Program-made: the position numbers and the translations under genes
Shown: piece after piece, positions 1 to 64,000 of the stretch
How positions within the stretch are numbered: the stretch's first letter is position 1
Layout: the number at the start of each line of letters is the position of its first letter
The notes under the pieces: generated by a model
Told to the model about the DNA's origin: nothing
What the model saw: only the letters and a program-made list of their open reading frames with translations
The model's database searches: none
Assembly (NCBI RefSeq): GCF_014191775.1
Contig: NZ_JACHXA010000004.1
Span: 124,001-188,000 of the forward strand
Source: Limibacillus halophilus
Lineage (GTDB): Bacteria > Pseudomonadota > Alphaproteobacteria > Kiloniellales > CECT-8803
Length of the DNA: 64,000 bases
Direction of reading: 5' to 3'

Positions 1-2064
1 ATCGTGCCGCCAGAAGCATCCGTTCTCTATGTAGCGATCGAGTTGGTTAGGGTTGGGCGCGCCGACACCCTGTGCATCACCGTTCTCGCCGCGCCATCCC
101 GCAAGCGGACCGATACCTGGTTTGCGTTGATGCTGGGTAATGTACTGTTTGTACCCCTCCGGAAATTTTTCCGAGCCGTCTTCGTTTGTCATCCCGGGCA
201 AGCCAAGTCGATAGCCGAGATGGATCAGCACATCCTGGAAGGGGCGGACATCACGGTCGGGCGTCAAAACGGGCTGGCGAATTGCGTCGGCTGCGGCCTC
301 GGCACTGCCGATCGGGCGGTCCAGCAAGGAAATGCAGTCCCATCGTTCCAGATAAGTCGTATCCGGCAGTACAAGGTCAGCGTAGGGCACCGTTTCAGAA
401 TAGAAGGCGTCGGAGTAGATCACGTGTGGAATGCGATATTCACCGGTTTCGGGATCCTTGTCGGTCAACATCGAGACGGTGCCGCCGGTGTTCATGGCTG
501 AGTTCCAGGCCATGTTGGCCATGTAGAGGAACAAGGTATCAACCGGGTAGGGATCACCCTTCCACGCGTTGGTGATGACCATATGCATCAACCCGTGGGC
601 AGACAGAGGATTCTCCCATGAGAACGCCTTATCGATGCGCTGCGGCTTTCCGTCCGGTCCCACGAGCAGATCTTCGGGGCCCTGCACGAAGCCAAGCGGC
701 GGACCGGGCAGGGGCTGTCGCGGGTTCACCTGGCCTGGCTTGCCAGCTGGTTTGACCGGCGGTGGCGCGGACTGCGGGAACGGCGGCTTGTAACGGAAGC
801 TGCCGGGGCTATCGATGGCTCCCAGCAGCATTTGCAATAGATGCAAGGCGCGGCAGGTATGAAAACCGTTCGAATGGGCCGAAATACCACGCATGGCATG
901 CAGGGCCACGGGTCTGCCGACCATGCGTTCATGACGGACGCCACGCCAATCGGTCCAGGGCTGCTCGATCACCACGGTTTGGCTGAACGCGGCTTCGGCG
1001 ATCTCCGCGGCAATACGACGGATCGTATCGGCAGGCAAGCCGGTTCGCTCGGCCACAGCTTCCGGGGCGTACTCCGCGGTCAGATACTTCTCAGCCAAGA
1101 GATAGAATACAGGCTTTGCCTGCCGGCCATCAGGTAACGTCACGGTTTCCCTTAAATCGGGCACGACTCCGTCACTGTCCCATGGTAACGCGGCCGCCTG
1201 TTTCTGATCCCATACCAGGGGCTTTCCGTCGGCGTCGCGAGCGAACAAGCCGTGGGAACTACTGCCGGGAGCATCGATGACCAACCAAGGAGCGTTCGTG
1301 TAGGATTTGAGGAATTCTTTGTCGATTTTTCCTGCGCTCAGGAGTTCATGAACCAGGGAGAGGGCAAAGAGGCCATCACTTCCCGGCGTAATTGGCAACC
1401 ATTCGTCAGCGATGGCGGAATATCCTGTCCGCACGGGATTCACCGAGACGAACTTCGCACCGTTTGCACGCAACTTACTTAGGCCGATCTTGATAGGATT
1501 GGAGTCGTGATCTTCAGCCACGCCAAACATCATGAAAAACCGACTGTGCTCCCAGTCCGGTTCGCCAAACTCCCAAAAGCTGCCGCCGATGGAATAGAGA
1601 CCACCTGCTGCCATGTTGACCGAGCAGAAGCCACCGTGAGCCGCAAAATTTGGCGTACCGAATTGCGAAGCCCACCAGGCCGTCAGGCTCTGGCTCTGAT
1701 CGCGTCCGGTGAAAAAGGCAAGCTTACGGGGGTCTTCATTGCGGATCGCGGACAACCAACCGGTTGCGATCCCCAGTGCCTCGTCCCACTCGATCTCCTC
1801 GAACTCCCCAGAGCCGCGTGGACCCACGCGCTTTAAGGGTTTGCGCAGCTTGGCCGGGCTTTCCTGGTGCATGATCCCGGCGGAGCCCTTGGCACATAAG
1901 ACCCCCTTGTTGATCGGATGATCGGGGTTGCCTTCGATGTAACGAATACCGCCATCTTTGAGGTGGACGCGGATACCGCAACGACAAGCGCACATATAGC
2001 AAGTGGTTGTGCGAATTTCGTCGGACACCTTGGGAGAAAGGTCGATAGGTCGGTCGTCCGGCAC
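1..2064 (-). CDS. soeA: SoeA-like molybdopterin oxidoreductase, catalytic subunit (partial)
   Basis: This is the catalytic subunit of a DMSO-reductase-family molybdoenzyme. It most resembles SoeA of the quinone-linked sulfite dehydrogenase, which oxidises sulfite to sulfate on the cytoplasmic side of the inner membrane. The window holds 688 codons from the N-terminus; the C-terminus lies beyond base 1. A [4Fe-4S] site is visible as C22-x2-C25-x3-C29 with the fourth Cys (C57) in VLCAKG. There is no twin-arginine signal, which fits a cytoplasmic SoeA and argues against PhsA or DmsA types. The start is GTG at 2064, with AGGAG seven bases upstream. The partner iron-sulfur (SoeB) and membrane (SoeC) genes would lie outside the window. 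The family is clear; the exact substrate is inferred from overall resemblance. Confidence 0.85.
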   Translation of the reverse strand, partial: MPDDRPIDLSPKVSDEIRTTTCYMCACRCGIRVHLKDGGIRYIEGNPDHPINKGVLCAKGSAGIMHQESPAKLRKPLKRVGPRGSGEFEEIEWDEALGIATGWLSAIRNEDPRKLAFFTGRDQSQSLTAWWASQFGTPNFAAHGGFCSVNMAAGGLYSIGGSFWEFGEPDWEHSRFFMMFGVAEDHDSNPIKIGLSKLRANGAKFVSVNPVRTGYSAIADEWLPITPGSDGLFALSLVHELLSAGKIDKEFLKSYTNAPWLVIDAPGSSSHGLFARDADGKPLVWDQKQAAALPWDSDGVVPDLRETVTLPDGRQAKPVFYLLAEKYLTAEYAPEAVAERTGLPADTIRRIAAEIAEAAFSQTVVIEQPWTDWRGVRHERMVGRPVALHAMRGISAHSNGFHTCRALHLLQMLLGAIDSPGSFRYKPPFPQSAPPPVKPAGKPGQVNPRQPLPGPPLGFVQGPEDLLVGPDGKPQRIDKAFSWENPLSAHGLMHMVITNAWKGDPYPVDTLFLYMANMAWNSAMNTGGTVSMLTDKDPETGEYRIPHVIYSDAFYSETVPYADLVLPDTTYLERWDCISLLDRPIGSAEAAADAIRQPVLTPDRDVRPFQDVLIHLGYRLGLPGMTNEDGSEKFPEGYKQYITQHQRKPGIGPLAGWRGENGDAQGVGAPNPNQLDRYIENGCFWRHD

Positions 2065-2209
2065 TGAAGGGCTCCTGGATTGAGATTTAGCGTGACGTGA
2101 TGGACAGAACGCTATCCTAACCCTTGCGGGTAGAGATTCTCACCTACAAAGTGGAAAGGATTTCCAGGATGTGACGGAATGTTCCGATGCTAACGGATTG
2201 TTTTATCAG

Positions 2210-2242
2210 TCAGGTATTGCCGCGACACGAAGAAATACCTGA
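2210..2242. repeat. Inverted repeat between soeA and the bactofilin gene
   Basis: Perfect 9-base arms TCAGGTATT (2210-2218) and AATACCTGA (2234-2242) are separated by 15 bases in the intergenic region of the divergent genes. No T-run follows, so it is not a terminator. It could be a dimeric operator or chance; no matching regulator gene is in the window. Confidence 0.45.
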
Positions 2243-2363
2243 TTGTATAGATAGCAGTATTTCTCACGGCCGCCTTAAAATTGCCTCTTTCCAGCCCCCG
2301 GGAAGTCTAGAGTAAGCTTGAGGCTGCATGGTTCGGGAAATACACTCAGATGCAGGAGGCATT

Positions 2364-2960
2364 ATGGCACAGGATCCTTTGAAATTCCTGCGCGATCGGC
2401 AAGGTCCGGCGCGCGCTCCCTTGTTGCACGACCCAAAGGCTGATAATCCACAGGCTCCGCAAACCAGCGCCCGGGCGCCCGCGCCCAGTCCCAAACCAAA
2501 AGAGGAAGCGACCTTGCCGCAATCGATCCAGCCCACATCACGCTCAACAGTTTCATCGACTTCTGCAAGCCAGCCGGAGGGAACGGGTCGTTTGATCGTC
2601 GGACCGGCGATTCGAGTTAAGGGTGAAATTGGGGCTTGTGATACATTGGTTGTGCAGGGAGAAGTCGAAGCATCAATGACGGGCCGCGTGATGGAAGTCG
2701 CACAAGGTGGACTGTTCAAAGGGCAGGTTGAACTCGACGAAGCGAGCGTTGCTGGCCGGGTCAATGGCAAACTCACGGTCAAAGGATTGTTGAAAGTGAC
2801 GGCCGGCGGGGAAGTGCGCGGCGAGATTCGCTATGGTGAGTTGCAAATTGAAAAAGGCGGCGTGATTGCGGGCGACATCGGTCTGTTAGATACGCCGTCA
2901 AAGGATTCAAAGCCCGAGGCTGAGGCGCCCAAAATGGAAGCTAAAACGGCGGCCGACTGA
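2364..2960 (+). CDS. Bactofilin family protein
   Basis: This encodes a 198-residue bactofilin (polymer-forming cytoskeletal protein, DUF583). These proteins build nucleotide-independent filaments that organise cell-envelope sites such as stalks or peptidoglycan synthesis zones. The first ~70 residues are rich in Pro, Gln, Ser and Ala and look disordered. They are followed by a right-handed beta-helix core starting near GRLIVGPAIRVKGEI, with the regular Val/Gly-rich turns typical of the family. A short acidic, Lys-rich tail ends the protein. The ATG at 2364 is preferred over an upstream in-frame ATG at 2328 because AGGAGG lies just before it. The gene stands alone, divergent from soeA, and ends in a strong hairpin terminator. 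Its specific role is not evident from context. Confidence 0.92.
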   Translation: MAQDPLKFLRDRQGPARAPLLHDPKADNPQAPQTSARAPAPSPKPKEEATLPQSIQPTSRSTVSSTSASQPEGTGRLIVGPAIRVKGEIGACDTLVVQGEVEASMTGRVMEVAQGGLFKGQVELDEASVAGRVNGKLTVKGLLKVTAGGEVRGEIRYGELQIEKGGVIAGDIGLLDTPSKDSKPEAEAPKMEAKTAAD

Positions 2961-2999
2961 CATTCAAATCGGCACTGACAATACCTCCAGCATCCGCAA

Positions 3000-3024
3000 G
3001 CGGCCCCGATTCGGGGCCGCTTTT
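3000..3024 (+). terminator. Rho-independent terminator after the bactofilin gene
   Basis: A G/C-rich stem (GCGGCCCCGA paired with TCGGGGCCGC, tiny loop) is directly followed by TTTT. It lies 40 bases after the bactofilin stop codon and before the convergent fghA end. Confidence 0.9.
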
Positions 3025-3039
3025 AGATTCCATCCGGAA

Positions 3040-3885
3040 TTACAGTAGCGCTGTAGCGTGGTGGCGCAGATGGTCTTCGATGAATGTAGCGATGAAATAG
3101 TAGCTGTGGTCGTAGCCCGCTTGCATCCGTAGCTCGAGTTCCTGGCCTGCGGTTTGGCAAGCACTGGCAAAGAGTTCCGGTCGCAATTGCTCCGCCAGGA
3201 ATTGGTCGGCATCGCCTTGGTCGATCAGGATACCGCCACTTCTATGCCCGCTAAGGACAAGCGCAGTAGCATCGTAGTCGGCCCAGCTTTGCCGGTCTTC
3301 GCCGAGGTAGCCCGTGAAGGCTTTTTGCCCCCATGGCACCTGACTGGGAGCGACGATCGGAGAAAACGCAGAAATCGATAGGTAAGTTTCCGGGTTTCTC
3401 AATCCAATCGTAAGCGCGCCGTGACCACCCATGGAATGTCCCATGATTCCCTGGCGGGAGAGGTCGATGGATTCAAAGTTCTTCGCGAGGACCTGCGGGA
3501 GCTCTACCGATATGTAGCTGTACATCCGATATGCACCCGACCAGGGTGCCTGGGTGGCATCAAGATAAAATCCCGCACCTGAGCCAAAATCGTAGCTTTC
3601 GTCTTCACCGGGGATGCCTTGATTGCGCGGAGACGTATCCGGCGCCAGGATATTCAAGCCCAATTCGGCCGCTACTCGTTGCGCGCCGGCTTTCACGGTA
3701 AAGTTTTCCTCCGTACACGTCAGACCCGACAGGAACGTGACCAACGGACGCCTTTCACCTCTGACGGCCTGGGGCGGTTGGAAAAGCGAGAAGCGCATCG
3801 CGCCGTTACAGCGCTCGGAGTGATGTTCGAAGATGCTTTGCGCGCCTCCAAAGCATTTCGCTTCCGATATTTGTTTCAATACCAT
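3040..3885 (-). CDS. fghA: S-formylglutathione hydrolase
   Basis: This cytosolic esterase hydrolyses S-formylglutathione to formate and glutathione, the second step of glutathione-dependent formaldehyde oxidation. The 281-residue length is normal for the family. The alpha/beta-hydrolase nucleophile is Ser151 in GHSMGG. Candidate triad partners are Asp227 (in GDADQF) and His260 (in GYDHSYYF), and the FLSGLTCTEENF segment near residue 51 is characteristic. It lies 24 bases downstream of the S-(hydroxymethyl)glutathione dehydrogenase gene, which makes the preceding step, so the two are almost certainly co-transcribed. No dedicated regulator (FrmR type) lies beside them. Confidence 0.96.
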   Translation of the reverse strand: MVLKQISEAKCFGGAQSIFEHHSERCNGAMRFSLFQPPQAVRGERRPLVTFLSGLTCTEENFTVKAGAQRVAAELGLNILAPDTSPRNQGIPGEDESYDFGSGAGFYLDATQAPWSGAYRMYSYISVELPQVLAKNFESIDLSRQGIMGHSMGGHGALTIGLRNPETYLSISAFSPIVAPSQVPWGQKAFTGYLGEDRQSWADYDATALVLSGHRSGGILIDQGDADQFLAEQLRPELFASACQTAGQELELRMQAGYDHSYYFIATFIEDHLRHHATALL

Positions 3886-3909
3886 AACGGATTTAATTCC
3901 AGTAATACA

Positions 3910-5025
3910 TTAATAAAGAACAACGCTCCGAATTGATTTTCCGGCGTGCATCAAATCGAAGCCCTTGTTGATATCCTCCAGCGGCATGATGTGGGTGATC
4001 ATCTCATCGATGGCGATCTTGCCGTCCATGTACCAATCCACGATCTTCGGCACGTCCGTACGGCCGCGCGCGCCGCCGAATGCCGTACCGCGCCAGGACC
4101 GACCAGTAACCAGCTGGAAGGGGCGTGTCGAAATTTCCTGACCAGCGCCGGCGACACCGATGATGACGGAAACGCCCCAGCCTTTATGGCAGCATTCCAG
4201 AGCCTGACGCATCGTGTTCACGTTTCCGATGCACTCGAAGGAGTAGTCCGCCCCACCACCGGTCAGCGACACGAGGTAGGGGACAAGGTCACCCTCGACC
4301 TCCTTGGGATTGACGAAATGAGTCATGCCGAACTTTTCACCCAGCGCTTTGCGCTCGTTGTTTAGATCGACGCCGATGATCTTGTTTGCACCCACCATGC
4401 GTGCACCCTGAAGAACGTTCAGTCCGATACCGCCAAGGCCGAAGACAACGACGTTTGATCCGGGTTCAACTTTCGCGGTGTTGACAACTGCGCCGACACC
4501 AGTGGTGACGCCGCAACCGATGTAGCAAACCTTATCGAAAGGAGCATCGGGTCGAATTTTGGCCAGCGCGATTTCCGGCAAGACCGTGTAGTTGGCGAAG
4601 GTAGAGGTTCCCATGTAGTGGAGGATCGGCTTACCGTCGATCGAGAAGCGACTGCTGCCGTCGGGCATCAGACCCTTGCCCTGTGTTTCGCGGATGGCCT
4701 GGCAGAGGTTCGTTTTCGGATTGAGGCAGTACTCGCATTGCCTACATTCCGGGGTATAGAGAGGAATGACGTGATCGCCTGGCTTAAGCGAGGAGACGCC
4801 TGCACCCACCTCAACCACGACGCCTGCACCTTCATGTCCGAGGATCGCTGGAAACAGCCCTTCCGGATCGGCGCCGGACAGGGTGAAAGCGTCAGTATGG
4901 CAGATGCCGGTTGCCTTGATTTCCACCAGGACTTCACCAGCCCGTGGGCCTTCCAGTTGCACGGTCATGACTTCCAGCGGTTTGCCAGCCTCCAGGGCAA
5001 CAGCGGCGCGTACATCCATCTTCAA
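3910..5025 (-). CDS. frmA: S-(hydroxymethyl)glutathione dehydrogenase / class III alcohol dehydrogenase
   Basis: This zinc- and NAD-dependent enzyme oxidises S-hydroxymethylglutathione, formed from formaldehyde and glutathione, to S-formylglutathione. The 371-residue protein has the expected residues: catalytic zinc ligands Cys42, His64 (followed by Glu65) and Cys171, structural zinc ligands Cys94, Cys97, Cys100 and Cys108, and the NAD-binding GLGGIG at 196-201. The class III enzyme may also act as a nitrosoglutathione reductase. It is the first gene of a pair with fghA. A small perfect inverted repeat, GACAATAATTGTC, lies at 5125-5137, about 100 bases upstream of the start, and could be an operator. 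The gene has also been named adhI or flhA in other bacteria. Confidence 0.97.
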
Positions 5026-5206
5026 CTTCCTTCCTAAAGCACTTTTGGGGACGGTACCTGACCGACCGGATTATGTTTGGCGACAGACTTGCAGAAGGTG
5101 GTGGCGTATGACAAGGCTTGCGGCGACAATAATTGTCCTCTTGTCACGTGGGGCTGTTGTTTCCGGCTCTTGGCGATGGCGGCTTTGTCCGGGATTACAG
5201 CTCTTG

Positions 5207-5773
5207 CTAATCGAATACGCCCGGTTTGGTGACAAGCGGCATGAACTTGCATTCTGTGTAATAGATTTTTTTTTCTGGCCCTCCAAAAGGAGTCATATCT
5301 TGTGGATAAACGGAATCATCGAGTTTCTTTTTCAAAAGAAAGAAAATAACATTCGAAGTTATTTCATCATTCCGGTTAAGAAAATATGTAATGGGTTCTA
5401 TATAGAAATCTTCCAAATGAAATTTTATTAGAGGTGGGTCATTTAGTTGAATATATAGCGAGAAGGGAACAAAGAATCTGTTCCCTAATCTTATATAGTA
5501 ATAGTCCTGATCCACTAGGTACTCGCCTAGCGCGGATAGAAAATCCTCGCTTAACTCCCAATCGACAGGGCGTTGGTAGCTGTAATCTCCAGTTTCGCGG
5601 TTATAGCGTATATCGTCGCAATAGGGCGTAAAGGGGACAATAGGTAGTAAGAGGAGGGCGGTCAGCAGCAGGACCGGGATCAGCAGCGCCAAGGCCACCC
5701 GCCTGACCCAGACCGCTGACGCGGAGCGGCGCTTCTTCTTTGCCGCGCCGCTTTGACCGAACTCCTCCGCCAT
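5207..5773 (-). CDS. Hypothetical single-pass membrane protein
   Basis: I do not recognise this 188-residue protein. It has a basic N-terminus (AKKKRR near residues 11-16), one strong membrane helix at about 25-47, and a C-terminal domain of about 140 residues rich in Tyr, Phe and Asp, probably periplasmic. The 5' part has ordinary base composition, but the stretch 5260-5560 coding for the C-terminal domain is clearly A/T-rich compared with its neighbours. It starts 46 bases after the stop of the 687-codon gene on the same strand, so the two probably form an operon. No homologous family comes to mind; a partner, anchor or immunity-like protein for the upstream product is only a guess. Confidence 0.7.
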   Translation of the reverse strand: MAEEFGQSGAAKKKRRSASAVWVRRVALALLIPVLLLTALLLLPIVPFTPYCDDIRYNRETGDYSYQRPVDWELSEDFLSALGEYLVDQDYYYIRLGNRFFVPFSLYIQLNDPPLIKFHLEDFYIEPITYFLNRNDEITSNVIFFLLKKKLDDSVYPQDMTPFGGPEKKIYYTECKFMPLVTKPGVFD

Positions 5774-5819
5774 CCACCCTTACCCCCTTCATCCTCAAGC
5801 TTCGCTGAGGGGTATTCTC

Positions 5820-7883
5820 CTATGGCGACGGTCGCAGCGCCGACCACTCAGGGTTCGTTACCTGCCGCAACCCTTGCTTGCCATTCTTGTCGGTTATTAT
5901 CTCAAACTCAAGGGTCATATCCTGCTCAGCGCGAGAGCGTACTTCAAAATCCGCACCCAAGCCCAGTTCACGTAGGGTCACGCGGTAAAGATCGGTCATC
6001 AGATCATCGCTGTTCGAGCTGAAGTTGTAATCCAAGCGATGCTTGATTTTTCCTGTAGCGAAAACTTTGTTACCCCGTCTTTCAAAAGATATTTTGCTGT
6101 CGCTTTGTAGAGCCTGGTGCTGAGACGCGGGCGTGTTGGCAAGTGCAGTACGCTGGCCGCCCCGTCCTTGGAGGTCTGCGGTAGTTGTCCCTCCATCCTC
6201 CAGCCGCAACATTGTTTGCTGCAGGGGCGATGGCTCGGGCAAGGTTTCCAGCGTTGTGGGGTCGATGCCAATAATTTGCGCTTCAATCGCTCTTTGATGG
6301 TCAAAGAGAAAACCTTGTGTTTCAGGGTTTTGTTCCAGAGATTGCGAGAAGTCTATCTCCATCACGCCGTCGGCGTCGGGATCCAGGAAGCGTTCTAGGA
6401 GCTTCGCGGCCTCCTTATCGCCAAGTTCCCGGCGCAGTACAACGGCAAGATCGCCAGCGCTTTTGAGCAGTTCTTCTGTCGTGCCAACGGCATCGGGAAC
6501 CCGACCGCGTGAAGCAATGAAAACAGAAGTGTCGACCAGGACTTCGGCAATCAAACCCGCAATCTTTTCTTGGCGTTCGCGTTTCTGCCTGCGTTCTTGC
6601 GGGGGCGCTTCGCTGATTGCCTCTTCGATGTCCTGCTGCAATTGTTGGACGAATTTACCACTATTGCCCAAAAATCGTTTGTTCAGAGCAGATGGCTGTG
6701 CGGTGTTTGGTGGTTTTGGCCGTTTGCTTTGCTGATCGGTTGATAAGAGTGCAGTTGCAATCGGCGGCGGCGTCTTGGGAGCGGTGGTTGCTGGTGTTTC
6801 GCTTTTCCCCTGCCCACCGCTTTCTCGATTCGAGGGGCCTTTGTCCGTAGTTTGACGGGTGACGTTTTGGCCGTCGTTTTGATTGGAGGGCGCTGTTTCC
6901 CTTGCCTTTTGATCGCCCAGGGTGACGACGCTGCTCTGGGGCAAGCGGGCTAAAGGTGTCTGCAGGCTCTGCGATTCCGGGAAGGGATTCCGGAACCCAT
7001 CGTCCGGGCGCGGCGTTCCTCCGCTTTGCGGCTGGTCTACTTGCGCCTCTGGCTTTGCTTGTGCGGACGCTGGACTGTCAGGTCCGTCCTGTGCCTTGCG
7101 GTTGCTGATTGGCTGAGGCTCTCTATCGTTGGGGTCATGCGGATTTCGTCCAGTATCCTCTGCCCCCGGTTTTCTCGGGGAGGCCTGGCTGGCGACATCA
7201 TCCCGCTCACTGCCGGAGCCCGGCTGGCCGCCAGAGCCCGGCTGGCTTTTCTGCGCATTCCTCTCTGGGTTAATTTGGATGGAAGTCTCCTTACCGGAGG
7301 CGCTTTCCTTTGTGCCGCCGTTGTTAAAAGCGCTTTGGGCTGCGGGTTTTGCAGCCGCTGTGTTGCCAGGGCCGCCGCGCGGCGGCGCATCGTCAGACGC
7401 CGTCTCGTTCGTGCTGGTGGTGCCCGCAGGTTTTGCCGAGCTTGCAGCCGGTCCGGACCCTGGCTTGGCGCCGTTTGGCAGCGCGCCATTGCCAGAGGTG
7501 GTTGTGTTGGATGCCGCCGTGCCGGGAGCGCGCAGAGGCTGCCCGTCCCGCAAATTGACCGGCGCAGAAACGCGTGGGCCCTCGGGATCGTCCTTGACCT
7601 TGGCCGGATCGAAAACCAAGCCTTTGTCTGTAATCTCAAAGCCGTCCTCGGCCATCTCTTCACGGAAGCGCAGGCCAACCTCATCCGGGATCGGGCTTTT
7701 GGCCTTTTGCGTCATGGTGCGGGTGAACTCGAACGCCATGCCGCCCGGGCTGACGGGATCGAAGGGGTTTTTAGAATTGCGGTCGACCATGGCCATGACC
7801 GTCGGGCTGAGAACGGGCCGTCCGTCGGGTCGGCGTTTGGCCATTTCCTCGGCTAGCTCCTCGGTATTTTTTGCAAATTTCAT
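5820..7883 (-). CDS. Hypothetical 687-residue protein with long disordered region
   Basis: I do not recognise this protein. Residues 1-125 are charged and soluble, with no signal peptide. About 125-395 is low-complexity, dominated by Ser, Gly, Pro, Gln, Asn, Thr and Lys, and surely disordered. About 395-520 looks helical and contains DPDADG at 501-506, the first half of a calcium-binding EF-hand or dockerin-like loop. The last ~100 residues, beginning near KISFERRGNK, look like a folded alpha/beta domain. The ATG at 7883 is preceded by an A/T-rich intergenic stretch. Several long antisense frames exist here, as expected for repetitive G/C-rich coding, and are not genes. It may be a secreted or scaffold-like protein working with the downstream membrane protein. 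Confidence 0.75.
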   Translation of the reverse strand: MKFAKNTEELAEEMAKRRPDGRPVLSPTVMAMVDRNSKNPFDPVSPGGMAFEFTRTMTQKAKSPIPDEVGLRFREEMAEDGFEITDKGLVFDPAKVKDDPEGPRVSAPVNLRDGQPLRAPGTAASNTTTSGNGALPNGAKPGSGPAASSAKPAGTTSTNETASDDAPPRGGPGNTAAAKPAAQSAFNNGGTKESASGKETSIQINPERNAQKSQPGSGGQPGSGSERDDVASQASPRKPGAEDTGRNPHDPNDREPQPISNRKAQDGPDSPASAQAKPEAQVDQPQSGGTPRPDDGFRNPFPESQSLQTPLARLPQSSVVTLGDQKARETAPSNQNDGQNVTRQTTDKGPSNRESGGQGKSETPATTAPKTPPPIATALLSTDQQSKRPKPPNTAQPSALNKRFLGNSGKFVQQLQQDIEEAISEAPPQERRQKRERQEKIAGLIAEVLVDTSVFIASRGRVPDAVGTTEELLKSAGDLAVVLRRELGDKEAAKLLERFLDPDADGVMEIDFSQSLEQNPETQGFLFDHQRAIEAQIIGIDPTTLETLPEPSPLQQTMLRLEDGGTTTADLQGRGGQRTALANTPASQHQALQSDSKISFERRGNKVFATGKIKHRLDYNFSSNSDDLMTDLYRVTLRELGLGADFEVRSRAEQDMTLEFEIITDKNGKQGLRQVTNPEWSALRPSP

Positions 7884-8061
7884 CGCTGAACCTTTAAGAA
7901 AAATAGGGGATAAGCAAAAAATATAGGCGAAAAAGAATGATTATCAAATATAATGGTAATAAAACTAGAAAAATTGTCAAAATTTTTCGCTATTCCGGCT
8001 TGCAGGGTGCATTCGCGCAGGCTTAGGCTCGTCGCGCTTGGCCGAAGGAGGAACGAGTACT
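7884..8061. other. A/T-rich divergent intergenic region
   Basis: These 178 bases separate the divergent 687-codon gene and the class II aldolase gene. Bases 7890-7995 are strikingly A/T-rich with many A and T runs, unlike nearly everything else in the window. They probably hold promoters for both genes; no specific operator is evident. Confidence 0.5.
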
Positions 8062-8790
8062 ATGGACAGTATCCAACAAGCGCGGGTTGACCTGGCAGCC
8101 GCCCACAGGCTTGCCGCACGCTATGGCTATCACGAAGGTGTCTGCAATCATTTCAGCTATGCCATTCCGGATATGGATGATCGGTTTCTCTTGTCGCCTT
8201 ATGGTGTTCATTGGTCACAAGTGCGTGCGAGCGATCTCCTCCTGGTCAATGCCAAAGGCGAGGTCATCGAAGGGAATGGTTATGCCGAGACGTCGGCCTT
8301 TTGCATCCATGCAGCCGTTCATCTGGCGCACCCGAGGGCTGCCTGTGTGCTGCACACTCATATGCCTTATGCAACAGCCCTGACATCACTTGAAAATTCC
8401 GAGATTCTGCCGATCAGCCAGAATTCCCTGAGGTTCTATCAGGATGTGGCCTACGACAACGACTACGGCGGATTGGTCCATGATATGGAGGAGGGCGCGC
8501 GGCTTGCCTCCAATCTAGGCAACAAGCGGGTCCTGATGTTGGGCAATCACGGGGTAATGGTTGTTGGGCCGACCATCCATCAGGCCTTTGATGATCTTTA
8601 CTATCTGGAGCGCACCGCGGAGCTACAGGTGTTGGCTTATTCGACCGGCAAACCGCTGCGGTTAATGGGGGAGAACCTCGCGCGCCATACGAAGACACAG
8701 TTCGATGAAGAGCGTGACCGCTACAGCCGGATTCACTTTGATGGCTTGCTGCGGATTCTCGATCAGGAGAGCCCTGAGTTCAGAAACTAG
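8062..8790 (+). CDS. Class II aldolase/adducin family protein
   Basis: This is a 242-residue zinc-dependent class II aldolase of the fuculose-phosphate aldolase/adducin fold. Members cleave or epimerise sugar phosphates or related hydroxy-acids; the substrate cannot be read from sequence. The metal-binding histidines are visible as H98 and H100 (VLHTHMPYA) and H163 (LGNHGVM), with E76 in YAETSAF as a possible catalytic acid. I chose ATG 8062 because AAGGAGG lies ten bases upstream; an in-frame TTG at 8038 would add eight residues but lacks a site. The gene stands alone and ends in a hairpin shared with the convergent gene. No sugar kinase or isomerase is adjacent, so a catabolic pathway cannot be assigned. 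Confidence 0.88.
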   Translation: MDSIQQARVDLAAAHRLAARYGYHEGVCNHFSYAIPDMDDRFLLSPYGVHWSQVRASDLLLVNAKGEVIEGNGYAETSAFCIHAAVHLAHPRAACVLHTHMPYATALTSLENSEILPISQNSLRFYQDVAYDNDYGGLVHDMEEGARLASNLGNKRVLMLGNHGVMVVGPTIHQAFDDLYYLERTAELQVLAYSTGKPLRLMGENLARHTKTQFDEERDRYSRIHFDGLLRILDQESPEFRN

Positions 8791-8810
8791 GTCCCGCAGT
8801 TCGAGAATGC

Positions 8811-8839
8811 AAAAAAGGGAGCCATGGAGCTCCCTTTTT
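8811..8839. terminator. Bidirectional intrinsic terminator
   Basis: A stem of AAAAAAGGGAGC paired with GCTCCCTTTTT around a six-base loop has A-runs on one side and T-runs on the other. It therefore works in both directions between the convergent aldolase and ATP-grasp genes. Confidence 0.88.
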
Positions 8840-8865
8840 CATGTGCGAAGGATCGGCGAAGAAAG

Positions 8866-9831
8866 TTATTCGGCGGCGATGGCCTGTGCCGCCCGGCGCT
8901 GCAATTCTTCGCCCAGGAATTCGGCAAGTTTCTGCGGGCCGGTCTTGGCAAGCTTCGCCGAGCGCTCGGCTCCATTATTGTAGTTTGTGTTCGTATTGAT
9001 GTCGTAGGTATAGATGTTGCCTTCGATATCGCGGATGAACTCGATACCGGCAACTTCAACGCCGTTGTCCGCGAGGACCTTTTCCAACGTCGAGATAAGC
9101 GCTGGATCAATATCATCAGTAATCTGGAATTTCGGCGCTTCTTCCTGATCTGGGGTCGCCGGGCAGAAGGCGTCGCCGACCGCGCAGGCGTCCGCAGGGC
9201 AAAGCTCAAATCCCTGGCTGGTATCGACCCGTACGGCATAGTGGAAACGTCCGCCGATGAACTCCGCACGCGTGATGTAGGGCTCCGCAGGCCGGATGTA
9301 CTGCTGGATCAACCAAGTGCCATCGACAGGCGCCTCATACTCCGGACTTTCAAGATAAGCGGCCAAGCTTTCCAAATCTTGGAATAACTGAACGCCCAGG
9401 CCTTTCCCGCCACGGTTGGGCTTCAGGATAAGCGGTAGCTCCGCAAAGGCCCGAGCTGCTGGTAGCACCGCGTCCTTGCCGACGGCAATGCGCGTGCGTG
9501 GCGTGCGGACGCCCGCCGCTTGGAGCGCGGCATACTGTGCAACCTTGCTGACCTCCAGGTACAAAGCACGGCTGCCGTTGACAACCCTGCGCCCGTTCAA
9601 TTCTAGCCAGTTCAGGACATGTTGGGTGTAGGAGGGTGCGTGGGTGTGCCCGCGCGTATGAGCTGAGGCGCTCATACGGCTATAGAAGATGCCTTCCGGC
9701 GGTTGGGAATCGAATGATAGAACGCCTTCATCAAGATGCCATTCCTCGAAATCCAGGCCCGCAGATTCCAGAGCCGACCGGAAAGGCGGCAACCACTCAT
9801 CATTCTCGTGCAGAATATAGATCTTCGACAT
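8866..9831 (-). CDS. ATP-grasp domain protein, RimK/glutathione-synthetase-like
   Basis: This is a 321-residue ATP-grasp ligase. Such enzymes join a carboxylate to an amine or thiol through an acyl-phosphate. Seen in the sequence are the central ATP-binding segment (LILKPNRGGKGLGVQLF, about residue 135) and the C-terminal metal-binding part with Glu in GIEFIRD and Asn in YDINTNTNYN. The first ~110 residues form an unusual pre-ATP-grasp domain. I chose ATG 9831, 19 codons inside the longest frame, because MSKIYILHE is a natural start and GGAGCGG lies upstream. The substrate is unknown; alpha-L-glutamate ligase or tetrahydromethanopterin-like ligases are distant alternatives. It has its own promoter region downstream of the cox maturation genes. 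Confidence 0.78.
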   Translation of the reverse strand: MSKIYILHENDEWLPPFRSALESAGLDFEEWHLDEGVLSFDSQPPEGIFYSRMSASAHTRGHTHAPSYTQHVLNWLELNGRRVVNGSRALYLEVSKVAQYAALQAAGVRTPRTRIAVGKDAVLPAARAFAELPLILKPNRGGKGLGVQLFQDLESLAAYLESPEYEAPVDGTWLIQQYIRPAEPYITRAEFIGGRFHYAVRVDTSQGFELCPADACAVGDAFCPATPDQEEAPKFQITDDIDPALISTLEKVLADNGVEVAGIEFIRDIEGNIYTYDINTNTNYNNGAERSAKLAKTGPQKLAEFLGEELQRRAAQAIAAE

Positions 9832-9940
9832 TTTTGCCGCTCCATATTTTACGCATAAAATGCGTGAAATAGTGAATATCACACTCAATAATGAGATTAA
9901 GTGGAGGCATTAAGACTCTTCAAGTGGGAAATACAAAAAT

Positions 9941-11590
9941 TCACGAATCTGTGCGCAGAGCGGCGAGGGCTTCGGGTGTGTCGATATCTTCCAAAATGCT
10001 GCGATCATCGATTGCGATCTCGGCTACCAACTCCGGATAATCGCTAAGCAGATGTCGTGCGCCGACGTCACCATGGAGCGTTTGCAGTTCGGCAAAGAAC
10101 TGGCGGGATATCAGAACTGGATTGCCGCGTTTACCCTGCCACGTCGGCAGGCAGATCGAGCGCCCTTCCACCGGATTGAAACCAGCGATGATGCTATTTA
10201 TGACGGCGGTCGAAATGCGTGGCATATCACCGAGCATGATTATAACACCATCTGGCTGACCGGGGAGGCTCGCCAATCCCCGTTTTAGGGATGAAGCGAG
10301 CCCGCTGGCGTAATCCGGATTATGGGCGAAAACGAGCTCCATATCCGCGAGTGCGCTTGTAACTTCTTGTGCTTGATGACCGGTAACGACGACAAGGTCG
10401 CTTATCTGCGCGGCCTTTAGGGCTTCGACTGCATGGCGAACCAAAGGCTTGCCGTTGACGTCCGCCAGGAGCTTGTTGGCATGCCCCATGCGCCGTGACT
10501 GTCCTGCGGCCAGCAGCAACGCCGCAATTTTGGGTGCCCGCGGTGCCAGCGCACGGCCCTCATGTTCGGGATCAGGCGTTCCTTCAACGGCAAAAGAACG
10601 CGGCAGGGGTCGTTGGGCTATCTCCATCAATAGGCCGCCGGCACCCATTTGCATGATATCTCGAGATCCAACGGGTAGATCACAGAGCAGGCGTTCCAGA
10701 ACCCAATCGAAACCGTTGACCTTGGGCGATCGGGCGCAACCGGGCAACCCCAGCACCGGCAGGCCATCCCACTCCGCAAGCAGCAGAAGATTGCCTGGGT
10801 CTACCGGCATGCCGAAGTGAAGAACCGTTCCGCCGGCTTGCGCGATGCCTTGGGGAACAACGTCGCGCCGGTCGACGATGGCCGACGCTCCCGATACGAG
10901 AAGCAGTTCGCACCCCTCCGCTTGGAGTTCCTCCAAGGCGCTGGAAATTGCAGAAGGATCGTGGGCGCAGCGGCGTTCTTTAGCTGGGGGGCAGTCGAGG
11001 TGAGCTAGGCGCTGATTCAGGGCGGCAACAGTCTTGTCTAGTAAACTGACCTTCATACCTGACAGTTCGGTTTGTACCAGTCCTATTTGCCGCGCTCGAA
11101 GCGGGGCGACGCTGATCAGCGGTTCATTGCCGAGCGTTTGCATCGCTTGGTCAATAATCTTCCCGTTTGCGGCGAAGGGAATCATCTTAACCGTGGCCAC
11201 CATCTGGCGCGGTTCGACGAGGCCATAGGGTGGCACCGTTGCAATGGTGATGCACTCATCGGTCAAGTTGAAGGCATCAAGCCGACCTCTGTCGATCACT
11301 GCCAGTCCGCGCGCCTGGGCAATAAGATTGCAGCGCCCGGTAAAAGCTGCGGTCTGATTCAGGTTAGCACCACGAATAGCCGCGGCTACCATCGCCGCGG
11401 CTTCGTCTTCGTGCAGGTCTCCACGCGCCATGCGAGCGACGGTGACCTCTTCAATGCCTGCGGCGAGCAAGGCTGTAACGTCTCCCTCACTCAGCTTACG
11501 ACCCTTCTTGAAGTTTGATTTATCAAAGCGGATCGAATGGGCGAGCAATGAACCGGCAGCATCGCGGCTATTGACCTTGCAAAAGTCCAT
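9941..11590 (-). CDS. mocA: Fused MoCF-like / MocA-type molybdenum cofactor cytidylyltransferase
   Basis: This 549-residue fusion has an N-terminal part (about 1-330) like molybdopterin-binding MoeA/MogA-type proteins, and a C-terminal nucleotidyltransferase (about 355-549). The latter begins with LLLAAGQSRRMG and a following NKLL, the NTP-binding signature of the MobA/MocA family. MocA transfers CMP to molybdopterin, making the cytosine dinucleotide form used by CO-dehydrogenase and xanthine-dehydrogenase-family enzymes. That fits its position as last gene of the cox maturation operon: its ATG shares one base with the XdhC stop codon (TGATG). GTP rather than CTP use cannot be excluded from sequence alone, but the context supports CTP. 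Confidence 0.88.
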   Translation of the reverse strand: MDFCKVNSRDAAGSLLAHSIRFDKSNFKKGRKLSEGDVTALLAAGIEEVTVARMARGDLHEDEAAAMVAAAIRGANLNQTAAFTGRCNLIAQARGLAVIDRGRLDAFNLTDECITIATVPPYGLVEPRQMVATVKMIPFAANGKIIDQAMQTLGNEPLISVAPLRARQIGLVQTELSGMKVSLLDKTVAALNQRLAHLDCPPAKERRCAHDPSAISSALEELQAEGCELLLVSGASAIVDRRDVVPQGIAQAGGTVLHFGMPVDPGNLLLLAEWDGLPVLGLPGCARSPKVNGFDWVLERLLCDLPVGSRDIMQMGAGGLLMEIAQRPLPRSFAVEGTPDPEHEGRALAPRAPKIAALLLAAGQSRRMGHANKLLADVNGKPLVRHAVEALKAAQISDLVVVTGHQAQEVTSALADMELVFAHNPDYASGLASSLKRGLASLPGQPDGVIIMLGDMPRISTAVINSIIAGFNPVEGRSICLPTWQGKRGNPVLISRQFFAELQTLHGDVGARHLLSDYPELVAEIAIDDRSILEDIDTPEALAALRTDS

Positions 11591-12300
11591 CAGGCCGTGT
11601 CTCCCGGGGTCAGAGGCGGGGCAGCGCGCAAGACCTGGGTTATCTGCGCCATCACTGAAACGGCTATTTCAGCCGGCGATTTTGCACCGATTGATAGGCC
11701 TACAGGCCCTTGGATACGTGCGAGCGCTTCTTCGCTCGCGCCCTCCGCACGTAGGCGGGTCAGGCGCTTGGCATGGGTTCGTGTCGACCCCAGGGCGCCG
11801 ATATAAAAGACGGGCGATTTGATGGCGGCGAGCAAGGCAGGGTCGTCGAGTTTAGGGTCGTGTGTCAGGGTGACAACGGCCGTGCGGCGGTCCAATGCCA
11901 GATCTGACATGGCCTCATCGGGCCAGGAGTCTACGCACCTGATTCCCGGGAACCGTTCTTCGGTTGCCCAAGCTTTGCGTGGGTCAATCAGAACGACATC
12001 GTACCCGGTCATCTGCGCCAGGGGCGCCAGGGCTTGCGCGATATGAACCGCACCGACCAGAACCAGGCGCAATGGGGGATTGAAGACTTGCAGGAACCAG
12101 CGGTCCTCGTACAGCCCGCTGCGGTCATCGCGTAAAGCCTTCCGAATTGCCGCGAACAGTTCGGCATCAGGCTTGAAGTCGCCATCGGCCTTGCCGTCGA
12201 TTACCAGACACTGCTGGCCGGATTCGATGTTGGTAACCAAGACCGTTTCCAGCTTGCCTCGTCTAGCCTCCAGGAGCTTGTCGAGCAGGAGGCGCTTCAT
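11590..12300 (-). CDS. XdhC family protein, C-terminal (Rossmann) half, CoxI-like
   Basis: This 236-residue protein corresponds to the C-terminal half of XdhC/CoxI. XdhC proteins bind the molybdenum cofactor, promote its sulfuration and insert it into the hydroxylase. The centre (residues ~95-190) is the Rossmann-like domain, with LVLVGAVHIAQALAPLA and VVTLTHDPKLDDPALL. The end carries PVGLSIGAKSPAEIAVSVMAQI, a hallmark of the family. The ATG at 12300 overlaps the previous stop as ATGA, so the 13-codon-longer frame is not used. Together with the separate 105-residue gene upstream it makes one complete XdhC; the two halves are usually fused in xanthine dehydrogenase operons. Confidence 0.92.
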   Translation of the reverse strand: MKRLLLDKLLEARRGKLETVLVTNIESGQQCLVIDGKADGDFKPDAELFAAIRKALRDDRSGLYEDRWFLQVFNPPLRLVLVGAVHIAQALAPLAQMTGYDVVLIDPRKAWATEERFPGIRCVDSWPDEAMSDLALDRRTAVVTLTHDPKLDDPALLAAIKSPVFYIGALGSTRTHAKRLTRLRAEGASEEALARIQGPVGLSIGAKSPAEIAVSVMAQITQVLRAAPPLTPGDTA

Positions 12301-12614
12301 ACCAAGGACTCCACGAATACCTTTACCGTGCCACCACAAGCCAAGCCAACCGACCAGGCGTCCTCATCGGTAACACCAAAGGTCAGGAGCTTTGGCGGTG
12401 CGCCTTCCATGATCTGACGCGCTTCGTGCACGACTGCGCCTTCGATGCAGCCGCCGGATACCGAGCCGACCATGCGGCCGGTTTCATCTACGGCCAACTG
12501 GCTGCCAACCGGGCGCGGTGAGGAACCCCAAGTTGCCACGACGGTCGCCAGGGCCACCTTGTGTCCCTGGTCTTGCCAGTTCGTGGCCGTTGCGAGAACA
12601 TCTGCTTCGATCAT
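12297..12614 (-). CDS. XdhC/CoxI family protein, N-terminal half
   Basis: This 105-residue protein matches the N-terminal XdhC_CoxI domain: VALATVVATWGSSPRPVGSQ near residue 20, GSVSGGCIEGAVV around 50, and GLACGGTVKVFVE near the end. The conserved Cys residues in these motifs are thought to help handle the sulfurated cofactor. The ATG at 12614 overlaps the coxE stop codon as ATGA, which I prefer. An alternative ATG at 12632 has AGGAGG ten bases upstream and would add six residues. Its own stop overlaps the start of the C-terminal-half gene, so the two halves are tightly co-translated. Confidence 0.9.
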   Translation of the reverse strand: MIEADVLATATNWQDQGHKVALATVVATWGSSPRPVGSQLAVDETGRMVGSVSGGCIEGAVVHEARQIMEGAPPKLLTFGVTDEDAWSVGLACGGTVKVFVESLV

Positions 12615-13855
12615 GCTGACTTTCCTATCCATTGGCTTGCGGCCTCCTCTCGTGCCGGCGGGTCGGCGCTAAGTGCGGCGGCCAAATCGGCCAAACTGTT
12701 TATGCTATGGGCGCTGCGGAGTTCATCAACGTGACCGATCATCGCGCTGGCACCCTGTGATTTCGGTGCATAGGCGTCATACCGCAAGAGGGGGTTGAGC
12801 CAGATCAGGCGCCTGCAGGACTTGTGCAAGCGCTCCATCTCCTCGCCAACGCCGCGGGCGCCTTCACGGTCCAATCCGTCTGTGATTAACAAGACGACGG
12901 CCCCTTGTCCAAGTACCCGCCTGGACCACTGTCTGTTGAAATCCTTCAGGCACCCACCGATTCGCGTGCCGCCCGACCAATCCTCAACCTCGGCTCCCAC
13001 CTTTTCCAGTGCTACGTCAATGTCCTTGTAGCGGAGCTGGCGCGTGATGTTGGTAAGCCGCGTTCCAAACACGAAGGAATGGACACGGTCCCGGTCGTTG
13101 CTCAAGTGGTGCATGAAATGGAGAACCATTCTTGAATAGCGTGCCATGGAGCCGGAAATGTCGCAAAGGACGGTCAAGGGGGGGCGGCGTGTGCGAGGCT
13201 CTTTCCAGTTGAGAGGAATGTGATCGCCCCCACCACGCAAACTGGCCCGCAGCGAGGCCCGAAGGTCTATTCGACGTCCATGCGGCGCTGCACGGAACCG
13301 TCTCGTCTTTACTTCTTGCAAGGGTAATTTCAAAGCTCTTATGGCGCGTTTTGCCGCTTCCAATTCATCGAGCGACATCTTCTCAAAATCCATTTCCTGG
13401 AGTCGTTCACGAGCGGAATAGGTGAAACTGGCATCGACTTCTATTTCTTCTTCCGCATTTTCCTGCGGCTCTTTCGGCGTCTGACGGGGCGGCGAGAAAG
13501 CATCAGCAACGCGCCTGCTGATTTCCTGCTCGGCAGCGTCGCGCAGACCGTCCGCCGTCACATCCGGCAACAACAACCCCTTCAACTTGTCCAGTATCTT
13601 TGGGTTGCGCCAGAAAAGATGGAAGGTCTGGTCGAAAACTTCCTGCTGATCGCGCCGATTTACGAAGGTGCTATGGAGTGTCCAATAGAAATCACGGCGC
13701 TCGCCGATGCCGACGGCGGTTATGGCCTCCAGGGCTTCGTGAACCTTTCCAGGGCCGACCGGTAGCCCTGCAGCCCTAAGCGTTCTGGCAAAGTAGAGGA
13801 CGTTTTCCGCCAGGCGGCCTTCTTCGGCTGTGATCTGTCCATTTTGGGTGGTCAT
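12611..13855 (-). CDS. coxE: CoxE-like VWA domain protein
   Basis: This 414-residue von Willebrand factor A protein is of the CoxE type. In CO-dehydrogenase clusters CoxE works with the AAA+ ATPase CoxD in maturing the [CuSMoO2]- or Mo-containing active site. The metal-ion-dependent adhesion motif DISGS is at 232-236, followed by a typical VWA fold (GGTRIGGCLKDF and VVLLITDGLD). The N-terminal 200 residues are the helical VWA_CoxE region, with an acidic low-complexity stretch around 130-145. It starts two bases after the coxD stop, and its own stop overlaps the next start. Confidence 0.95.
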   Translation of the reverse strand: MTTQNGQITAEEGRLAENVLYFARTLRAAGLPVGPGKVHEALEAITAVGIGERRDFYWTLHSTFVNRRDQQEVFDQTFHLFWRNPKILDKLKGLLLPDVTADGLRDAAEQEISRRVADAFSPPRQTPKEPQENAEEEIEVDASFTYSARERLQEMDFEKMSLDELEAAKRAIRALKLPLQEVKTRRFRAAPHGRRIDLRASLRASLRGGGDHIPLNWKEPRTRRPPLTVLCDISGSMARYSRMVLHFMHHLSNDRDRVHSFVFGTRLTNITRQLRYKDIDVALEKVGAEVEDWSGGTRIGGCLKDFNRQWSRRVLGQGAVVLLITDGLDREGARGVGEEMERLHKSCRRLIWLNPLLRYDAYAPKSQGASAMIGHVDELRSAHSINSLADLAAALSADPPAREEAASQWIGKSA

Positions 13856-13857
13856 TT

Positions 13858-14802
13858 TTAAACGCCGGGAAGCCCGACCATATCCTGCTTTACCTCATCC
13901 AGAAGACGTGCGGCCTCGCTTCCTTGAATCTTCTGGATATCGTCCTGGTACTTCAAAAGAACGCCAAGCGTGCTATCGATCGTTTCCGGGTCCAGAGCGA
14001 CTTTATCGAGTTGGGTTAAAGCATCGGCCCAATCAATGGTTTCGGCCACTCCTGGGAGTTTGAAAAGGTCATTTCCATGCCGCAAGCGCTGGATGAAGGC
14101 TACGATCTGGCGAGACAGGGCGTCCGCCGCCCCGGGCGCCTTGATCTTGAGGATTTCAAGCTCCCGCGCCGCGTTGGGATAATCGACCCAATGATAGAGG
14201 CAACGGCGCTTCAGGGCATCGTGAATCTCCCGGGTGCGATTAGAGGTGATGATGGTGATTGGCGCTTCCGCCGCCTTTATAGTGCCGAGTTCAGGAATGC
14301 TGACCTGAAAATCGGACAGGAGTTCCAGCAGGAAAGCCTCGAACGGCTCATCCGTGCGGTCCAATTCGTCGATCAACAGAACCGGCGCGCCGCCGATGCC
14401 GGGCCGCAGAGCTTGGAGCAGGGGGCGCTCGATGAGAAAGCGCTTGGAGAAGATGTCGCTCTCCAAACGTTCGCGATCCCGATCGCCCGCCGCTTCGGCC
14501 AGCCGAATCTCCATCATCTGGCGCGCATAGTTCCACTCATAAACCGCAGAGTTTACATCCAACCCCTCATAGCACTGCAGGCGGATTAGTGGCCGCCCCA
14601 AGGCGGTTGCCAGGACCTTGGCAATCTCGGTCTTGCCGACCCCGGCTTCGCCCTCCAGGAAAAGTGGGCGGCCGAGCTTTATTGCCAGAAATAGAACGGT
14701 GGCTAGACTGCGCTCGCCGATGTATTGCCCGCGTTTTAGCAGTTCCAATGTCTCATCGACATTCGCGGGTAAGGCGCAGTGCGCCGCAGAATCATCCGCC
14801 AT
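13858..14802 (-). CDS. coxD: CoxD-like MoxR-family AAA+ ATPase
   Basis: This 314-residue MoxR-type AAA+ ATPase has Walker A GEAGVGKT at 51-58, Walker B VLLIDELDR further on, and the sensor region TIITSNRTREIHDALKRRC. CoxD is needed in the studied cox clusters for functional assembly of the metal site and partners CoxE. The ATG at 14802, with AGGA six bases upstream, is favoured over the longest frame starting at 14823. It is the first gene of a five-gene maturation unit, coxD-coxE-xdhC(N)-xdhC(C)-mocA, whose junctions overlap or are separated by two bases. Confidence 0.95.
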   Translation of the reverse strand: MADDSAAHCALPANVDETLELLKRGQYIGERSLATVLFLAIKLGRPLFLEGEAGVGKTEIAKVLATALGRPLIRLQCYEGLDVNSAVYEWNYARQMMEIRLAEAAGDRDRERLESDIFSKRFLIERPLLQALRPGIGGAPVLLIDELDRTDEPFEAFLLELLSDFQVSIPELGTIKAAEAPITIITSNRTREIHDALKRRCLYHWVDYPNAARELEILKIKAPGAADALSRQIVAFIQRLRHGNDLFKLPGVAETIDWADALTQLDKVALDPETIDSTLGVLLKYQDDIQKIQGSEAARLLDEVKQDMVGLPGV

Positions 14803-14896
14803 ACTTTCCTCTCGAAGGACCAATGTTGCCTATGAGAAGGAGACTATAGGGGCAAGGGTACGCCTGACAACGCGCCGGACCACCGCAGTGTTCGAA

Positions 14897-15268
14897 TTAT
14901 TTTTGGACCCAGCTTCCATCGGCGCGCTGGAACCACGTGCCGGCGGGCGCTTTTTGAAGGATTTGCGCGGCATAGACCTTGCCGACTTCCTCGGCGGTGA
15001 CGCCCTGTTGTGCGGCTCGACTAGCGTAAATTTCCTTGCGCTGAGCGTTGACTTGAGCAGCGACGCTCTTGGCTGAGGCGTTGCCTGAATCGCGCACTAC
15101 GAGCAATCCGTCAAAGCGTTCGCCGACAGCGCCTGATTTACGCAAATCGTCAAGTTGGTCGGCCTTAGCCTTTTTGAAGGTGTAGGTCAGACCCAAAGTG
15201 CTGGCCGCGATAGCCAAGCCGCCGAACAGCAAGAACTTGCGTCGTGAGGTGAATGTGCCGTTTCGCAT
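14897..15268 (-). CDS. ydbL: YdbL family (DUF1318) periplasmic protein
   Basis: This 123-residue exported protein belongs to the YdbL/DUF1318 family. The N-terminus has RRKFLLFGGLAIAASTLGLTYTF, a signal peptide with a basic twin-Arg-like n-region. The mature part has the family pattern of Gly-Glu-Arg-x-Asp-Gly and a helical region rich in Ala, Gln and Arg. In Escherichia coli YdbL is encoded with YnbE and YdbH, and is thought to modulate the YdbH-YnbE bridge that carries phospholipids between the two membranes. The same three-gene order is present here, 15 bases after ynbE. Confidence 0.88.
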   Translation of the reverse strand: MRNGTFTSRRKFLLFGGLAIAASTLGLTYTFKKAKADQLDDLRKSGAVGERFDGLLVVRDSGNASAKSVAAQVNAQRKEIYASRAAQQGVTAEEVGKVYAAQILQKAPAGTWFQRADGSWVQK

Positions 15269-15283
15269 GGTTTCCTCGCCGCC

Positions 15284-15478
15284 TTAAAAGATTCCCGGAT
15301 TGCTCTGAATATCTTCGCGCGCCTGCTCTTCAAGCTTCACGCGGACTTCAGCATCCAGTTTGACATTCAAATTGATGGTGATGGGTTCCTTTGGAGCCTC
15401 GACCTTGACGGTCGGCGTGCAGGCCGAAAGGAATAGTAAAGCTGCCAGCACCGACCCGGCTGCCAGGAGCCCGTTCAT
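15284..15478 (-). CDS. ynbE: YnbE family outer-membrane lipoprotein
   Basis: This 64-residue lipoprotein has lipobox LSAC (Cys about residue 20) after a short hydrophobic signal. It then has an extended segment (TVKVEAPKEPITINLNVKLD) that in YnbE stacks as beta-strands at the outer-membrane end of the YdbH bridge. I chose ATG 15478 because it gives the usual YnbE length of about 60 residues; a longer in-frame start at 15553 would place 25 unneeded residues ahead of the signal. It lies between ydbH and ydbL. Confidence 0.9.
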   Translation of the reverse strand: MNGLLAAGSVLAALLFLSACTPTVKVEAPKEPITINLNVKLDAEVRVKLEEQAREDIQSNPGIF

Positions 15479-15620
15479 CGCCGGTATGTTGCTCTCTTGC
15501 GCCACTATCGCGTCGCTGGGCTTCGCAGCAAATTTTTGCATCCGCACCGTCATCCATCCCCTGGCGTCTTAGGCCAGTTTTCCTGTGCCCGCTTCATCCA
15601 CATATGCTGTCATTCTATTG

Positions 15621-18600
15621 TTACGGTGGCGAGAGGGAATATCTCCCCGAACGTTTCAATAAAAGTTCACCAATCGACGTGCCCTGCCGCAAAGCAGCCA
15701 GCAAAGACGTTGGATCCGTCGTAAGGTTAAAATTAAGCCTGAAGGGATAACCATCTAGAACATTTGGATTTCTTCCCTCTAGCCCTATAGAGAAAACCAA
15801 CTCTTTATCGTTTGGCTTATCAAGATGGAGTTGGAGATCGTTGTATTGAAAGTCTTCCAGTGCATCGAGCATCAAAGAGACGCTTTCGCCCCCGCCCGAC
15901 AAGGCTTGTCGAGTCGCTTCGTTGTTGTAGCGGATCGTGCCAACTTGCGTGTCGTCCAGGTTGGCGTTTGCAATGGTCACGGTGCCGCTGGTAAAGGCCA
16001 GTGGAACCTGGCCCGCGAGGATACCGGTAACTTGCAGCCCTTCGACATCAATGAGTTCGGCAAGTGCGCTCAGGTCCAGGCGGGTGAAACTCAAGGAAGC
16101 GCGGCCGTCTCCGCTTGCAAGGGAGTAGGCGCCATCCGTCAAAAGCAGGGGGCCGAGAAGACTTTGTGCTCTGGCTTCCTTGATTAGCAGCGTCGGCTCG
16201 CTGGTTTCTGCCGCCGGTTCTATGGAGAAAATCAAACGCACGTCGGTGAGGGGCAAGCCGGGATCGAAGCGCGACAGTGTGACCTCCTGATCGCCTTCAG
16301 TTGCGATTTTGATCATATCTCGAAACGACAGGGTACCGTTTAGTCCCTTCAGCGGCATATCGGCGTAACGTAGCGCCAGATCGGTGAGGGTTGCCGTCCC
16401 TTTGCCTTTCAGGTTCCTGCCATCCCAACCAAGTGATCCTGTCAAAGCCACAGTTCCCTCAACCTCTCGGAGGGAGGCGAGAAGGGGGCTGATTGCGAGA
16501 GGTTGTAAACCGCCCTTTTCGAAAACCACGGTTGTGTTGGGCAAACTGAGAGAAAGGTGAGAATAATCGCCAGCAAAAGATCCCAAAAACCCCAATTTTA
16601 CCAGACGGTCCGCGAAATACACTTCGCCGGAAACGTCCGTTTTATCACTGCGCCGCGGCTTAAACGAGACATTCAGCCTTGCGGGCCCAGCCAGGATCGG
16701 ATGCGTAACGGCGTCGGCGGTCAACCGCGCATCGCCCTTGCCAACGGCGAGACGCGGTAGAGCTTCCAGATCAAGTGCACCGGCAAATTGTAGGCCGTTA
16801 ATTTTCAGTTCCTGGTCAGGGACCTGAAGCCCCCCGATTTTGAGATCGGAAAGCAATGCACCTTCGGACATGGATAGCTTCATCGATAGATTGCTTGCCT
16901 GCGTCGCGGGAACGCTTCCGGAGAGGCGCACTGCGGGTGCTTGTACGTCCAGGGTGAGGTCCTTGATGCTTCCTTCTTTAACCGATAGTTTCAAATCGTT
17001 GATGTTTAACGGCTTTTCTAAGATAATTCGTTTACCGGCAAGGGTGATGGGCGCACTGCTCGTCAGACTTCCAGGCTCTCTGCTCCGAAGAAAGATCGTT
17101 TCATTCTGAAACTCGGCATGGAGTGGCAAAGCACCGCGCAAATCTTCGCCAATGAGGCCGATCGATCCGTTGAGTGCTGTTTCGCCTAACGCATGACTGG
17201 CGGCACCATTGTATGTAATCGTGTGCAGTGGGATTGGCAGGCCTTTCAAACCAGACAGGCCAACCTCCAAGGCGCTACTTTCCAGACTGAGAGGGCGCCA
17301 GCCCGGACCCAGGTTTCCCTGAACGCGGCCACGGATCGAGACCTGTCGGCCCGCTGCGTCACTTAGGGCCAAATCGCTTATGACCTCGAACGGGTTTTCG
17401 CCTGTGAGGTTTGGCGCAATCTTGAGGCTCATTGGGCCCGAGAGGGTTAAGGGCTCCAAAGGCACTGCGAGGTTGTTCTGTTCGAATGGTATAGTTATTG
17501 CGCTTTTTATATAGTCGGTTATGGATGTTATTGAAAGTAATGTATCAGGTGAAAAATCTAAGAAAAGGAGCGTCCGGTCGGCGGACAATATTACGTCGGT
17601 ATAGCCGGAAACTCGGGCGAGTTCCGTTATGGCAAGATTTTTAAATGTTCCGGTGAAACGAAGATGAGGCTCCAGGTTTCTATAGGCCGAGAGGAGATCG
17701 CTGTCGGGCTGGGCCGCAGGCGGACCGGCCGGTAGCAACCCATCGGCAGTAAATGTGCCCTTCAGTTCCATTTCCCGGCCGAGATAGGAAGCAAGGAACG
17801 ATTGGATCGCGCTGCCCTCCGTGCTTTCCAGTGAACCGGCGAGACTGAAACGTGGAACGTCGGACAACGCCTTGATTGTGCCGGCCAGTGTCAGGCGAGA
17901 CAGTCCGTTTGCTTCGTTGGTGTCGGTGTTGAAGCTGATTTGCTCTCGATCGACCGCGACCGTGAGATTGTTCTGCCAGTCGCCTGGAATGCTGGGGAAG
18001 TCCCGCATTTCGCTGCTGGATTCCAAATCCAACGTAAGGCCACTTTCGACCATCAATGTTTGCCAAGTGCCACGGCTCTGCGGGATTGGCAGACCCCATG
18101 GAACGCGTTGGAGATGAGCTGTTCCCTTTAGTGACAGACGCCTCAGTTGGAAAGGAAGCAAGCTGGATACGAAAGTGGTTACTGCTTCATCCTCGTCGAA
18201 GTTGAGGTCGCTTTCCAGGATGATAGGTTGCTCCGCATCGAACTCAGGGGCGCGTAATCTGATGGTCCCGGCGGCTTCTGGAGGACCGAGCGTTAGCGAC
18301 GCGTTGAATCCTAGGTCCGGACTTATTTCGGCAGCGAGTTCAACCGGTCCAAGCGCCTTTTCCTGCCAGGATAGATCCGCGCCTTTGGCATGCAGGTACG
18401 CCGCCGTGACGCGGCCACCATCCAACGTGATTTGGCTTTCGATCTCCAGCATGCCGAGATTGCTAACAGCGTTGCCTGAAAGCGAGAATGCCTGACCATC
18501 GCCGCTTCCAGATACGGTTACAGTTACAGGACCTATTGTTGTTTCGAGCGTGATACTGCCGTTGCTTATCTGGATTGGAGGAAGAAGAGGAAGGTCAGGT

Positions 18601-18953
18601 AGCGTTGGAATGGCCGGGAAGTGCGATAATTCCGCCGTGGTGCCGCTGTCGTCCTTGGCATAGCGGTAGTGCACGCCCTCGAGCGCGAGGTTCTCCAGGC
18701 GGCTATCGAGCAAGCTGGCGAGGCTGAATTTCGCTTCCAAGCGTGCAAAGGACAGACCAGGAGCCGTGAGGTTGCTGATAACAAGGCGATCGAAGGCAAG
18801 TTCGCTGACCTTGAAATGATCGGCCTTTAGCCAGACTGACATAACTTCGGCGAGAAGGCGTTCTGCCAGTGTCAAACGCGCCAACCACAGTCCGCTCAGG
18901 ACCAGAGCCAGAACAGCGAAAGAACCGGTGATGATTTTCCAGCGACGCTTCAT
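15621..18953 (-). CDS. ydbH: YdbH-like AsmA-family intermembrane bridge protein
   Basis: This 1110-residue protein has one N-terminal membrane anchor (about 8-28) and a very long, beta-rich periplasmic region with the Leu/Ser/Gly-rich repeating pattern of AsmA-like proteins. The C-terminal ~200 residues hold the YdbH domain, formerly called dicarboxylate transport domain, including GTIRYNNEATRQALSGGG. YdbH, YhdP and TamB are partly redundant in E. coli and form hydrophobic grooves for anterograde phospholipid transport to the outer membrane. It is encoded with ynbE and ydbL, its known partners. The length is larger than the E. coli protein (about 880), which may reflect a wider periplasm or extra repeats. 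Confidence 0.9.
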   Translation of the reverse strand: MKRRWKIITGSFAVLALVLSGLWLARLTLAERLLAEVMSVWLKADHFKVSELAFDRLVISNLTAPGLSFARLEAKFSLASLLDSRLENLALEGVHYRYAKDDSGTTAELSHFPAIPTLPDLPLLPPIQISNGSITLETTIGPVTVTVSGSGDGQAFSLSGNAVSNLGMLEIESQITLDGGRVTAAYLHAKGADLSWQEKALGPVELAAEISPDLGFNASLTLGPPEAAGTIRLRAPEFDAEQPIILESDLNFDEDEAVTTFVSSLLPFQLRRLSLKGTAHLQRVPWGLPIPQSRGTWQTLMVESGLTLDLESSSEMRDFPSIPGDWQNNLTVAVDREQISFNTDTNEANGLSRLTLAGTIKALSDVPRFSLAGSLESTEGSAIQSFLASYLGREMELKGTFTADGLLPAGPPAAQPDSDLLSAYRNLEPHLRFTGTFKNLAITELARVSGYTDVILSADRTLLFLDFSPDTLLSITSITDYIKSAITIPFEQNNLAVPLEPLTLSGPMSLKIAPNLTGENPFEVISDLALSDAAGRQVSIRGRVQGNLGPGWRPLSLESSALEVGLSGLKGLPIPLHTITYNGAASHALGETALNGSIGLIGEDLRGALPLHAEFQNETIFLRSREPGSLTSSAPITLAGKRIILEKPLNINDLKLSVKEGSIKDLTLDVQAPAVRLSGSVPATQASNLSMKLSMSEGALLSDLKIGGLQVPDQELKINGLQFAGALDLEALPRLAVGKGDARLTADAVTHPILAGPARLNVSFKPRRSDKTDVSGEVYFADRLVKLGFLGSFAGDYSHLSLSLPNTTVVFEKGGLQPLAISPLLASLREVEGTVALTGSLGWDGRNLKGKGTATLTDLALRYADMPLKGLNGTLSFRDMIKIATEGDQEVTLSRFDPGLPLTDVRLIFSIEPAAETSEPTLLIKEARAQSLLGPLLLTDGAYSLASGDGRASLSFTRLDLSALAELIDVEGLQVTGILAGQVPLAFTSGTVTIANANLDDTQVGTIRYNNEATRQALSGGGESVSLMLDALEDFQYNDLQLHLDKPNDKELVFSIGLEGRNPNVLDGYPFRLNFNLTTDPTSLLAALRQGTSIGELLLKRSGRYSLSPP

Positions 18954-19044
18954 GGTAGGAAAAGCCTAACCTTCAGCGTATGGGGCCGCAAAGAAAGAAC
19001 CGGGGCCACGCAGACCCCGGCTCTTCTTTACGGTGGGGCTTTGT

Positions 19045-19842
19045 TCAACCGGCAGCGGCGGCGACAGCCCGTGCTGCGATAACGCTTACCAAGTGAGCGC
19101 GATACTCGGCAGAGGCATGCAGGTCGCTGTTCAGATCAGCCGCCGATACGGTCAATCCCTTGAGTGCAACGGGCGTGAAGTTAGCGGTAAGTGCCGCTTC
19201 CATTTCCGTTGCGCGGAACGCACATGGGCCTGCACCGGTCACGGCGACGCGGGTTCCCACAACACCCTGGCTGACAAAAACTCCAACGATGGCATAGCGG
19301 GAGGCCGGGTTAGCGAACTTTACGTAAGCTGCTTTTTCAGGAACCGGGAACACGACGGAGCGAATAATTTCGTTTTCCTCCAGCGCCGTTTCAAACAGGC
19401 CGGTAAAGAAATCGTCGGCCGCAATTTCGCGCTTGTTGGTTCGGATCACCGCGCCGCAGCCCAGCAAACCGGCGGGATAGTCGGCAGCCGGATCGCTGTT
19501 GGCGACAGACCCGCCGATGGTGCCGCGATGGCGAACCTGAGGGTCACCGATGCCCTCCGCCAACGCCGCTAACGCGGGCAAGCGACTTTTCACAAGGTCA
19601 TTGGCAGCAACCTCCGCGTGGGTGGTCATAGCGCCGATCACGATGGCGCCATCTTCCTCGCAGACGCCTTTGATCTCGGCAATTCCGCCGAGGTCTATAA
19701 GATCGCTTGGCATGGCAAGGCGCTGCTTGAGGGTCGGGATCAATGTCATCCCACCGGCCAGAATCTTGCCATCGCCTGCACCCGCCAGGGCCTTGGCGGC
19801 CTCGTCGAGGGAGGCGGGTCGCTTATAATCGAACTGATACAT
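19045..19842 (-). CDS. coxM: FAD-binding middle subunit of a CODH/xanthine-dehydrogenase-type hydroxylase
   Basis: This is the 265-residue medium subunit, with an N-terminal FAD_binding_5 domain and a CO_deh_flav_C domain. Flavin-binding signatures are AGGMTLIPTLKQR near residue 31 and TIGGSVANSDPAADYPA near 108. It passes electrons from the iron-sulfur subunit to FAD and on to quinone or another acceptor. I chose ATG 19842 with GGGAGG upstream; the longer frame overlaps coxL needlessly. It follows coxL by 14 bases. The gene order on the minus strand is S-L-M, unlike the M-S-L order of the classical form I operon and as found in form II clusters. Confidence 0.95.
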   Translation of the reverse strand: MYQFDYKRPASLDEAAKALAGAGDGKILAGGMTLIPTLKQRLAMPSDLIDLGGIAEIKGVCEEDGAIVIGAMTTHAEVAANDLVKSRLPALAALAEGIGDPQVRHRGTIGGSVANSDPAADYPAGLLGCGAVIRTNKREIAADDFFTGLFETALEENEIIRSVVFPVPEKAAYVKFANPASRYAIVGVFVSQGVVGTRVAVTGAGPCAFRATEMEAALTANFTPVALKGLTVSAADLNSDLHASAEYRAHLVSVIAARAVAAAAG

Positions 19843-19856
19843 CCTTCTGTCCTCCC

Positions 19857-22223
19857 TTACTCTGCCGCCTGGGCGCCGCGAGCCTGTGCCGCACGCCACA
19901 CTTTCTCAGGCGTTGCAGGCATATCGATCTCGCAGCCCAGTGCATTCGTTATAGCGTTCATTAATGCTGCCGGAGCCGCAATGGCACCGGCCTCACCGCA
20001 TCCCTTCACGCCCAACGGGTTGTGGGTGCAGGCCGTCTCCGTCGTGGCGACCTTCAGTAGCGGCAGATTGTCGGCGCGCGGCATGCAGTAATCCATGTAC
20101 GAGCCGGTCAGAAGTTGCCCCGTTTCCGGATCATAGACACAGCCTTCCAGCAGCGCCTGGCCAACGCCTTGCGCAACGCCACCATGAACCTGTCCCTCGA
20201 CGATCATCGGATTTATCACCTTGCCGAAATCATCGACCGCTACCCAATCGACAATTTCGGTCACGCCGGTCTCGGGATCGATTTCAACCTCGGCGATGTG
20301 GGTTCCTGCCGGATAGGTGAAGTTGAGCGGGTCGTAAAAGGCCGTCTCGTCCAGGCCCGGCTCCACATCCTCCGGGTAGTTGTGCGGCACGTAGGCCGTA
20401 AAGGCTATCTCAGCAATGGTCTTGGACTTATCCGTGCCAGCGACCTTGTATTGGCCGCCGTCGAACTCGACATCCTCCACGCTGGCTTCCATCAAATGGG
20501 CGGCAATTTTGCGGCCTTTTTCGATGACCTTGTCGCAAGCACGGATAATAGCCGAGCCCCCGACTGCGAGTGACCGAGAGCCGTAGGTGCCCATACCCAT
20601 CGGGATGGAGCCGGTATCACCATGCACGATCTCGATGTTTTCGTAAGGTATGCCAAGCTTTTCGGCCGTAAGCTGGGCGAATGTGGTTTCGTGACCTTGC
20701 CCGTGGCTGTGCGATCCGGTGAAAACCGACACGGATCCAGTGGCGTTAAACCGCACCTGGGCGGATTCCCAAAGACCGACACCGGCCCCAAGGGAACCGA
20801 CGACTGCAGAAGGTGCAATGCCGCAGGCCTCTATGTAAGCGGAAAAACCGATGCCGCGAAGCTTACCCTTGGCTGCTGATTGACGTTTGCGCTCGGCAAA
20901 GCCTTTGTAATCAATCATCTCCAGGGCCTTATCCATGGCGATTCCGTAGTTCCCGGTATCGTACGTCAAGGCAACCGGCGTGGCGTAGGGGAAGGCGTCG
21001 GGCGGAATGAAATTCCGCATTCTCAGCTCCGCAGGGTCTATCCCTGTCTCGCGTGCAGCCACCTCGACAATCCGCTCCAGCAGATAGGTGGCTTCCGGCC
21101 GACCAGCCCCGCGATAGGCGTCCACCGGTGCGGTGTTGGTAAACACGGCCTTCACGTTGGCGTAAATCACCGGCGTGGTGTATTGCCCGGCCAAAAGCGT
21201 CGCATAAAGGTAAGTGGGAACGCAGGACGCGAAATTGGACAGGTAGGCGCCCATATTGGCGATCGTATCGACTTTGAGCGCCGTGAATTTACCGTTTGCA
21301 TCAAGCGCCAGCTTCACTTCGGTCACATGATCACGTCCGTGGGCGTCCGCCAGGAAACTTTCACTGCGATCAGCGGTCCATTTGATAGGTCGCCCGACTT
21401 TCTTGGCGGCCCAGGTGCATACCGTCTCTTCGGCATAGCAGTAAATTTTGGAACCAAAACCGCCGCCGACGTCCGGCGCAATAACCCGAACCTTATGCTC
21501 TGGCAGCCCCAGCACAAAAGCGCAGAGGATTAAACGGAGCAAATGTGGGTTCTGGCTGGTCGAATGCAGGATGTAATTACCGGTACCCGGTTCGTATTCC
21601 GCGAGGGCCGAACGTGGCTCCATGGCATTGGGAATCAGCCGGTTGTTGACCAACTTCAAGGTTGCGACGTGGCTCGCGTTGCTAATGGCGTCGTCCACGG
21701 CAGCTTGGTCGCCCAACTCCCAATCGAAGCAGAGGTTGCCAGGGGCCTCCTCATGAAGCTGAGGCGCATCATTCGAGAGCGCACCAGCGGGATTAACGAC
21801 AGGCGCCAAATCCTCGTAATCGACCTCCACCAGTTCGGCCGCGTCCTGCGCTTGCTGGCGGGTCTCCGCGATCACGACGGCAACGTGGTCGCCCACATAG
21901 CGGACTTTATCGCGAACCAGTGGGAAATGCGGTGGGCCTTTGTGCGGATTTCCATGGCGATCTACGACCGTCCAGCCGCAGGGCAGGGAGCCGACACTAT
22001 CGGCTGCCATATCGGCACCGGTGAAGATTGCAACGACACCCGGTGCGGCAACGGCAGCGGTGCTGTCGATCGACTTAACGACCGCATGAGCATGGGGCGA
22101 GCGCACGAAGACCGCCCAAACCTGATCCGCTCGGTTGATGTCATCGACATATTTGCCCACACCGGTCAGAAAACGTTGATCTTCGCGACGGCGGACAGAA
22201 GAACCTACTCCTGAATCAGGCAT
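19857..22223 (-). CDS. coxL: Molybdenum-binding large subunit, form II CO-dehydrogenase-like
   Basis: This 788-residue catalytic subunit of a molybdenum hydroxylase binds molybdopterin cytosine dinucleotide. The active-site loop is AYRGAGR at residues 369-375, which is diagnostic of form II; form I enzymes have AYRCSFR, with the Cys that holds copper. The catalytic Glu sits in GCGEAGAI near the C-terminus, and [11 protein letters not shown] and [11 protein letters not shown] are cofactor-contact motifs. Known form II enzymes have disputed CO oxidation, so the substrate could instead be an N-heterocycle or aldehyde. It lies four bases after coxS. Confidence 0.95.
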
Positions 22224-22227
22224 TGTC

Positions 22228-22695
22228 TCACCCTCCCATCTCGTCGGCTGCGGCCTGGATGGCCTTGACGATGTTCTGATAGCCGGTGCAACGACAGATG
22301 TTGCCCTCCAGCCAATCTCGAATTTCTGTCTCGCTGGGTTTCGGGTTCTCCTGCAACAGATCCACCGCGCTCATCACCATGCCAGGTGTGCAAAAGCCGC
22401 ACTGCAATCCGTGGTGTTCCCGGAAGGCTGCCTGCATGGGATGCAATTCGCCGTTCACCGCAAGCCCTTCAATCGTGGTCACTTCCGTATCGTTGGCCTG
22501 AATCGCCAGCATGCTGCAGGCTTTTACCGACTTACCGTTCACATGTACGACGCAAGAGCCGCATTGACTGGTATCGCAACCGACGTGTGTGCCGGTAAGG
22601 CGCAGATTTTCACGCAAAAAGCTGACCAGCAAGGTGCGGGGTTCGACCTCCGCCGAAACCTGCTTGCCATTCACTTTCATGGAAACGCTGGGCAT
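22228..22695 (-). CDS. coxS: [2Fe-2S] small subunit of the CODH-type hydroxylase
   Basis: This 155-residue electron-transfer subunit carries two [2Fe-2S] clusters. The plant-type ferredoxin ligands are C40, C45, C48 and C60. The helical-domain ligands are C99, C102, C134 and C136 (CGFC and CRCTGY). Length and motif spacing are normal for the family. I chose ATG 22695, which has AGG close upstream, over a longer frame from 22767. It is the first structural gene of the S-L-M set. Confidence 0.97.
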
Positions 22696-22890
22696 ATTTT
22701 CCTCCCTTTTGCGCAGCATAGGCGGCGTCCTTGGACGTCCTGCGAAATTGTTCGGCCCGTCATTCATGCGGACAGTTCGATGGGTGAGTGTGTGTCCCCC
22801 TCGGGTCTTTGGTCAAGAACTTGCAAGCGTTAATTGAGCAGCTTGTCCAATTTACCAATTGAATGGCGCCGGCAGCGTCATGGTTGTCGC

Positions 22891-23595
22891 TCAGGTGCGT
22901 CCGAACATTACGATCAATAAAATGATGATGGCGACCAATCCGGAAATCCAGACCAAAGGTGAAAGGCCCGGCTTGCGCTTAGCCTCCGCCAATGCCTCCT
23001 CAATTTCCTGCTTGTCGAGCGCCTCATCGGGATCCGCATGCAAGGGTGTGTGCGGGGGAGTATGAGAGGGGGCTTGCGTGGGTGACCCATCGTCGGATTG
23101 TCCCTGTGCATGGGCACCTATAGCTTGCTCCAGCCCGTCTGTCGGACCACCGGAGCCGGAGGAAACGATTTGGGAAAAGGTCGCAAAGAACTCATCGGAG
23201 AGCTTCTTTGCGGTTCCATCGATCAGGCGCGAGCCGATCTGTGCAAGCTTACCGCCGACTTTGGCATCGACCTCATAGCTCAGCAGGGTGCCATTTTCTT
23301 TGGTCGTGAGCTTTACCTTGGCGTTGCCTTTTGCGAAACCGGCGGCACCGCCCTTACCTTCGCCTGACAAGGTGTAACTTTCCGGTGGCACCAAGTCCTC
23401 AAGCACGACGTGACCACCGAAAGTCGCTGATACAGGCCCTACCTTGGCTTTGACCTTCGCGTCGAAGCCGCCGTCTTCACTCCGATCCAACGACTGGCAG
23501 CCCGGGATGGACTGGCGCAGTACTTCAGGATCATTCAGTGCATCCCAGACCTTCTCTCGCGAGGCGGGGATAAGGACTTCGCCGGTCATCTGCAT
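22891..23595 (-). CDS. coxG: CoxG-like SRPBCC membrane-anchoring protein
   Basis: This is a 234-residue CoxG family protein. Residues 1-150 form the SRPBCC (START-like) hydrophobic-pocket domain, beginning with MQMTGEVLIPASREKVW. A flexible Pro/His/Gln-rich linker follows, and the last ~22 residues are a membrane helix ending VMFGRT. In Oligotropha CoxG recruits CO dehydrogenase to the cytoplasmic membrane, and SRPBCC pockets can bind quinone. It lies 195 bases upstream of coxS on the same strand. The C-terminal anchor is consistent with that docking role. Confidence 0.93.
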   Translation of the reverse strand: MQMTGEVLIPASREKVWDALNDPEVLRQSIPGCQSLDRSEDGGFDAKVKAKVGPVSATFGGHVVLEDLVPPESYTLSGEGKGGAAGFAKGNAKVKLTTKENGTLLSYEVDAKVGGKLAQIGSRLIDGTAKKLSDEFFATFSQIVSSGSGGPTDGLEQAIGAHAQGQSDDGSPTQAPSHTPPHTPLHADPDEALDKQEIEEALAEAKRKPGLSPLVWISGLVAIIILLIVMFGRT

Positions 23596-23692
23596 GGGTT
23601 GCTCTCCAGGTGGCCAGTGTCGTGGTGCGGCAAAGACCTAGGCTAAGACGCTACCCTTATCACTGCAACCGCCAAGAGGACGCGCAAAGGCG

Positions 23693-24568
23693 TCAACCGC
23701 CCAGGAACAAACGCCCGACTTCCGGATTCTCCAGAAGCTCAGTACCGGTGCCTGCAAGCGCCAATTGGCCGGATACCAAAACATACCCGAGATCAGCAAA
23801 CTCCAGGCCCTTCTTGGCATTCTGCTCGACCATCACAATGGTTTTGCCTTCGACATTCTGCAGGTCGGCCAAAATCTCGAACACCATATCGATAAAGCGG
23901 GGTTCCAGCCCGATCGACGGCTCATCGACTAACAAGACTTCCGGGTTCATGATCAAGGCACGCGAGATTTCAAGCAAACGCCGCTCGCCCCCCGATAGTG
24001 TGCCGGCACGTTGATGGCGACGATCCGCTAGTCGCGTGTACTTCTCGAACACCCGGTCCGCAGATTGCTTGGCCTCAGCCGGCCGGTTCTTGAGGTACCC
24101 ACCCATCAGAAGGTTCTCTTCGACGGTCATGTCCGGGAACACAGAATTGTCCTGGAGAATATAGGCGACGCCCGCATCACGCAGTTTTTCCTTGGGGCTG
24201 AGGCTGGTGATGTCGTTACCCCCAACGAAAATCTTTCCTCCGTATATATTGGTAAACCCGAAGATCGAGTGCAGGATCGTTGATTTTCCCGCGCCATTGG
24301 GGCCGATCAAGCAGAGGGACTGTCCCTTGCCGACCACCAAGTCAAACTCATGGAGGATCTCCATCTTGCCGTAGCCGGCACGCAACCCTTCGATCGTGAC
24401 AAAGGGCTCGCCTTTACAGTAGCCCCTCAGGGTTGCAGCGTCTGGACGTTGCTCCGATAAGGCTTGAGCTTCCTTGGCAACCTGATCGACCGACATGACC
24501 GATTCGACGGTGCCGGTGCCATAGCCGCTGATCCGCTTCTTTTTTTCGCTTTCGGTTTCGCTGGCCAT
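23693..24568 (-). CDS. Branched-chain-type ABC transporter ATP-binding protein (LivF-like)
   Basis: This 291-residue ABC ATPase of the HAAT family is LivF-like. Walker A is GPNGAGKST, the signature is LSGGERRLLEI, and Walker B is EVLLVDEPS. It has an unusual N-terminal extension of about 50 hydrophilic residues (SETESEKKKRISGYG and onward) before the ABC domain, longer than a typical LivF of about 235. Its ATG shares a base with the livG stop codon (TAATG). It is the last gene of the SBP-H-M-G-F transporter set that runs directly into the cox genes. Confidence 0.92.
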   Translation of the reverse strand: MASETESEKKKRISGYGTGTVESVMSVDQVAKEAQALSEQRPDAATLRGYCKGEPFVTIEGLRAGYGKMEILHEFDLVVGKGQSLCLIGPNGAGKSTILHSIFGFTNIYGGKIFVGGNDITSLSPKEKLRDAGVAYILQDNSVFPDMTVEENLLMGGYLKNRPAEAKQSADRVFEKYTRLADRRHQRAGTLSGGERRLLEISRALIMNPEVLLVDEPSIGLEPRFIDMVFEILADLQNVEGKTIVMVEQNAKKGLEFADLGYVLVSGQLALAGTGTELLENPEVGRLFLGG

Positions 24569-25311
24569 TAATGTGCTCCCAGGTAGGCGTCGATCACGCG
24601 CGGGTCATTCTGGATTTCGTTTGGACCGCCTTCTGCCAGAAGCTGACCATGCGCCAGGCAGTAGATACGCTTTGCAATGTTCATGATCACCCGCATGTTG
24701 TGCTCGATAACCAGCAGAGTGATGCCGAATTCCTGGTTCGCCCGGAGAAGGCGATCCAACAGGCCGTTGATGAGCGTCGGGTTGATGCCGGCGGTCGGTT
24801 CATCCAACAGCAGCATCTTCGGCTCGTTCATCAAGGCCATCGCGAATTCCAGGAGTTTTTGCTGGCCGAAGGAAAGCGAGCCCGCCATCAGATGACGTTT
24901 GCTATAGAGCCCAACAAACTCCATCAGCTCGTCACAGCGCTCCAAGTCCGCCTTGGGATGCCGCTGCAATAGGGCAAAAATTCCCTCCTCCTTGTGAGGG
25001 ACGGAGATCAACATATTTTCAACGCAAGTCATGGCGCCGTAGATTCGGGTTTGTTGGAAGGTGCGCAAAAGGCCCAAACGAGCGATCTGTGGCACCAGCA
25101 TCTTGGAAATTTCCTGCCCTTCGAACTGGACGGAGCCGCTGTCGATAGGATGATAGCCGACAATCGAGTTGTAGAGTGTTGTCTTGCCTGAGCCGTTAGG
25201 CCCGATCAGACCGACGATTTCGCCTTGATTGACGTGCATCGAGATATCGCTGTTAGCGATGATGCCGCCGAAGCGTTTGGATACGCTTTCAACGTTCAGC
25301 ATGGTAGTCAT
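24568..25311 (-). CDS. Branched-chain-type ABC transporter ATP-binding protein (LivG-like)
   Basis: This 247-residue LivG-type ATPase has Walker A GPNGSGKTT, signature LSFGQQKLLEF and Walker B MLLLDEPT, followed by the LivG-specific AGINPTL. The ATG overlaps the permease stop as ATGA. It energises uptake of an amino acid, amide or urea-like solute together with the LivF-like subunit and two permeases. Confidence 0.93.
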   Translation of the reverse strand: MTTMLNVESVSKRFGGIIANSDISMHVNQGEIVGLIGPNGSGKTTLYNSIVGYHPIDSGSVQFEGQEISKMLVPQIARLGLLRTFQQTRIYGAMTCVENMLISVPHKEEGIFALLQRHPKADLERCDELMEFVGLYSKRHLMAGSLSFGQQKLLEFAMALMNEPKMLLLDEPTAGINPTLINGLLDRLLRANQEFGITLLVIEHNMRVIMNIAKRIYCLAHGQLLAEGGPNEIQNDPRVIDAYLGAH

Positions 25312-26378
25312 GATGCATTCCCCTCGCTTGCGGCTTCTTCGTCTTCAACCCGGTAGCCGAAAAGCTCAGGTTTGCGTTCACGCAACCATCCGAGAATGCC
25401 GAGCGGGAAGAAGACGACAATGATAACGATCAGCAACCCGAGGGCCACGCGCTGCCAGCCGAGAAGATAGGTCCAGAACAGCTCCTGCGTGACATGGAAC
25501 ACGATTGCACCGACCACCGGTCCCCAGAGCAGTCCCTTGCCGCCCAGGATCGCCATCAGCACCATCCAGACGCCGAAGGTTGCGCCCGCAAAAGCACTGT
25601 CGCGCGGATCAATGAAGCCCAACACATTTCCGGCCAATCCGCCACCAATCGCGAGGAACAGGGCGGATATGGCCCAGGCGATCGTCTTGTATCGTGTGGT
25701 TCTCAGACCCATTGCTTCGGCCTTGTCTTCATCATCGCGAATTGCGTTGATGGCCAAACCGAAGCGACCGGCATAAAGCCGCCTCAAGCTGAAGAACGTC
25801 ACAGCCGTCAGAAGAACCATCATGAAATAGTAGAAAACCTTCGGCTGTAGGCCGATCCCAGAGGGGAAAAGCGGTGGAACCATGCCCGAGCCGGCGCCAA
25901 CCCAATCCCAGCCAGCGAAAATTTCCCCAAAAGCAATACCCAATCCCAGGGTGCCGATAGCGAAATAATGACCGCGCAAACCAAGGAGCCCAGTGCCGAT
26001 TACCACCGCGAAAACAACACCAATCAAGGCGGAGATAAGCAAGCCCAGAGCCAGGCCGGAGAAGTACTGCCCAGTTGTTAAGGCAAACCCGGCGGCGCCC
26101 TGTGCATCGGTATAGGTTCCGACGTCGAAAAAGAGGCCGACCTGGACCACCGCTGTAGTGTACATGCCCAAGCCAAAGAAAATGACATTGCCAAAGGAAT
26201 TGTACCCCATCTGGCCGCCAACGACGTCCCAGGTCAGTGCGATCAGGATCATGACCCACAACATCGTCAACTGGGTTTGTAAGCCCGGAAAAAGGAAGGG
26301 CGCGACGACGGCGGCAATCAGAATGGCAATGAATCCGCCAATCTCCAGGCCGCTCTTTTTGCTCATGATGCCACTCAT
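25308..26378 (-). CDS. Branched-chain-type ABC transporter permease (LivM-like)
   Basis: This 356-residue permease of the LivM family has about eight to ten membrane helices, with the family segment GLRGHYFAIGTLGLG around residue 150 and the cytoplasmic coupling motif around AINAIRDDEDKAEAMGL. I chose ATG 26378, which overlaps the livH stop codon (ATGA). The longest frame starts 91 codons earlier but that part is a Cys/Arg-rich antisense-like translation of livH and is not real. A second in-frame ATG at 26366 is also possible. Confidence 0.92.
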   Translation of the reverse strand: MSGIMSKKSGLEIGGFIAILIAAVVAPFLFPGLQTQLTMLWVMILIALTWDVVGGQMGYNSFGNVIFFGLGMYTTAVVQVGLFFDVGTYTDAQGAAGFALTTGQYFSGLALGLLISALIGVVFAVVIGTGLLGLRGHYFAIGTLGLGIAFGEIFAGWDWVGAGSGMVPPLFPSGIGLQPKVFYYFMMVLLTAVTFFSLRRLYAGRFGLAINAIRDDEDKAEAMGLRTTRYKTIAWAISALFLAIGGGLAGNVLGFIDPRDSAFAGATFGVWMVLMAILGGKGLLWGPVVGAIVFHVTQELFWTYLLGWQRVALGLLIVIIVVFFPLGILGWLRERKPELFGYRVEDEEAASEGNAS

Positions 26379-27274
26379 TTCAGATACTTCCTTTGCCGCC
26401 CCAGCATGAAGCTGCGGTACATCAGGATCACGACCAGCAGTAGGTAGACGAAAGCCAACTGATACTCTGCGCCGAGTACAAAGCCCGCATATTGTTCGGC
26501 CACACCAAGACCAAAGGCCGACGCGACAACACCGGCAATATTGCCGAGTCCAGCAACAACGACGATGGTGAAGGAGCGAATTGTGTAAGCCAGGCCCTGG
26601 AAGGGGTGGATGGTCAGGCTCATGACCACCAGAGCACCGGCTGCGCCGCAAACCGCCGCGTTGATGCCATAGGTCGTGGCATAGACCTTGTCAGTATCAA
26701 TGCCCAAGATCCGCGCCGCCCGGGCGTTCTGGGCGGTCGCGCGTATCGCTTGGCCCATCCGCGATTTTCGCATGAAGACAACCAGGCAAACAGCGATCAC
26801 CAGTGTCAGGACAAAGGCCAGCAACTTGATCTGCGGTACGCTCACCATGCCTTCGAAAATGAACCAGCTTTGCAGCTGTGTATCGACGGTCTGCACGTCA
26901 GCGCCAAAAACCTCGTTCATCAACTGCTGAAGCAGGATCGACATCCCGAACGTCGCCAAAAGCGAAATGAAGAGATCGCGATCAACCAGCCGGAAAATGA
27001 CGAGTTTGTAGAGCAGATACCCGAGGATAAAGAGGGCAATAGCCGCGGCCGGTATTCCAAAAAGTGGTGGAACGCCGACTTGAAATAGACTCCAGGCTAC
27101 GAAGCCGCCAAGGATGACGAATTCTCCCTGGACAATGTTGATGATGTTCATCACGCCCCAGACGAGCGCCATTCCATAGGCTGCAAGGGCGAAGAGCGCG
27201 CCAATTAATACTCCGTCCAACAACAGCTGAACATTGAAGATCGGCGCTTGAATCAGGATGTCGATGTTATCCAT
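26375..27274 (-). CDS. Branched-chain-type ABC transporter permease (LivH-like)
   Basis: This 299-residue permease of the LivH family has about eight hydrophobic segments, with the characteristic GMALVWGVMNIINIVQGEF near residue 33 and the EAA-like loop ATAQNARAARILGID. It forms the membrane channel with the LivM-like subunit. The gene is separated from the binding-protein gene by 146 bases that include a hairpin. Confidence 0.93.
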   Translation of the reverse strand: MDNIDILIQAPIFNVQLLLDGVLIGALFALAAYGMALVWGVMNIINIVQGEFVILGGFVAWSLFQVGVPPLFGIPAAAIALFILGYLLYKLVIFRLVDRDLFISLLATFGMSILLQQLMNEVFGADVQTVDTQLQSWFIFEGMVSVPQIKLLAFVLTLVIAVCLVVFMRKSRMGQAIRATAQNARAARILGIDTDKVYATTYGINAAVCGAAGALVVMSLTIHPFQGLAYTIRSFTIVVVAGLGNIAGVVASAFGLGVAEQYAGFVLGAEYQLAFVYLLLVVILMYRSFMLGRQRKYLK

Positions 27275-27355
27275 GCGTTGAGCCTGTCTCCCAGACGTCT
27301 ACCCATACCGACAGCACGCCGGTAACGACGGTGATGATTCCATACCCGATAAGGA

Positions 27356-27390
27356 CCGACCCCGCCTCCAGACGAAGGGAGCGGGGCCGG
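27356..27390 (-). other. G/C-rich hairpin between binding-protein and permease genes
   Basis: An imperfect stem of CCG-x-CCCCGC against GCGGGG-x-CGG has an inner CC/GG pairing. It lies just downstream of the substrate-binding protein gene. No T-run follows on the minus strand, so it is more likely an mRNA-stabilising or partial-readthrough element than a strong terminator. It would favour excess of binding protein over permease. Confidence 0.5.
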
Positions 27391-27420
27391 GTACCTATGG
27401 TCTACCGTATCGAGTGCTTA

Positions 27421-28632
27421 TTACCGTGGATAGCGTAGCTTAGCCGAAGCCCACTTCGTGGGAGCGACCACTTGGAACTCGCCATCCTGGACTTGATAAA
27501 GCACCATGGGCTTAGCGATGTTCTTACCAGTTTCATCAAATTTGATGTTGCCGTAAAAGGTCTGGATCTCGGTTACGGCCAAGGCGTCGCGTACCGCATT
27601 CGCCTCCAGGGTGCCGGCGCGACCGATAGCATCGGCGAAGACCTGCACTGCTGCAGCGGATTCCGCTGCCTGATATGGCGGCGCATAGCCGTAGGTATCT
27701 TCGAACAACTTGGCGAAATCCGCCGCCGATCCGAAGAGGTCATCCGAGTAGCTGAGGCTTGGCGCCCACTGGGAAGCGCAGAGCGCACCTTCAGCCGCTG
27801 CCCCGAACTGACCGATGATGTCGGCAGCGTCACAGTGGGTCATGGCGAGCATCGGGACTTGAACGCCCATTTCGCTAAGCTGGCGGATGGCTAGTGCAGC
27901 CCCCTTAGAGTGGCCGGATACAACCAATACATCAGGCTTTAGCGCCTTGACCTTGGTCAGGGTTGCCGACATGTCGTTCAATTCCGGCGGAAGCTTGTCA
28001 TCAATCACGACCTTCATACCGAATTTCTCGGCATCGGCGAGCACGCCGGCGCGCACATCCTGCGAGAAGGGGTCATTTTCGAAAGCGCCCGCAATTGTTA
28101 CGTCGGAGGCTTTCTTGCCTTCTTTCTCCGCGATCTCAGCCGCCAGAGCAATGGCACTGGTCAGATACTGTTCGGATGTTGAAAGTACGGCGAAAAGATA
28201 CTTGTAACCCTGTGTGAAGAGGGATCGCGAAGCACCGTTTGCTTCAACCATCGGGACGCCGTAGTTTTCCGTCACTGGAGCGATGGCTTTGGTGAGTCCG
28301 GAAGAGTAGGGCCCAAGCAGAAACTGAACACCGTCTTGCTGGATCAAACGTTCAGCCAACTGTGCGCCGCGCGCGGGGGTCGATTCGTCATCGTAATAAA
28401 CGATTTCAATCTTGTGGGCGACACCGCCGACCATAACGCCACCTGCGTCATTTAGTAACTTTGCCGCCAGGTCATAACCGTTCTTAGTATGGGCACCGTT
28501 TGTGGAATACTTGCCCGTCAAGGAAATCGCCGAACCAAGTCGGATCGTGTCGGCCTGAGCAACGCCAGCGACTGCGATGCTCAATCCAGCGGCAGCAACC
28601 GTGGCCGCCGCAAACTTGCGGAAGTGCAGCAT
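27421..28632 (-). CDS. ABC transporter substrate-binding protein, amino acid/amide/urea family
   Basis: This 403-residue periplasmic binding protein (Peripla_BP_6, HAAT family) has a clear signal peptide: basic start, hydrophobic core and VAQA cleavage near residue 27. The mature protein has the family pattern IRLGSAISLTGKYS and YYDDESTPARGAQLAERL. It captures the solute for the LivH/M/G/F-like subunits encoded downstream. The ligand is not readable. Given the adjacent molybdenum hydroxylase, it might carry that enzyme's substrate rather than a branched-chain amino acid. Confidence 0.92.
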   Translation of the reverse strand: MLHFRKFAAATVAAAGLSIAVAGVAQADTIRLGSAISLTGKYSTNGAHTKNGYDLAAKLLNDAGGVMVGGVAHKIEIVYYDDESTPARGAQLAERLIQQDGVQFLLGPYSSGLTKAIAPVTENYGVPMVEANGASRSLFTQGYKYLFAVLSTSEQYLTSAIALAAEIAEKEGKKASDVTIAGAFENDPFSQDVRAGVLADAEKFGMKVVIDDKLPPELNDMSATLTKVKALKPDVLVVSGHSKGAALAIRQLSEMGVQVPMLAMTHCDAADIIGQFGAAAEGALCASQWAPSLSYSDDLFGSAADFAKLFEDTYGYAPPYQAAESAAAVQVFADAIGRAGTLEANAVRDALAVTEIQTFYGNIKFDETGKNIAKPMVLYQVQDGEFQVVAPTKWASAKLRYPR

Positions 28633-28941
28633 TAAAATAAACCTCCCTATAACTGCGCTTTCTTTGTTTGGCCCATCAAGCGCGCAGGATCGATGAGCTA
28701 TGGCAAGAACCTAGCTGTTCAAGCTGTGGGTGGCAAGATTGTAGAAACGCAATGTATGTCGTTTTCTGTATGCTGGCTCGAGAGCCGCATGCACGAGCGA
28801 TACCGATGGCGATGCATAGCGCCTTGGTCTGGAAGTGGTGATCATGCATACTGCCGCGCCGCGTGACCCGCGGAGCACGGTCAGTGCCCGTAAAGGCGGT
28901 AAGTTATGTGATTGTAGTTGGGTGGTGATAGGGAGGATTGT
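28633..28941. other. Intergenic region with no gene seen
   Basis: These 309 bases separate the divergent binding-protein and antiporter genes and must carry both promoters. A minus-strand open frame here (28711-29061) is Arg/His-rich and overlaps the antiporter start, so I take it as chance. No riboswitch or operator is recognised. Confidence 0.5.
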
Positions 28942-30414
28942 GTGCCTACCAGGAAAGGAATGACGGCGACCTGCCGTTTGCTCGGCCTCGCAACAGTCTT
29001 TGTGTTTATTGCGATGCTGCCTGTTCAGGCGGCGGTTGACGGGACGGTCGGCGCGCCGCATCTGGAAGGCGCCGATCTGCGGCTTTTCTGGATAGTCCCC
29101 TTTATTGGAATACTATTGTCTATCGCAATTTTTCCTTTGGTGGCCCCCAGTTTCTGGCACCACAATTTCGGCAAGATATCGGCGTTTTGGGGCGCGGCGT
29201 TCCTGCTGCCCTTTACATTGGTGTTCGGCTGGCAACTCGCATTGTTTGAACTGCTGCACGTTGCTTTGTTGGAGTACATACCCTTCATCATTCTGCTTCT
29301 GGCGCTTTTTACCGTCGCCGGTGGCGTGCGTCTGAAAGGGCGCTTGCGCGGTACGCCGGTGGTGAATACCGGTATCCTGTTGTTGGGAACGATGATTGCG
29401 AGCTGGATGGGCACGACCGGCGCGGCAATGTTGCTGATTCGACCGATTATTCGCGCAAACGAATGGCGCCAGCATCGGGTTCATACCATCGTTTTCTTCA
29501 TTTTTCTGGTTGCCAATATCGGTGGCTCGTTGACCCCTTTGGGTGATCCGCCGCTGTTCCTGGGATTTCTGAAGGGCGTGTCTTTCTTCTGGCCCACGAC
29601 CCATATGTTCCTGCCAATGGTCATGCTGTCGGTTTTGTTGCTGGTGATCTACTTCCTCTTGGATAGCTATTTGTTCAATAAGGAAGAGATCAAAGAGCCC
29701 CCCCAGGAACCGGCGTCGGAGAACGCCGAGCCTGAAGAAGCGTTGGGATTGGAGGGAAGCGCTAACCTATTGCTCTTGGTCGGCGTCATCGGCGCTGTTT
29801 TGATGAGTGGCGTTTGGCGTCCTGATGTCGCGATCGATATCTATCATGTCGAGGTCGAGCTTCAGAACCTGACTCGTGATGTGCTTCTGATTGGCATCGC
29901 TGTGTTTTCCTGGCAGATGACTCCGAAGGCCAGTCGCGAAGCCAATGGCTTTTCCTGGTTCCCCATTGTTGAAGTCGCCAAGCTATTTGCGGGCATTTTC
30001 GTGACGATTGTCCCAGCTATCGCGATCCTCAAAGCTGGCACCAACGGCGCCATGTCTGGGTTGGTGAACATGGTAAATGTTGATGGGCAACCCGTGAACA
30101 GTATGTACTTCTGGCTAACTGGAATTCTCTCCAGTTTCCTGGACAATGCGCCGACTTATCTCGTGTTTTTCAATACTGCTGGCGGCGACGCGGATATCCT
30201 TATGGGTCCGATGGCGCAGACCTTGCTGGCCATTTCAGCCGGTGCGGTTTTCATGGGGGCAAACACCTACATCGGCAACGCGCCAAACTTCATGGTGAGG
30301 TCAATCGCCGAGGAACGGGGAATTGCGATGCCCAGCTTCTTTGGTTACATGGCGTGGTCCGGGCTGATACTGCTGCCCCTGTTCGGCTTGGTGACGCTGG
30401 TCTTTTTCCTGTAG
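28942..30414 (+). CDS. Sodium:proton antiporter, NhaD/ion-transporter superfamily
   Basis: This 490-residue polytopic membrane protein has 11-13 helices and belongs to the ion transporter (NhaD/ArsB/CitMHS-like) superfamily. Conserved features are GTTGAAMLLIRPIIRANEW around residue 160 and NIGGSLTPLGDPPLFLGFL around 193, the half-helix loops of that fold, plus a matching C-terminal SSFLDNAPTYLVF. It probably exchanges Na+ for H+ in pH and salt homeostasis. I chose GTG 28942 because GGGAGG lies five bases upstream; ATG 28960 is the alternative. The first 35 residues resemble a cleavable signal, seen in several members. Confidence 0.88.
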   Translation: MPTRKGMTATCRLLGLATVFVFIAMLPVQAAVDGTVGAPHLEGADLRLFWIVPFIGILLSIAIFPLVAPSFWHHNFGKISAFWGAAFLLPFTLVFGWQLALFELLHVALLEYIPFIILLLALFTVAGGVRLKGRLRGTPVVNTGILLLGTMIASWMGTTGAAMLLIRPIIRANEWRQHRVHTIVFFIFLVANIGGSLTPLGDPPLFLGFLKGVSFFWPTTHMFLPMVMLSVLLLVIYFLLDSYLFNKEEIKEPPQEPASENAEPEEALGLEGSANLLLLVGVIGAVLMSGVWRPDVAIDIYHVEVELQNLTRDVLLIGIAVFSWQMTPKASREANGFSWFPIVEVAKLFAGIFVTIVPAIAILKAGTNGAMSGLVNMVNVDGQPVNSMYFWLTGILSSFLDNAPTYLVFFNTAGGDADILMGPMAQTLLAISAGAVFMGANTYIGNAPNFMVRSIAEERGIAMPSFFGYMAWSGLILLPLFGLVTLVFFL

Positions 30415-30431
30415 AGACCGGCCTCTCACTT

Positions 30432-31262
30432 TTAGTGGGACATCAAGAGCGGGATCTTGCTGTCGGCTAGAACCTCGTGGGTAACGCCTCCCAGCAAGAT
30501 CTGACGCCAGCGCGTATGCCCGTAAGCGCCAAGCACGATCAGATCGCAGCTCTGCGTTTCGGCGAAATCAAGGATCGCCTTGCCAACGCTGTCGGGAATT
30601 TCTGCCAGATTGCGTGCCTCTCCGTTCACTCCATGACGCCGTAAGTGCTCCATCACTTCCAACTTGGAAAGGGCATCGCCTGCATCAGCGCCAACCGTCA
30701 GAACCAGAACCTTTTCCGCGCTCGCAAGAATACTCATCGAATCACGAATTGCCCGCACGGCTTCGCGTGTGCCTTTCCAGGCCAACACGACTTTCTTGCC
30801 GATCTGGATTTCAGGATCAAACCCTCTGGGAATGACGAGCACAGGTAGTCCAGACTGCATCACCAGTTCTTCAGGTAAACGCGTCCGAAAGTGATCTTCA
30901 AGATGTTCGATGATTGGCTGTGCAGCGATAATGATGTCGGCCGTATGGGCATGTTCCGACATAAGCTCCACATGATCGCCCTCTATTACGAGCCAGGCAT
31001 TTTCTATGCCGTCACGTTCACAAGCTTCATGGAACTCTTTCTCAAGGTTATCCGCGACCTCACGGGCATTACGGCTGGCTTCGGACAGAAACATTGCCGA
31101 AGCGCCGCGCCCGGTAATACCCGCCGGCATGCCTATTGGGGTAGGAATAAACAAGGCAAAGACCTTCGCGTCGTGTTGTCGCGCGAGTTTGAGCGCCACC
31201 TTTAGGCGAGTGCGATGCTCTACGTCGTTAGCGAGATGGACAAGGATGGTCTTCAAACTCAT
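30432..31262 (-). CDS. Tandem-domain universal stress protein
   Basis: This 276-residue cytosolic protein has two UspA domains (about 1-145 and 150-276). The second keeps the ATP-binding pattern in LIVLGAYGHTRWRQILLGG; the first is more degenerate. Double-domain Usp proteins are common in Alphaproteobacteria and respond to starvation or oxidative and acid stress. It is convergent with the antiporter gene, with only 17 bases between the stop codons, and no clear terminator. Single-gene unit. Confidence 0.93.
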   Translation of the reverse strand: MSLKTILVHLANDVEHRTRLKVALKLARQHDAKVFALFIPTPIGMPAGITGRGASAMFLSEASRNAREVADNLEKEFHEACERDGIENAWLVIEGDHVELMSEHAHTADIIIAAQPIIEHLEDHFRTRLPEELVMQSGLPVLVIPRGFDPEIQIGKKVVLAWKGTREAVRAIRDSMSILASAEKVLVLTVGADAGDALSKLEVMEHLRRHGVNGEARNLAEIPDSVGKAILDFAETQSCDLIVLGAYGHTRWRQILLGGVTHEVLADSKIPLLMSH

Positions 31263-31356
31263 TTCATTACTCCAGGGTGATGCAGGCTGGATTCACGAAC
31301 CAGAAGCTACTCCGAAGGCCGCTTAGCGTCTAGCAGCGAGACAGATATTACCGGTT

Positions 31357-32142
31357 TCACAAACGTTTGTCGGCGCGGAGAATGAGCTTCCGATCTCGCA
31401 ACAGCGTTACGGAATCGCCGGCAACGGCAAACAACGCAGAGCGCAGTTCGGCGGGTGCCGTCAAAATGCGCTGCGTGATCTCACTGACGACTTGCTTGGA
31501 GACGTCCATGCGCGCGAGCCAATCCGCAAAATCATGCTCCTTATTGTAAATCGTTTCCCGATTGATCGTCAGGCCGGCGGCCTCGATAGAACGCCGCCAC
31601 TCGTCACGGGTGAGACTGCGTGCATGGCTGGGGTCGCGGGTTACTTCCAACCAATGTAAGAACGCGCAAATTTCCGGTTCATCTGGGGCCATGCTGTCTT
31701 CCAGCACAAAACGGCCTCCAGGGCGCAGCACGCGCTCCACTTCGCGGAGGAACCCCGGAATATCATCAAAATGATGTGGCGCAATTCGGCAGGTTACAAG
31801 ATCGAATGTATCGGGGCCGAAGGGAATATCCGTGGCATCGCCGTACTTGAAAATGACGTTCTCGACCTGGCGCTCAATCGCCAGTTTTCGAGCGCGGGCA
31901 AGCATGCCCTCGGCGATGTCGATTCCGACGACGAGGGACGCTTTCGCAGCAAGGCGAAACGCCGTGTGGCCAGGGCCGGTGGCAACGTCCAGGCACAAAT
32001 GATAAAGCCCAGGTTCGGCATAGGCGGCAACGATATCCAAATCGTTGCCGAATGCATGGCCGGGACTATTTGCATAAGCATCGGCCTGTTTGGAAAAACG
32101 CGCGGCGGTGTCTGCTTTATCAGTCATTGATTCAATATTCAC
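31357..32142 (-). CDS. Class I SAM-dependent methyltransferase
   Basis: This 261-residue Methyltransf_11/UbiE-like protein has motif I at LCLDVATGPGHTAFRLA (about residue 52), the acidic motif VVGIDIAEGM, and TCRIAPHHFDDIPGFLREVERVLRPGGRFVLED as motifs II-III. The substrate is unknown. The GTG start at 32142 overlaps the permease stop as GTGA, implying translational coupling; an in-frame ATG at 32127 is possible. Its tie to an ABC permease/ATPase pair is unusual and might mean modification of the transported compound. Confidence 0.88.
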   Translation of the reverse strand: MNIESMTDKADTAARFSKQADAYANSPGHAFGNDLDIVAAYAEPGLYHLCLDVATGPGHTAFRLAAKASLVVGIDIAEGMLARARKLAIERQVENVIFKYGDATDIPFGPDTFDLVTCRIAPHHFDDIPGFLREVERVLRPGGRFVLEDSMAPDEPEICAFLHWLEVTRDPSHARSLTRDEWRRSIEAAGLTINRETIYNKEHDFADWLARMDVSKQVVSEITQRILTAPAELRSALFAVAGDSVTLLRDRKLILRADKRL

Positions 32143-32906
32143 ACAGTTTTTCGGCTCGCATCCAGACTATCCGGCTGCCATGGCAATATTCGCCGCATGG
32201 CCATATCCACCAAGCTGTAAAGCGTGACAGCTATAATAGTTAAAATAAAGAGGGCAGCGAACATAACCGCGACTTGTCCTCGGGCGTTTGCTTGCAGCAT
32301 TGCATAGCCAAGTCCTGCTGACGATCCAACCCACTCTCCAACCACGGCGCCAATCGGGGCTACGGCGGTGGCGACTCGCAGCCCGGAGGCAAAGGCCGGC
32401 AAGGCTGCGGGTATGCGTATATGACGCAAGCGCGACCAGCGACCGGCGCCCATTGTCGCGGCCAGATCCAGCCAACCCGGGTCGGTTCGGCGCAGGCCGT
32501 CAAAGGTGGCGGCCGTTACCGGAAAGAAGATGATGAGACTTGCCATCGCGACTTTGGAGGCAAGCCCATAACCAAGCCAAAGGACCAAGATCGGCGCTAG
32601 GGCGAAAACCGGGATAGCTTGGCTGACGACGAGGAGCGGGAGCAGCCAGAGGCGTAAGGTTCGTGCGCTGGCGAGCAAAAGCGCAGCAAATCCGCCAAGC
32701 GCAGTGCCGATCCCGAGGCCCAGTAGTATTTCAATCAGTGTGATCCCGGCATGGCCGATCAAGAAACGCCAACGCTCATATAATGCCAGGGCGACCTGAT
32801 CAGGGCCGGGGAGGATGAAACTGGGTGCGTCGGTGAGGCGGACGGTAACCTCCCAAAAAAGCAGCAAGACGGCCGCGATCACCAGACTGCGGGCAACTCT
32901 TGTCAT
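32139..32906 (-). CDS. ABC transporter permease, SsuC/ThiX/TauC type
   Basis: This 255-residue permease has six predicted helices and the binding-protein-dependent EAA loop (TMGAGRWSRLRHIRIPAALPAFASGLR around residues 160-182). The subfamily includes sulfonate, taurine, nitrate and pyrimidine-precursor (ThiX) transporters. It overlaps the ATPase gene by four bases. No substrate-binding protein gene is nearby, so the ligand is open; HMP/thiamin precursor or sulfonate are possibilities. Confidence 0.9.
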   Translation of the reverse strand: MTRVARSLVIAAVLLLFWEVTVRLTDAPSFILPGPDQVALALYERWRFLIGHAGITLIEILLGLGIGTALGGFAALLLASARTLRLWLLPLLVVSQAIPVFALAPILVLWLGYGLASKVAMASLIIFFPVTAATFDGLRRTDPGWLDLAATMGAGRWSRLRHIRIPAALPAFASGLRVATAVAPIGAVVGEWVGSSAGLGYAMLQANARGQVAVMFAALFILTIIAVTLYSLVDMAMRRILPWQPDSLDASRKTV

Positions 32907-33778
32907 GGTCGATCTCGTGCAAGTAGGAGCCGGTTCAGTAAGGCCGATTGGGCGGCCAGGATGTCGACGGATCTAGGGTTCCGCGGTGCTGGTTCGGCGG
33001 GAATAGGAAAAGATTCGAGCGTTGCGGGGCGTCCGGACATAATCAGAATGGAATCCCCCAGCCGCAATGCTTCCAATGGGTCATGGGTGACCAGAAGGAC
33101 GGTCCGCCCCTTCAGCAAATTTGCCGCGAGTTCTTGCAGCTCCAGGCGTGTAATGGCATCGACCGCCGAGAATGGCTCATCCATCAGGACAAATGGCTGG
33201 TTCTCGAAAAGCGTTCGTGCCAGGGCAGCCCGCTGACGCATTCCGCCGGAAAGCGCTGCAGGTCTTTTCCCTGCAGCATCGGCAAGGCCCACCGCCCTTA
33301 AGAGCTCCAGCGCGCGCATTTCTGCGGTACGGGTGTCTTTTCCACCTTTGCCATAACGCAATCTATGACCCAGGCAAACGTTCTGAAGCGTGGTCAACCA
33401 AGGTAACAAGAGATCCTGCTGGGCCATGTAGGAAAGGCGGCCTTCGAGGCTAGCTCCATCACTGTCTCTCACGTTGCCCATTGCCGCATCGCCCAGCCCG
33501 GCCAGGAGCCTCAACAAGCTAGATTTGCCAATTCCCGAGGGGCCCAGCAGGCATGTGGTTTGTGCAGCAGGGAGTGTGAGTTGCAGACCGGTGAAAAGCG
33601 GCTCACCTTGAAAGGAAAGCGTTCCATCGGTCAGGTGGACGTCTGGAGCACGTTCATTGGAATGGTGTTTGGCGGCCTGAGTCTGCAAGATATGTTCCCG
33701 GAACCAGCGGCGACGGCGGACTATTGCAAGGCGCCGCGCGCGGGACAAGAGAAAGCAGTGACTTGTTTGGGCGGGCAA
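32903..33778 (-). CDS. ABC transporter ATP-binding protein, SsuB/ThiZ type
   Basis: This ABC ATPase partners the adjacent permease. Walker A is GPSGIGKSS, the signature is LSGGMRQRAALAR, and Walker B is FVLMDEPFSAVD. Homologues begin close to residue 48 (VHLTDGTLSFQG). The upstream 45 residues are Arg-rich and start with TTG, so the true start is unresolved and may be an internal TTG near 33693. It is divergent from the HDAC-like gene across about 100 bases. Confidence 0.85.
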   Translation of the reverse strand: MPAQTSHCFLLSRARRLAIVRRRRWFREHILQTQAAKHHSNERAPDVHLTDGTLSFQGEPLFTGLQLTLPAAQTTCLLGPSGIGKSSLLRLLAGLGDAAMGNVRDSDGASLEGRLSYMAQQDLLLPWLTTLQNVCLGHRLRYGKGGKDTRTAEMRALELLRAVGLADAAGKRPAALSGGMRQRAALARTLFENQPFVLMDEPFSAVDAITRLELQELAANLLKGRTVLLVTHDPLEALRLGDSILIMSGRPATLESFPIPAEPAPRNPRSVDILAAQSALLNRLLLARDRP

Positions 33779-33878
33779 GGATCGTGACCCGTTCTGGCAT
33801 AGGCTGTTTTAGGGTTAATTCGCGAACTGGGAGCCTGACCTGAAACAGGAACCTCACGAACCCCTGCGGCACCCGGTC

Positions 33879-34979
33879 ATGGTCGCCAGCGAAATCTATC
33901 GGACTTCCAGCTACGGCGGTCGGCATCCGTTGTCGATTCCCCGGGTCTCCACCGTCGTCGATGTTTGTCGTGCGATGGAGTGGTTGTCCGACGACGCCTA
34001 TATCGATAGCCCACAGGCGACCGCCCAGGAGTTGGCGAGGTTTCATGATCCAGAGTACATCGCGGCTGTTCAACGCCTTGAGAGGGAACAGCAGGCCGAT
34101 GCGGATGCGCGTCAACGATTCAATCTCGGTGTGAATGGGAATCCAATTTATCCGGAGGTGTTCCGGCGACCAGCTACGGCGGCCGGTGCGTCGCAGCTTG
34201 CGGGTCGCCTGTTGCGATACGGCGGCATTGTACATAGCCCGGCGGGAGGTACGCATCATGCGTTGCGCGAGCGCGCAAGCGGGTTTTGCTATTTCAATGA
34301 TCCGGTCCTGGCGATCCTCAGCCTTCTCGATCATGGCTGCGACCGGGTCTTTTACTTGGATATCGACGCCCATCATGGGGATGGAGTGCAGATCGCGCTT
34401 GCCGAAGAGCCGCGCGTGTTCACCTGCTCAATGCATGAGGCGGGTCGATGGCCGATGAAGAGAGATGAACTGCTGGGGAACCTGAATGACAGAGGCGGCG
34501 GTCAAGCGCTCAATCTGCCGGTTATCGAGGGATTCAACGACAGCGAGTTTCGGTTCTTATTTGAGTCAGTCGTATTGCCGTTGATCGATCGCTTCAAGCC
34601 GGATGCTGTGGTTTTGCAATGCGGATGCGATGGATTGGCGGATGATCCGCTCAGCCGTCTGTCTTTGTCGAACCAGGCGCACTGGGCAGCGGTCAGGGGC
34701 TTGATTGGTGTTGCGCCGCGGCTTCTCGTGCTTGGCGGCGGCGGTTACAACCCTTGGGCGGTGGCCCGATGCTGGTCGGGTGTATGGGCCGTTCTAAACG
34801 GCTTTGACGTGCCGAAACGGCTACCAGAGGCGGTTGTCGGAATTCTTCGGTCGCTGATTTGGCGTCATAGCAAGGGGCGAAATCCTCCGTCCCATTGGAT
34901 GGAAACACTCGCGGATCTGCCAAACGAAGGGCCTTTGCGCCCGGAGATTCGTGATTTGGCAAAAGCCGCGCTGATGTGA
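33879..34979 (+). CDS. Histone deacetylase / acetoin-utilisation (AcuC-like) family protein
   Basis: This 366-residue zinc-dependent amidohydrolase has an arginase/deacetylase fold. The conserved active site is visible: H126-H127 in GGTHHAL, GFCYFND at 135-141, and the zinc-binding Asp-x-Asp-x-His (D161, D163, H165) in YLDIDAHHGDGV. A late GGGGYN ends the pocket. Bacterial members act on acetylpolyamines, acetylated lysines or small amides; the substrate is not evident. It runs into the DUF192 gene 12 bases later, so they may be co-transcribed. Confidence 0.92.
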   Translation: MVASEIYRTSSYGGRHPLSIPRVSTVVDVCRAMEWLSDDAYIDSPQATAQELARFHDPEYIAAVQRLEREQQADADARQRFNLGVNGNPIYPEVFRRPATAAGASQLAGRLLRYGGIVHSPAGGTHHALRERASGFCYFNDPVLAILSLLDHGCDRVFYLDIDAHHGDGVQIALAEEPRVFTCSMHEAGRWPMKRDELLGNLNDRGGGQALNLPVIEGFNDSEFRFLFESVVLPLIDRFKPDAVVLQCGCDGLADDPLSRLSLSNQAHWAAVRGLIGVAPRLLVLGGGGYNPWAVARCWSGVWAVLNGFDVPKRLPEAVVGILRSLIWRHSKGRNPPSHWMETLADLPNEGPLRPEIRDLAKAALM

Positions 34980-34991
34980 TGGAGACAAACG

Positions 34992-35516
34992 ATGGTGAAG
35001 CCGAACCCACTTGCGAGGCAGGTCAAAGCGCGGCAGGCTACGGCCATGTTTAGGAAGCTTCTATCGATTTCCCTTCTTATTGGTGTTTTCTGGATCACTG
35101 CGGCCTTGGCGCAAAGCAGCCCGGAAGAGGTGTATTTCGAGAAAGACCGATTGGTTATCGAAACACTGGAAGGCAAGCGGTTCGCCTTTACTATTGAACT
35201 GGCGATTACGCCAAAACAGCAAGCACGCGGGCTGATGTACCGCCGCGGCATGGCTGCGGATTCGGGCATGCTTTTTATCACGGACACCCCGCGCGAAATC
35301 AGCATGTGGATGAAGAATACGTTCATTCCCCTGGATATGCTTTTCGTGGATGGCCAGGGTGTGATCGTGAAGATCGCATCGGGAACGGTACCGCATTCCC
35401 TGGAAACGGTGGCCTCGGGTCAGGCGGTAAAAGCTGTGTTGGAGATCAATGCGGGCGTATCGGAACAGCTTGGAATTACCGAAGGATCGCGGCTTCTTTA
35501 TCCCACCTTTGAATAG
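34992..35516 (+). CDS. DUF192 family exported protein
   Basis: This 174-residue protein has a membrane/signal segment (residues ~20-40, ending AALAQS) and a DUF192 beta-rich domain. Family hallmarks are GLMYRRGMAADSGMLFI, MWMKNTFIPLDMLFVD and VLEINAG. Function is unknown; a copy is found in most Alphaproteobacteria and halophiles. The ATG at 34992 has GGAG seven bases upstream; ATG 35046 would give a more classic signal peptide. It is followed by tRNA-Pro. Confidence 0.9.
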   Translation: MVKPNPLARQVKARQATAMFRKLLSISLLIGVFWITAALAQSSPEEVYFEKDRLVIETLEGKRFAFTIELAITPKQQARGLMYRRGMAADSGMLFITDTPREISMWMKNTFIPLDMLFVDGQGVIVKIASGTVPHSLETVASGQAVKAVLEINAGVSEQLGITEGSRLLYPTFE

Positions 35517-35570
35517 GCCTCTTGCCTGAGAGCGGCGGACCGCTTAAACAGGCGTCACAACCGCCGCTGG

Positions 35571-35647
35571 CGGGGAGTAGCTCAGCCTGGTAGAGCACCT
35601 GCTTTGGGAGCAGGGGGTCGTTGGTTCGAATCCAGTCTCCCCGACCA
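35571..35647 (+). tRNA. tRNA-Pro (TGG anticodon)
   Basis: Complete cloverleaf of 77 bases. Acceptor CGGGGAG pairs with CTCCCCG, the anticodon loop is TTTGGGA with TGG, the T-loop is GGTTCGAATCC, and the 3' CCA is encoded. Reads proline codons CCN, mainly CCA and CCG. Confidence 0.98.
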
Positions 35648-35760
35648 CTTCATATTTTTCCGGAGTGCCGATCCGCGATTCGTGCGCCCGTTTGCTTGAA
35701 AATCTATCATGATCTGCACGCGATGATGCATTTCCATAAATTTTATGGATAATTGTCTGC

Positions 35761-35904
35761 ATGGTGATCGATAGGAAAAAATTTGCAAAGGCGGAACAGC
35801 GGCAGAAGGTCGCGCGGAAAGAGGCGCTATACATCCTGCGCGTCATTCTTTTTGCGTTGATCCTGGTGGGGGTGGGTATTACCGCGTATTATAACTTGCG
35901 CTAG
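35761..35904 (+). CDS. Small single-helix membrane protein (47 aa)
   Basis: This short open frame encodes 47 residues. It has a strongly basic first 21 residues (MVIDRKKFAKAEQRQKVARK), then one hydrophobic helix (ILRVILFALILVGVGITAYY) and a short end. The composition, positive-inside charge and helix length are typical of real small membrane proteins. There is no good ribosome site, only GGA about twelve bases upstream, so confidence is limited. Function unknown. Confidence 0.45.
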   Translation: MVIDRKKFAKAEQRQKVARKEALYILRVILFALILVGVGITAYYNLR

Positions 35905-36005
35905 GTGCAGGTTAGCTGCTTGCTTATCAATCCTGAGCTATAATCTTAAGCGAATCGGGAAGATAGCCCGACCCTGCTACAATCCCAAAGGCTGACGCTC
36001 ACGTT

Positions 36006-36623
36006 ATGCGATCTTCTTCGTCCAAGCTACCCGATCCGACGACCCTTGAAGATAGATTGGTCTTCTTCAAAGCTTTCTTACGATCGCCCCTAAGCACCGG
36101 TTCCATCACGCCCTCGTTTAAATATCTAGGGCGGCGGATGCGGCGCATTATTGACGAGCAGGGGTTTGCCAAGAGTGCGATCATAGAGTTTGGGTGTGGT
36201 ACGGGATCCGTTACCCGAAGCTTTGACGGCCATGAAGTCATTGGCCTGGATTTGGATGAGCGGCTGCTCGCCAAGGCTAGGAGAAATTGCCCTTTCGCTC
36301 GTTTCGAAACCGCCGATGTCTGCGCCGATGGCTTCGAACTTCCGAAGTTCACAAGCCAGCGGGCATACTTGGTCTCTTGCATACCGGTCGTGAACCTTGG
36401 TGAGCGACGGGTTGTCTTCGAGCGGAACCTGCAAAGACTTTTCGAGGATTCCCGTGTCAGTGGTTTCCTGCAGTTTACCTACCTGCCGAAGCGCCCCCTT
36501 AATCTGCAAGGAAAAGTTCAGCGCAGAAATTTGGTGCTCCGCAACCTTCCGCCGGCCTTCATCTATTGTTGGGAGCCCAGCCAAGGGACTCCCGGTGAAG
36601 CTTTGACCGCGGAAGCGAGTTGA
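36006..36623 (+). CDS. pmtA: Phospholipid N-methyltransferase-like SAM methyltransferase
   Basis: This 205-residue class I methyltransferase has SAM motif I at IIEFGCGTGSVTRSF (about residue 65) and VIGLDLDERLLAKAR following. The C-terminal segment FTYLPKRPLNLQGK then LVLRNLPPAFIYCWEP resembles bacterial PmtA, which methylates phosphatidylethanolamine to phosphatidylcholine at the inner membrane. The N-terminal LVFFKAFLRSPLSTGSITPSF is also typical. A ribosomal-RNA-dimethylase-like relative is an alternative. It has its own promoter region after an A/T-rich gap. Confidence 0.75.
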   Translation: MRSSSSKLPDPTTLEDRLVFFKAFLRSPLSTGSITPSFKYLGRRMRRIIDEQGFAKSAIIEFGCGTGSVTRSFDGHEVIGLDLDERLLAKARRNCPFARFETADVCADGFELPKFTSQRAYLVSCIPVVNLGERRVVFERNLQRLFEDSRVSGFLQFTYLPKRPLNLQGKVQRRNLVLRNLPPAFIYCWEPSQGTPGEALTAEAS

Positions 36624-36645
36624 TCGTTCCTGCAACAGGTCAGTT

Positions 36646-36831
36646 TCACCGTTTCATCGCCCAGAAAAGCAACAAGATTACCACTACTCCAGCACCCCAA
36701 ACGATCGGGTCCGCCACATCTAAGGTGAAATCTCCGATTTGCAGCTGCGAGTTGGAGATGGTGCGCGTCGTCTGGGAAACGGCTCCGCCGATCGTCTCTC
36801 CAGGCGATCCGAATTGTGCCTGAAAGCTCAT
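36646..36831 (-). CDS. Small C-tail-anchored membrane protein (61 aa)
   Basis: This 61-residue protein has a polar, Thr/Gln-rich N-terminal part and one C-terminal helix (PIVWGAGVVVILLLFWAMK), i.e. a tail anchor. AGGA lies seven bases ahead of the ATG, which supports expression. I do not recognise the family. It is convergent with pmtA. Confidence 0.55.
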   Translation of the reverse strand: MSFQAQFGSPGETIGGAVSQTTRTISNSQLQIGDFTLDVADPIVWGAGVVVILLLFWAMKR

Positions 36832-36917
36832 GTTTCGATCCTAGCTGATATCGGCCGATTTTGCCGCAAAACCGTCTGGAAGTGTAGTTGCGATCACCGT
36901 AAGGGTCGGCGGCAGCG

Positions 36918-37661
36918 TCAAGAGCGTAGTCCTGCGATAACTTCCGAGGAGGGCGAGAGGAGGGTCGTTTGATCAGGGTAGGGTAAGCAAGCAGTCAGGC
37001 CCCTTGTATCCAAACGGGCGAGCCCACAGCCTTCGATCGCCCGGCGATAGCGTTGGCGGGCTGAGTTGTCGAACAACAACAAGCCGTCCGGCTTTACCTT
37101 CTCAATAGCCGGAGTCAGACATGCGGCACGGCAACGGCCGTCGATAATAATCAAATCGAACTGGCCCTCGTGGTCGTTGATGCTGTTCACGTAAGCGCCG
37201 AAGTCCAATCCCTCATACCCGTCCCGGGCGGAGCGGTAGCGCGGGTCGGCATTAGGCGATGCAGGCTGCGCCGGTACGCAATGGACACGCGCGTGCGCAC
37301 CCATTGCTATAAGCGCGTCCTGGACTTCTGCCGCCCAATCAGCGTCATGCTCAACGGAAATGACTTCGGCGGCGCGATTGGCGAGCCAGACGGTGCTGGC
37401 GCCGCTGCCGTACTCGAATACCCTAGCGGCGGCGCGATCCTTCAAGAAACGTTCGATGATATTTGCCGATTCAAGGGTCCACCAGGGCAGGTCGACTCGG
37501 CAGAGGTCTTCAAAGTCATAAATGGCGAACAGGCTACGCAACCAAAGACACCAGCGGTTAGCCCGTCGCCGTTCCAAGAATCCGAGAAGCCCAATCGCTG
37601 CGGCAAGCTTGCGTAAAATACGCATGCAACAGATGAAGGTTGATCGCAGGACAGCCTTCAT
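36918..37661 (-). CDS. Class I SAM methyltransferase-fold protein
   Basis: This 247-residue protein has a Rossmann-type SAM site: RVFEYGSGASTVWLANR (about residue 80) and VISVEHDADWA, then DLIIIDGRCRAACL as the Asp motif. Its N-terminal 30 residues are basic and hydrophobic, possibly membrane associated. The ATG overlaps the GT2 stop region by four bases, so the two genes are coupled. It probably methylates a sugar or a lipid-linked intermediate, but the substrate is unknown. Confidence 0.8.
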   Translation of the reverse strand: MKAVLRSTFICCMRILRKLAAAIGLLGFLERRRANRWCLWLRSLFAIYDFEDLCRVDLPWWTLESANIIERFLKDRAAARVFEYGSGASTVWLANRAAEVISVEHDADWAAEVQDALIAMGAHARVHCVPAQPASPNADPRYRSARDGYEGLDFGAYVNSINDHEGQFDLIIIDGRCRAACLTPAIEKVKPDGLLLFDNSARQRYRRAIEGCGLARLDTRGLTACLPYPDQTTLLSPSSEVIAGLRS

Positions 37662-38653
37662 TTTCCTTTAGCTTTTTTGGTGGGGGTTGAAGAATCGGGG
37701 CTGGAAAACCCGACCCGATCCGCCACGAGATAACGTTCAGATGCATTGTTTTCGCTGGCCAGGACAAGCTCGGCAATCAAGCCGGTTCCAAGCAACTGTG
37801 TACCGGTCAGGATCAAAAGAATACCGAAGAACAGCAAAGGACGGTCGCCAATCGGGCCAAGCCCTGCGAACCATAGGACAGTAAGGTAGAAGAGTATTAG
37901 GAATCCGACGAAGCCGAGCGGCAATCCAATCAATCCAAAGAGATGTAGAGGGCGTGCCCGGTAACGGGTCAACAAGATCACAGTCACAAGGTCGAGCAAC
38001 CCCTTTGCAAGCCGGGCCGTGCCGTATTTGCTCTTTCCCTGAAGCCTTGGGTGATGGGTAACCGGGAGCTCCGCAACTCTGAATCCCAGGGCATAAAGCA
38101 TGGCTGGAGTAAAACGGTGCAGCTCGCCATAAATACGCAAGTGTGCGGCAGCATCCCGGCGATAAATCTTCAAGCCGCAGTTCATGTCATGCAGTTCGAG
38201 GCCGAACGCTCGGGCAACCACGAAGTTGAACACTTTTGACGGAAGACGCTTGCCGATGGGATCCTGACGGTCCTTCTTCCACCCGCTAACGATGTCATAC
38301 CCTTCGTCGAGTTTATCGAGAAGCCGCGGAATTTCCTTGGGGTCGTCCTGCAGGTCGGCGTCCATAGTGACAATGTATTCGCCGCTTGCCTCCTTGAACC
38401 CGGCCATAAGCGCCGCAGCCTTGCCAAAATTCCGCGTAAAGCGAATGAGGCGCACCTGCGCCTCTTCCACTGCCAACCGTTTAGCGATTTCTGGCCCGCG
38501 GTCCCGACTTCCGTCGTCCACCAGCAAGATTTCATAATTGAAATTATAATCGAGCAATGCCGCCTTGATAGCCACGATCAGGGCTTCGAGACTGCCTTCT
38601 TCATCCATGAAAGGTATAACAATGCTGATAGAGCGAGGAGTGGACATAAACAA
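37658..38653 (-). CDS. Family 2 glycosyltransferase, polyprenyl-phosphate type
   Basis: This 331-residue GT2 protein is of the DPM1/ArnC/GtrB-like group. Residues 1-215 are the GT-A domain with VIPFMDEEGSLEALI, the nucleotide-binding LLVDDGSRD and the metal motif MDADLQDDPKEIP. Two C-terminal membrane helices (about 230-305) anchor it. Such enzymes load a sugar onto polyprenyl phosphate on the cytoplasmic face, for later transfer by a membrane GT-C enzyme. The divergent neighbour may be that acceptor-side enzyme. Confidence 0.92.
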   Translation of the reverse strand: MFMSTPRSISIVIPFMDEEGSLEALIVAIKAALLDYNFNYEILLVDDGSRDRGPEIAKRLAVEEAQVRLIRFTRNFGKAAALMAGFKEASGEYIVTMDADLQDDPKEIPRLLDKLDEGYDIVSGWKKDRQDPIGKRLPSKVFNFVVARAFGLELHDMNCGLKIYRRDAAAHLRIYGELHRFTPAMLYALGFRVAELPVTHHPRLQGKSKYGTARLAKGLLDLVTVILLTRYRARPLHLFGLIGLPLGFVGFLILFYLTVLWFAGLGPIGDRPLLFFGILLILTGTQLLGTGLIAELVLASENNASERYLVADRVGFSSPDSSTPTKKAKGK

Positions 38654-38766
38654 CCAACTATGGTTTTTCGGACAATGAAAAGAGTAAGCAGGATTCGGTA
38701 AATTGTCTATGAATGCAAAACTGTAACAATTGATTTCGTTCTGTTTTTTGCTTAGTCGAACCGATT

Positions 38767-40347
38767 ATGGAAATGCCGCCGATGAGCGCTGTACAACGAA
38801 ACATTGCATACGCCGGGTCTCTTATCGGGCGACCTTTCTGTTCGTTGCTTCTGCTGGCTTTGGCGTTGGCGCCAATCGCTTTCCATCCTTTAGGAATTGG
38901 GCGGGATTATCCCAATCACCTTGCAAGGGTGTTTATTCAAGGGGCTTTCGGTCACCAACCCGCATTGCAGCAGTCCTATCAATTGAACCAGCAGGCAATT
39001 CCTGATCTGGCGATGGATCTATTGGTCGGTCCCTTCGTTGGCTTAATCAATGTCTATACCGCAGCCACGGTTTTTTCGGTGTTTGCTGTCGCATTACTTC
39101 CCGTTGGCGGCATGCTGCTACATTTCGTTCTGTACCGACGGTGGTCCCTTTGGCCATTAGCCTGCCTGCCTGCGTTGTACAGCGCGCCGCTTGCCGGTGG
39201 GTTGATCAATTTTCTTGCCGGTGTGGGCTTATCACTCGTCGGCTTTTCGGGATGGATAGCCTTTCGCCAGCGAAGCCGCTGGCTGCGGTTAGCAATCTTC
39301 CTGCCTCTCGTGGTCGTCCTATGGTTCTGGCATGCTCTTGGGTTCCTGGCGTTGGGTTACATGGTCCTCGCTTACGAAGTGGCACGGGCCCTGCATCAGC
39401 CAAAACACGCCTCTTTGTTCTGCCAGCGGGAACTTCTGTTGCAGAGCATCCTCTTTATGGTGCCACTGGCTTTGCTGATCATATCCTTCTTGTCATTGGG
39501 CGGACTTCCCGCCGGGGGTATTTCCTTTGGTAGTCCCATGGCAATGTTGATAAATTTCACTTTTGCCTTTGGCCTGTCCGACTTGCTCCAGGGGATAATT
39601 GTATTGGCGGTCGTGGCGGTCATTCTTATTGCTCTACGGCAAGCCGGGGCACTGGTGTGGCATCCTGATATCAGGGCACCTGTGATCGCTGTGGGACTGC
39701 TCGTCCTGTTTATCCCCGAAAAATTCCTGGGCATTAGCCTGCTGCAGTTGCGGTTTCCCGCACTCTTCGTTTTTTTGCTGTTTGCGGGTAGCCAATTGAC
39801 GGTCGCCTCAGTGAAGGTGAGGGGTCTTCTTGCAATACTGTTCCTTGGTCTGTTTGCCTGGCAGTGGTCCTATGCCTGGCAACGCATGGCAAGCGTTGAT
39901 CGGGTTCAGCGCGAGATGACGGAAGCGTTTGCCGGGATGAGTGAAGGCAGTTGGCTTTTAACCGCTTGGCCGCCGGAGAAGGATCGATCCGAGTTGGTGT
40001 GGAACGAATTGTATCACTCCAGCAGCCTTGCGGTTATCGAAGCCATGGCCTTCGAACCCAAGCTTTTTACTAACACCTCGCGCGTAAACGTTCGCGCACC
40101 GTTGAGCGTGTTTAATGAACCCCAAGCCTATCCTGCGAAAATGCCGGAACTGCTTGAGCGTGCCGCAAAGGCGGCGCCCAATGAAGCCGGGTGGGGGCAG
40201 GATGGCGCGGCCCGGTACTTCGATGGGTGGCCAGGTACCTTCGACTATTTGTTGTGGTTGGGACGCCAACCCTTGGATGCGCCGACGGATTGGAAATTGA
40301 CGCCCGTAGCGGCAAACCCGGAGTTCATTCTCTATCGAATTAACTGA
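38767..40347 (+). CDS. Polytopic membrane protein, possible GT-C glycosyltransferase
   Basis: This 526-residue protein has about ten to twelve membrane helices and a soluble C-terminal domain of about 140 residues. An acidic residue just after the first helix, in GRDYPNHLAR (about residue 44), resembles the catalytic Asp of GT-C enzymes that use polyprenyl-linked sugars. I do not recognise a named family. It is divergent from the GT2/methyltransferase pair across about 110 bases, which supports a shared glycan pathway. Start ATG 38767 versus ATG 38782 is not resolved. Confidence 0.75.
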   Translation: MEMPPMSAVQRNIAYAGSLIGRPFCSLLLLALALAPIAFHPLGIGRDYPNHLARVFIQGAFGHQPALQQSYQLNQQAIPDLAMDLLVGPFVGLINVYTAATVFSVFAVALLPVGGMLLHFVLYRRWSLWPLACLPALYSAPLAGGLINFLAGVGLSLVGFSGWIAFRQRSRWLRLAIFLPLVVVLWFWHALGFLALGYMVLAYEVARALHQPKHASLFCQRELLLQSILFMVPLALLIISFLSLGGLPAGGISFGSPMAMLINFTFAFGLSDLLQGIIVLAVVAVILIALRQAGALVWHPDIRAPVIAVGLLVLFIPEKFLGISLLQLRFPALFVFLLFAGSQLTVASVKVRGLLAILFLGLFAWQWSYAWQRMASVDRVQREMTEAFAGMSEGSWLLTAWPPEKDRSELVWNELYHSSSLAVIEAMAFEPKLFTNTSRVNVRAPLSVFNEPQAYPAKMPELLERAAKAAPNEAGWGQDGAARYFDGWPGTFDYLLWLGRQPLDAPTDWKLTPVAANPEFILYRIN

Positions 40348-40439
40348 ACGTCCTAGAGGCGTGGGTCGCGGCCCTTCCACTATGTGTCGTCCAGGCGATT
40401 GACATTCCCCGGCCAGACGGCCAAAAGTTCAATCGCGTG

Positions 40440-40645
40440 ACGGTTTTTCGGGTTGTAGCGGCCTGAAAACGCAAGAGGGAACGTGGTGCGAGGCGCGAAT
40501 CATTGCGCGGAATCAATTCCACGGCTGCCCCCGCAACTGTAAGCGGCGAGCCTTTATCCGTATAAGCCACTGGTCCACAAAGTTTTAAGGACTGGGAAGG
40601 TCGGGTAACAGGCTAAGACCCGTGAGCCAGGAGACCTGCCGTCGC
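40440..40645 (+). promoter_or_regulatory. Cobalamin (AdoCbl) riboswitch
   Basis: Class-defining elements appear in order: GCAAGAGGGAACGTGGTGCGA (40471-40491), a CCCCCGCAACTGTAAGCGG segment (about 40528-40546), GCCACTGG, and the B12 box AGCCAGGAGACCTGCC (40625-40640). It sits upstream of a BtuB-like receptor, so cobalamin binding should shut off receptor and BtuF-like expression. No clear terminator hairpin follows, so control may be at translation. Confidence 0.96.
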
Positions 40646-40805
40646 GTCGTGTTTCGGTCGGTGGACGGGGGAGTCCGCGAACGGGATAACGGCCCGGATT
40701 GCAGAATCCAAGCTTCGAACAGCGGGCCGCTCGTTGCTTTCTCCAATCTAAACCCTCGCCTCTGGAATGCGCGTGAAAATGCCTTTTACCCGGAGGGGGG
40801 AAGCA

Positions 40806-42767
40806 ATGTCTCTCAGTAAGCAAGCACTGCTCTATGCAGGCCTGATCTCGACAGTTTTTTCACTGGCCCATGTAACATCTGCGGCCGCGCAGGATTCCGA
40901 TGTAGTTTCGCCAAGTACGCCGGGTAAGGAAATCGTTGTCAGTGCAAGTCGTGTGCCGATGTCGGCTAACAGGGTCGGCAGCGCCGTCACGGTCATTGAT
41001 GCCGAAGATCTGGAGGATCGGCAGACTCAATCGGTGGCCGATGTTCTGCAGGAAGTTCCCGGCGTAGCGGTGACCCGATCGGGTGGCATGGGATCCTTGA
41101 CCGAAGTTCGCATCCGCGGCGCGGAGGCAAATCAGACGTTGGTTTTAATTGACGGCGTGCGCGTCAATGACCCGTCTCGCGGTAACGCGTTCAACCTCGA
41201 TAATCTTCTGGCGGTTGATCTCGAACGTATTGAGGTGTTGCGCGGCCCGCAGTCCGCGCTCTATGGCAGCGAAGCCATGGGTGGCGTGATTAACATCATC
41301 ACTAGGAAAGGCGGACCATCTCGTGTGTCGGCTACGTTGGAGGCCGGGACACTTGAAAGCTACCGTTTCTCCAGTTCGGTCAGTCATAGTGAAGAGAACT
41401 ACTCATTTTATTTAGGAGCGACACGCCTTAATAGCGACAGCGTTTCTGCTCTGGACCGCAAGATGCCCGGCGTCTCGGAGACGGACCCCTATGAGAACAC
41501 CAGTATCAATGCCAATCTGCAGTTCGATGTAGGGCGGTTTGTCGAGGTTAGTTTAAGCGGCCGCTATAGCGATGCGACGGTGGAGTTTGACCCCTTGGTG
41601 TTTGACCCGAACACCTTCGTATCTGCAACGCAAGACGAGCCGGGTGTCTTTACCGATACCGTTGAAGCCACGGGGCGAGCACAAGCTAAACTGACTTTGT
41701 TCGAGGGGCAGTGGGAACAGATCGTTGCGGCCGGTATCTCCGACATCGATACCGAGACGACGGACCCCTTCTTCTTTTTACCGGTCACTTCGACCGAGGG
41801 GCAGGTAAGGGAATACCTCTATCAATCGAACATCTTCTTTGCCACACCGGAAGTGGCAAACGCTGAGCACACGCTCATTCTTGCGTTTGAACGCTTGGAA
41901 GAGGATGCGGCGGGAACGTTCCTTTCGGGCGGAGAAGATCAATCCCTGGCGAGTAACTCCTTGATCGGCGAGTATGAATTGGCGCTGTGGGATAGCCTGT
42001 TCCTGGGGGGCAGCATTCGACAGCAGCATAACGAAAAACTTTTCGATGACAGCACGACCTACCGCGCCACGCTGGCTTACCTCCTCGCAGATACGGATAC
42101 GCGCCTGCATGGCAGTTTCGGCAAAGCAGTCAAGAACCCCACACTGACCGAGCTCTTCGGTTTTGGGCCGGGCTTTACGGGCAACCCGAACCTGCAGCCC
42201 GAATCGGCAATCGGTTGGGATATTGGGATCGAGCAGAACTTCTGGGATAAGCGCGCATCAATCGATGTCACCTATTTTGATTCAACCATCGAGGACTTAA
42301 TCGTCGGTACAGGGAATACGGCCTTCAACGCGACTGGTGAAAACCGGATCAAAGGGTTGGAAGTTGCGGGCTCGATTCGCCCCTTGCCTGATTTGCGTCT
42401 GACGGCCAGCTACACTTATACCGACAGTGAGGACAGCAACGGACAAGAGCTGATTCGCAGACCTCGCCATATGGGTAGCCTCAACGCCAACTATCGCTTC
42501 CTAGATGGTCGTGCCAGCGTGAACCTGGGATTAGTGCACAAGGGTAAGCAGGACGACCTGAACTTTGCGACCTTTCCGGCGACACGGGTCGGTCTCGATT
42601 CCTATACGACCGTCAATCTCGGCGGTTCCTATGATATTACTGAGGGCGTGAGTCTTTTCGCTCGTGCGGAGAATCTGACGGATGCCGAACAGATCGACGT
42701 GTTTGAAACCAGAGGCCCGGGCCTTACGGCGTTTGTGGGCCTTCGGATCGGTTTCTCGCCGGATTGA
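40806..42767 (+). CDS. btuB: TonB-dependent cobalamin receptor (BtuB-like)
   Basis: This 653-residue outer-membrane receptor has a signal peptide ending near VTSAAAQ, then a TonB-box-like KEIVVSASRV. The plug domain follows with VADVLQEVPGVAVTRSGG and VLRGPQSALYGSEAMGGVI, and a 22-strand barrel ends in an aromatic/hydrophobic terminal strand (VGLRIGFSPD). It imports cobalamin across the outer membrane, driven by TonB-ExbBD. The riboswitch directly upstream confirms the substrate. ATG 40806 is chosen because GGAGGGGGG lies just before it; a longer frame from 40767 lacks a site. Confidence 0.95.
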   Translation: MSLSKQALLYAGLISTVFSLAHVTSAAAQDSDVVSPSTPGKEIVVSASRVPMSANRVGSAVTVIDAEDLEDRQTQSVADVLQEVPGVAVTRSGGMGSLTEVRIRGAEANQTLVLIDGVRVNDPSRGNAFNLDNLLAVDLERIEVLRGPQSALYGSEAMGGVINIITRKGGPSRVSATLEAGTLESYRFSSSVSHSEENYSFYLGATRLNSDSVSALDRKMPGVSETDPYENTSINANLQFDVGRFVEVSLSGRYSDATVEFDPLVFDPNTFVSATQDEPGVFTDTVEATGRAQAKLTLFEGQWEQIVAAGISDIDTETTDPFFFLPVTSTEGQVREYLYQSNIFFATPEVANAEHTLILAFERLEEDAAGTFLSGGEDQSLASNSLIGEYELALWDSLFLGGSIRQQHNEKLFDDSTTYRATLAYLLADTDTRLHGSFGKAVKNPTLTELFGFGPGFTGNPNLQPESAIGWDIGIEQNFWDKRASIDVTYFDSTIEDLIVGTGNTAFNATGENRIKGLEVAGSIRPLPDLRLTASYTYTDSEDSNGQELIRRPRHMGSLNANYRFLDGRASVNLGLVHKGKQDDLNFATFPATRVGLDSYTTVNLGGSYDITEGVSLFARAENLTDAEQIDVFETRGPGLTAFVGLRIGFSPD

Positions 42768-43635
42768 TTGCCCGCGGCGGCTATCGGTTTGCTCCTTGTT
42801 GCTTTTCCTGATTCTGATCGGGGCAGGAGGGGTATCATTGGGTCAGTTGTCAGCCGCCGAAACACGATCTGGACCACAACGCATTCTTTCCATGAATCTT
42901 TGTATCGACCAGTTGCTGCTGCAACTGGTCGATCGAGACCGCATTCTATCCGTTGCCGCTGATAGTGCTGATCCACAGCTGTCGTCCATTGCCGATCAGG
43001 TTAAAGGGATTCCCGTTAATCACGGACGCGCTGAGGAAGTTATCTCATTCAATCCCGATCTCGTCCTGGCAGGCCCCTTCACGACGCCGCACACTGCGGG
43101 TCTGTTGCAGCGCTTGGGTTACAGAGTGGAGACCATCCCGTTACCCCGATCATTCTCAGAGGCGTCCAAGGTGATCACCGAGCTTGCCGATTTGCTGGAA
43201 GTCGGCCCTCGCGGATTAGAGATCGCGAGGCAATTAGACGCCGATTTAGCCGAGTTGCAACGGCAAGTCGGCAATCGTCCAGATCGACCGACGGCGGCTT
43301 TCTTCGAACCAAACGGTTTTACGCCGACGGCAGGGACCATTGGCGACCGACTCCTGTCCGCTGCGGGTATGGAGAACCTGGCAGCCGATCTCGAGCGGCC
43401 TTATCTATCCCTCGAAGACCTTATCAGTTCCCGGCCGGATTTTTTGGTGCTGCAAGCACAACCGGGTGTGTCGCGCTCGCAGGCGGAAGCGCTACTGGAG
43501 CACCCGGCAATGCAGGGTATGGAAGGGTACGGTCGAATTCTCAAGCTACCGCCGCTTGCTTGGGCCTGTGGGGGCCCCGAGGCCGTCGCGGCGGCACGTG
43601 AGCTGGCGAGGCAAGCAGGAACGGTCAGTCGATAG
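42733..43635 (+). CDS. btuF: Cobalamin-binding periplasmic protein (BtuF-like)
   Basis: This is a class III (BtuF/FepB-type) periplasmic binding protein. The mature part opens with ILSMNLCIDQLLLQLVDRDRI. It carries EEVISFNPDLVLAGPF, typical of BtuF, and ends in a LPPLAWACGGPEAV segment. A hydrophobic signal (LLLFLILIGAGG) precedes the mature domain. The start is unresolved: TTG 42733 overlaps the btuB end and gives a basic n-region; TTG 42796 is shorter but lacks positive charge. No BtuC or BtuD gene follows, so inner-membrane partners must be elsewhere. Confidence 0.85.
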   Translation: MWAFGSVSRRIDCPRRLSVCSLLLFLILIGAGGVSLGQLSAAETRSGPQRILSMNLCIDQLLLQLVDRDRILSVAADSADPQLSSIADQVKGIPVNHGRAEEVISFNPDLVLAGPFTTPHTAGLLQRLGYRVETIPLPRSFSEASKVITELADLLEVGPRGLEIARQLDADLAELQRQVGNRPDRPTAAFFEPNGFTPTAGTIGDRLLSAAGMENLAADLERPYLSLEDLISSRPDFLVLQAQPGVSRSQAEALLEHPAMQGMEGYGRILKLPPLAWACGGPEAVAAARELARQAGTVSR

Positions 43636-43775
43636 GTGGGAATCGCGGCGGAGCCGTGGCGCTTGCCATGCAGTCGTGGAATCCCGTAAGTAAATGAACC
43701 AATAGAGTTAGGGATCATGTGGACCCCAGCAAGGCGGGGAAGACATGAGCCAAGGATTGCAAGGAAAGAAGCAGG

Positions 43776-44081
43776 ATGCAGGTTCGTATTTTCAAACCGG
43801 CCAAAACGGCAATGCAGTCAGGACGTGCGCGTACCGATCGCTGGTGCATGGAATTCGAGCCGGGCGCACGCCGTGAAATTGAACCGCTGATGGGTTGGAC
43901 ATCGAGTGCCGAAACCAAACATCAAGTGTGCCTGTGGTTTGACAGCAAGGAAGAGGCGGTCGCCTACGCGGAAAAGCAAGGATTGATGTACAGCATATCC
44001 GAGCCCACCGCGCGAAAGATCAAACCCAAAGCCTATGCTGACAACTTTTCCTACAGCCGTCTTGGACGCTGGACCCACTAG
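43776..44081 (+). CDS. NDUFS4-type NADH dehydrogenase accessory subunit
   Basis: This 101-residue protein is of the ETC complex I subunit conserved-region family, the bacterial homologue of mitochondrial NDUFS4 (18 kDa). Family patterns are VRIFKPAKTAMQSGRA, WCMEFEP, LMGWTSSAET, SKEEAVAYAEKQG and a C-terminal ADNFSYSRLGRWTH. It stabilises the peripheral arm of complex I and is a hallmark of Alphaproteobacteria. It stands alone between btuF and tRNA-Arg, away from the nuo operon, as is usual. Confidence 0.95.
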   Translation: MQVRIFKPAKTAMQSGRARTDRWCMEFEPGARREIEPLMGWTSSAETKHQVCLWFDSKEEAVAYAEKQGLMYSISEPTARKIKPKAYADNFSYSRLGRWTH

Positions 44082-44124
44082 CGGAATTCCTGGCAAGTGT
44101 GCTGGTTGTACGAAATGGGTTCGT

Positions 44125-44201
44125 GACCCCGTAGCTCAGCTGGATAGAGCAAGTGCCTTCTAAGCACTAGGTCGCAGGTTCGAATCCTGCCGGGGTCGCC
44201 A
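44125..44201 (+). tRNA. tRNA-Arg (TCT anticodon)
   Basis: Complete 77-base cloverleaf. Acceptor GACCCCG pairs with CGGGGTC, the anticodon loop CTTCTAA has TCT, the T-loop is GGTTCGAATCC, and 3' CCA is encoded. It decodes AGA and AGG. Such genes are frequent integration sites for mobile elements, and a phage-like module lies just downstream. Confidence 0.98.
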
Positions 44202-44432
44202 TTTCCATACGTCGAACCAAAAAACCTAGAAAAATTGATAAAAGTTATTGTTTATTCCCTATTAATATTGTATATAGGGTGTGGCTCATGCTCGTTGAGT
44301 CACATAAGAGCGCGAATGCGCATTTTGGGGGCCGGAAGCCAAAACAACATGGCTTATTGGTACAAACGCCCGGAAGACGCTGGGGCTGCTGCAGTCTTGT
44401 TACGCGTCTTCCTGGAGTATCAGGAGTGATAG
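44202..44432. other. A/T-rich gap after tRNA-Arg
   Basis: 231 bases, with 44210-44280 very A/T-rich (long A and T runs). It may hold a promoter for the following two-gene module. A 64-codon frame (44235-44429) starts here but has no ribosome site. I see no tRNA-end repeat marking an attachment site. Confidence 0.4.
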
Positions 44433-44717
44433 ATGACTACAATTCTTCTTGCAGATGAGGTCGCGACAGGGACGCCGGTCCAGGTTGCGGCTGGCCGATT
44501 CACCCTCCGGGTGTCCGGCACATTCAATGGTGCAACATTGCGGTTGGAGATGTTGGGTCCCGACGAGGCAACCTGGTTGCCGGTCGAAGGTGGTGAGTTC
44601 ATCGAGGGTGATGCACAGGTCCGAAACTTGGAGATCTGCGCGTCTCAACTTCGTATGGCAGTCGGCGGAGGTACGCCATCCGGGCTTCGGGCGGATCTGG
44701 TGCCCTATGTCGCATGA
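44433..44717 (+). CDS. Phage-like structural or decoration protein (94 aa)
   Basis: This 94-residue, beta-rich, Cys-poor protein opens with TTILLADEVATGTPVQVAAG and has RLEMLGPDEATWLPVEGGEF, a pattern I associate with small tail- or neck-type proteins in prophages. AGGAG lies seven bases ahead of the ATG. The stop overlaps the next start as ATGA, so translation of the two is coupled. No other phage gene is nearby. Function is not established. Confidence 0.7.
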   Translation: MTTILLADEVATGTPVQVAAGRFTLRVSGTFNGATLRLEMLGPDEATWLPVEGGEFIEGDAQVRNLEICASQLRMAVGGGTPSGLRADLVPYVA

Positions 44718-45520
44718 GGGGCTGTCCCGTTCGCTCGCCGATCACCGCACCGATGTTCGCCAGTTCAAGAGCGAGTGCGCTGGGGTTCGTGGATGAACAG
44801 GCTCTCAGTTTCAATGGCGTCTTTGACTATATGGTGTTGCCGATTGAAACCAGCGATCTCTTGCGGAGTGATCGCGCTTTTAGCATAGGGCTCTACATGG
44901 CCTGGCATTGGCAAAATGACAGTGTGGTTTTGTTGTCCACCATGCCAACTGCCGAAGAGGACCCGACACGGCACGGATTTGTTCTTTCCGTTAACCTGGC
45001 AAGTGGTCCCGAGTTCGGGCGTTTTCATTGCCGGTTTGAAGGCGATGTTCCAGCGGGCCAGCGGGCAAGGGCTTTGGGATCATCAGTGTTTGGATGGACC
45101 GCCAGGCCGGCTGTGACTTTTCTGCTGACTTATGACGGAAGTGGATCGGCGGCCGGGTTCCAACTTTACGTAAACGGCGTTCCGGACAACATGTCGGTCG
45201 TAGAGGATACTCTGACGGGACCGGTGATCTCGTACAAACGACCCAATGTTGCCGGCAATCCGGGATCGGGCGCTATCTTCCGACCTACGATGGATGCGTC
45301 ACAGCTGATTCTTTGCGACCGAGCACTGACCCAGATTGAGGCTATGGAGCATCACAACGGGATTGCTGGCGATCCTCGAAATTCGCAGTTTGGCGCGGCG
45401 GTGCGACATTGGTGGCCAATCGGGGAGGGAGATGTCTTGCCTTGGCTGGATGATCGCATTAGCGGACTACAAGCTGAGGCCATTGGTTTCACCGCCAGTG
45501 GGTTCGTGGCCAAAGAATAG
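44714..45520 (+). CDS. LamG/concanavalin-A-like domain protein
   Basis: This 268-residue protein appears to be one beta-jelly-roll of the LamG/concanavalin family: LSFNGVFDYMVLP near residue 31, AFSIGLYMAWHW near 55, and QLYVNGVPDN near 153. No signal peptide is evident, so it may be a virion, tail-tip or otherwise exported carbohydrate-binding part. It is translationally coupled to the small upstream gene. Isolated from other phage genes, it looks like a remnant or a domesticated module. The product could also be a plain hypothetical. Confidence 0.75.
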   Translation: MRGCPVRSPITAPMFASSRASALGFVDEQALSFNGVFDYMVLPIETSDLLRSDRAFSIGLYMAWHWQNDSVVLLSTMPTAEEDPTRHGFVLSVNLASGPEFGRFHCRFEGDVPAGQRARALGSSVFGWTARPAVTFLLTYDGSGSAAGFQLYVNGVPDNMSVVEDTLTGPVISYKRPNVAGNPGSGAIFRPTMDASQLILCDRALTQIEAMEHHNGIAGDPRNSQFGAAVRHWWPIGEGDVLPWLDDRISGLQAEAIGFTASGFVAKE

Positions 45521-45575
45521 CGCGGGCTTTAAGGTTCGTTATCGAAAGATCTTGACGGTGGTGCGGTGTTCGCTC

Positions 45576-45983
45576 TTAACGCCCGTAGAGCGTTTCCGGA
45601 TCCTGTTCCACCGGCAAGACGTCCTCTAGTTTCTGTCCATTCCATTGACGGAAGAAGCAGGAGCGTCGGCCGGTGTGGCAGGCAACACCATTCTGCTCGA
45701 CCGTCAGGAGCAGCGTATCGCCGTCGCAATCGACGCTGAGTGACTTCAAATGCTGTGTTTGTCCTGAGGTTTCGCCCTTGCGCCAGAGCTTTCCGCGCGA
45801 ACGGGACCAATAACAAACCTGGCCGGTCTTGAGCGTCTCTGACAGTGACTCACGATTCATCCAAGCCATCATGAGGATCTCGCCGCTGCCTAGTTGCTGG
45901 GCGATAGCAGCAACGAGTCCGCGCTCGTCGAAATTGATGGCTGCATCGAGCGAGGGAGGGAGGCCTTCGGGACTGTCGGTCAT
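45576..45983 (-). CDS. hisI: Phosphoribosyl-AMP cyclohydrolase
   Basis: This 135-residue enzyme opens the adenine ring of phosphoribosyl-AMP in step three of histidine biosynthesis. Hallmarks are ILMMAWMNRESL near residue 36, CYWSRSRGKLWRKGETSG near 57, the metal-binding DCDGD, and CHTGRRSCFF. It is a stand-alone hisI, not fused to hisE, as usual in Alphaproteobacteria. It lies 29 bases downstream of metC on the same strand. The neighbour is not a histidine gene. Confidence 0.96.
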   Translation of the reverse strand: MTDSPEGLPPSLDAAINFDERGLVAAIAQQLGSGEILMMAWMNRESLSETLKTGQVCYWSRSRGKLWRKGETSGQTQHLKSLSVDCDGDTLLLTVEQNGVACHTGRRSCFFRQWNGQKLEDVLPVEQDPETLYGR

Positions 45984-46012
45984 GTTTTTTCCTTACTGCC
46001 TCTCATTGTAGT

Positions 46013-47206
46013 CTAGCCTTTGTTCGCTTGCTCTAGACGTTCGAAACCGGCTGTTAGGTCGTTGATAAGATCATCAGGGTCTTCCAAGCCGATATGGTAA
46101 CGCAAAAGCGGCCCTGTCGCCTCCCAGCGACGCGCGGTTTGGTGCCTTTCAGGGTATCCCGAGACGACTAGGCTGGCAAAACTACCCCAACTCGCGCCGA
46201 TACCGAAATACTTATAGGATTCGATCATCGCTTCGACGGCTCGGTGTTCATAAGGCTTCGCTAGGACGATACCAAGGAGGCCTGTCGCCCCGTCAAAGTC
46301 ACGCTTCCATAGGGCATGGCCCGGGTCTTCCGGCAGGGCAGGATACAAGACACGATCGACCTCGGGGCGCTCTTGCAACCAGCGCGCTACCGCCAGTGCA
46401 CCCCGTTGGTGCTGGTCGAGCCTCGCACCCATGCTGCGTAATCCTCGCAATCCCTGGTATGCTTCTTCAGGGCCGCAACAATGACCATGGAACAATGCCA
46501 TGTCGTATACCGCCCGGAAGGACGCTTCATTTGCGGCGATGTAACCCAGCATCAGATCACCGTGTCCCCCGATGTACTTGGTTCCCGCCTGGATGGACAC
46601 ATCAACACCCTGTTCTAATGGACGATAGAACAGGGGCGTTGCCCAGGTGTTGTCCAGCGCAGTGCGCACACCGTGTTTACGAGCCGCTGCAACAATTGCG
46701 GGTACGTCCTGCATCTCAAAGGTGAGCGATCCCGGGGTCTCCATATAGATAAGCTTGGTATTGGGTCGTATCAGAGCTTCGATGCCGGCGCCGATAGTCG
46801 GATCATAGTAAGTGGTCTCAACTCCCTGGCGCTTTAGAATCTTGTCGCAAAAACGCCGCGCCGGGTAATAAATGCTGTCGGTCACCAGGATATGGTCGCC
46901 CTGGTTTACGAAGGCTTGCAGTGCAACCGTGTTCGCTGCAAGGCCTGATGACAGCGTGATTGCGTCTGCGGCGCCCTCCAGTTCGGCCAAGGCTTCTTGA
47001 AACGCAAAGTGAGTTGTTGTGCCAGCGATGCCGTATGAAGGCTTCCTGCTACTTCTATCCGGGCGCACCTCATATTCGTCGAGGCGATCAAACAATATGG
47101 TCGAGGCGCGCATAAGCGGTGCATTCAAAGCGCCGTTCCAGTCGCTGCTGTGACGCGCGCTTTGGACGAGTCGTGTGCGCTTAGATTCTACTCTTGAGGT
47201 TGTCAT
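46013..47206 (-). CDS. metC: Cystathionine beta-lyase
   Basis: This 397-residue PLP enzyme of the Cys/Met metabolism family has the Schiff-base Lys at 210 in QAGTKYIGGHGD. MetC cleaves cystathionine to homocysteine, pyruvate and ammonia. The sequence SDWNGALNAPLMRASTILFD and the lack of gamma-synthase landmarks favour beta-lyase. A different C-S lyase is possible. The ATG at 47206 has AGGA upstream. Upstream 47207-47482 shows no SAM riboswitch. Confidence 0.92.
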   Translation of the reverse strand: MTTSRVESKRTRLVQSARHSSDWNGALNAPLMRASTILFDRLDEYEVRPDRSSRKPSYGIAGTTTHFAFQEALAELEGAADAITLSSGLAANTVALQAFVNQGDHILVTDSIYYPARRFCDKILKRQGVETTYYDPTIGAGIEALIRPNTKLIYMETPGSLTFEMQDVPAIVAAARKHGVRTALDNTWATPLFYRPLEQGVDVSIQAGTKYIGGHGDLMLGYIAANEASFRAVYDMALFHGHCCGPEEAYQGLRGLRSMGARLDQHQRGALAVARWLQERPEVDRVLYPALPEDPGHALWKRDFDGATGLLGIVLAKPYEHRAVEAMIESYKYFGIGASWGSFASLVVSGYPERHQTARRWEATGPLLRYHIGLEDPDDLINDLTAGFERLEQANKG

Positions 47207-47482
47207 TGTGGAAATATCCTGTGTTTCACGTCGTTGTGATTAGGGGCTATTCAATCTAGGAACTGACACTTTGATTTGCGCAAGCATTTGATACTTCGGG
47301 AATTTTCGGCATACAAATCATTTTATTGCAATTAAATGTCTAGGTTATTGCCTTTCAGGTGCATCTGTTCCATGGTTTGTGCGTGAGTTCGCCCCACAGG
47401 GAACCAATCCTTGACCTGAGAGGGATGAGGGGTGCTCGCGTGTGATTTAAGGCAAGGGACAAACAGGGAAGGTTTTATCTCC

Positions 47483-48502
47483 ATGAACAAGAAAACATTG
47501 TTAGGTGCAGGAGCAGCCCTTCTTCTCGCTACTGGGGTCGCAAACGCAGCGACACTGGACGACGTGAAGGCAAAAGGGCAGCTGAGCTGCATCGTTACAA
47601 CTGGCCTGGTGGGCTTTGCGTTTACCGACGAGAATGGTCGTTGGAACGGTTTTGACGTTGATTTCTGCCGTGCAACGGCTGCTGCCGTCCTAGGCGACGC
47701 GGAAAAAGTCAACTTCGTACCAACTACCGGCAAAACTCGTTTCACTGCGCTGAATGCCGGTGAGGGCGATATCCTGTATCGTAACACCACGATCACGATG
47801 AGCCGCGATGCCGACCTGAAGCTGACGTTCCTGGGCGTGAACTACTACGACGGTCAGGGCTTCATGGTTAACAAGAACCTGGGCGTAACCAGCGCCAAGG
47901 AATTGAACGGTGCATCGGTCTGCATTCAGACGGGTACCACAACCGAGCTCAACCTTGCTGACTTCTTCCGGGTCAACAACATGAACTACGAGCCGGTCCC
48001 CATCGAGACGAACGAAGAAGCGCGCACGAACTACCTGGCCGGCCGTTGTGACGTTTATACAACGGATGCTTCCGGTCTTGCTGCAACGCGTGCGACCTTC
48101 GACGATCCGAAGAATCACGTGATTCTGCCGGAAATCATCTCCAAAGAGCCTCTCGGCCCGGCAGTACGCCAGGGCGACGATGCTTGGGGCGATATCACGC
48201 GTTGGGTTTTGTACGCTCTGCTCGCGGCTGAAGAGTATGGCGTGACGCAAGCCAATGTTGACGAGCTTGCTGCCAAGGCAACCGGCAATCCTGATATCGA
48301 TCGGATGCTCGGCACCGAAGGTGACTTCGGCGCCATGGTTGGCCTTAGCAAAGATTGGGCCAAGAACGCCATTAAGGCAGTCGGTAACTACGGTGAGATT
48401 TTTGACCGTAACATCGGACCCGATACCGCAATTGGACTTGAGCGTGGCTTGAACGCGCTCTGGACCGAAGGTGGTCTGATGTACGCTCCGCCGATCCGCT
48501 AA
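47483..48502 (+). CDS. aapJ: General L-amino-acid ABC transporter, substrate-binding protein
   Basis: This 339-residue periplasmic binding protein starts at ATG 47483 with GGGAAGG ten bases upstream; a GTG at 47432 is not used. The signal peptide is clear (ATGVANA cleavage). Family features are GFDVDFCRATAAAVLGD and the ends WTEGGLMYAPPIR, typical of AapJ, which binds a broad set of L-amino acids. It is followed by a hairpin and then aapQ, aapM and aapP. Confidence 0.96.
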   Translation: MNKKTLLGAGAALLLATGVANAATLDDVKAKGQLSCIVTTGLVGFAFTDENGRWNGFDVDFCRATAAAVLGDAEKVNFVPTTGKTRFTALNAGEGDILYRNTTITMSRDADLKLTFLGVNYYDGQGFMVNKNLGVTSAKELNGASVCIQTGTTTELNLADFFRVNNMNYEPVPIETNEEARTNYLAGRCDVYTTDASGLAATRATFDDPKNHVILPEIISKEPLGPAVRQGDDAWGDITRWVLYALLAAEEYGVTQANVDELAAKATGNPDIDRMLGTEGDFGAMVGLSKDWAKNAIKAVGNYGEIFDRNIGPDTAIGLERGLNALWTEGGLMYAPPIR

Positions 48503-48528
48503 TCAACGGAGCCCTAGGTTCAAGATAC

Positions 48529-48575
48529 GGCGGCGCAACTCTTTATCCGGGTTGCGTCGCCTCTTGGACTTTTTG
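48529..48575 (+). terminator. Hairpin between aapJ and aapQ
   Basis: Arms GGCGGCGCAAC (48529-48539) and GTTGCGTCGCC (48551-48561) form a stem with one G-T mismatch; a T-run follows at 48571-48575. Position and weak T-run suggest partial termination, giving more binding protein than permease. Confidence 0.65.
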
Positions 48576-48707
48576 AGTCATAGTTCTTCAGTGTTCCGAG
48601 ATGGCGTCGCATGTCGTGGTGGCCGCGATTGGTTCTGGGCCACATCACGATGACAGTCAGGCATCGGAAGACAGAAAGAACGCCAAGAGTTCAAAGGAAA
48701 TGCGGTC

Positions 48708-49901
48708 ATGGCGGCAGCAGACATAGTCGATAGCCGTAGCGCCCTATCCCGAGCTTGGAACAACAAAGAAGCGCGCTCGGTCATTCTTCAAATTCTGACG
48801 GTGGCACTGCTATTCGGGTTTTTCTTTTACATAATCCGGAATGCCGTCATCAATCTGGAGACGATCGGCAAAGGGTACAGCTTCACCTTTCTTTCAGCTC
48901 CGGCCAGCTACGACATTAATCAGACACTGATCGACTACAACTCGCGCGACACTCATTTCCGCGCGGCGATCGTCGGCATTCTCAATACACTTCTTGTGGC
49001 GGTTTCGGGCATCATTCTGGCGACCATCGTCGGATTTGTGCTTGGCGTTCTGCGTCTCAGCAAGAACTGGTTGATGAGCCGCATCGTCTATTGCTACATC
49101 GAACTTGTCAGAAACGTTCCGGTTCTGCTCCACATCTTGCTGATTCACGGCATTGTCGTTAACACGCTGCCGGTACCCCGTCAGTCTCCCAGCTTCTTCA
49201 GTGAGAGTGTGTTTCTGAGCAATCGCGGATTGTATGTCCCCAGTCCGTTGCCTGAGCCTTTGTTCTGGGCAACCATGATTGCCTTTTTCGGCGGTATAGT
49301 AGGGACGGTGCTTTACAAGCGCCGTGCGCGCAAACTGCAGGAGGAAACCGGTCGCATTCTGCCGGTGTTCCGTGTCGGGCTTGGATTGATCATTGGACTG
49401 CCGTTTGTGGTTTTCCTGGTTACCGGCATGCCGATGAACTGGAGCTATCCTGAGCTCAAGGGTTTCAACTTCGTTGGCGGTGTAGCCATGAAGCCGGAGT
49501 TCCTGGCACTGTGGCTTGCTTTGTCGCTCTATACCTCGGCCTTTATCGCCGAGATTGTACGCGCCGGTATTCTTGCAGTCAGCTACGGCCAGACAGAGGC
49601 GGCTCATGCCTTGGGATTGCGGACCAATCGGACGCTGCAACTGGTCATTATCCCGCAGGCTCTTCGTGTGATCGTACCGCCCCTGACCAGCCAGTATCTG
49701 AACCTGACGAAAAACTCGTCATTGGCAATTGCCATTGGGTACATGGACATCGTGGCGACAATCGGTGGTATCTCGCTCAATCAGACAGGGCGTGAGATGG
49801 AATCTATGACCATTGTGCTGTTGATTTATCTCAGCTTCTCGCTGGTCATTTCACTCTTCATGAACTGGTACAATAAACGCATCAAACTGGTAGAGAGGTG
49901 A
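48708..49901 (+). CDS. aapQ: General L-amino-acid ABC transporter, permease AapQ
   Basis: This 397-residue permease has about eight helices, with a large periplasmic loop after helix 1 (about 60-95), typical of AapQ. The hallmark SRIVYCYIELVRNVPVLLHILLIH (about 118-142) and EAA loop TEAAHALGLRTNRTLQLVIIPQALRV are present. It pairs with AapM in the membrane. The stop is ten bases before aapM. Confidence 0.96.
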   Translation: MAAADIVDSRSALSRAWNNKEARSVILQILTVALLFGFFFYIIRNAVINLETIGKGYSFTFLSAPASYDINQTLIDYNSRDTHFRAAIVGILNTLLVAVSGIILATIVGFVLGVLRLSKNWLMSRIVYCYIELVRNVPVLLHILLIHGIVVNTLPVPRQSPSFFSESVFLSNRGLYVPSPLPEPLFWATMIAFFGGIVGTVLYKRRARKLQEETGRILPVFRVGLGLIIGLPFVVFLVTGMPMNWSYPELKGFNFVGGVAMKPEFLALWLALSLYTSAFIAEIVRAGILAVSYGQTEAAHALGLRTNRTLQLVIIPQALRVIVPPLTSQYLNLTKNSSLAIAIGYMDIVATIGGISLNQTGREMESMTIVLLIYLSFSLVISLFMNWYNKRIKLVER

Positions 49902-49911
49902 GGGGGCTGTC

Positions 49912-51036
49912 ATGAGCAATCTACAGGATACCCAGACTTACGCTCCCGGCCAGCACCCCGACATGCCGCCGCCTTTGGCGACACGCGGCATTATAGGCTG
50001 GATGCGCAAAAATCTGTTCAGTTCCATCGGGAACACGATCTTGACCCTGGTGGCGATCGCGATCCTTTGGCGGATCGTGCCGCCGATCTTGGATTACTTC
50101 GTGTTTGATGCGGTGATTAACGCAAGTAACCGCGAAGAGTGCGTTGCCAAGGGAACCGGCGCGTGCTGGGCCGTGATCAGCGAGCGCTTTCAGGTATCAC
50201 TTTACGCTTTCTATCCGGAAGCGGAACGTTGGCGCTTGAAGCTTACTTTCCTGCTGCTGTTTGTTGCTTTGGGACCGGTTCTGTTCGACCGCTTTCCGCT
50301 ACGCAAACAAATGATCTGGTTCTCTTTAGCCTATCCCTTTATCGCCATTTGGCTGGTGGTGGGCGGCTTCTTGGGACTTCCATTGGTCGAGACCAAGATG
50401 TTCGGCGGTGTCATGCTGACACTCATTATCGGCATCACGGGGATAACCTTCTCGCTGCCGTTGGGTATTTTGCTGGCGCTGGGCCGTATCTCAAATCTTC
50501 CGGCTATGCAGATCGTCAGCGTTGCCTTCATCGAGTTCATTCGTGGCGTGCCACTGATCACACTGTTGTTCGTCGCATCGACGATGCTGAACTACTTCCT
50601 GCCGCCGGGGACCGAGTTCGATCTGCTTTTGCGGGTGCTGATTATGGTCACCCTTTTCGCGTCGGCTTATATCGCCGAGGTGGTGCGCGGTGGTCTGCAG
50701 GCAATTCCAAAAGGGCAGTACGAGGCCGCCGATGCCATGGGGTTGAAATATTGGCAGGCTATGCGGCTGATTATCTTGCCGCAGGCCCTGAAGATATCGA
50801 TTCCGGGTATCGTGAATACCTTCATCGGTCTCTACAAGGATACGACCCTCGTGTTGATCATCGGACTGTTCGACGTCTTGGGGATCATGCGGTCGGCATT
50901 GGCGGACCCAAAATGGAACGGTTTGTCGACTGAGGTGTATATCTACACGGCCCTTTTCTTCTTCGTATCGTGCTTCGCTATGTCCCGGTACTCCTTGTAC
51001 CTGGAGAAGAAGCTTCACACCGGGCATAAGCGCTAA
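49912..51036 (+). CDS. aapM: General L-amino-acid ABC transporter, permease AapM
   Basis: This 374-residue second permease has helices, GALLRISNLP-like loops and AADAMGLKYWQAMRLIILPQALK as the EAA motif. GGGGG lies ahead of the ATG. It is directly between aapQ and aapP in the normal order. Confidence 0.96.
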   Translation: MSNLQDTQTYAPGQHPDMPPPLATRGIIGWMRKNLFSSIGNTILTLVAIAILWRIVPPILDYFVFDAVINASNREECVAKGTGACWAVISERFQVSLYAFYPEAERWRLKLTFLLLFVALGPVLFDRFPLRKQMIWFSLAYPFIAIWLVVGGFLGLPLVETKMFGGVMLTLIIGITGITFSLPLGILLALGRISNLPAMQIVSVAFIEFIRGVPLITLLFVASTMLNYFLPPGTEFDLLLRVLIMVTLFASAYIAEVVRGGLQAIPKGQYEAADAMGLKYWQAMRLIILPQALKISIPGIVNTFIGLYKDTTLVLIIGLFDVLGIMRSALADPKWNGLSTEVYIYTALFFFVSCFAMSRYSLYLEKKLHTGHKR

Positions 51037-51054
51037 GCACAAGGAGGCTGAAAG

Positions 51055-51834
51055 ATGAGCGAACAAGCCATCGAGACAACGGAAATGCAGATCTCCGATG
51101 AGGTCGCTATCGAAATCACCGGCATGCACAAGTGGTATGGCGATTTTCACGTTCTTAAGAACATCAACCTACAAGTTCGCCGCGGTGAACGAATCGTCAT
51201 CTGCGGGCCCTCGGGTTCGGGCAAGTCCACGATGATCCGGTGCATCAATCGCCTGGAGGAACACCAGCAGGGCAGCATTCAAGTTGGTGGCATCGAGTTG
51301 AGCAACGATCTAAAAAACATCGATGCCATTCGCCGCGAGGTTGGAATGGTGTTCCAGCACTTCAACCTGTTTCCACACCTGACGGTTTTGGAGAATTGTA
51401 CGCTTGCGCCCATTTGGGTCCGTAAGATGCCAAAGCGGGAAGCCGAGGAAGCTGCGATGAAGTATTTGGAGCGGGTTAAAATCCCCGACCAAGCCAAGAA
51501 GTATCCTGGGCAGCTTTCCGGCGGTCAGCAACAGCGTGTGGCCATCGCCCGCAGTCTCTGTATGAACCCTGAGATCATGTTGTTCGACGAACCGACTTCG
51601 GCACTTGATCCGGAAATGATCTCGGAAGTGCTGGACGTGATGATCGACTTGGCGAAATCCGGCATGACAATGTTATGCGTTACCCATGAAATGGGATTCG
51701 CTCGCAAGGTCGCGAACCGGGTGATTTTCATGGATGGCGGTGAGATCATTGAGGAGAACGAGCCGGAGCAGTTCTTTACCAATCCTAAGTCGGATCGGAC
51801 GAAGCTCTTCCTCAGTCAGATACTGCATCACTAG
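51055..51834 (+). CDS. aapP: General L-amino-acid ABC transporter, ATP-binding protein
   Basis: This 259-residue ATPase has Walker [10 protein letters not shown], signature [13 protein letters not shown], Walker [14 protein letters not shown] and the PAAT-family [19 protein letters not shown]. It starts with AGGAGG seven bases upstream. It completes AapJQMP, which imports (and in rhizobia also exports) L-amino acids. Confidence 0.97.
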
Positions 51835-51919
51835 TTAGAAGAAGCTCCGCAAGGAGTCGGGAAACGCCGATGTTGGAGAAATCCTCCAATGTCACTGCCC
51901 AGGGGGGCCTGGAGCGAGG

Positions 51920-52642
51920 ATGGAGAGCAAGGCGAGCGCGTCACGGGAGATAGAATCACCCTGCGATGTTCTAAGACCTTCCACTTCCAACGCCGAACGA
52001 ACACTATGTGTGTTGGGGCTGGGCGGCGGCGGCACGTCAATGGTTGCCGGCTGTTTGCGCTTAGCGGGCGTCTCCATGGGAGAACGCTTGAATGAAGCCA
52101 ACAATGAAGATCAAGAATTCCATGACCTGATTCAGTGCCGTCCGCTGCTGGATGGTGCGGGAAATCTTTTGCCGGAGCGGTTGGAGCAATTCCGGGCCTT
52201 CATTGAATATCGAAACGAACGACATCCGGTTTGGGGATGGAAGCATCCCGAAACACTACGGATTTTACCGCAAGTGCTGGACAGGCTCCGTAACCCACAC
52301 CTGCTTTACATCTTTCGGGATGTGCATGCGGTCGCGCAGCGTAATCACAAGCGCCTGGGATTGGATCATCCCTTGTCACTGCGAGCGTCGCTCGGGCACC
52401 TGACTGCGATGGTAAACGCGATTGAGCAGCTATCTGCACCGACGTTGTTGATCAGTTACGAGCGCTGCCTTCGTCATCCAGAAAAATTCTTGCGGCTCCT
52501 ATCTTCCTTCTGCGGATTGGAATTGACGCAGAAGGACTGTCAGGACTTGGCAAGCTTTGTCAGACCTGACCGTGTTTCCGGTGAAATCGATGCACAGGCG
52601 CGCGCGCGCGATCGGGCTTATTATAAGCCGGAAAGTGACTGA
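51920..52642 (+). CDS. Sulfotransferase-like P-loop protein, copy 1
   Basis: This 240-residue protein has the fold pattern of bacterial sulfotransferases. The phosphosulfate loop GLGGGGTS is at 33-40, where canonical enzymes have a P-R-S/G-G-T. The Arg is missing, so activity is doubtful. Later segments are WGWKHPE, RNPHLLYIFRD and LLISYERCL, similar to the PAPS 3'-phosphate site. GGAG lies five bases ahead of the ATG. The downstream gene is a full-length paralogue, and the pair looks like a tandem duplication. Confidence 0.8.
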   Translation: MESKASASREIESPCDVLRPSTSNAERTLCVLGLGGGGTSMVAGCLRLAGVSMGERLNEANNEDQEFHDLIQCRPLLDGAGNLLPERLEQFRAFIEYRNERHPVWGWKHPETLRILPQVLDRLRNPHLLYIFRDVHAVAQRNHKRLGLDHPLSLRASLGHLTAMVNAIEQLSAPTLLISYERCLRHPEKFLRLLSSFCGLELTQKDCQDLASFVRPDRVSGEIDAQARARDRAYYKPESD

Positions 52643-52643
52643 G

Positions 52644-53459
52644 ATGGCGCAGCGCTTTTCCGACCGCCTCAAGGCCGCATGGCATCTTTTGATAAACTAT
52701 GACCCAGTCGTGGAATCCGATACTGCGCACCTGATTCAGCCCGTTACGGTAATCCGGCCTGCCGCTCCTGATCAGAAGCGACGAACCTATGTGGTGCTCG
52801 GCGTTCCCAGGGGGGGGACCTCAATGGTCGCTGGGTGTTTGCGCCTCTTGGGTCTTCCGATGGGCGACCGGATCGAAAGTGCAAACAATGAGGATTTGGA
52901 TTTTACCGAAACAGCGAGGCAGTTGGAGCCACTTTACGACGGAGATGGAAAACCAATTGCGGCGAAGTTCGATGAATTGCGAGCGATAGCATCCCGCAAA
53001 GCAGCAGAACGCGACGTTTGGGGTTGGAAGGACCCGAATGGCCATGTCTACATCGTCGAACTGTTGTCCGTTCTTCCAAATCCTCACCTGATTATTGTAT
53101 TCCGTGATCTGCAGGCGGCCGCGCAAACCACCTTTGCCAGAACGGGGCAGGGGCACATGAAAACGATTGAGGATACGCTTGCCCAAGTCGGGTTCCTCAC
53201 GACGATGGTTCGGAATACGGATTGTCCCGTAGCGTTTGTGAGCTACGAGCGTGGATTGCGGTTGCGTGAGTCGCTCGTACGGGGACTTGCTGATTTTGCC
53301 GGAATGCCGATTGACGAAATGATGATCGACGAAATCATCACTTATATCCGGCCCGATAGGGGTGGCGGTGAATTGGACGAAGTTTACAGATTGACGGATA
53401 AATCTTTCTGGCGCGGGAAACCCATCAGGGATCCTAAGGAAGGCGGCGGTGTCCCTTAG
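52644..53459 (+). CDS. Sulfotransferase-like P-loop protein, copy 2
   Basis: This 271-residue paralogue of the previous gene starts at ATG 52644, directly after its stop. The loop is GVPRGGTSM, keeping the Arg, so it may be the active copy. Shared blocks with copy 1 are MVAGCLRL, ANNED, VWGWK, NPHL, FRD and SYERGL. A possible role is sulfation of a lipid, glycan or peptide. The last codon overlaps the convergent GNAT stop by four bases. Confidence 0.85.
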   Translation: MAQRFSDRLKAAWHLLINYDPVVESDTAHLIQPVTVIRPAAPDQKRRTYVVLGVPRGGTSMVAGCLRLLGLPMGDRIESANNEDLDFTETARQLEPLYDGDGKPIAAKFDELRAIASRKAAERDVWGWKDPNGHVYIVELLSVLPNPHLIIVFRDLQAAAQTTFARTGQGHMKTIEDTLAQVGFLTTMVRNTDCPVAFVSYERGLRLRESLVRGLADFAGMPIDEMMIDEIITYIRPDRGGGELDEVYRLTDKSFWRGKPIRDPKEGGGVP

Positions 53460-54463
53460 TATGGGATCAAGCCGTTCTCACGAGGATCGTCAATTTGGAT
53501 GGTTTTGCGACTGACAGGCACGAAGCCGACCTTCTGGTACAACGGCAAAGCTTTAGGGTGGTCCAACGTGCAGGTGTTCACGGTCACTTTGTCGGGTTGC
53601 TTCTCCCAAGCCCTGTCCACGGCGCTGTGAAGCAGGAAGGGACCAAATCGGCGGCCGATGAACTCCGGCATCACGCCCAGCAACGCGAGGTCCACCGTTC
53701 CCGGCTTCCTCGCATCTAACTCGAAGAAGCCCGCGGGAACACCTTCGGCATAGAGAACGAAAACCTCCACGAGGTCGTTCTCGATAATGTCCCGAAGTGC
53801 GTCGTCGCTCATGCGCCGCCGTTCGTACCAAAGCCAGTCCCGACCGACCGTATTGTAAAGGAACCTATAGAACGAGAGGGTCGGGCGCTCTGCCCGCAAC
53901 AATCCCAAGCGATGACCGGTCAAGTGTGGGGTTTGGAGTGAGGCGACTTTACGTTCGGTCATCTCCAGGTAGGTGATGGTCACCTCAATGCGATCGCGGA
54001 GGTTTGCATCGGCCGGTGGTTCCCCCCGATCGATAAGCCACTTTTGTCGCAGACTGCAAGGGTTGATCTCGTATCCGATCGCTTCATAGAAGCTGTGCGC
54101 TTTGTGATTACCTGGACGGATCATGAGTTGGACCTTGGCCACTTTTCGGGCCTTCAACCATGCTTCCGAGGCATCGACCAGGAGGCGTCCGAATCCCTTC
54201 CTTTGATGGTCCTCAGCGACGGCTAGATAGTAGAACCAGCCGCGATGACCATCGTGCCCGACGCAAACACTTGCCGCTAAAGCACCATCGACTTCGCCGA
54301 TCAGTATTTGCGCATCTTTGCTTGCTTGCCACATACCGATATCGCGGGTCGGATCGTTGTACCAAGCGAGCATCCCCAGGTTCTTCCACAGCGCCACGAG
54401 CGCATCGAAATCAGTGTCCCGATACCTGCGAATCTTCAGCGATTTCTTCTCGCTTTGCCCCAT
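53456..54463 (-). CDS. Double GNAT acetyltransferase (YpeA-like domain plus second GNAT)
   Basis: This 335-residue protein has two GNAT domains. The first (about 10-150) resembles YpeA: FDALVALWKNLGMLAWYNDP, then GHRGWFYYLAVAEDHQRKGFGRLLV with the acetyl-CoA-binding R/Q-x-x-G-x-G/A. The second (about 170-335) has TVDLALLGVMPEFIGRRFGPFLL and FYRFLYNTVGRDWLWYERR. Such domains occur as separate genes in many bacteria, so this is a fusion. ATG 54463 is chosen, 17 bases after the sseA stop. Substrates unknown. Confidence 0.85.
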   Translation of the reverse strand: MGQSEKKSLKIRRYRDTDFDALVALWKNLGMLAWYNDPTRDIGMWQASKDAQILIGEVDGALAASVCVGHDGHRGWFYYLAVAEDHQRKGFGRLLVDASEAWLKARKVAKVQLMIRPGNHKAHSFYEAIGYEINPCSLRQKWLIDRGEPPADANLRDRIEVTITYLEMTERKVASLQTPHLTGHRLGLLRAERPTLSFYRFLYNTVGRDWLWYERRRMSDDALRDIIENDLVEVFVLYAEGVPAGFFELDARKPGTVDLALLGVMPEFIGRRFGPFLLHSAVDRAWEKQPDKVTVNTCTLDHPKALPLYQKVGFVPVSRKTIQIDDPRENGLIPY

Positions 54464-54480
54464 CGACTTGAACTCTGTGA

Positions 54481-55353
54481 TCAGTTGGAAGCGATTTCGC
54501 CGGTTTCCACCGGTGTTCCGCTGCTGTCCAGACCCCACTCACTCCAGGAGCCGTCATAGACCGCGAAATCCTTGTGCCCTATCTCATGCAGGGCGAGGGC
54601 CAGGACCGACGCCGTGATCCCCGATCCGCAGGTCGTGACGATCGGTTTTGAGAGATCAATTCCGGCTTTCTCAATGTGCTCCAGCAATAAGTGGTTGGGC
54701 AGAAGAACACCGGATGCTGAATCGATTACGTCCGTGAAGGGGAGATTCAGGCTGCCTGGAATGTGGCCGCTGCGTCTGCCCGGCCAGAGCTCCGGCTCGC
54801 TGCCATCGAAGCGGCCCCGTGAACGAGCGTCTACCACCTGGAAACGTTGGGATTCGAGGTTGCGCATCATCTGGTCTTTGTCCTTGACCAAAAAGCTGTT
54901 TTTGCGCGCGGTGAAATGCCTGGGACCGGGCAATCGCATTGGGCCACGCTCAACAGGTTTCCCTTCCGCTTGCCACTTTGGAAGCCCGCCATCAAGGACG
55001 GTCACATCGCTGTGTCCAAAGACTTTGAACGTCCACCACACGCGAGGTGACGAACGCATGCCGAGGCGGTCGTAAACCACGATTCTGTTGCCATCACCCA
55101 GGCCCAAATTACGGACTCGGGAGGAAAACTTTTCCGGTGACGGCAACATGTGCGGCAAATCGCTGTTGTCGTCCTTGATCTCATCGATATCGAAAAAGAC
55201 GGCGCCGGGAATGTGGGCCTCTTCGAATTCTGCCTGGGCATCGCGCTTTTCGGCAGGGAGGAAGTAGCTGGCGTCCACGATACGGACATCTGGTGCTTGA
55301 AGATGCTCAGAAAGCCAAGCCACTGATACTAGAGCGCTGTTGTTGGGTTTCAT
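54481..55353 (-). CDS. sseA: 3-mercaptopyruvate sulfurtransferase
   Basis: This 290-residue tandem-rhodanese enzyme transfers sulfur from 3-mercaptopyruvate to cyanide or another thiol acceptor. The inactive N-terminal rhodanese is at ~8-140. The active C-terminal one has Cys242 in TTCGSGITA, the six-residue loop of the mercaptopyruvate type (CG[ST]G[VI]T). ATG 55353 is chosen over a 64-codon-longer frame since GGGAAG lies ahead and it fits the usual length. It follows alaX by 28 bases. Confidence 0.94.
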   Translation of the reverse strand: MKPNNSALVSVAWLSEHLQAPDVRIVDASYFLPAEKRDAQAEFEEAHIPGAVFFDIDEIKDDNSDLPHMLPSPEKFSSRVRNLGLGDGNRIVVYDRLGMRSSPRVWWTFKVFGHSDVTVLDGGLPKWQAEGKPVERGPMRLPGPRHFTARKNSFLVKDKDQMMRNLESQRFQVVDARSRGRFDGSEPELWPGRRSGHIPGSLNLPFTDVIDSASGVLLPNHLLLEHIEKAGIDLSKPIVTTCGSGITASVLALALHEIGHKDFAVYDGSWSEWGLDSSGTPVETGEIASN

Positions 55354-55381
55354 GCAGGCTTCCCGTTTGCTGCTTGTGGGC

Positions 55382-56089
55382 TCATGCTTCGTCGAAAGCA
55401 AGGTTAATGCGGCGGTTTTGCTTACCCTTGTTTTCAATTTTGCGAACCACAACCTTGCCGATTTCCGCGGTTCGCGCAACGTGCGTTCCACCGCAGGCTT
55501 GCAGATCGACACCTTCGATCTCCAGTAGCCGGACACTGCCAAAACCGGTAGGCGGCGCGACGGACATCGTACGAACGAGATCAGGACTGGAGGCTAATTC
55601 CTGATCGCTGATCCAGCGGGGCGAGATCATGTGGTCCTCCGCAATGACCCGATTGAGCGCCTCGCTCAGGACTTCCTTATCCGGTGCCTCGGCAAGATTA
55701 AAGTCCAAACGGCCCTTGCCGTCGCCTACCTGGCCGCCGGTCACGTCGCCGTCGATCAACGAGCAAAGAACGTGCAGGCAGCTATGCATGCGCATATGGC
55801 GGTAGCGGCGATCCCAATCAATCCGCGCAATTATCGCATCGCCTGGTTTCGGCAGTAGCGAACCTTCCTCCAGAATGTGGAGGACATCGTCCGGACCGGC
55901 GCCTTTGCGTGCTTCAACAACCCGTATCTGTGTGCCGTCGGCCAAAACTAAAACGCCGCTGTCGCCCGGTTGCCCGCCGCCGGTGGGATAAAAGACAGTT
56001 TGGTCCAACGAGACACCGTCCGGCCCGGCTGCAATCACGGTAGCGGTGCATTCTTTTAGATAGGAGTCTTCCCGAAAGAGTGCCGTCAT
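55382..56089 (-). CDS. alaX: AlaX-type alanyl-tRNA editing protein
   Basis: This 235-residue free-standing editing domain, related to the AlaRS editing domain, hydrolyses Ser- or Gly-tRNA-Ala. Zinc ligands are H102 and H106 (HSCLH), C199 and H203 (CGGTH). The sequence TVFYPTGGGQPGDSG is typical of the family. It starts three bases after the cysK stop. An AlaX beside Cys biosynthesis is unusual. Confidence 0.94.
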   Translation of the reverse strand: MTALFREDSYLKECTATVIAAGPDGVSLDQTVFYPTGGGQPGDSGVLVLADGTQIRVVEARKGAGPDDVLHILEEGSLLPKPGDAIIARIDWDRRYRHMRMHSCLHVLCSLIDGDVTGGQVGDGKGRLDFNLAEAPDKEVLSEALNRVIAEDHMISPRWISDQELASSPDLVRTMSVAPPTGFGSVRLLEIEGVDLQACGGTHVARTAEIGKVVVRKIENKGKQNRRINLAFDEA

Positions 56090-56092
56090 TGA

Positions 56093-57124
56093 TCAGTTTC
56101 CTTTCATTCCTCCATCTCGCAAATTAGCAACCCACTCAGGGAAGGGAATATCCTTGGAACGCAAAAAGTCCGCATTGAACAGTCTGCTGGTGTACCGTGT
56201 TCCGGAATCGCACAGCATCGTTACGATCGTGTGACCTGTCCCCATCTTCTTTGCCAGCCGGATTGCTCCGGCAACGTTGATCCCGCTTGATGTGCCTAAA
56301 ATCAGGCCCTCTTCCTCAACCAGGGAGAATACCTGGGGGATTGCTTCCTGGTCGGTTATTTGAAACGGCTCGTCTACGGGAGCGCCTTCCAAATTGTCTG
56401 TGATACGCCCCTGGCCAATCCCTTCCGTGATTGAACTTCCTTCGGCCTTCAGTTCGCCGTTTGCATAGAAACCATAGATCGCCGAGCCCATGGGATCCGC
56501 GAGGCCGATCGTGATATCCTTGTTGCGTTCTTTCAGGGCTAAGCCCGTGCCGCAAAGCGTGCCGCCGGTACCGACCGCGCAGATAAAACCGTCCACGGTG
56601 CCATCGGTCTGTTGCCAGATTTCCGGCCCGGTCGTTTCGTAATGCCCTTGCCGGTTTGCAACATTGTCGAACTGATTTGCCCAGATGGCGCCGTTGGGCT
56701 CGCTAGCCGCTCTTTCTTCAGCAATGCGGCGCGAAACGTGCACGTAGTTTTCAGGGTTCTTGTAGGGAACGGCAGGGACCTGGACCAACTCCGCACCGCA
56801 GAGACGCAACATTTCCTTCTTTTCCTCACTCTGCGTCTCCGGGATGACAATAACGGTGCGATACCCGCGCGCTCGTGCCACAAGAGCCAGGCCGATACCG
56901 GTGTTGCCAGCGGTCCCTTCAACAATAACGCCGCCGGGGCGAAGTTGGCCGCGGATCTCGGCATCCTTGATGATGGCCCAGGCAGCACGATCCTTGACGG
57001 ACCCGCCTGGGTTCAGGAACTCCGCCTTTCCCAGAATTGTGCAGCCTGTTTCTTCCGACGCTTTTCTGAGTTTGATCAGCGGCGTGTTGCCAATCGTGCC
57101 GATGAAGCCATTTCGTATATCCAT
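56093..57124 (-). CDS. cysK: Cysteine synthase (O-acetylserine sulfhydrylase) family protein
   Basis: This 343-residue PLP enzyme replaces the acetyl group of O-acetylserine with sulfide. PLP Lys44 is in FLNPGGSVKDRAA; the substrate loop is EGTAGNTGIGLAL and the PLP-phosphate loop VGTGGTLCGTG. ATG 57124 has GGAGA ahead. It starts a cysK-alaX-sseA-GNAT operon. A related CBS-like or other beta-replacing enzyme is possible. Confidence 0.92.
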   Translation of the reverse strand: MDIRNGFIGTIGNTPLIKLRKASEETGCTILGKAEFLNPGGSVKDRAAWAIIKDAEIRGQLRPGGVIVEGTAGNTGIGLALVARARGYRTVIVIPETQSEEKKEMLRLCGAELVQVPAVPYKNPENYVHVSRRIAEERAASEPNGAIWANQFDNVANRQGHYETTGPEIWQQTDGTVDGFICAVGTGGTLCGTGLALKERNKDITIGLADPMGSAIYGFYANGELKAEGSSITEGIGQGRITDNLEGAPVDEPFQITDQEAIPQVFSLVEEEGLILGTSSGINVAGAIRLAKKMGTGHTIVTMLCDSGTRYTSRLFNADFLRSKDIPFPEWVANLRDGGMKGN

Positions 57125-57304
57125 TGTGTGGGTCTCCGGGAGAGGGGAGAGTATGCCTTTGCCACAGAGACTAGCCAGCAGGCTAGCGGGCGGCAAGGGG
57201 TGCCCATTTCGGGTTGACTCTTTTGCTGAGTCACGTTGAAGCTGTCCAAAGTTCGTGCATTTCGAATGCCTGGTAACAAATAAGAAAAACAGGGAGTTCA
57301 GAAA

Positions 57305-58900
57305 ATGATAAAGAGGCTGTTATTGTCTGCAGCAGCGGGCGTGCTGTTGTTTGGTTTGAGCGGGCCGGCTTCGGCTGAAACCCCAAAAGATACATTGGTT
57401 ATTGCGGCGCAGATCGATGATATCGTCTCACTCGATCCGGCCGAGATTTTTGAATTTTCCGGTACCGACCTAGCCAACAATGTTTATGACACTCTGGTGG
57501 AGCTCGACCCTAATAACATGGGGCCACTCGTGCCGGGGATTGCAGAGAGTTGGAGCGTTGCGGATGACGGTGTGACCTACACCTTCAAGATTCGCGAAGG
57601 CGCCAAGTTCCATAGCGGCAACCCCATCACCGCTGAAGATGCGGAGTTCTCCATCCGGCGTGTGATTGCTCTGGAGAAAACACCTTCATTCATTTTGACG
57701 CAATTCGGATTCACGACCGAGAACATGGAGCAGACCATCAAGGCGACGGGCCCTTATGAGTTGACCCTGGTCACGGACAAGCCCTATGCGCCTTCCTTTG
57801 TGTTCAACTGTCTGACGGCGCCAGTGGCTTCGATTGTCGACAAGAAACTGGCCATGGAACATGAGAAAGATAGCGACTTCGGATACGAGTGGCTGAAGAC
57901 CAACTCCGCTGGGTCCGGCGCTTATTCTTTGCGATCCTGGAAGCCGAACGAATCTTATGTCTTGGACGCGAATGCCGACTACTGGCGTGGAGCGCCTGCA
58001 ATGAAGCGGGTGTTCGTGCAGCATGTGCCGGAATCCAATAGCCAGCGTTTGGCCCTTGAAAAGGGCGATATTGATATCGCGCGCAACCTTTCGCCCGATG
58101 ACATTGCTGCTATTTCCGGAACGCCAGGCATTAAGGTTGAAGATGACCTGAAAGGCCGCATTCTTTACTTCTCGCTCAATCAGAAAGATGAGCGGCTGTC
58201 GAACCCCAAAGTGATCGAAGCCTTCAAGTATCTGGTCGATTACGAAGGGATGTCTCAGTCCTTCCTGCGTGGACAGTACACCGTGCATCAGGCTTTCCTC
58301 CCGCTCACCTATCTCGGTGAGTTGAAGGAAAAGCCATATTCGCTGAATCTTGAGAAAGCGAAGGCTTTGCTTGCCGAGGCCGGGTATGCGGATGGATTCG
58401 ACGTGCAGATATACGTGCGTACCGATCCGCAGCGTCTGGAGGTTGCCCAGGCTTTGCAGCAGGTTTGGGCGCAAGTCGGCATTAAAGCCGAATTGGTAAC
58501 GGGCACGGGCAAGCAGATACTGACCCAGTACCGTGCGCGCCAGCACCAAATCTACCTAGGTGCCTGGGGTCCGGATTATCCCGACCCGCATACGAACGCC
58601 GATACCTTTGCCCACAACACCGATAATTCGGACGAGGCGGGCCTTACGGGCAAGCTTGCGTGGCGTAACGCTTGGGAGATTCCGGCTATGACCAAGGCGA
58701 CCGAAGCGGCCGTATTGGAAAAGGATTCTGACAAGCGCGCCGAGATGTATCGCACGATCCAGCGAGAGCATCAGCAGACCTCGCCGTTCGTTGTTATGTT
58801 CCAGCAAATCATTCAAACAGCGGAACGCGACAATGTTTCAGGTCTACGGACGGGTGGTGCTACGCACGACGTGTTCTTCTGGACCGTAACGAAGAACTGA
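57305..58900 (+). CDS. Dipeptide-type ABC transporter, substrate-binding protein
   Basis: This 531-residue family 5 periplasmic binding protein is DppA/OppA-like. Signal: basic start, hydrophobic core and GPASA cleavage near 25. Signatures are LDPAEIFEFSGTDLANNVYDTLVELD, GAKFHSGNPITAEDAEFSIRRV and YADGFDVQIYVR. AGGGAG lies eight bases ahead of the ATG. It is the first gene of a complete SBP-B-C-D-F operon. The ligand (dipeptide, oligopeptide or other small solute) cannot be told. Confidence 0.94.
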   Translation: MIKRLLLSAAAGVLLFGLSGPASAETPKDTLVIAAQIDDIVSLDPAEIFEFSGTDLANNVYDTLVELDPNNMGPLVPGIAESWSVADDGVTYTFKIREGAKFHSGNPITAEDAEFSIRRVIALEKTPSFILTQFGFTTENMEQTIKATGPYELTLVTDKPYAPSFVFNCLTAPVASIVDKKLAMEHEKDSDFGYEWLKTNSAGSGAYSLRSWKPNESYVLDANADYWRGAPAMKRVFVQHVPESNSQRLALEKGDIDIARNLSPDDIAAISGTPGIKVEDDLKGRILYFSLNQKDERLSNPKVIEAFKYLVDYEGMSQSFLRGQYTVHQAFLPLTYLGELKEKPYSLNLEKAKALLAEAGYADGFDVQIYVRTDPQRLEVAQALQQVWAQVGIKAELVTGTGKQILTQYRARQHQIYLGAWGPDYPDPHTNADTFAHNTDNSDEAGLTGKLAWRNAWEIPAMTKATEAAVLEKDSDKRAEMYRTIQREHQQTSPFVVMFQQIIQTAERDNVSGLRTGGATHDVFFWTVTKN

Positions 58901-58919
58901 TCGGCGCAACGGACGATCT

Positions 58920-59984
58920 GTGACTGAAACTTCATCAAGCCGTGAAACGGCAACCGGGAAGCCCGCTTCCCGGTTGCCGGGCCTGAAGGCTGTCGCAAGC
59001 ACGATTCTTTCCGTCGCTGTGACTTTCTTTGGCCTGTTGCTGGTTACCTTTCTCATCGGACGGGTCATGCCCATCGATCCGGTGTTGGTGGTGGTCGGAG
59101 AGCGTGCATCACCGGAAATCTATGCCAAGGCCGTAAAGGAACTTGGGTTGGATCAACCGATCTATATTCAGTTTCTGGACTATATCGGAAAGGTGCTGAC
59201 CGGAGATTTCGGGAAATCGCTGCTGACGGCCCGGCCCGTGCTTGAAGATATGGCGCGCGTGTTTCCGGCAACTTTGGAACTCGCGACCGTTGCGACGATT
59301 TTCGGTGTATTCCTGGGCATTCCGGCCGGTGTTATCGCTGCTGTAAATCAGGGGCGTTGGCCTGATCACCTGATCCGTCTCGTCGCGCTATTTGGCTACT
59401 CGCTGCCGGTCTTCTGGTTGGCCTTGATCGCGTTGCTGGTCTTCTACAGCGAACTCGGGTGGGTCGCCGGGTTCGGGCGGTTGGATATTTTCTATGAAGA
59501 CATCGTTCCGGCCGTGACGGGCATGATCCTGGTGGACAGCCTTTTGGCCGGAGACATGGAGGTTTTCAACAACGCCGTCAGCCATATCATTCTACCATCC
59601 GCCGTCCTCGGATATTTCTCGCTGGCCTATATCGCCCGTATGACCAGGTCATTCATGTTGGAGCAATTGCGCCAGGAGTATGTGACGACAGCACGGGTGA
59701 AGGGGCTCTCGGAAAGTCGGGTCATATGGTATCACGCCTTGGGTAACGTCATGGTGCCACTGATCACGGTTGTCGCGCTTTCCTACGCCTTTTTGCTGGA
59801 AGGCTCGGTATTGACCGAAACGGTGTTCGCTTGGCCAGGGCTCGGCTTCTACATCACCAATTCATTGTTGTCGGCCGATCTAAATGCCGTGTTGGGTGGA
59901 ACGATTGTTGTCGGCGCTGCCTTCATTGGTATCAATCTACTGTCCGACCTGCTTTACAAGCTGGTCGACCCTAGGACCCACTGA
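58920..59984 (+). CDS. Dipeptide-type ABC transporter permease (DppB-like)
   Basis: This 354-residue permease has six helices, the DppB motif KELGLDQPIYIQFLDYIGKVLTGDFGKS in the periplasmic loop, and an EAA loop VTTARVKGLSESRVIWYHALGNV. It starts with GTG 58920, 19 bases after the binding-protein stop. The first 20 residues are polar and Ser/Thr-rich. Confidence 0.93.
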   Translation: MTETSSSRETATGKPASRLPGLKAVASTILSVAVTFFGLLLVTFLIGRVMPIDPVLVVVGERASPEIYAKAVKELGLDQPIYIQFLDYIGKVLTGDFGKSLLTARPVLEDMARVFPATLELATVATIFGVFLGIPAGVIAAVNQGRWPDHLIRLVALFGYSLPVFWLALIALLVFYSELGWVAGFGRLDIFYEDIVPAVTGMILVDSLLAGDMEVFNNAVSHIILPSAVLGYFSLAYIARMTRSFMLEQLRQEYVTTARVKGLSESRVIWYHALGNVMVPLITVVALSYAFLLEGSVLTETVFAWPGLGFYITNSLLSADLNAVLGGTIVVGAAFIGINLLSDLLYKLVDPRTH

Positions 59985-59985
59985 A

Positions 59986-60915
59986 ATGGCTGATACCAAG
60001 GCCCAGCAAGCCAAGAGCGGCCTGAAATCTTGGCTTACGAGCGATACGCCGACGTCGCGACTGCAGGCCCGCGCGGTTCAGGTATATCTCGCTTCCTTGG
60101 ATTTCGTGCGCAACCCGCTGACCGTGACGGGATTGGCGATTGTCTTGGTGCTTCTGCTCGTCGCTCTTTTCGCGCCCTTCATCGCCACGCACGATCCTTT
60201 TGCTCAAGTGCTGGACGACCGCCTGTTGCCGCCTGGCGAGAAGGGTTACATCTTTGGCACCGACGAATTGGGCAGGGACATCTTCAGCCGGATCGTCTAT
60301 GGCAGCCGGATCACCCTGATGATTGTTGCGATTATTGCTGTGATCGCGCCGACTGTCGGCCTGATAGTCGGTACCCTTGCCGGCTATCTTGGGGGCTGGG
60401 TCGATGTCGTCTTAATGCGGATTACCGATATTTTCCTCGCCTTTCCGCGCTTGGTTCTGGCGCTTGCCTTCGTCGCGGTACTGCCGCGCGGCGTGGAAAA
60501 CGCCATTCTGGCAATTGCCATCACATCCTGGTCGCCTTATGCCAGAATCGCCCGGGCTGAGACGCTGACGGTTCGGCGGGCGGATTACATTGCGGCAATC
60601 CAGATTCAGGGGGCTTCCAGTTTTAGAATCATTCGAGGGCACATTGTGCCGATGTGTCTTTCTTCGGTGATCATACGCATGACATTGGATATGGCCGGGG
60701 TGATCTTGATAGCTGCCGGTTTGGGTTTCCTCGGCTTGGGCGCGCCGCCGCCAACGCCTGAATGGGGCGCCATGGTCTCCGCCGGGCGCAAGGTTCTGCT
60801 GGATCACTGGTGGGTGGCAACGTTACCGGGACTTGCAATAGGCATCGTTAGTTTGGCCTTCAATCTTCTGGGCGATGGGCTGCGCGACTTGCTCGACCCG
60901 CGTAGTGGGGGGTAG
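59986..60915 (+). CDS. Dipeptide-type ABC transporter permease (DppC-like)
   Basis: This 309-residue second permease has the conserved FGTDELGRDIFSRIVYGSRITL near residue 88 and an EAA loop ADYIAAIQIQGASSFRIIRGHIVP. ATG 59986 is one base after the DppB stop; a longer frame from 59884 lies inside DppB. Six helices. Confidence 0.93.
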   Translation: MADTKAQQAKSGLKSWLTSDTPTSRLQARAVQVYLASLDFVRNPLTVTGLAIVLVLLLVALFAPFIATHDPFAQVLDDRLLPPGEKGYIFGTDELGRDIFSRIVYGSRITLMIVAIIAVIAPTVGLIVGTLAGYLGGWVDVVLMRITDIFLAFPRLVLALAFVAVLPRGVENAILAIAITSWSPYARIARAETLTVRRADYIAAIQIQGASSFRIIRGHIVPMCLSSVIIRMTLDMAGVILIAAGLGFLGLGAPPPTPEWGAMVSAGRKVLLDHWWVATLPGLAIGIVSLAFNLLGDGLRDLLDPRSGG

Positions 60916-60918
60916 CGA

Positions 60919-61758
60919 ATGTCCGATAATCCGCTGCTTCAGGTAGATAGGATGTTCGTCGATTTCCACACCCGAACGGGCGTTGTTGAGGCGGTTCGGG
61001 GCATATCTTTCAGCGTCGGACGTGAAAAGGTGGGGATTGTCGGTGAGTCAGGGTCCGGCAAGTCGATGACGGGCAAGGGAATCCTGGGGTTGGTCCCTTA
61101 TCCAGGCGTCGTTCGCGCCGATCGTATTTCGTTTGACGGCGTGAACCTATTGAACGCCGATGCGACTCGGATGCGCTCCATCCGCGGGCGGCGCATTTCG
61201 ATGGTGATGCAGGACCCGAAGTATTCCCTAAATCCGGTGATGACGGTTGGGCGGCAGATTGATGAGGCCTACCGGAAGCACAACAAAGTCGGCCAGAACG
61301 AAGCCAAGCGCCGTACCTTGGAGATGCTGGAGGCCGTGCGAATCCGTAATCCCGAGCGGGTGTATCAACTGTACCCACATGAAGTGTCGGGCGGCATGGG
61401 TCAGCGAATCATGATTGCAATGATGTTGATTCCGGACCCGGACCTGCTGATCGCAGACGAACCGACCTCGGCTCTCGACGTGACGGTCCAGCTTCAAGTA
61501 TTGGCGATCCTGGATGATCTGGTGACTGAACGTGGCATGGGATTGATGTTCATCAGTCATGATCTCAATCTTGTCGCCTCTTTCTGCGACAGGGTTCTCA
61601 TCATGTATGCGGGCAGGATCGTTGAATCATGCGATGCCCGGAACCTGTCGGCGGCAAAGCACCCCTACACGCAAGGCCTGCTGAATTGCTTGCCGCAGGT
61701 CGACCAGCCTGCTGCTGAACTCCCCGTCCTGGAACGCGATCCGGCGTGGTTGGATTAG
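60919..61758 (+). CDS. Dipeptide-type ABC transporter ATP-binding protein (DppD-like)
   Basis: This 279-residue ATPase has Walker A GESGSGKSM, signature VSGGMGQRIMIAM, Walker [16 protein letters not shown], and a C-terminal oligopeptide region HPYTQGLLNCLPQ. It is shorter than DppD (about 325), because the C-terminal Cys-cluster region is truncated. Three bases separate it from the permease. Confidence 0.92.
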   Translation: MSDNPLLQVDRMFVDFHTRTGVVEAVRGISFSVGREKVGIVGESGSGKSMTGKGILGLVPYPGVVRADRISFDGVNLLNADATRMRSIRGRRISMVMQDPKYSLNPVMTVGRQIDEAYRKHNKVGQNEAKRRTLEMLEAVRIRNPERVYQLYPHEVSGGMGQRIMIAMMLIPDPDLLIADEPTSALDVTVQLQVLAILDDLVTERGMGLMFISHDLNLVASFCDRVLIMYAGRIVESCDARNLSAAKHPYTQGLLNCLPQVDQPAAELPVLERDPAWLD

Positions 61759-61760
61759 CC

Positions 61761-62546
61761 ATGTTACAGATCGAAAAGCTAAATGTTGTCTTTGGTACCA
61801 AGGATCGCCAGGTCCATGCGGTGCGTGACGTTTCATTTTTGATCCCGCCGGGTGAGAGCTATGGATTGGTTGGCGAATCCGGCTCCGGAAAATCGACGGT
61901 ACTGCGCGCCATCAGTGGGCTCGTTACCGAGTGGACAGGTAACATCAACCTGGCGGGCCGTGATCTGGGGCCAAAGCGTGAGCGTGGTTTCGCCAAGGAT
62001 GTGCAGATGGTGTTTCAAGATCCTTATGGGTCTTTGCACCCACGCCACACAGTTGATCGAACCTTGATGGAGCCCGTTGCTATTCATGGTCTGGACAACG
62101 CCGACGAGCGCATAGAGAAGGTTCTTAACGAGGTGGGGCTGGGTCCAAGCTTTCGCTATCGTTATCCGCACCAACTTTCGGGCGGGCAGCGGCAGCGTGT
62201 GGCGATTGCCAGGGCGCTGATCCTGGAGCCGAAATTACTGTTGTTGGACGAGCCGACTTCGGCACTTGATGTCTCGGTGCAAGCCGAGGTTTTGAACCTG
62301 CTGCAACGCTTGCGGCGGGAACTGGGCCTGACTTATCTGCTCGTCAGTCATAATCTGGCGGTTATTGCGCAAATGTGCGGTCACCTCGCGGTCATGAACC
62401 ATGGTCGCGTCGTTGAGGAAATGACGGCGGAGCAATTGCGTGGTGGCTTGCCGGAGCATCCCTATACACGCCAACTTTTAGTGGCCAGTCGCGGTTATGA
62501 CCGTGCTGCGATCGATCAGTTCGAAGAATATGCGGATATGGGCTGA
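61761..62546 (+). CDS. Dipeptide-type ABC transporter ATP-binding protein (DppF-like)
   Basis: This 261-residue ATPase has Walker A GESGSGKST, signature LSGGQRQRVAIAR, Walker [15 protein letters not shown] and a C-terminal HPYTRQLLVAS. ATG 61761 follows the previous stop by two bases. It is the last gene of the operon and is convergent with the NUDIX gene. Confidence 0.93.
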   Translation: MLQIEKLNVVFGTKDRQVHAVRDVSFLIPPGESYGLVGESGSGKSTVLRAISGLVTEWTGNINLAGRDLGPKRERGFAKDVQMVFQDPYGSLHPRHTVDRTLMEPVAIHGLDNADERIEKVLNEVGLGPSFRYRYPHQLSGGQRQRVAIARALILEPKLLLLDEPTSALDVSVQAEVLNLLQRLRRELGLTYLLVSHNLAVIAQMCGHLAVMNHGRVVEEMTAEQLRGGLPEHPYTRQLLVASRGYDRAAIDQFEEYADMG

Positions 62547-62557
62547 CCGCGGCCCGC

Positions 62558-63160
62558 CTAGGTGTTCCAGCGTTTTGTTACGTCTTGGCGGTTAAGCTTC
62601 AGCCACTGGAGGGCGATGATGGCCGGAGAATTCTGGATTCGGCCTTCTTCCAACATGGCCCAGGCCTCGTCGAATGGCAGGACGCGCGCCAGAATATCTT
62701 CGTCCTCATCTTCCAGGCCGTGTACTCCGCCCAGCCCGGCATCATCCATATGGGCCAGAAAGATCGTGGTGGCTTCGGTACAGGCACCCTGGCTTGGCAT
62801 GTAAGTCATGATCTTTTCAAGCGCCAGGGGTTTGAATCCCGCTTCCTCCTGGCACTCACGGACGGCTACGTCTTCCAGGTTCTCGCCTTCTTCGACGATC
62901 CCGGCAATAATCTCCTGCTGCCAGGCGTCCTGGCCGATTAAATGCGCGGGGAGGCGAAACTGCTCGAGCAATAGAATCGTATTGCGCACCGGGTCGTAAG
63001 GCAGAACGGCAACGACCGGTTCACGCAGGAACACTTCCCGCTCGATCTCCCGGGTCCAACCTCCGTCGTGGCGGCGGTGGCGTAGTCGAAAGATGGCTAG
63101 GGCAAAAAAGCCTTTAAAACCGGTTTTCCTGGAATGAATTTCTATCCGAGGGTCATCCAT
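62558..63160 (-). CDS. nudF: NUDIX hydrolase, ADP-ribose pyrophosphatase-like
   Basis: This 200-residue protein has a full Nudix box: G-x5-E-x7-REUXEEXGU in [18 protein letters not shown] then EEAGF. The upstream RQFRLPAH-type segment is typical of NudF, which hydrolyses ADP-ribose to AMP and ribose 5-phosphate. The ATG at 63160 is chosen; the longest frame starts 69 codons earlier in a Cys-rich non-conserved part. A weak ribosome site. Confidence 0.88.
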
Positions 63161-63256
63161 CACGTTTGTGCTATCCCGTCTTACGCTATGCTGGCTCCGA
63201 GCATAGGTAGCAAAGGGCCAAGAGCAACAGCAATTCGATCCTGGAAGGAAGTAGAA

Positions 63257-64000
63257 ATGGCAGCCAAAAGTGAAAAGGTGGTCTTCACCGGCGCTGAGGG
63301 ACAGAACCTCGCAGCGCGGCTTGATAGCCCGCAGGGCGAACCATTGGGCTATGCCTTGTTTGCGCACTGCTTTACCTGCAGTAAGGACATATTTGCGGCA
63401 TCGCGGATCGCGCGGGGCTTGGCGGAACAGGGTATCGCAGTACTTCGGTTTGATTTCACGGGGTTGGGTGCCAGCGACGGTGAGTTTGCCAACACCAACT
63501 TTTCCAGCAATATCCAGGACCTGTTGTCGGCCGTTGCTTTTCTGCGTCGTGACTATCAGGCGCCAGCACTACTGGTCGGGCACAGTTTGGGCGGTGCCGC
63601 AGTGCTGGCCGCGGCCGGGGATGTTCCTGAATGCCGCGCCGTGGCCACCATCGGCGCACCTGCCGATCCGGCACACGTGGCCCATAACTTCGGCGCCTCT
63701 CAGGAGGAGATCGAACGGGTTGGTGAGGCGGAGGTTACCCTTGCTGGCCGCAAATTCACGATCAAAAAGCAGTTTTTGGACGATATCGCCAGCCAGCGGC
63801 TGGAAAATCGTATATCGGAGCTAAAGAGGGCGCTCTTGATTTTCCATGCACCGCTCGACAACACCGTGGGAATTGATAACGCGAGCCGTATATTCATCGC
63901 GGCGAAGCACCCAAAGTCATTTGTTTCGCTTGACCAAGCCGATCATCTCCTCAGTCGCCATGAAGATGCCGCTTATGTTGCGCAAGTTCTGAGTGCCTGG
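63257..64000 (+). CDS. Alpha/beta hydrolase, probably the N-terminal part of an OsmC-fusion (partial)
   Basis: The first 248 codons of a protein that runs past the window end. The visible part is an alpha/beta hydrolase: oxyanion region [12 protein letters not shown], nucleophile elbow GHSLGG with Ser, acid [10 protein letters not shown], and His in [13 protein letters not shown]. Family knowledge: proteins of this type usually continue into a C-terminal OsmC peroxidase-like domain, but that part is out of view. GGAAGGAA lies about six bases ahead of ATG 63257. It is divergent from the NUDIX gene. Confidence 0.88.

What the first reader, a model, noticed from the sequence alone, without database searches (positions are those of the whole stretch)
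5207..7883. Unrecognised two-gene locus: a 687-residue disordered protein and a one-helix membrane partner
Seen: the two genes are co-directional, 46 bases apart, between formaldehyde genes and an aldolase. The larger has no signal, a ~270-residue Ser/Gly/Pro/Gln-rich linker, a DPDADG loop at 501-506 and a folded-looking C-terminus. The smaller has one membrane helix and an A/T-rich coding end. I know no named family for either. Inference: a secreted or scaffold protein with a membrane partner or immunity-like protein.
Basis: partly seen in the sequence, partly recalled or inferred. Interest (0 to 1): 0.6.

Follow-up and report, generated by a model that had tools for sequence, protein, structure and literature searches.

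The report
Probable polymorphic toxin and immunity pair
The two unrecognised genes most likely encode a modular weapon protein that harms rival bacteria and the membrane-bound protein that protects its maker; they belong to a small, apparently undescribed family that also occurs at three other places in the same genome.

Summary
In detail: minus strand, a 687-residue protein (5820-7883) and, 46 bases downstream, a 188-residue one-helix protein (5207-5773). Neither matches a known family above cut-off.

The linker had hidden the key fact. Searched alone, residues 1-110 match three other proteins of the same genome and, weakly, one in the only other held genome of its family, well above 500 shuffles. 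Their C-terminal tips differ: those of the window protein and of protein C resemble no other; those of A and B are related. A and B share 982 bp at 98.8% identity, from 201 bp upstream to about codon 260, then diverge. Each of the four genes has a candidate immunity gene beside its 3' end: membrane-type for window, A and B; a row of soluble paralogs for C; plus a relic beside A. This is polymorphic-toxin organisation. The nearest relative has the same flanking genes without the pair.

Toxicity, immunity, target and export are not shown. TssC (type VI) and the contractile sheath family were not found in the genome. A colicin-M-like tip is only a weak lead.

The parts
5820..7883 (-). Large gene, 687 aa: inferred polymorphic toxin
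   Evidence: Open frame; N-terminal domain shared with three paralogs
7518..7883 (-). Shared N-terminal domain, residues 1-122; inferred export/trafficking domain
6720..7571 (-). Low-complexity linker, residues 105-388, rich in Pro, Ala, Ser, Gly, Thr, Gln (overlaps the end of the aligned N-terminal region)
   Evidence: Composition
6249..6701 (-). Mostly helical middle region, residues 395-545, holding DPDADG at 501-506
   Evidence: Low-confidence model; position
5823..6110 (-). C-terminal tip, residues 592-687, strand-rich in low-confidence models; inferred toxin module
   Evidence: unrelated to the tips of paralogs A, B and C
5207..5773 (-). Small gene, 188 aa: inferred cognate immunity protein
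   Evidence: Open frame 46 bases downstream; no family match
5636..5692 (-). Single membrane-like segment of the small protein, residues 28-46; Cys52 and Cys175 lie beyond it
   Evidence: Hydropathy scan
7918..7980 (-). Sigma-70-like matches upstream of the large gene (consensus scan only)
   Evidence: 4 promoter-like sites in 4900-8200, mean 1.5 in shuffles, three of the four overlapping here
5026..8061 (.). Stretch between adhC and the aldolase gene that holds the pair; the relative G001 has 544 bases here and no match to the pair

Best explanation
The pair is one member of a small polymorphic toxin-immunity family. The large protein carries a shared N-terminal domain, inferred to direct export, then a long disordered linker and a variable C-terminal tip, inferred to be the toxin. 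The small protein is inferred to be its cognate immunity protein: it sits in the producer's inner membrane by one helix and shows its C-terminal part, perhaps with a disulfide between Cys52 and Cys175, to the periplasm, where it would block toxin arriving from sister cells. The target would then be in the periplasm or at the inner membrane. Shown here: the shared N-terminal domain, the differing tips, the adjacent partner genes, the sharp end of the A/B identity, the row of related partner genes at C, the relic partner gene at A, and the absence of the pair between the same genes in G001. Inferred: toxicity, immunity, topology, target and export.
For: N-terminal paralogs in the own genome at E 1.2e-7 (two) and 4.5e-5; 50.4 bits against a best of 24.3 in 500 shuffles; 0 of 300 shuffles reach the real score in each of 6 pairwise comparisons of window, A, C and G001 N-termini. 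Window tip against tips A, B, C at chance: 16, 15 and 58 of 100 shuffles as good. A and B: 982 bp at 98.8% from 201 bp upstream to about codon 260, then divergence. Candidate immunity genes beside all four own-genome toxins; partners A and B homologous; partners P0009-P0013 behind C related; relic of a B-type partner beside A. G001 lacks the pair between the same flanking genes. The logic of constant 5' part, exchanged tip and strings of immunity genes is that of PMC3482391 (passages).
Against: No known toxin, immunity or trafficking domain in the pair or in P0003-P0012 above a curated cut-off. Tips A and B are related to each other, so the A/B break is divergence or replacement inside one tip type, not a swap of unrelated toxins. 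Partner A is convergent with its toxin rather than co-directional. P0008 has no segment over my hydropathy cut-off. The N-terminal domain was found convincingly in two genomes only. No export machine was identified: TssC and the contractile sheath were not found.
Confidence: 0.75

Rival explanations
1. A special case of the best explanation: the tip is a diverged colicin-M-like domain acting on lipid II in the periplasm, and the small protein is an immunity protein of the Cmi/BmiB/PmiB type.
For: The small protein has one N-terminal helix and two cysteines beyond it, the anatomy that PMC5821083 gives for Cmi, and for BmiB/PmiB as putative periplasmic partners encoded downstream on the same strand (section 9). 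The tip holds LDYNFSSNSDD at 617-627; the same paper reports a degenerate ColM motif IXYNX5LK in a hybrid bacteriocin (passage).
Against: Pfam scans of the whole protein and of pieces gave no Colicin_M match; the genome search for PF14859 was negative but its control was silent, as it was over 398 genomes. Of the catalytic signature only the Tyr and the spacing are kept. The region that looks folded is about 95 residues, short for a ColM domain (recalled). The low-confidence model has no ColM structure among the 50 of 385 rows shown.
Confidence: 0.1
2. The N-terminal-domain proteins are a lineage-specific family of cell-envelope or scaffold proteins that vary fast and act inside or on their own cell, with no antagonism; the membrane partners anchor them.
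For: No toxin domain is recognised in any of them. The family was found convincingly in two genomes of one family only. No export machine was identified.
Against: The row of related soluble genes behind C, the relic partner beside A and the sharp end of the A/B identity are expected for toxin-immunity loci and need a separate reason here. Partners differ in type between members: window partner unrelated to A/B partners (145 and 121 of 200 shuffles as good).
Confidence: 0.12
3. The pair is an intracellular toxin-antitoxin or anti-phage system rather than an exported weapon.
For: Two-gene organisation and presence/absence between relatives.
Against: No PADLOC match for the six proteins scanned, P0001, P0002, P0003, P0005, P0007 and P0009. 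A constant N-terminal domain with variable tips and strings of partner genes is typical of exported toxins (PMC3482391, passages). A partner that shows its main part to the periplasm (inferred) does not suit a cytoplasmic toxin.
Confidence: 0.07

Closest known systems
Polymorphic toxin systems as a class (PMC3482391; abstract passages and other passages seen)
   Same: Constant N-terminal part, exchangeable C-terminal tip, candidate immunity gene beside the 3' end, a string of related immunity-like genes, relic immunity gene.
   Different: No described trafficking, toxin or immunity domain matched; the export route is unknown; no RHS or filamentous repeats, but a disordered linker.
ColM (colicin M) bacteriocins and their one-helix immunity proteins (PMC5821083; passages and section 9 seen)
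   Same: One-helix partner with two cysteines encoded downstream on the same strand; a Y-N-X5 stretch in the tip.
   Different: No Pfam match, catalytic signature not kept, no fold match among the rows seen.
Type VI secretion effectors with N-terminal marker domains (recalled)
   Same: Orphan effector-immunity genes scattered among housekeeping genes, N-terminal marker without a signal peptide.
   Different: TssC not found in the genome; the N-terminal domain matched no described family in the libraries searched.

Membership tests
Polymorphic toxin systems | A constant N-terminal domain shared by several proteins | tested here: met
   window protein, A, B, C in the own genome, and one in G001
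Polymorphic toxin systems | Variable C-terminal tips on that domain | tested here: met
   window tip at chance against A, B and C; C at or near chance against A (2 of 100) and B (22 of 100); A and B tips related
Polymorphic toxin systems | Candidate immunity gene beside the toxin's 3' end | tested here: met
   co-directional for window, B and C, convergent for A. Position only, not function
Polymorphic toxin systems | Strings or remnants of immunity genes | tested here: met
   Row behind C; relic beside A. None seen at the window pair itself
Polymorphic toxin systems | A recognised toxin domain | tested here: not met
   Pfam and NCBIfam give none above cut-off; novel tips are common in the class, so I do not take this as exclusion
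Polymorphic toxin systems | A recognised trafficking domain or export system | tested here: inconclusive
   No domain match; TssC and sheath not found; types I, II, III, IV and V not searched
Polymorphic toxin systems | Toxicity neutralised by the partner | not testable with these tools
   Needs an experiment
ColM (Pfam PF14859) bacteriocins | Match to the Colicin_M profile | tested here: not met
   at E up to 10 list no Colicin_M; negative with a silent control
ColM (Pfam PF14859) bacteriocins | Catalytic signature (D-X-Y-D-X5-H-R, recalled; variants) | tested here: not met
   Tip reads L-D-Y-N-X5-D-D at 617-627
ColM (Pfam PF14859) bacteriocins | ColM fold | tested here: inconclusive
   Model mean pLDDT 57.1; no ColM structure in the 50 of 385 Foldseek rows shown, none at E<=0.001
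ColM (Pfam PF14859) bacteriocins | One-helix immunity protein with two cysteines (one of several known types) | tested here: met
   segment 28-46, Cys52 and Cys175; homology to such proteins not tested
Type VI secretion effector | A type VI secretion system in the same genome | tested here: not met
   PF05943 (TssC/VipB) absent in G000, control rings in E. coli
Extracellular contractile injection system cargo | A contractile sheath in the same genome | tested here: not met
   PF04984 absent in G000, control rings in 3 of 14 control genomes

The most novel reading that the evidence does not exclude
The shared N-terminal domain is the address label of a polymorphic-toxin export route other than type VI secretion or a contractile injection particle, found so far in one small bacterial family, with three unrelated and unrecognised toxin tips (window; A/B; C) and their own new immunity families attached to it.
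Probability: 0.35. Interest if true: 0.75.

Novelty: new variant of a known kind. Interest (0 to 1): 0.52.

Why it matters
It turns two orphan genes into members of a recognisable class of bacterial weapons and supplies a handle, the N-terminal domain, for finding more. If the domain is an export signal, it points to a delivery route in a genome where the markers of both contractile systems were not found, and its tips and partners would be new toxin and immunity families. It also shows how a low-complexity linker can hide such a family from whole-protein searches.

Tried and rejected
Family scans of the pair, whole and in pieces: only sub-threshold hits, such as DUF7877 (E 0.0069, 17.2 bits against a cut-off of 27) and DUF3482 (0.016, 15.1 against 29.2); rejected as chance. 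PDB sequence searches: none for the large protein, best 1.2 for the small one, best 1.3 for the last 98 residues.

Relatives of the whole large protein: 5 of 61 genomes of the order at E<=0.01, one the own genome and four at 0.0047-0.0062 (three in the middle region, one in the linker); rejected as chance. Residues 390-687: 2 of 385 genomes of the class at E<=0.01, the own genome and one at 0.0093; rejected. Small protein: 1 of 58 genomes, its own. Plasmids, phages and viral contigs: no relative; two stray plasmid hits at E 5 and 0.6. Named genome contigs: none confirmed for the large protein or for the A/B partner alignment.

N-terminal domain: 4 of 61 genomes at E<=0.1, the own genome, G001 (0.0039) and two at 0.027 and 0.065 taken as chance. 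Its profile: 5 of 61 genomes of the order at E<=0.05; G000 (4 places) and the first G001 place built the profile, a second G001 place (4.4e-9) is a contig start overlapping it, and three genomes at 0.020-0.032 are taken as chance. Class: 3 of 385 at E<=0.01, G000 and two at 0.0016 and 0.0028, which 385 searches can give by chance; there at most 11 candidates per genome were scored, so distant members may be missed. I looked at the 0.0028 locus (it reads as ABC-transporter genes) and not at the 0.0016 one.

ColM: thought of from memory, then tested; kept only as a rival. Two immunity domains within P0012: hinted by weak BLAST pieces, not supported by a direct comparison (score 26, no shuffle run); dropped. 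Structures: both single-sequence models too weak to use; Foldseek 0 of 385 matches at E<=0.001. PDB profile hits of the N-terminal domain (best 0.027) and of the partners behind C (best 0.02, antibody chains; 60 of 126 rows shown) rejected. P0013 was not scanned against any family library.

Full report
What is there. The two genes are open frames on the minus strand at the stated coordinates: 687 codons at 7883->5820 and 188 codons at 5773->5207, with 46 bases between them. The large protein has no membrane-like segment and no cysteine; the small one has a single membrane-like segment at 28-46 and two cysteines, 52 and 175. The charges around the helix (7 basic and 2 acidic in the 27 residues before it; 3 basic and 7 acidic in the 30 after it) suggest N-terminus in, C-terminus in the periplasm (positive-inside rule, recalled). 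The last 294 bases of the small gene are 34% G+C against 56% for the window.

No known family. Pfam and NCBIfam gave nothing above a curated cut-off for either protein, whole or in pieces; PHROGs gave one weak hit each, E 0.065 and 0.18; PADLOC none. Searches with the whole proteins or the C-terminal half in the order, the class, plasmids, phages, viral contigs and named genome contigs gave no convincing relative (not every query was run in every collection).

What was hidden. The low-complexity linker crowds the whole-protein search. With residues 1-110 alone, 61 genomes of the order gave four places in the window's own genome: itself, C8:103479-103772 and C10:117821-118114 (E 1.2e-7 each) and C8:163813-164085 (4.5e-5). 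G001, the only other held genome of the same family, had one at 0.0039; two more genomes at 0.027 and 0.065 are at chance level. The likeness is not composition: 50.4 bits to A against a best of 24.3 among 500 shuffles (418 of which gave any hit), 36.6 to C and 30.0 to G001. In each of the 6 pairwise comparisons of window, A, C and G001, 0 of 300 shuffles were as good.

The family. A (L022 4923-6848 minus, 641 aa), B (L023 7747-9657 plus, 636 aa) and C (L024 6727-7647 plus, 306 aa) share this domain. Beyond it they differ. The window tip against tips A, B and C is at chance (16, 15 and 58 of 100 shuffles as good); C against A and B is at or near chance (2 and 22 of 100); A and B tips are related (score 158, best of 100 shuffles 100). 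A and B agree at 254 of their first 255 residues, and their DNA is 98.8% identical over 982 bp, from 201 bp upstream of the start to about codon 260, where the near-identity ends. So the upstream region and N-terminal part were copied or kept alike while the rest was replaced or diverged.

Partners. Beside toxin A's 3' end, convergent with it, lies a 357-residue protein with two membrane-like segments; behind B lies a 327-residue protein with no segment over my cut-off, though its N-terminus looks hydrophobic to the eye. The two are homologous (score 299, 0 of 200 shuffles; 34% by BLAST). Each has exactly two cysteines, as the window's small protein has. The window's small protein is not detectably related to them (145 and 121 of 200 shuffles as good). 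Between the pckA-like gene and partner A, a 60-bp stretch is 86.7% identical to the 3' end of partner B; on toxin A's strand it reads the partner's last residues up to a stop: a relic. Behind C stands a row of six small frames. The five I compared (P0009-P0013) give BLAST matches to one another, some strong for such short proteins (down to 5.9e-7) and some weak, P0012 weakest (database of 13 proteins); none has a membrane-like segment. P0003-P0012 match no Pfam or NCBIfam family above cut-off; PHROGs gave weak hits only, best E 0.0077 to a family of unknown function.

Setting. In G001 the genes beside the window pair are collinear (the 2328-2960 gene, fghA, adhC, aldolase, then the genes from 9941 on), with 544 bases where the window has about 3 kb, and neither protein of the pair matches the fetched 19-kb stretch. 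The pair is therefore an insertion here or was lost in G001. The G001 copy of the N-terminal domain lies at a contig end that shares an exact 119-bp overlap with the start of another contig. An assembly graph gives this at a branching repeat, so two or more copies are possible there; this is not shown.

Mechanism. This is the organisation described for polymorphic toxins in PMC3482391 (passages seen): constant 5' part, exchangeable tip, immunity gene beside it, strings of former immunity genes. I conclude that the large protein is an exported toxin and the small one its immunity protein. Membrane-type, two-cysteine partners for window, A and B suggest targets in the periplasm or inner membrane; soluble partners for C, four of the five with several cysteines, suggest a cytoplasmic target (inference). 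Tips A and B hold glycine-rich hydrophobic stretches that could insert into membranes (my reading, not tested; no segment passed the hydropathy cut-off).

Export. TssC was not found in the genome, the control ringing in E. coli, nor the contractile sheath family, the control ringing in 3 of 14 genomes. Other routes were not searched. The N-terminal domain matches nothing in Pfam or NCBIfam and nothing of weight in the PDB (best 0.027). It may serve an unrecognised route, or a known one I did not test.

A specific guess. The tip's LDYNFSSNSDD (617-627) and the partner's anatomy recall ColM bacteriocins and their one-helix, two-cysteine immunity proteins (PMC5821083; passages and section 9 seen). 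But of the catalytic signature only the Tyr and the spacing are kept, Pfam's ColM model does not match (the genome searches had silent controls), and the weak model shows no ColM structure among the 50 of 385 rows shown. I give it 0.1.

Novelty. Four searches of the paper library, with terms for colicin M and type VI immunity, for polymorphic toxins with alphaproteobacteria and trafficking, for contractile-system effectors, and for glycine-zipper polymorphic toxins (listings and starts of abstracts seen), showed no description of this domain in the rows listed. That is a limited search of an open-access library. I file the finding as a new variant of a known kind: the class is known; the N-terminal domain, tips and partners matched nothing I searched.

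Noticed in passing
L022 3596-3655 (G000 C8 100595-100654): 60-bp relic, 86.7% identical to the 3' end of partner gene B, next to toxin A and on its strand: sign of an earlier immunity gene.
   Followed up: partly
L024 7640-10609: Row of six small frames behind toxin C; five compared are related, like a homogeneous polyimmunity locus. No Pfam or NCBIfam match for the four scanned (P0009-P0012).
   Followed up: partly
L023 7546-8527 and L022 (toxin A upstream region and first ~260 codons): A and B share 982 bp at 98.8% identity including 201 bp upstream, suggesting recent copying or gene conversion between distant loci.
   Followed up: partly
window 8866-9888: An ATP-grasp-like gene (my reading) also has no match in the collinear G001 stretch, where the aldolase gene is followed almost at once by the next shared gene.
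   Followed up: no
L025 1-119 and L037 1-119: Two G001 contigs overlap by exactly 119 bp inside the N-terminal-domain gene, as at a branching repeat in an assembly; there may be more than one copy in G001.
   Followed up: partly
window 9941-23595: Genes that look like an aerobic carbon monoxide dehydrogenase cluster with maturation genes (reading of the frames, not searched).
   Followed up: no
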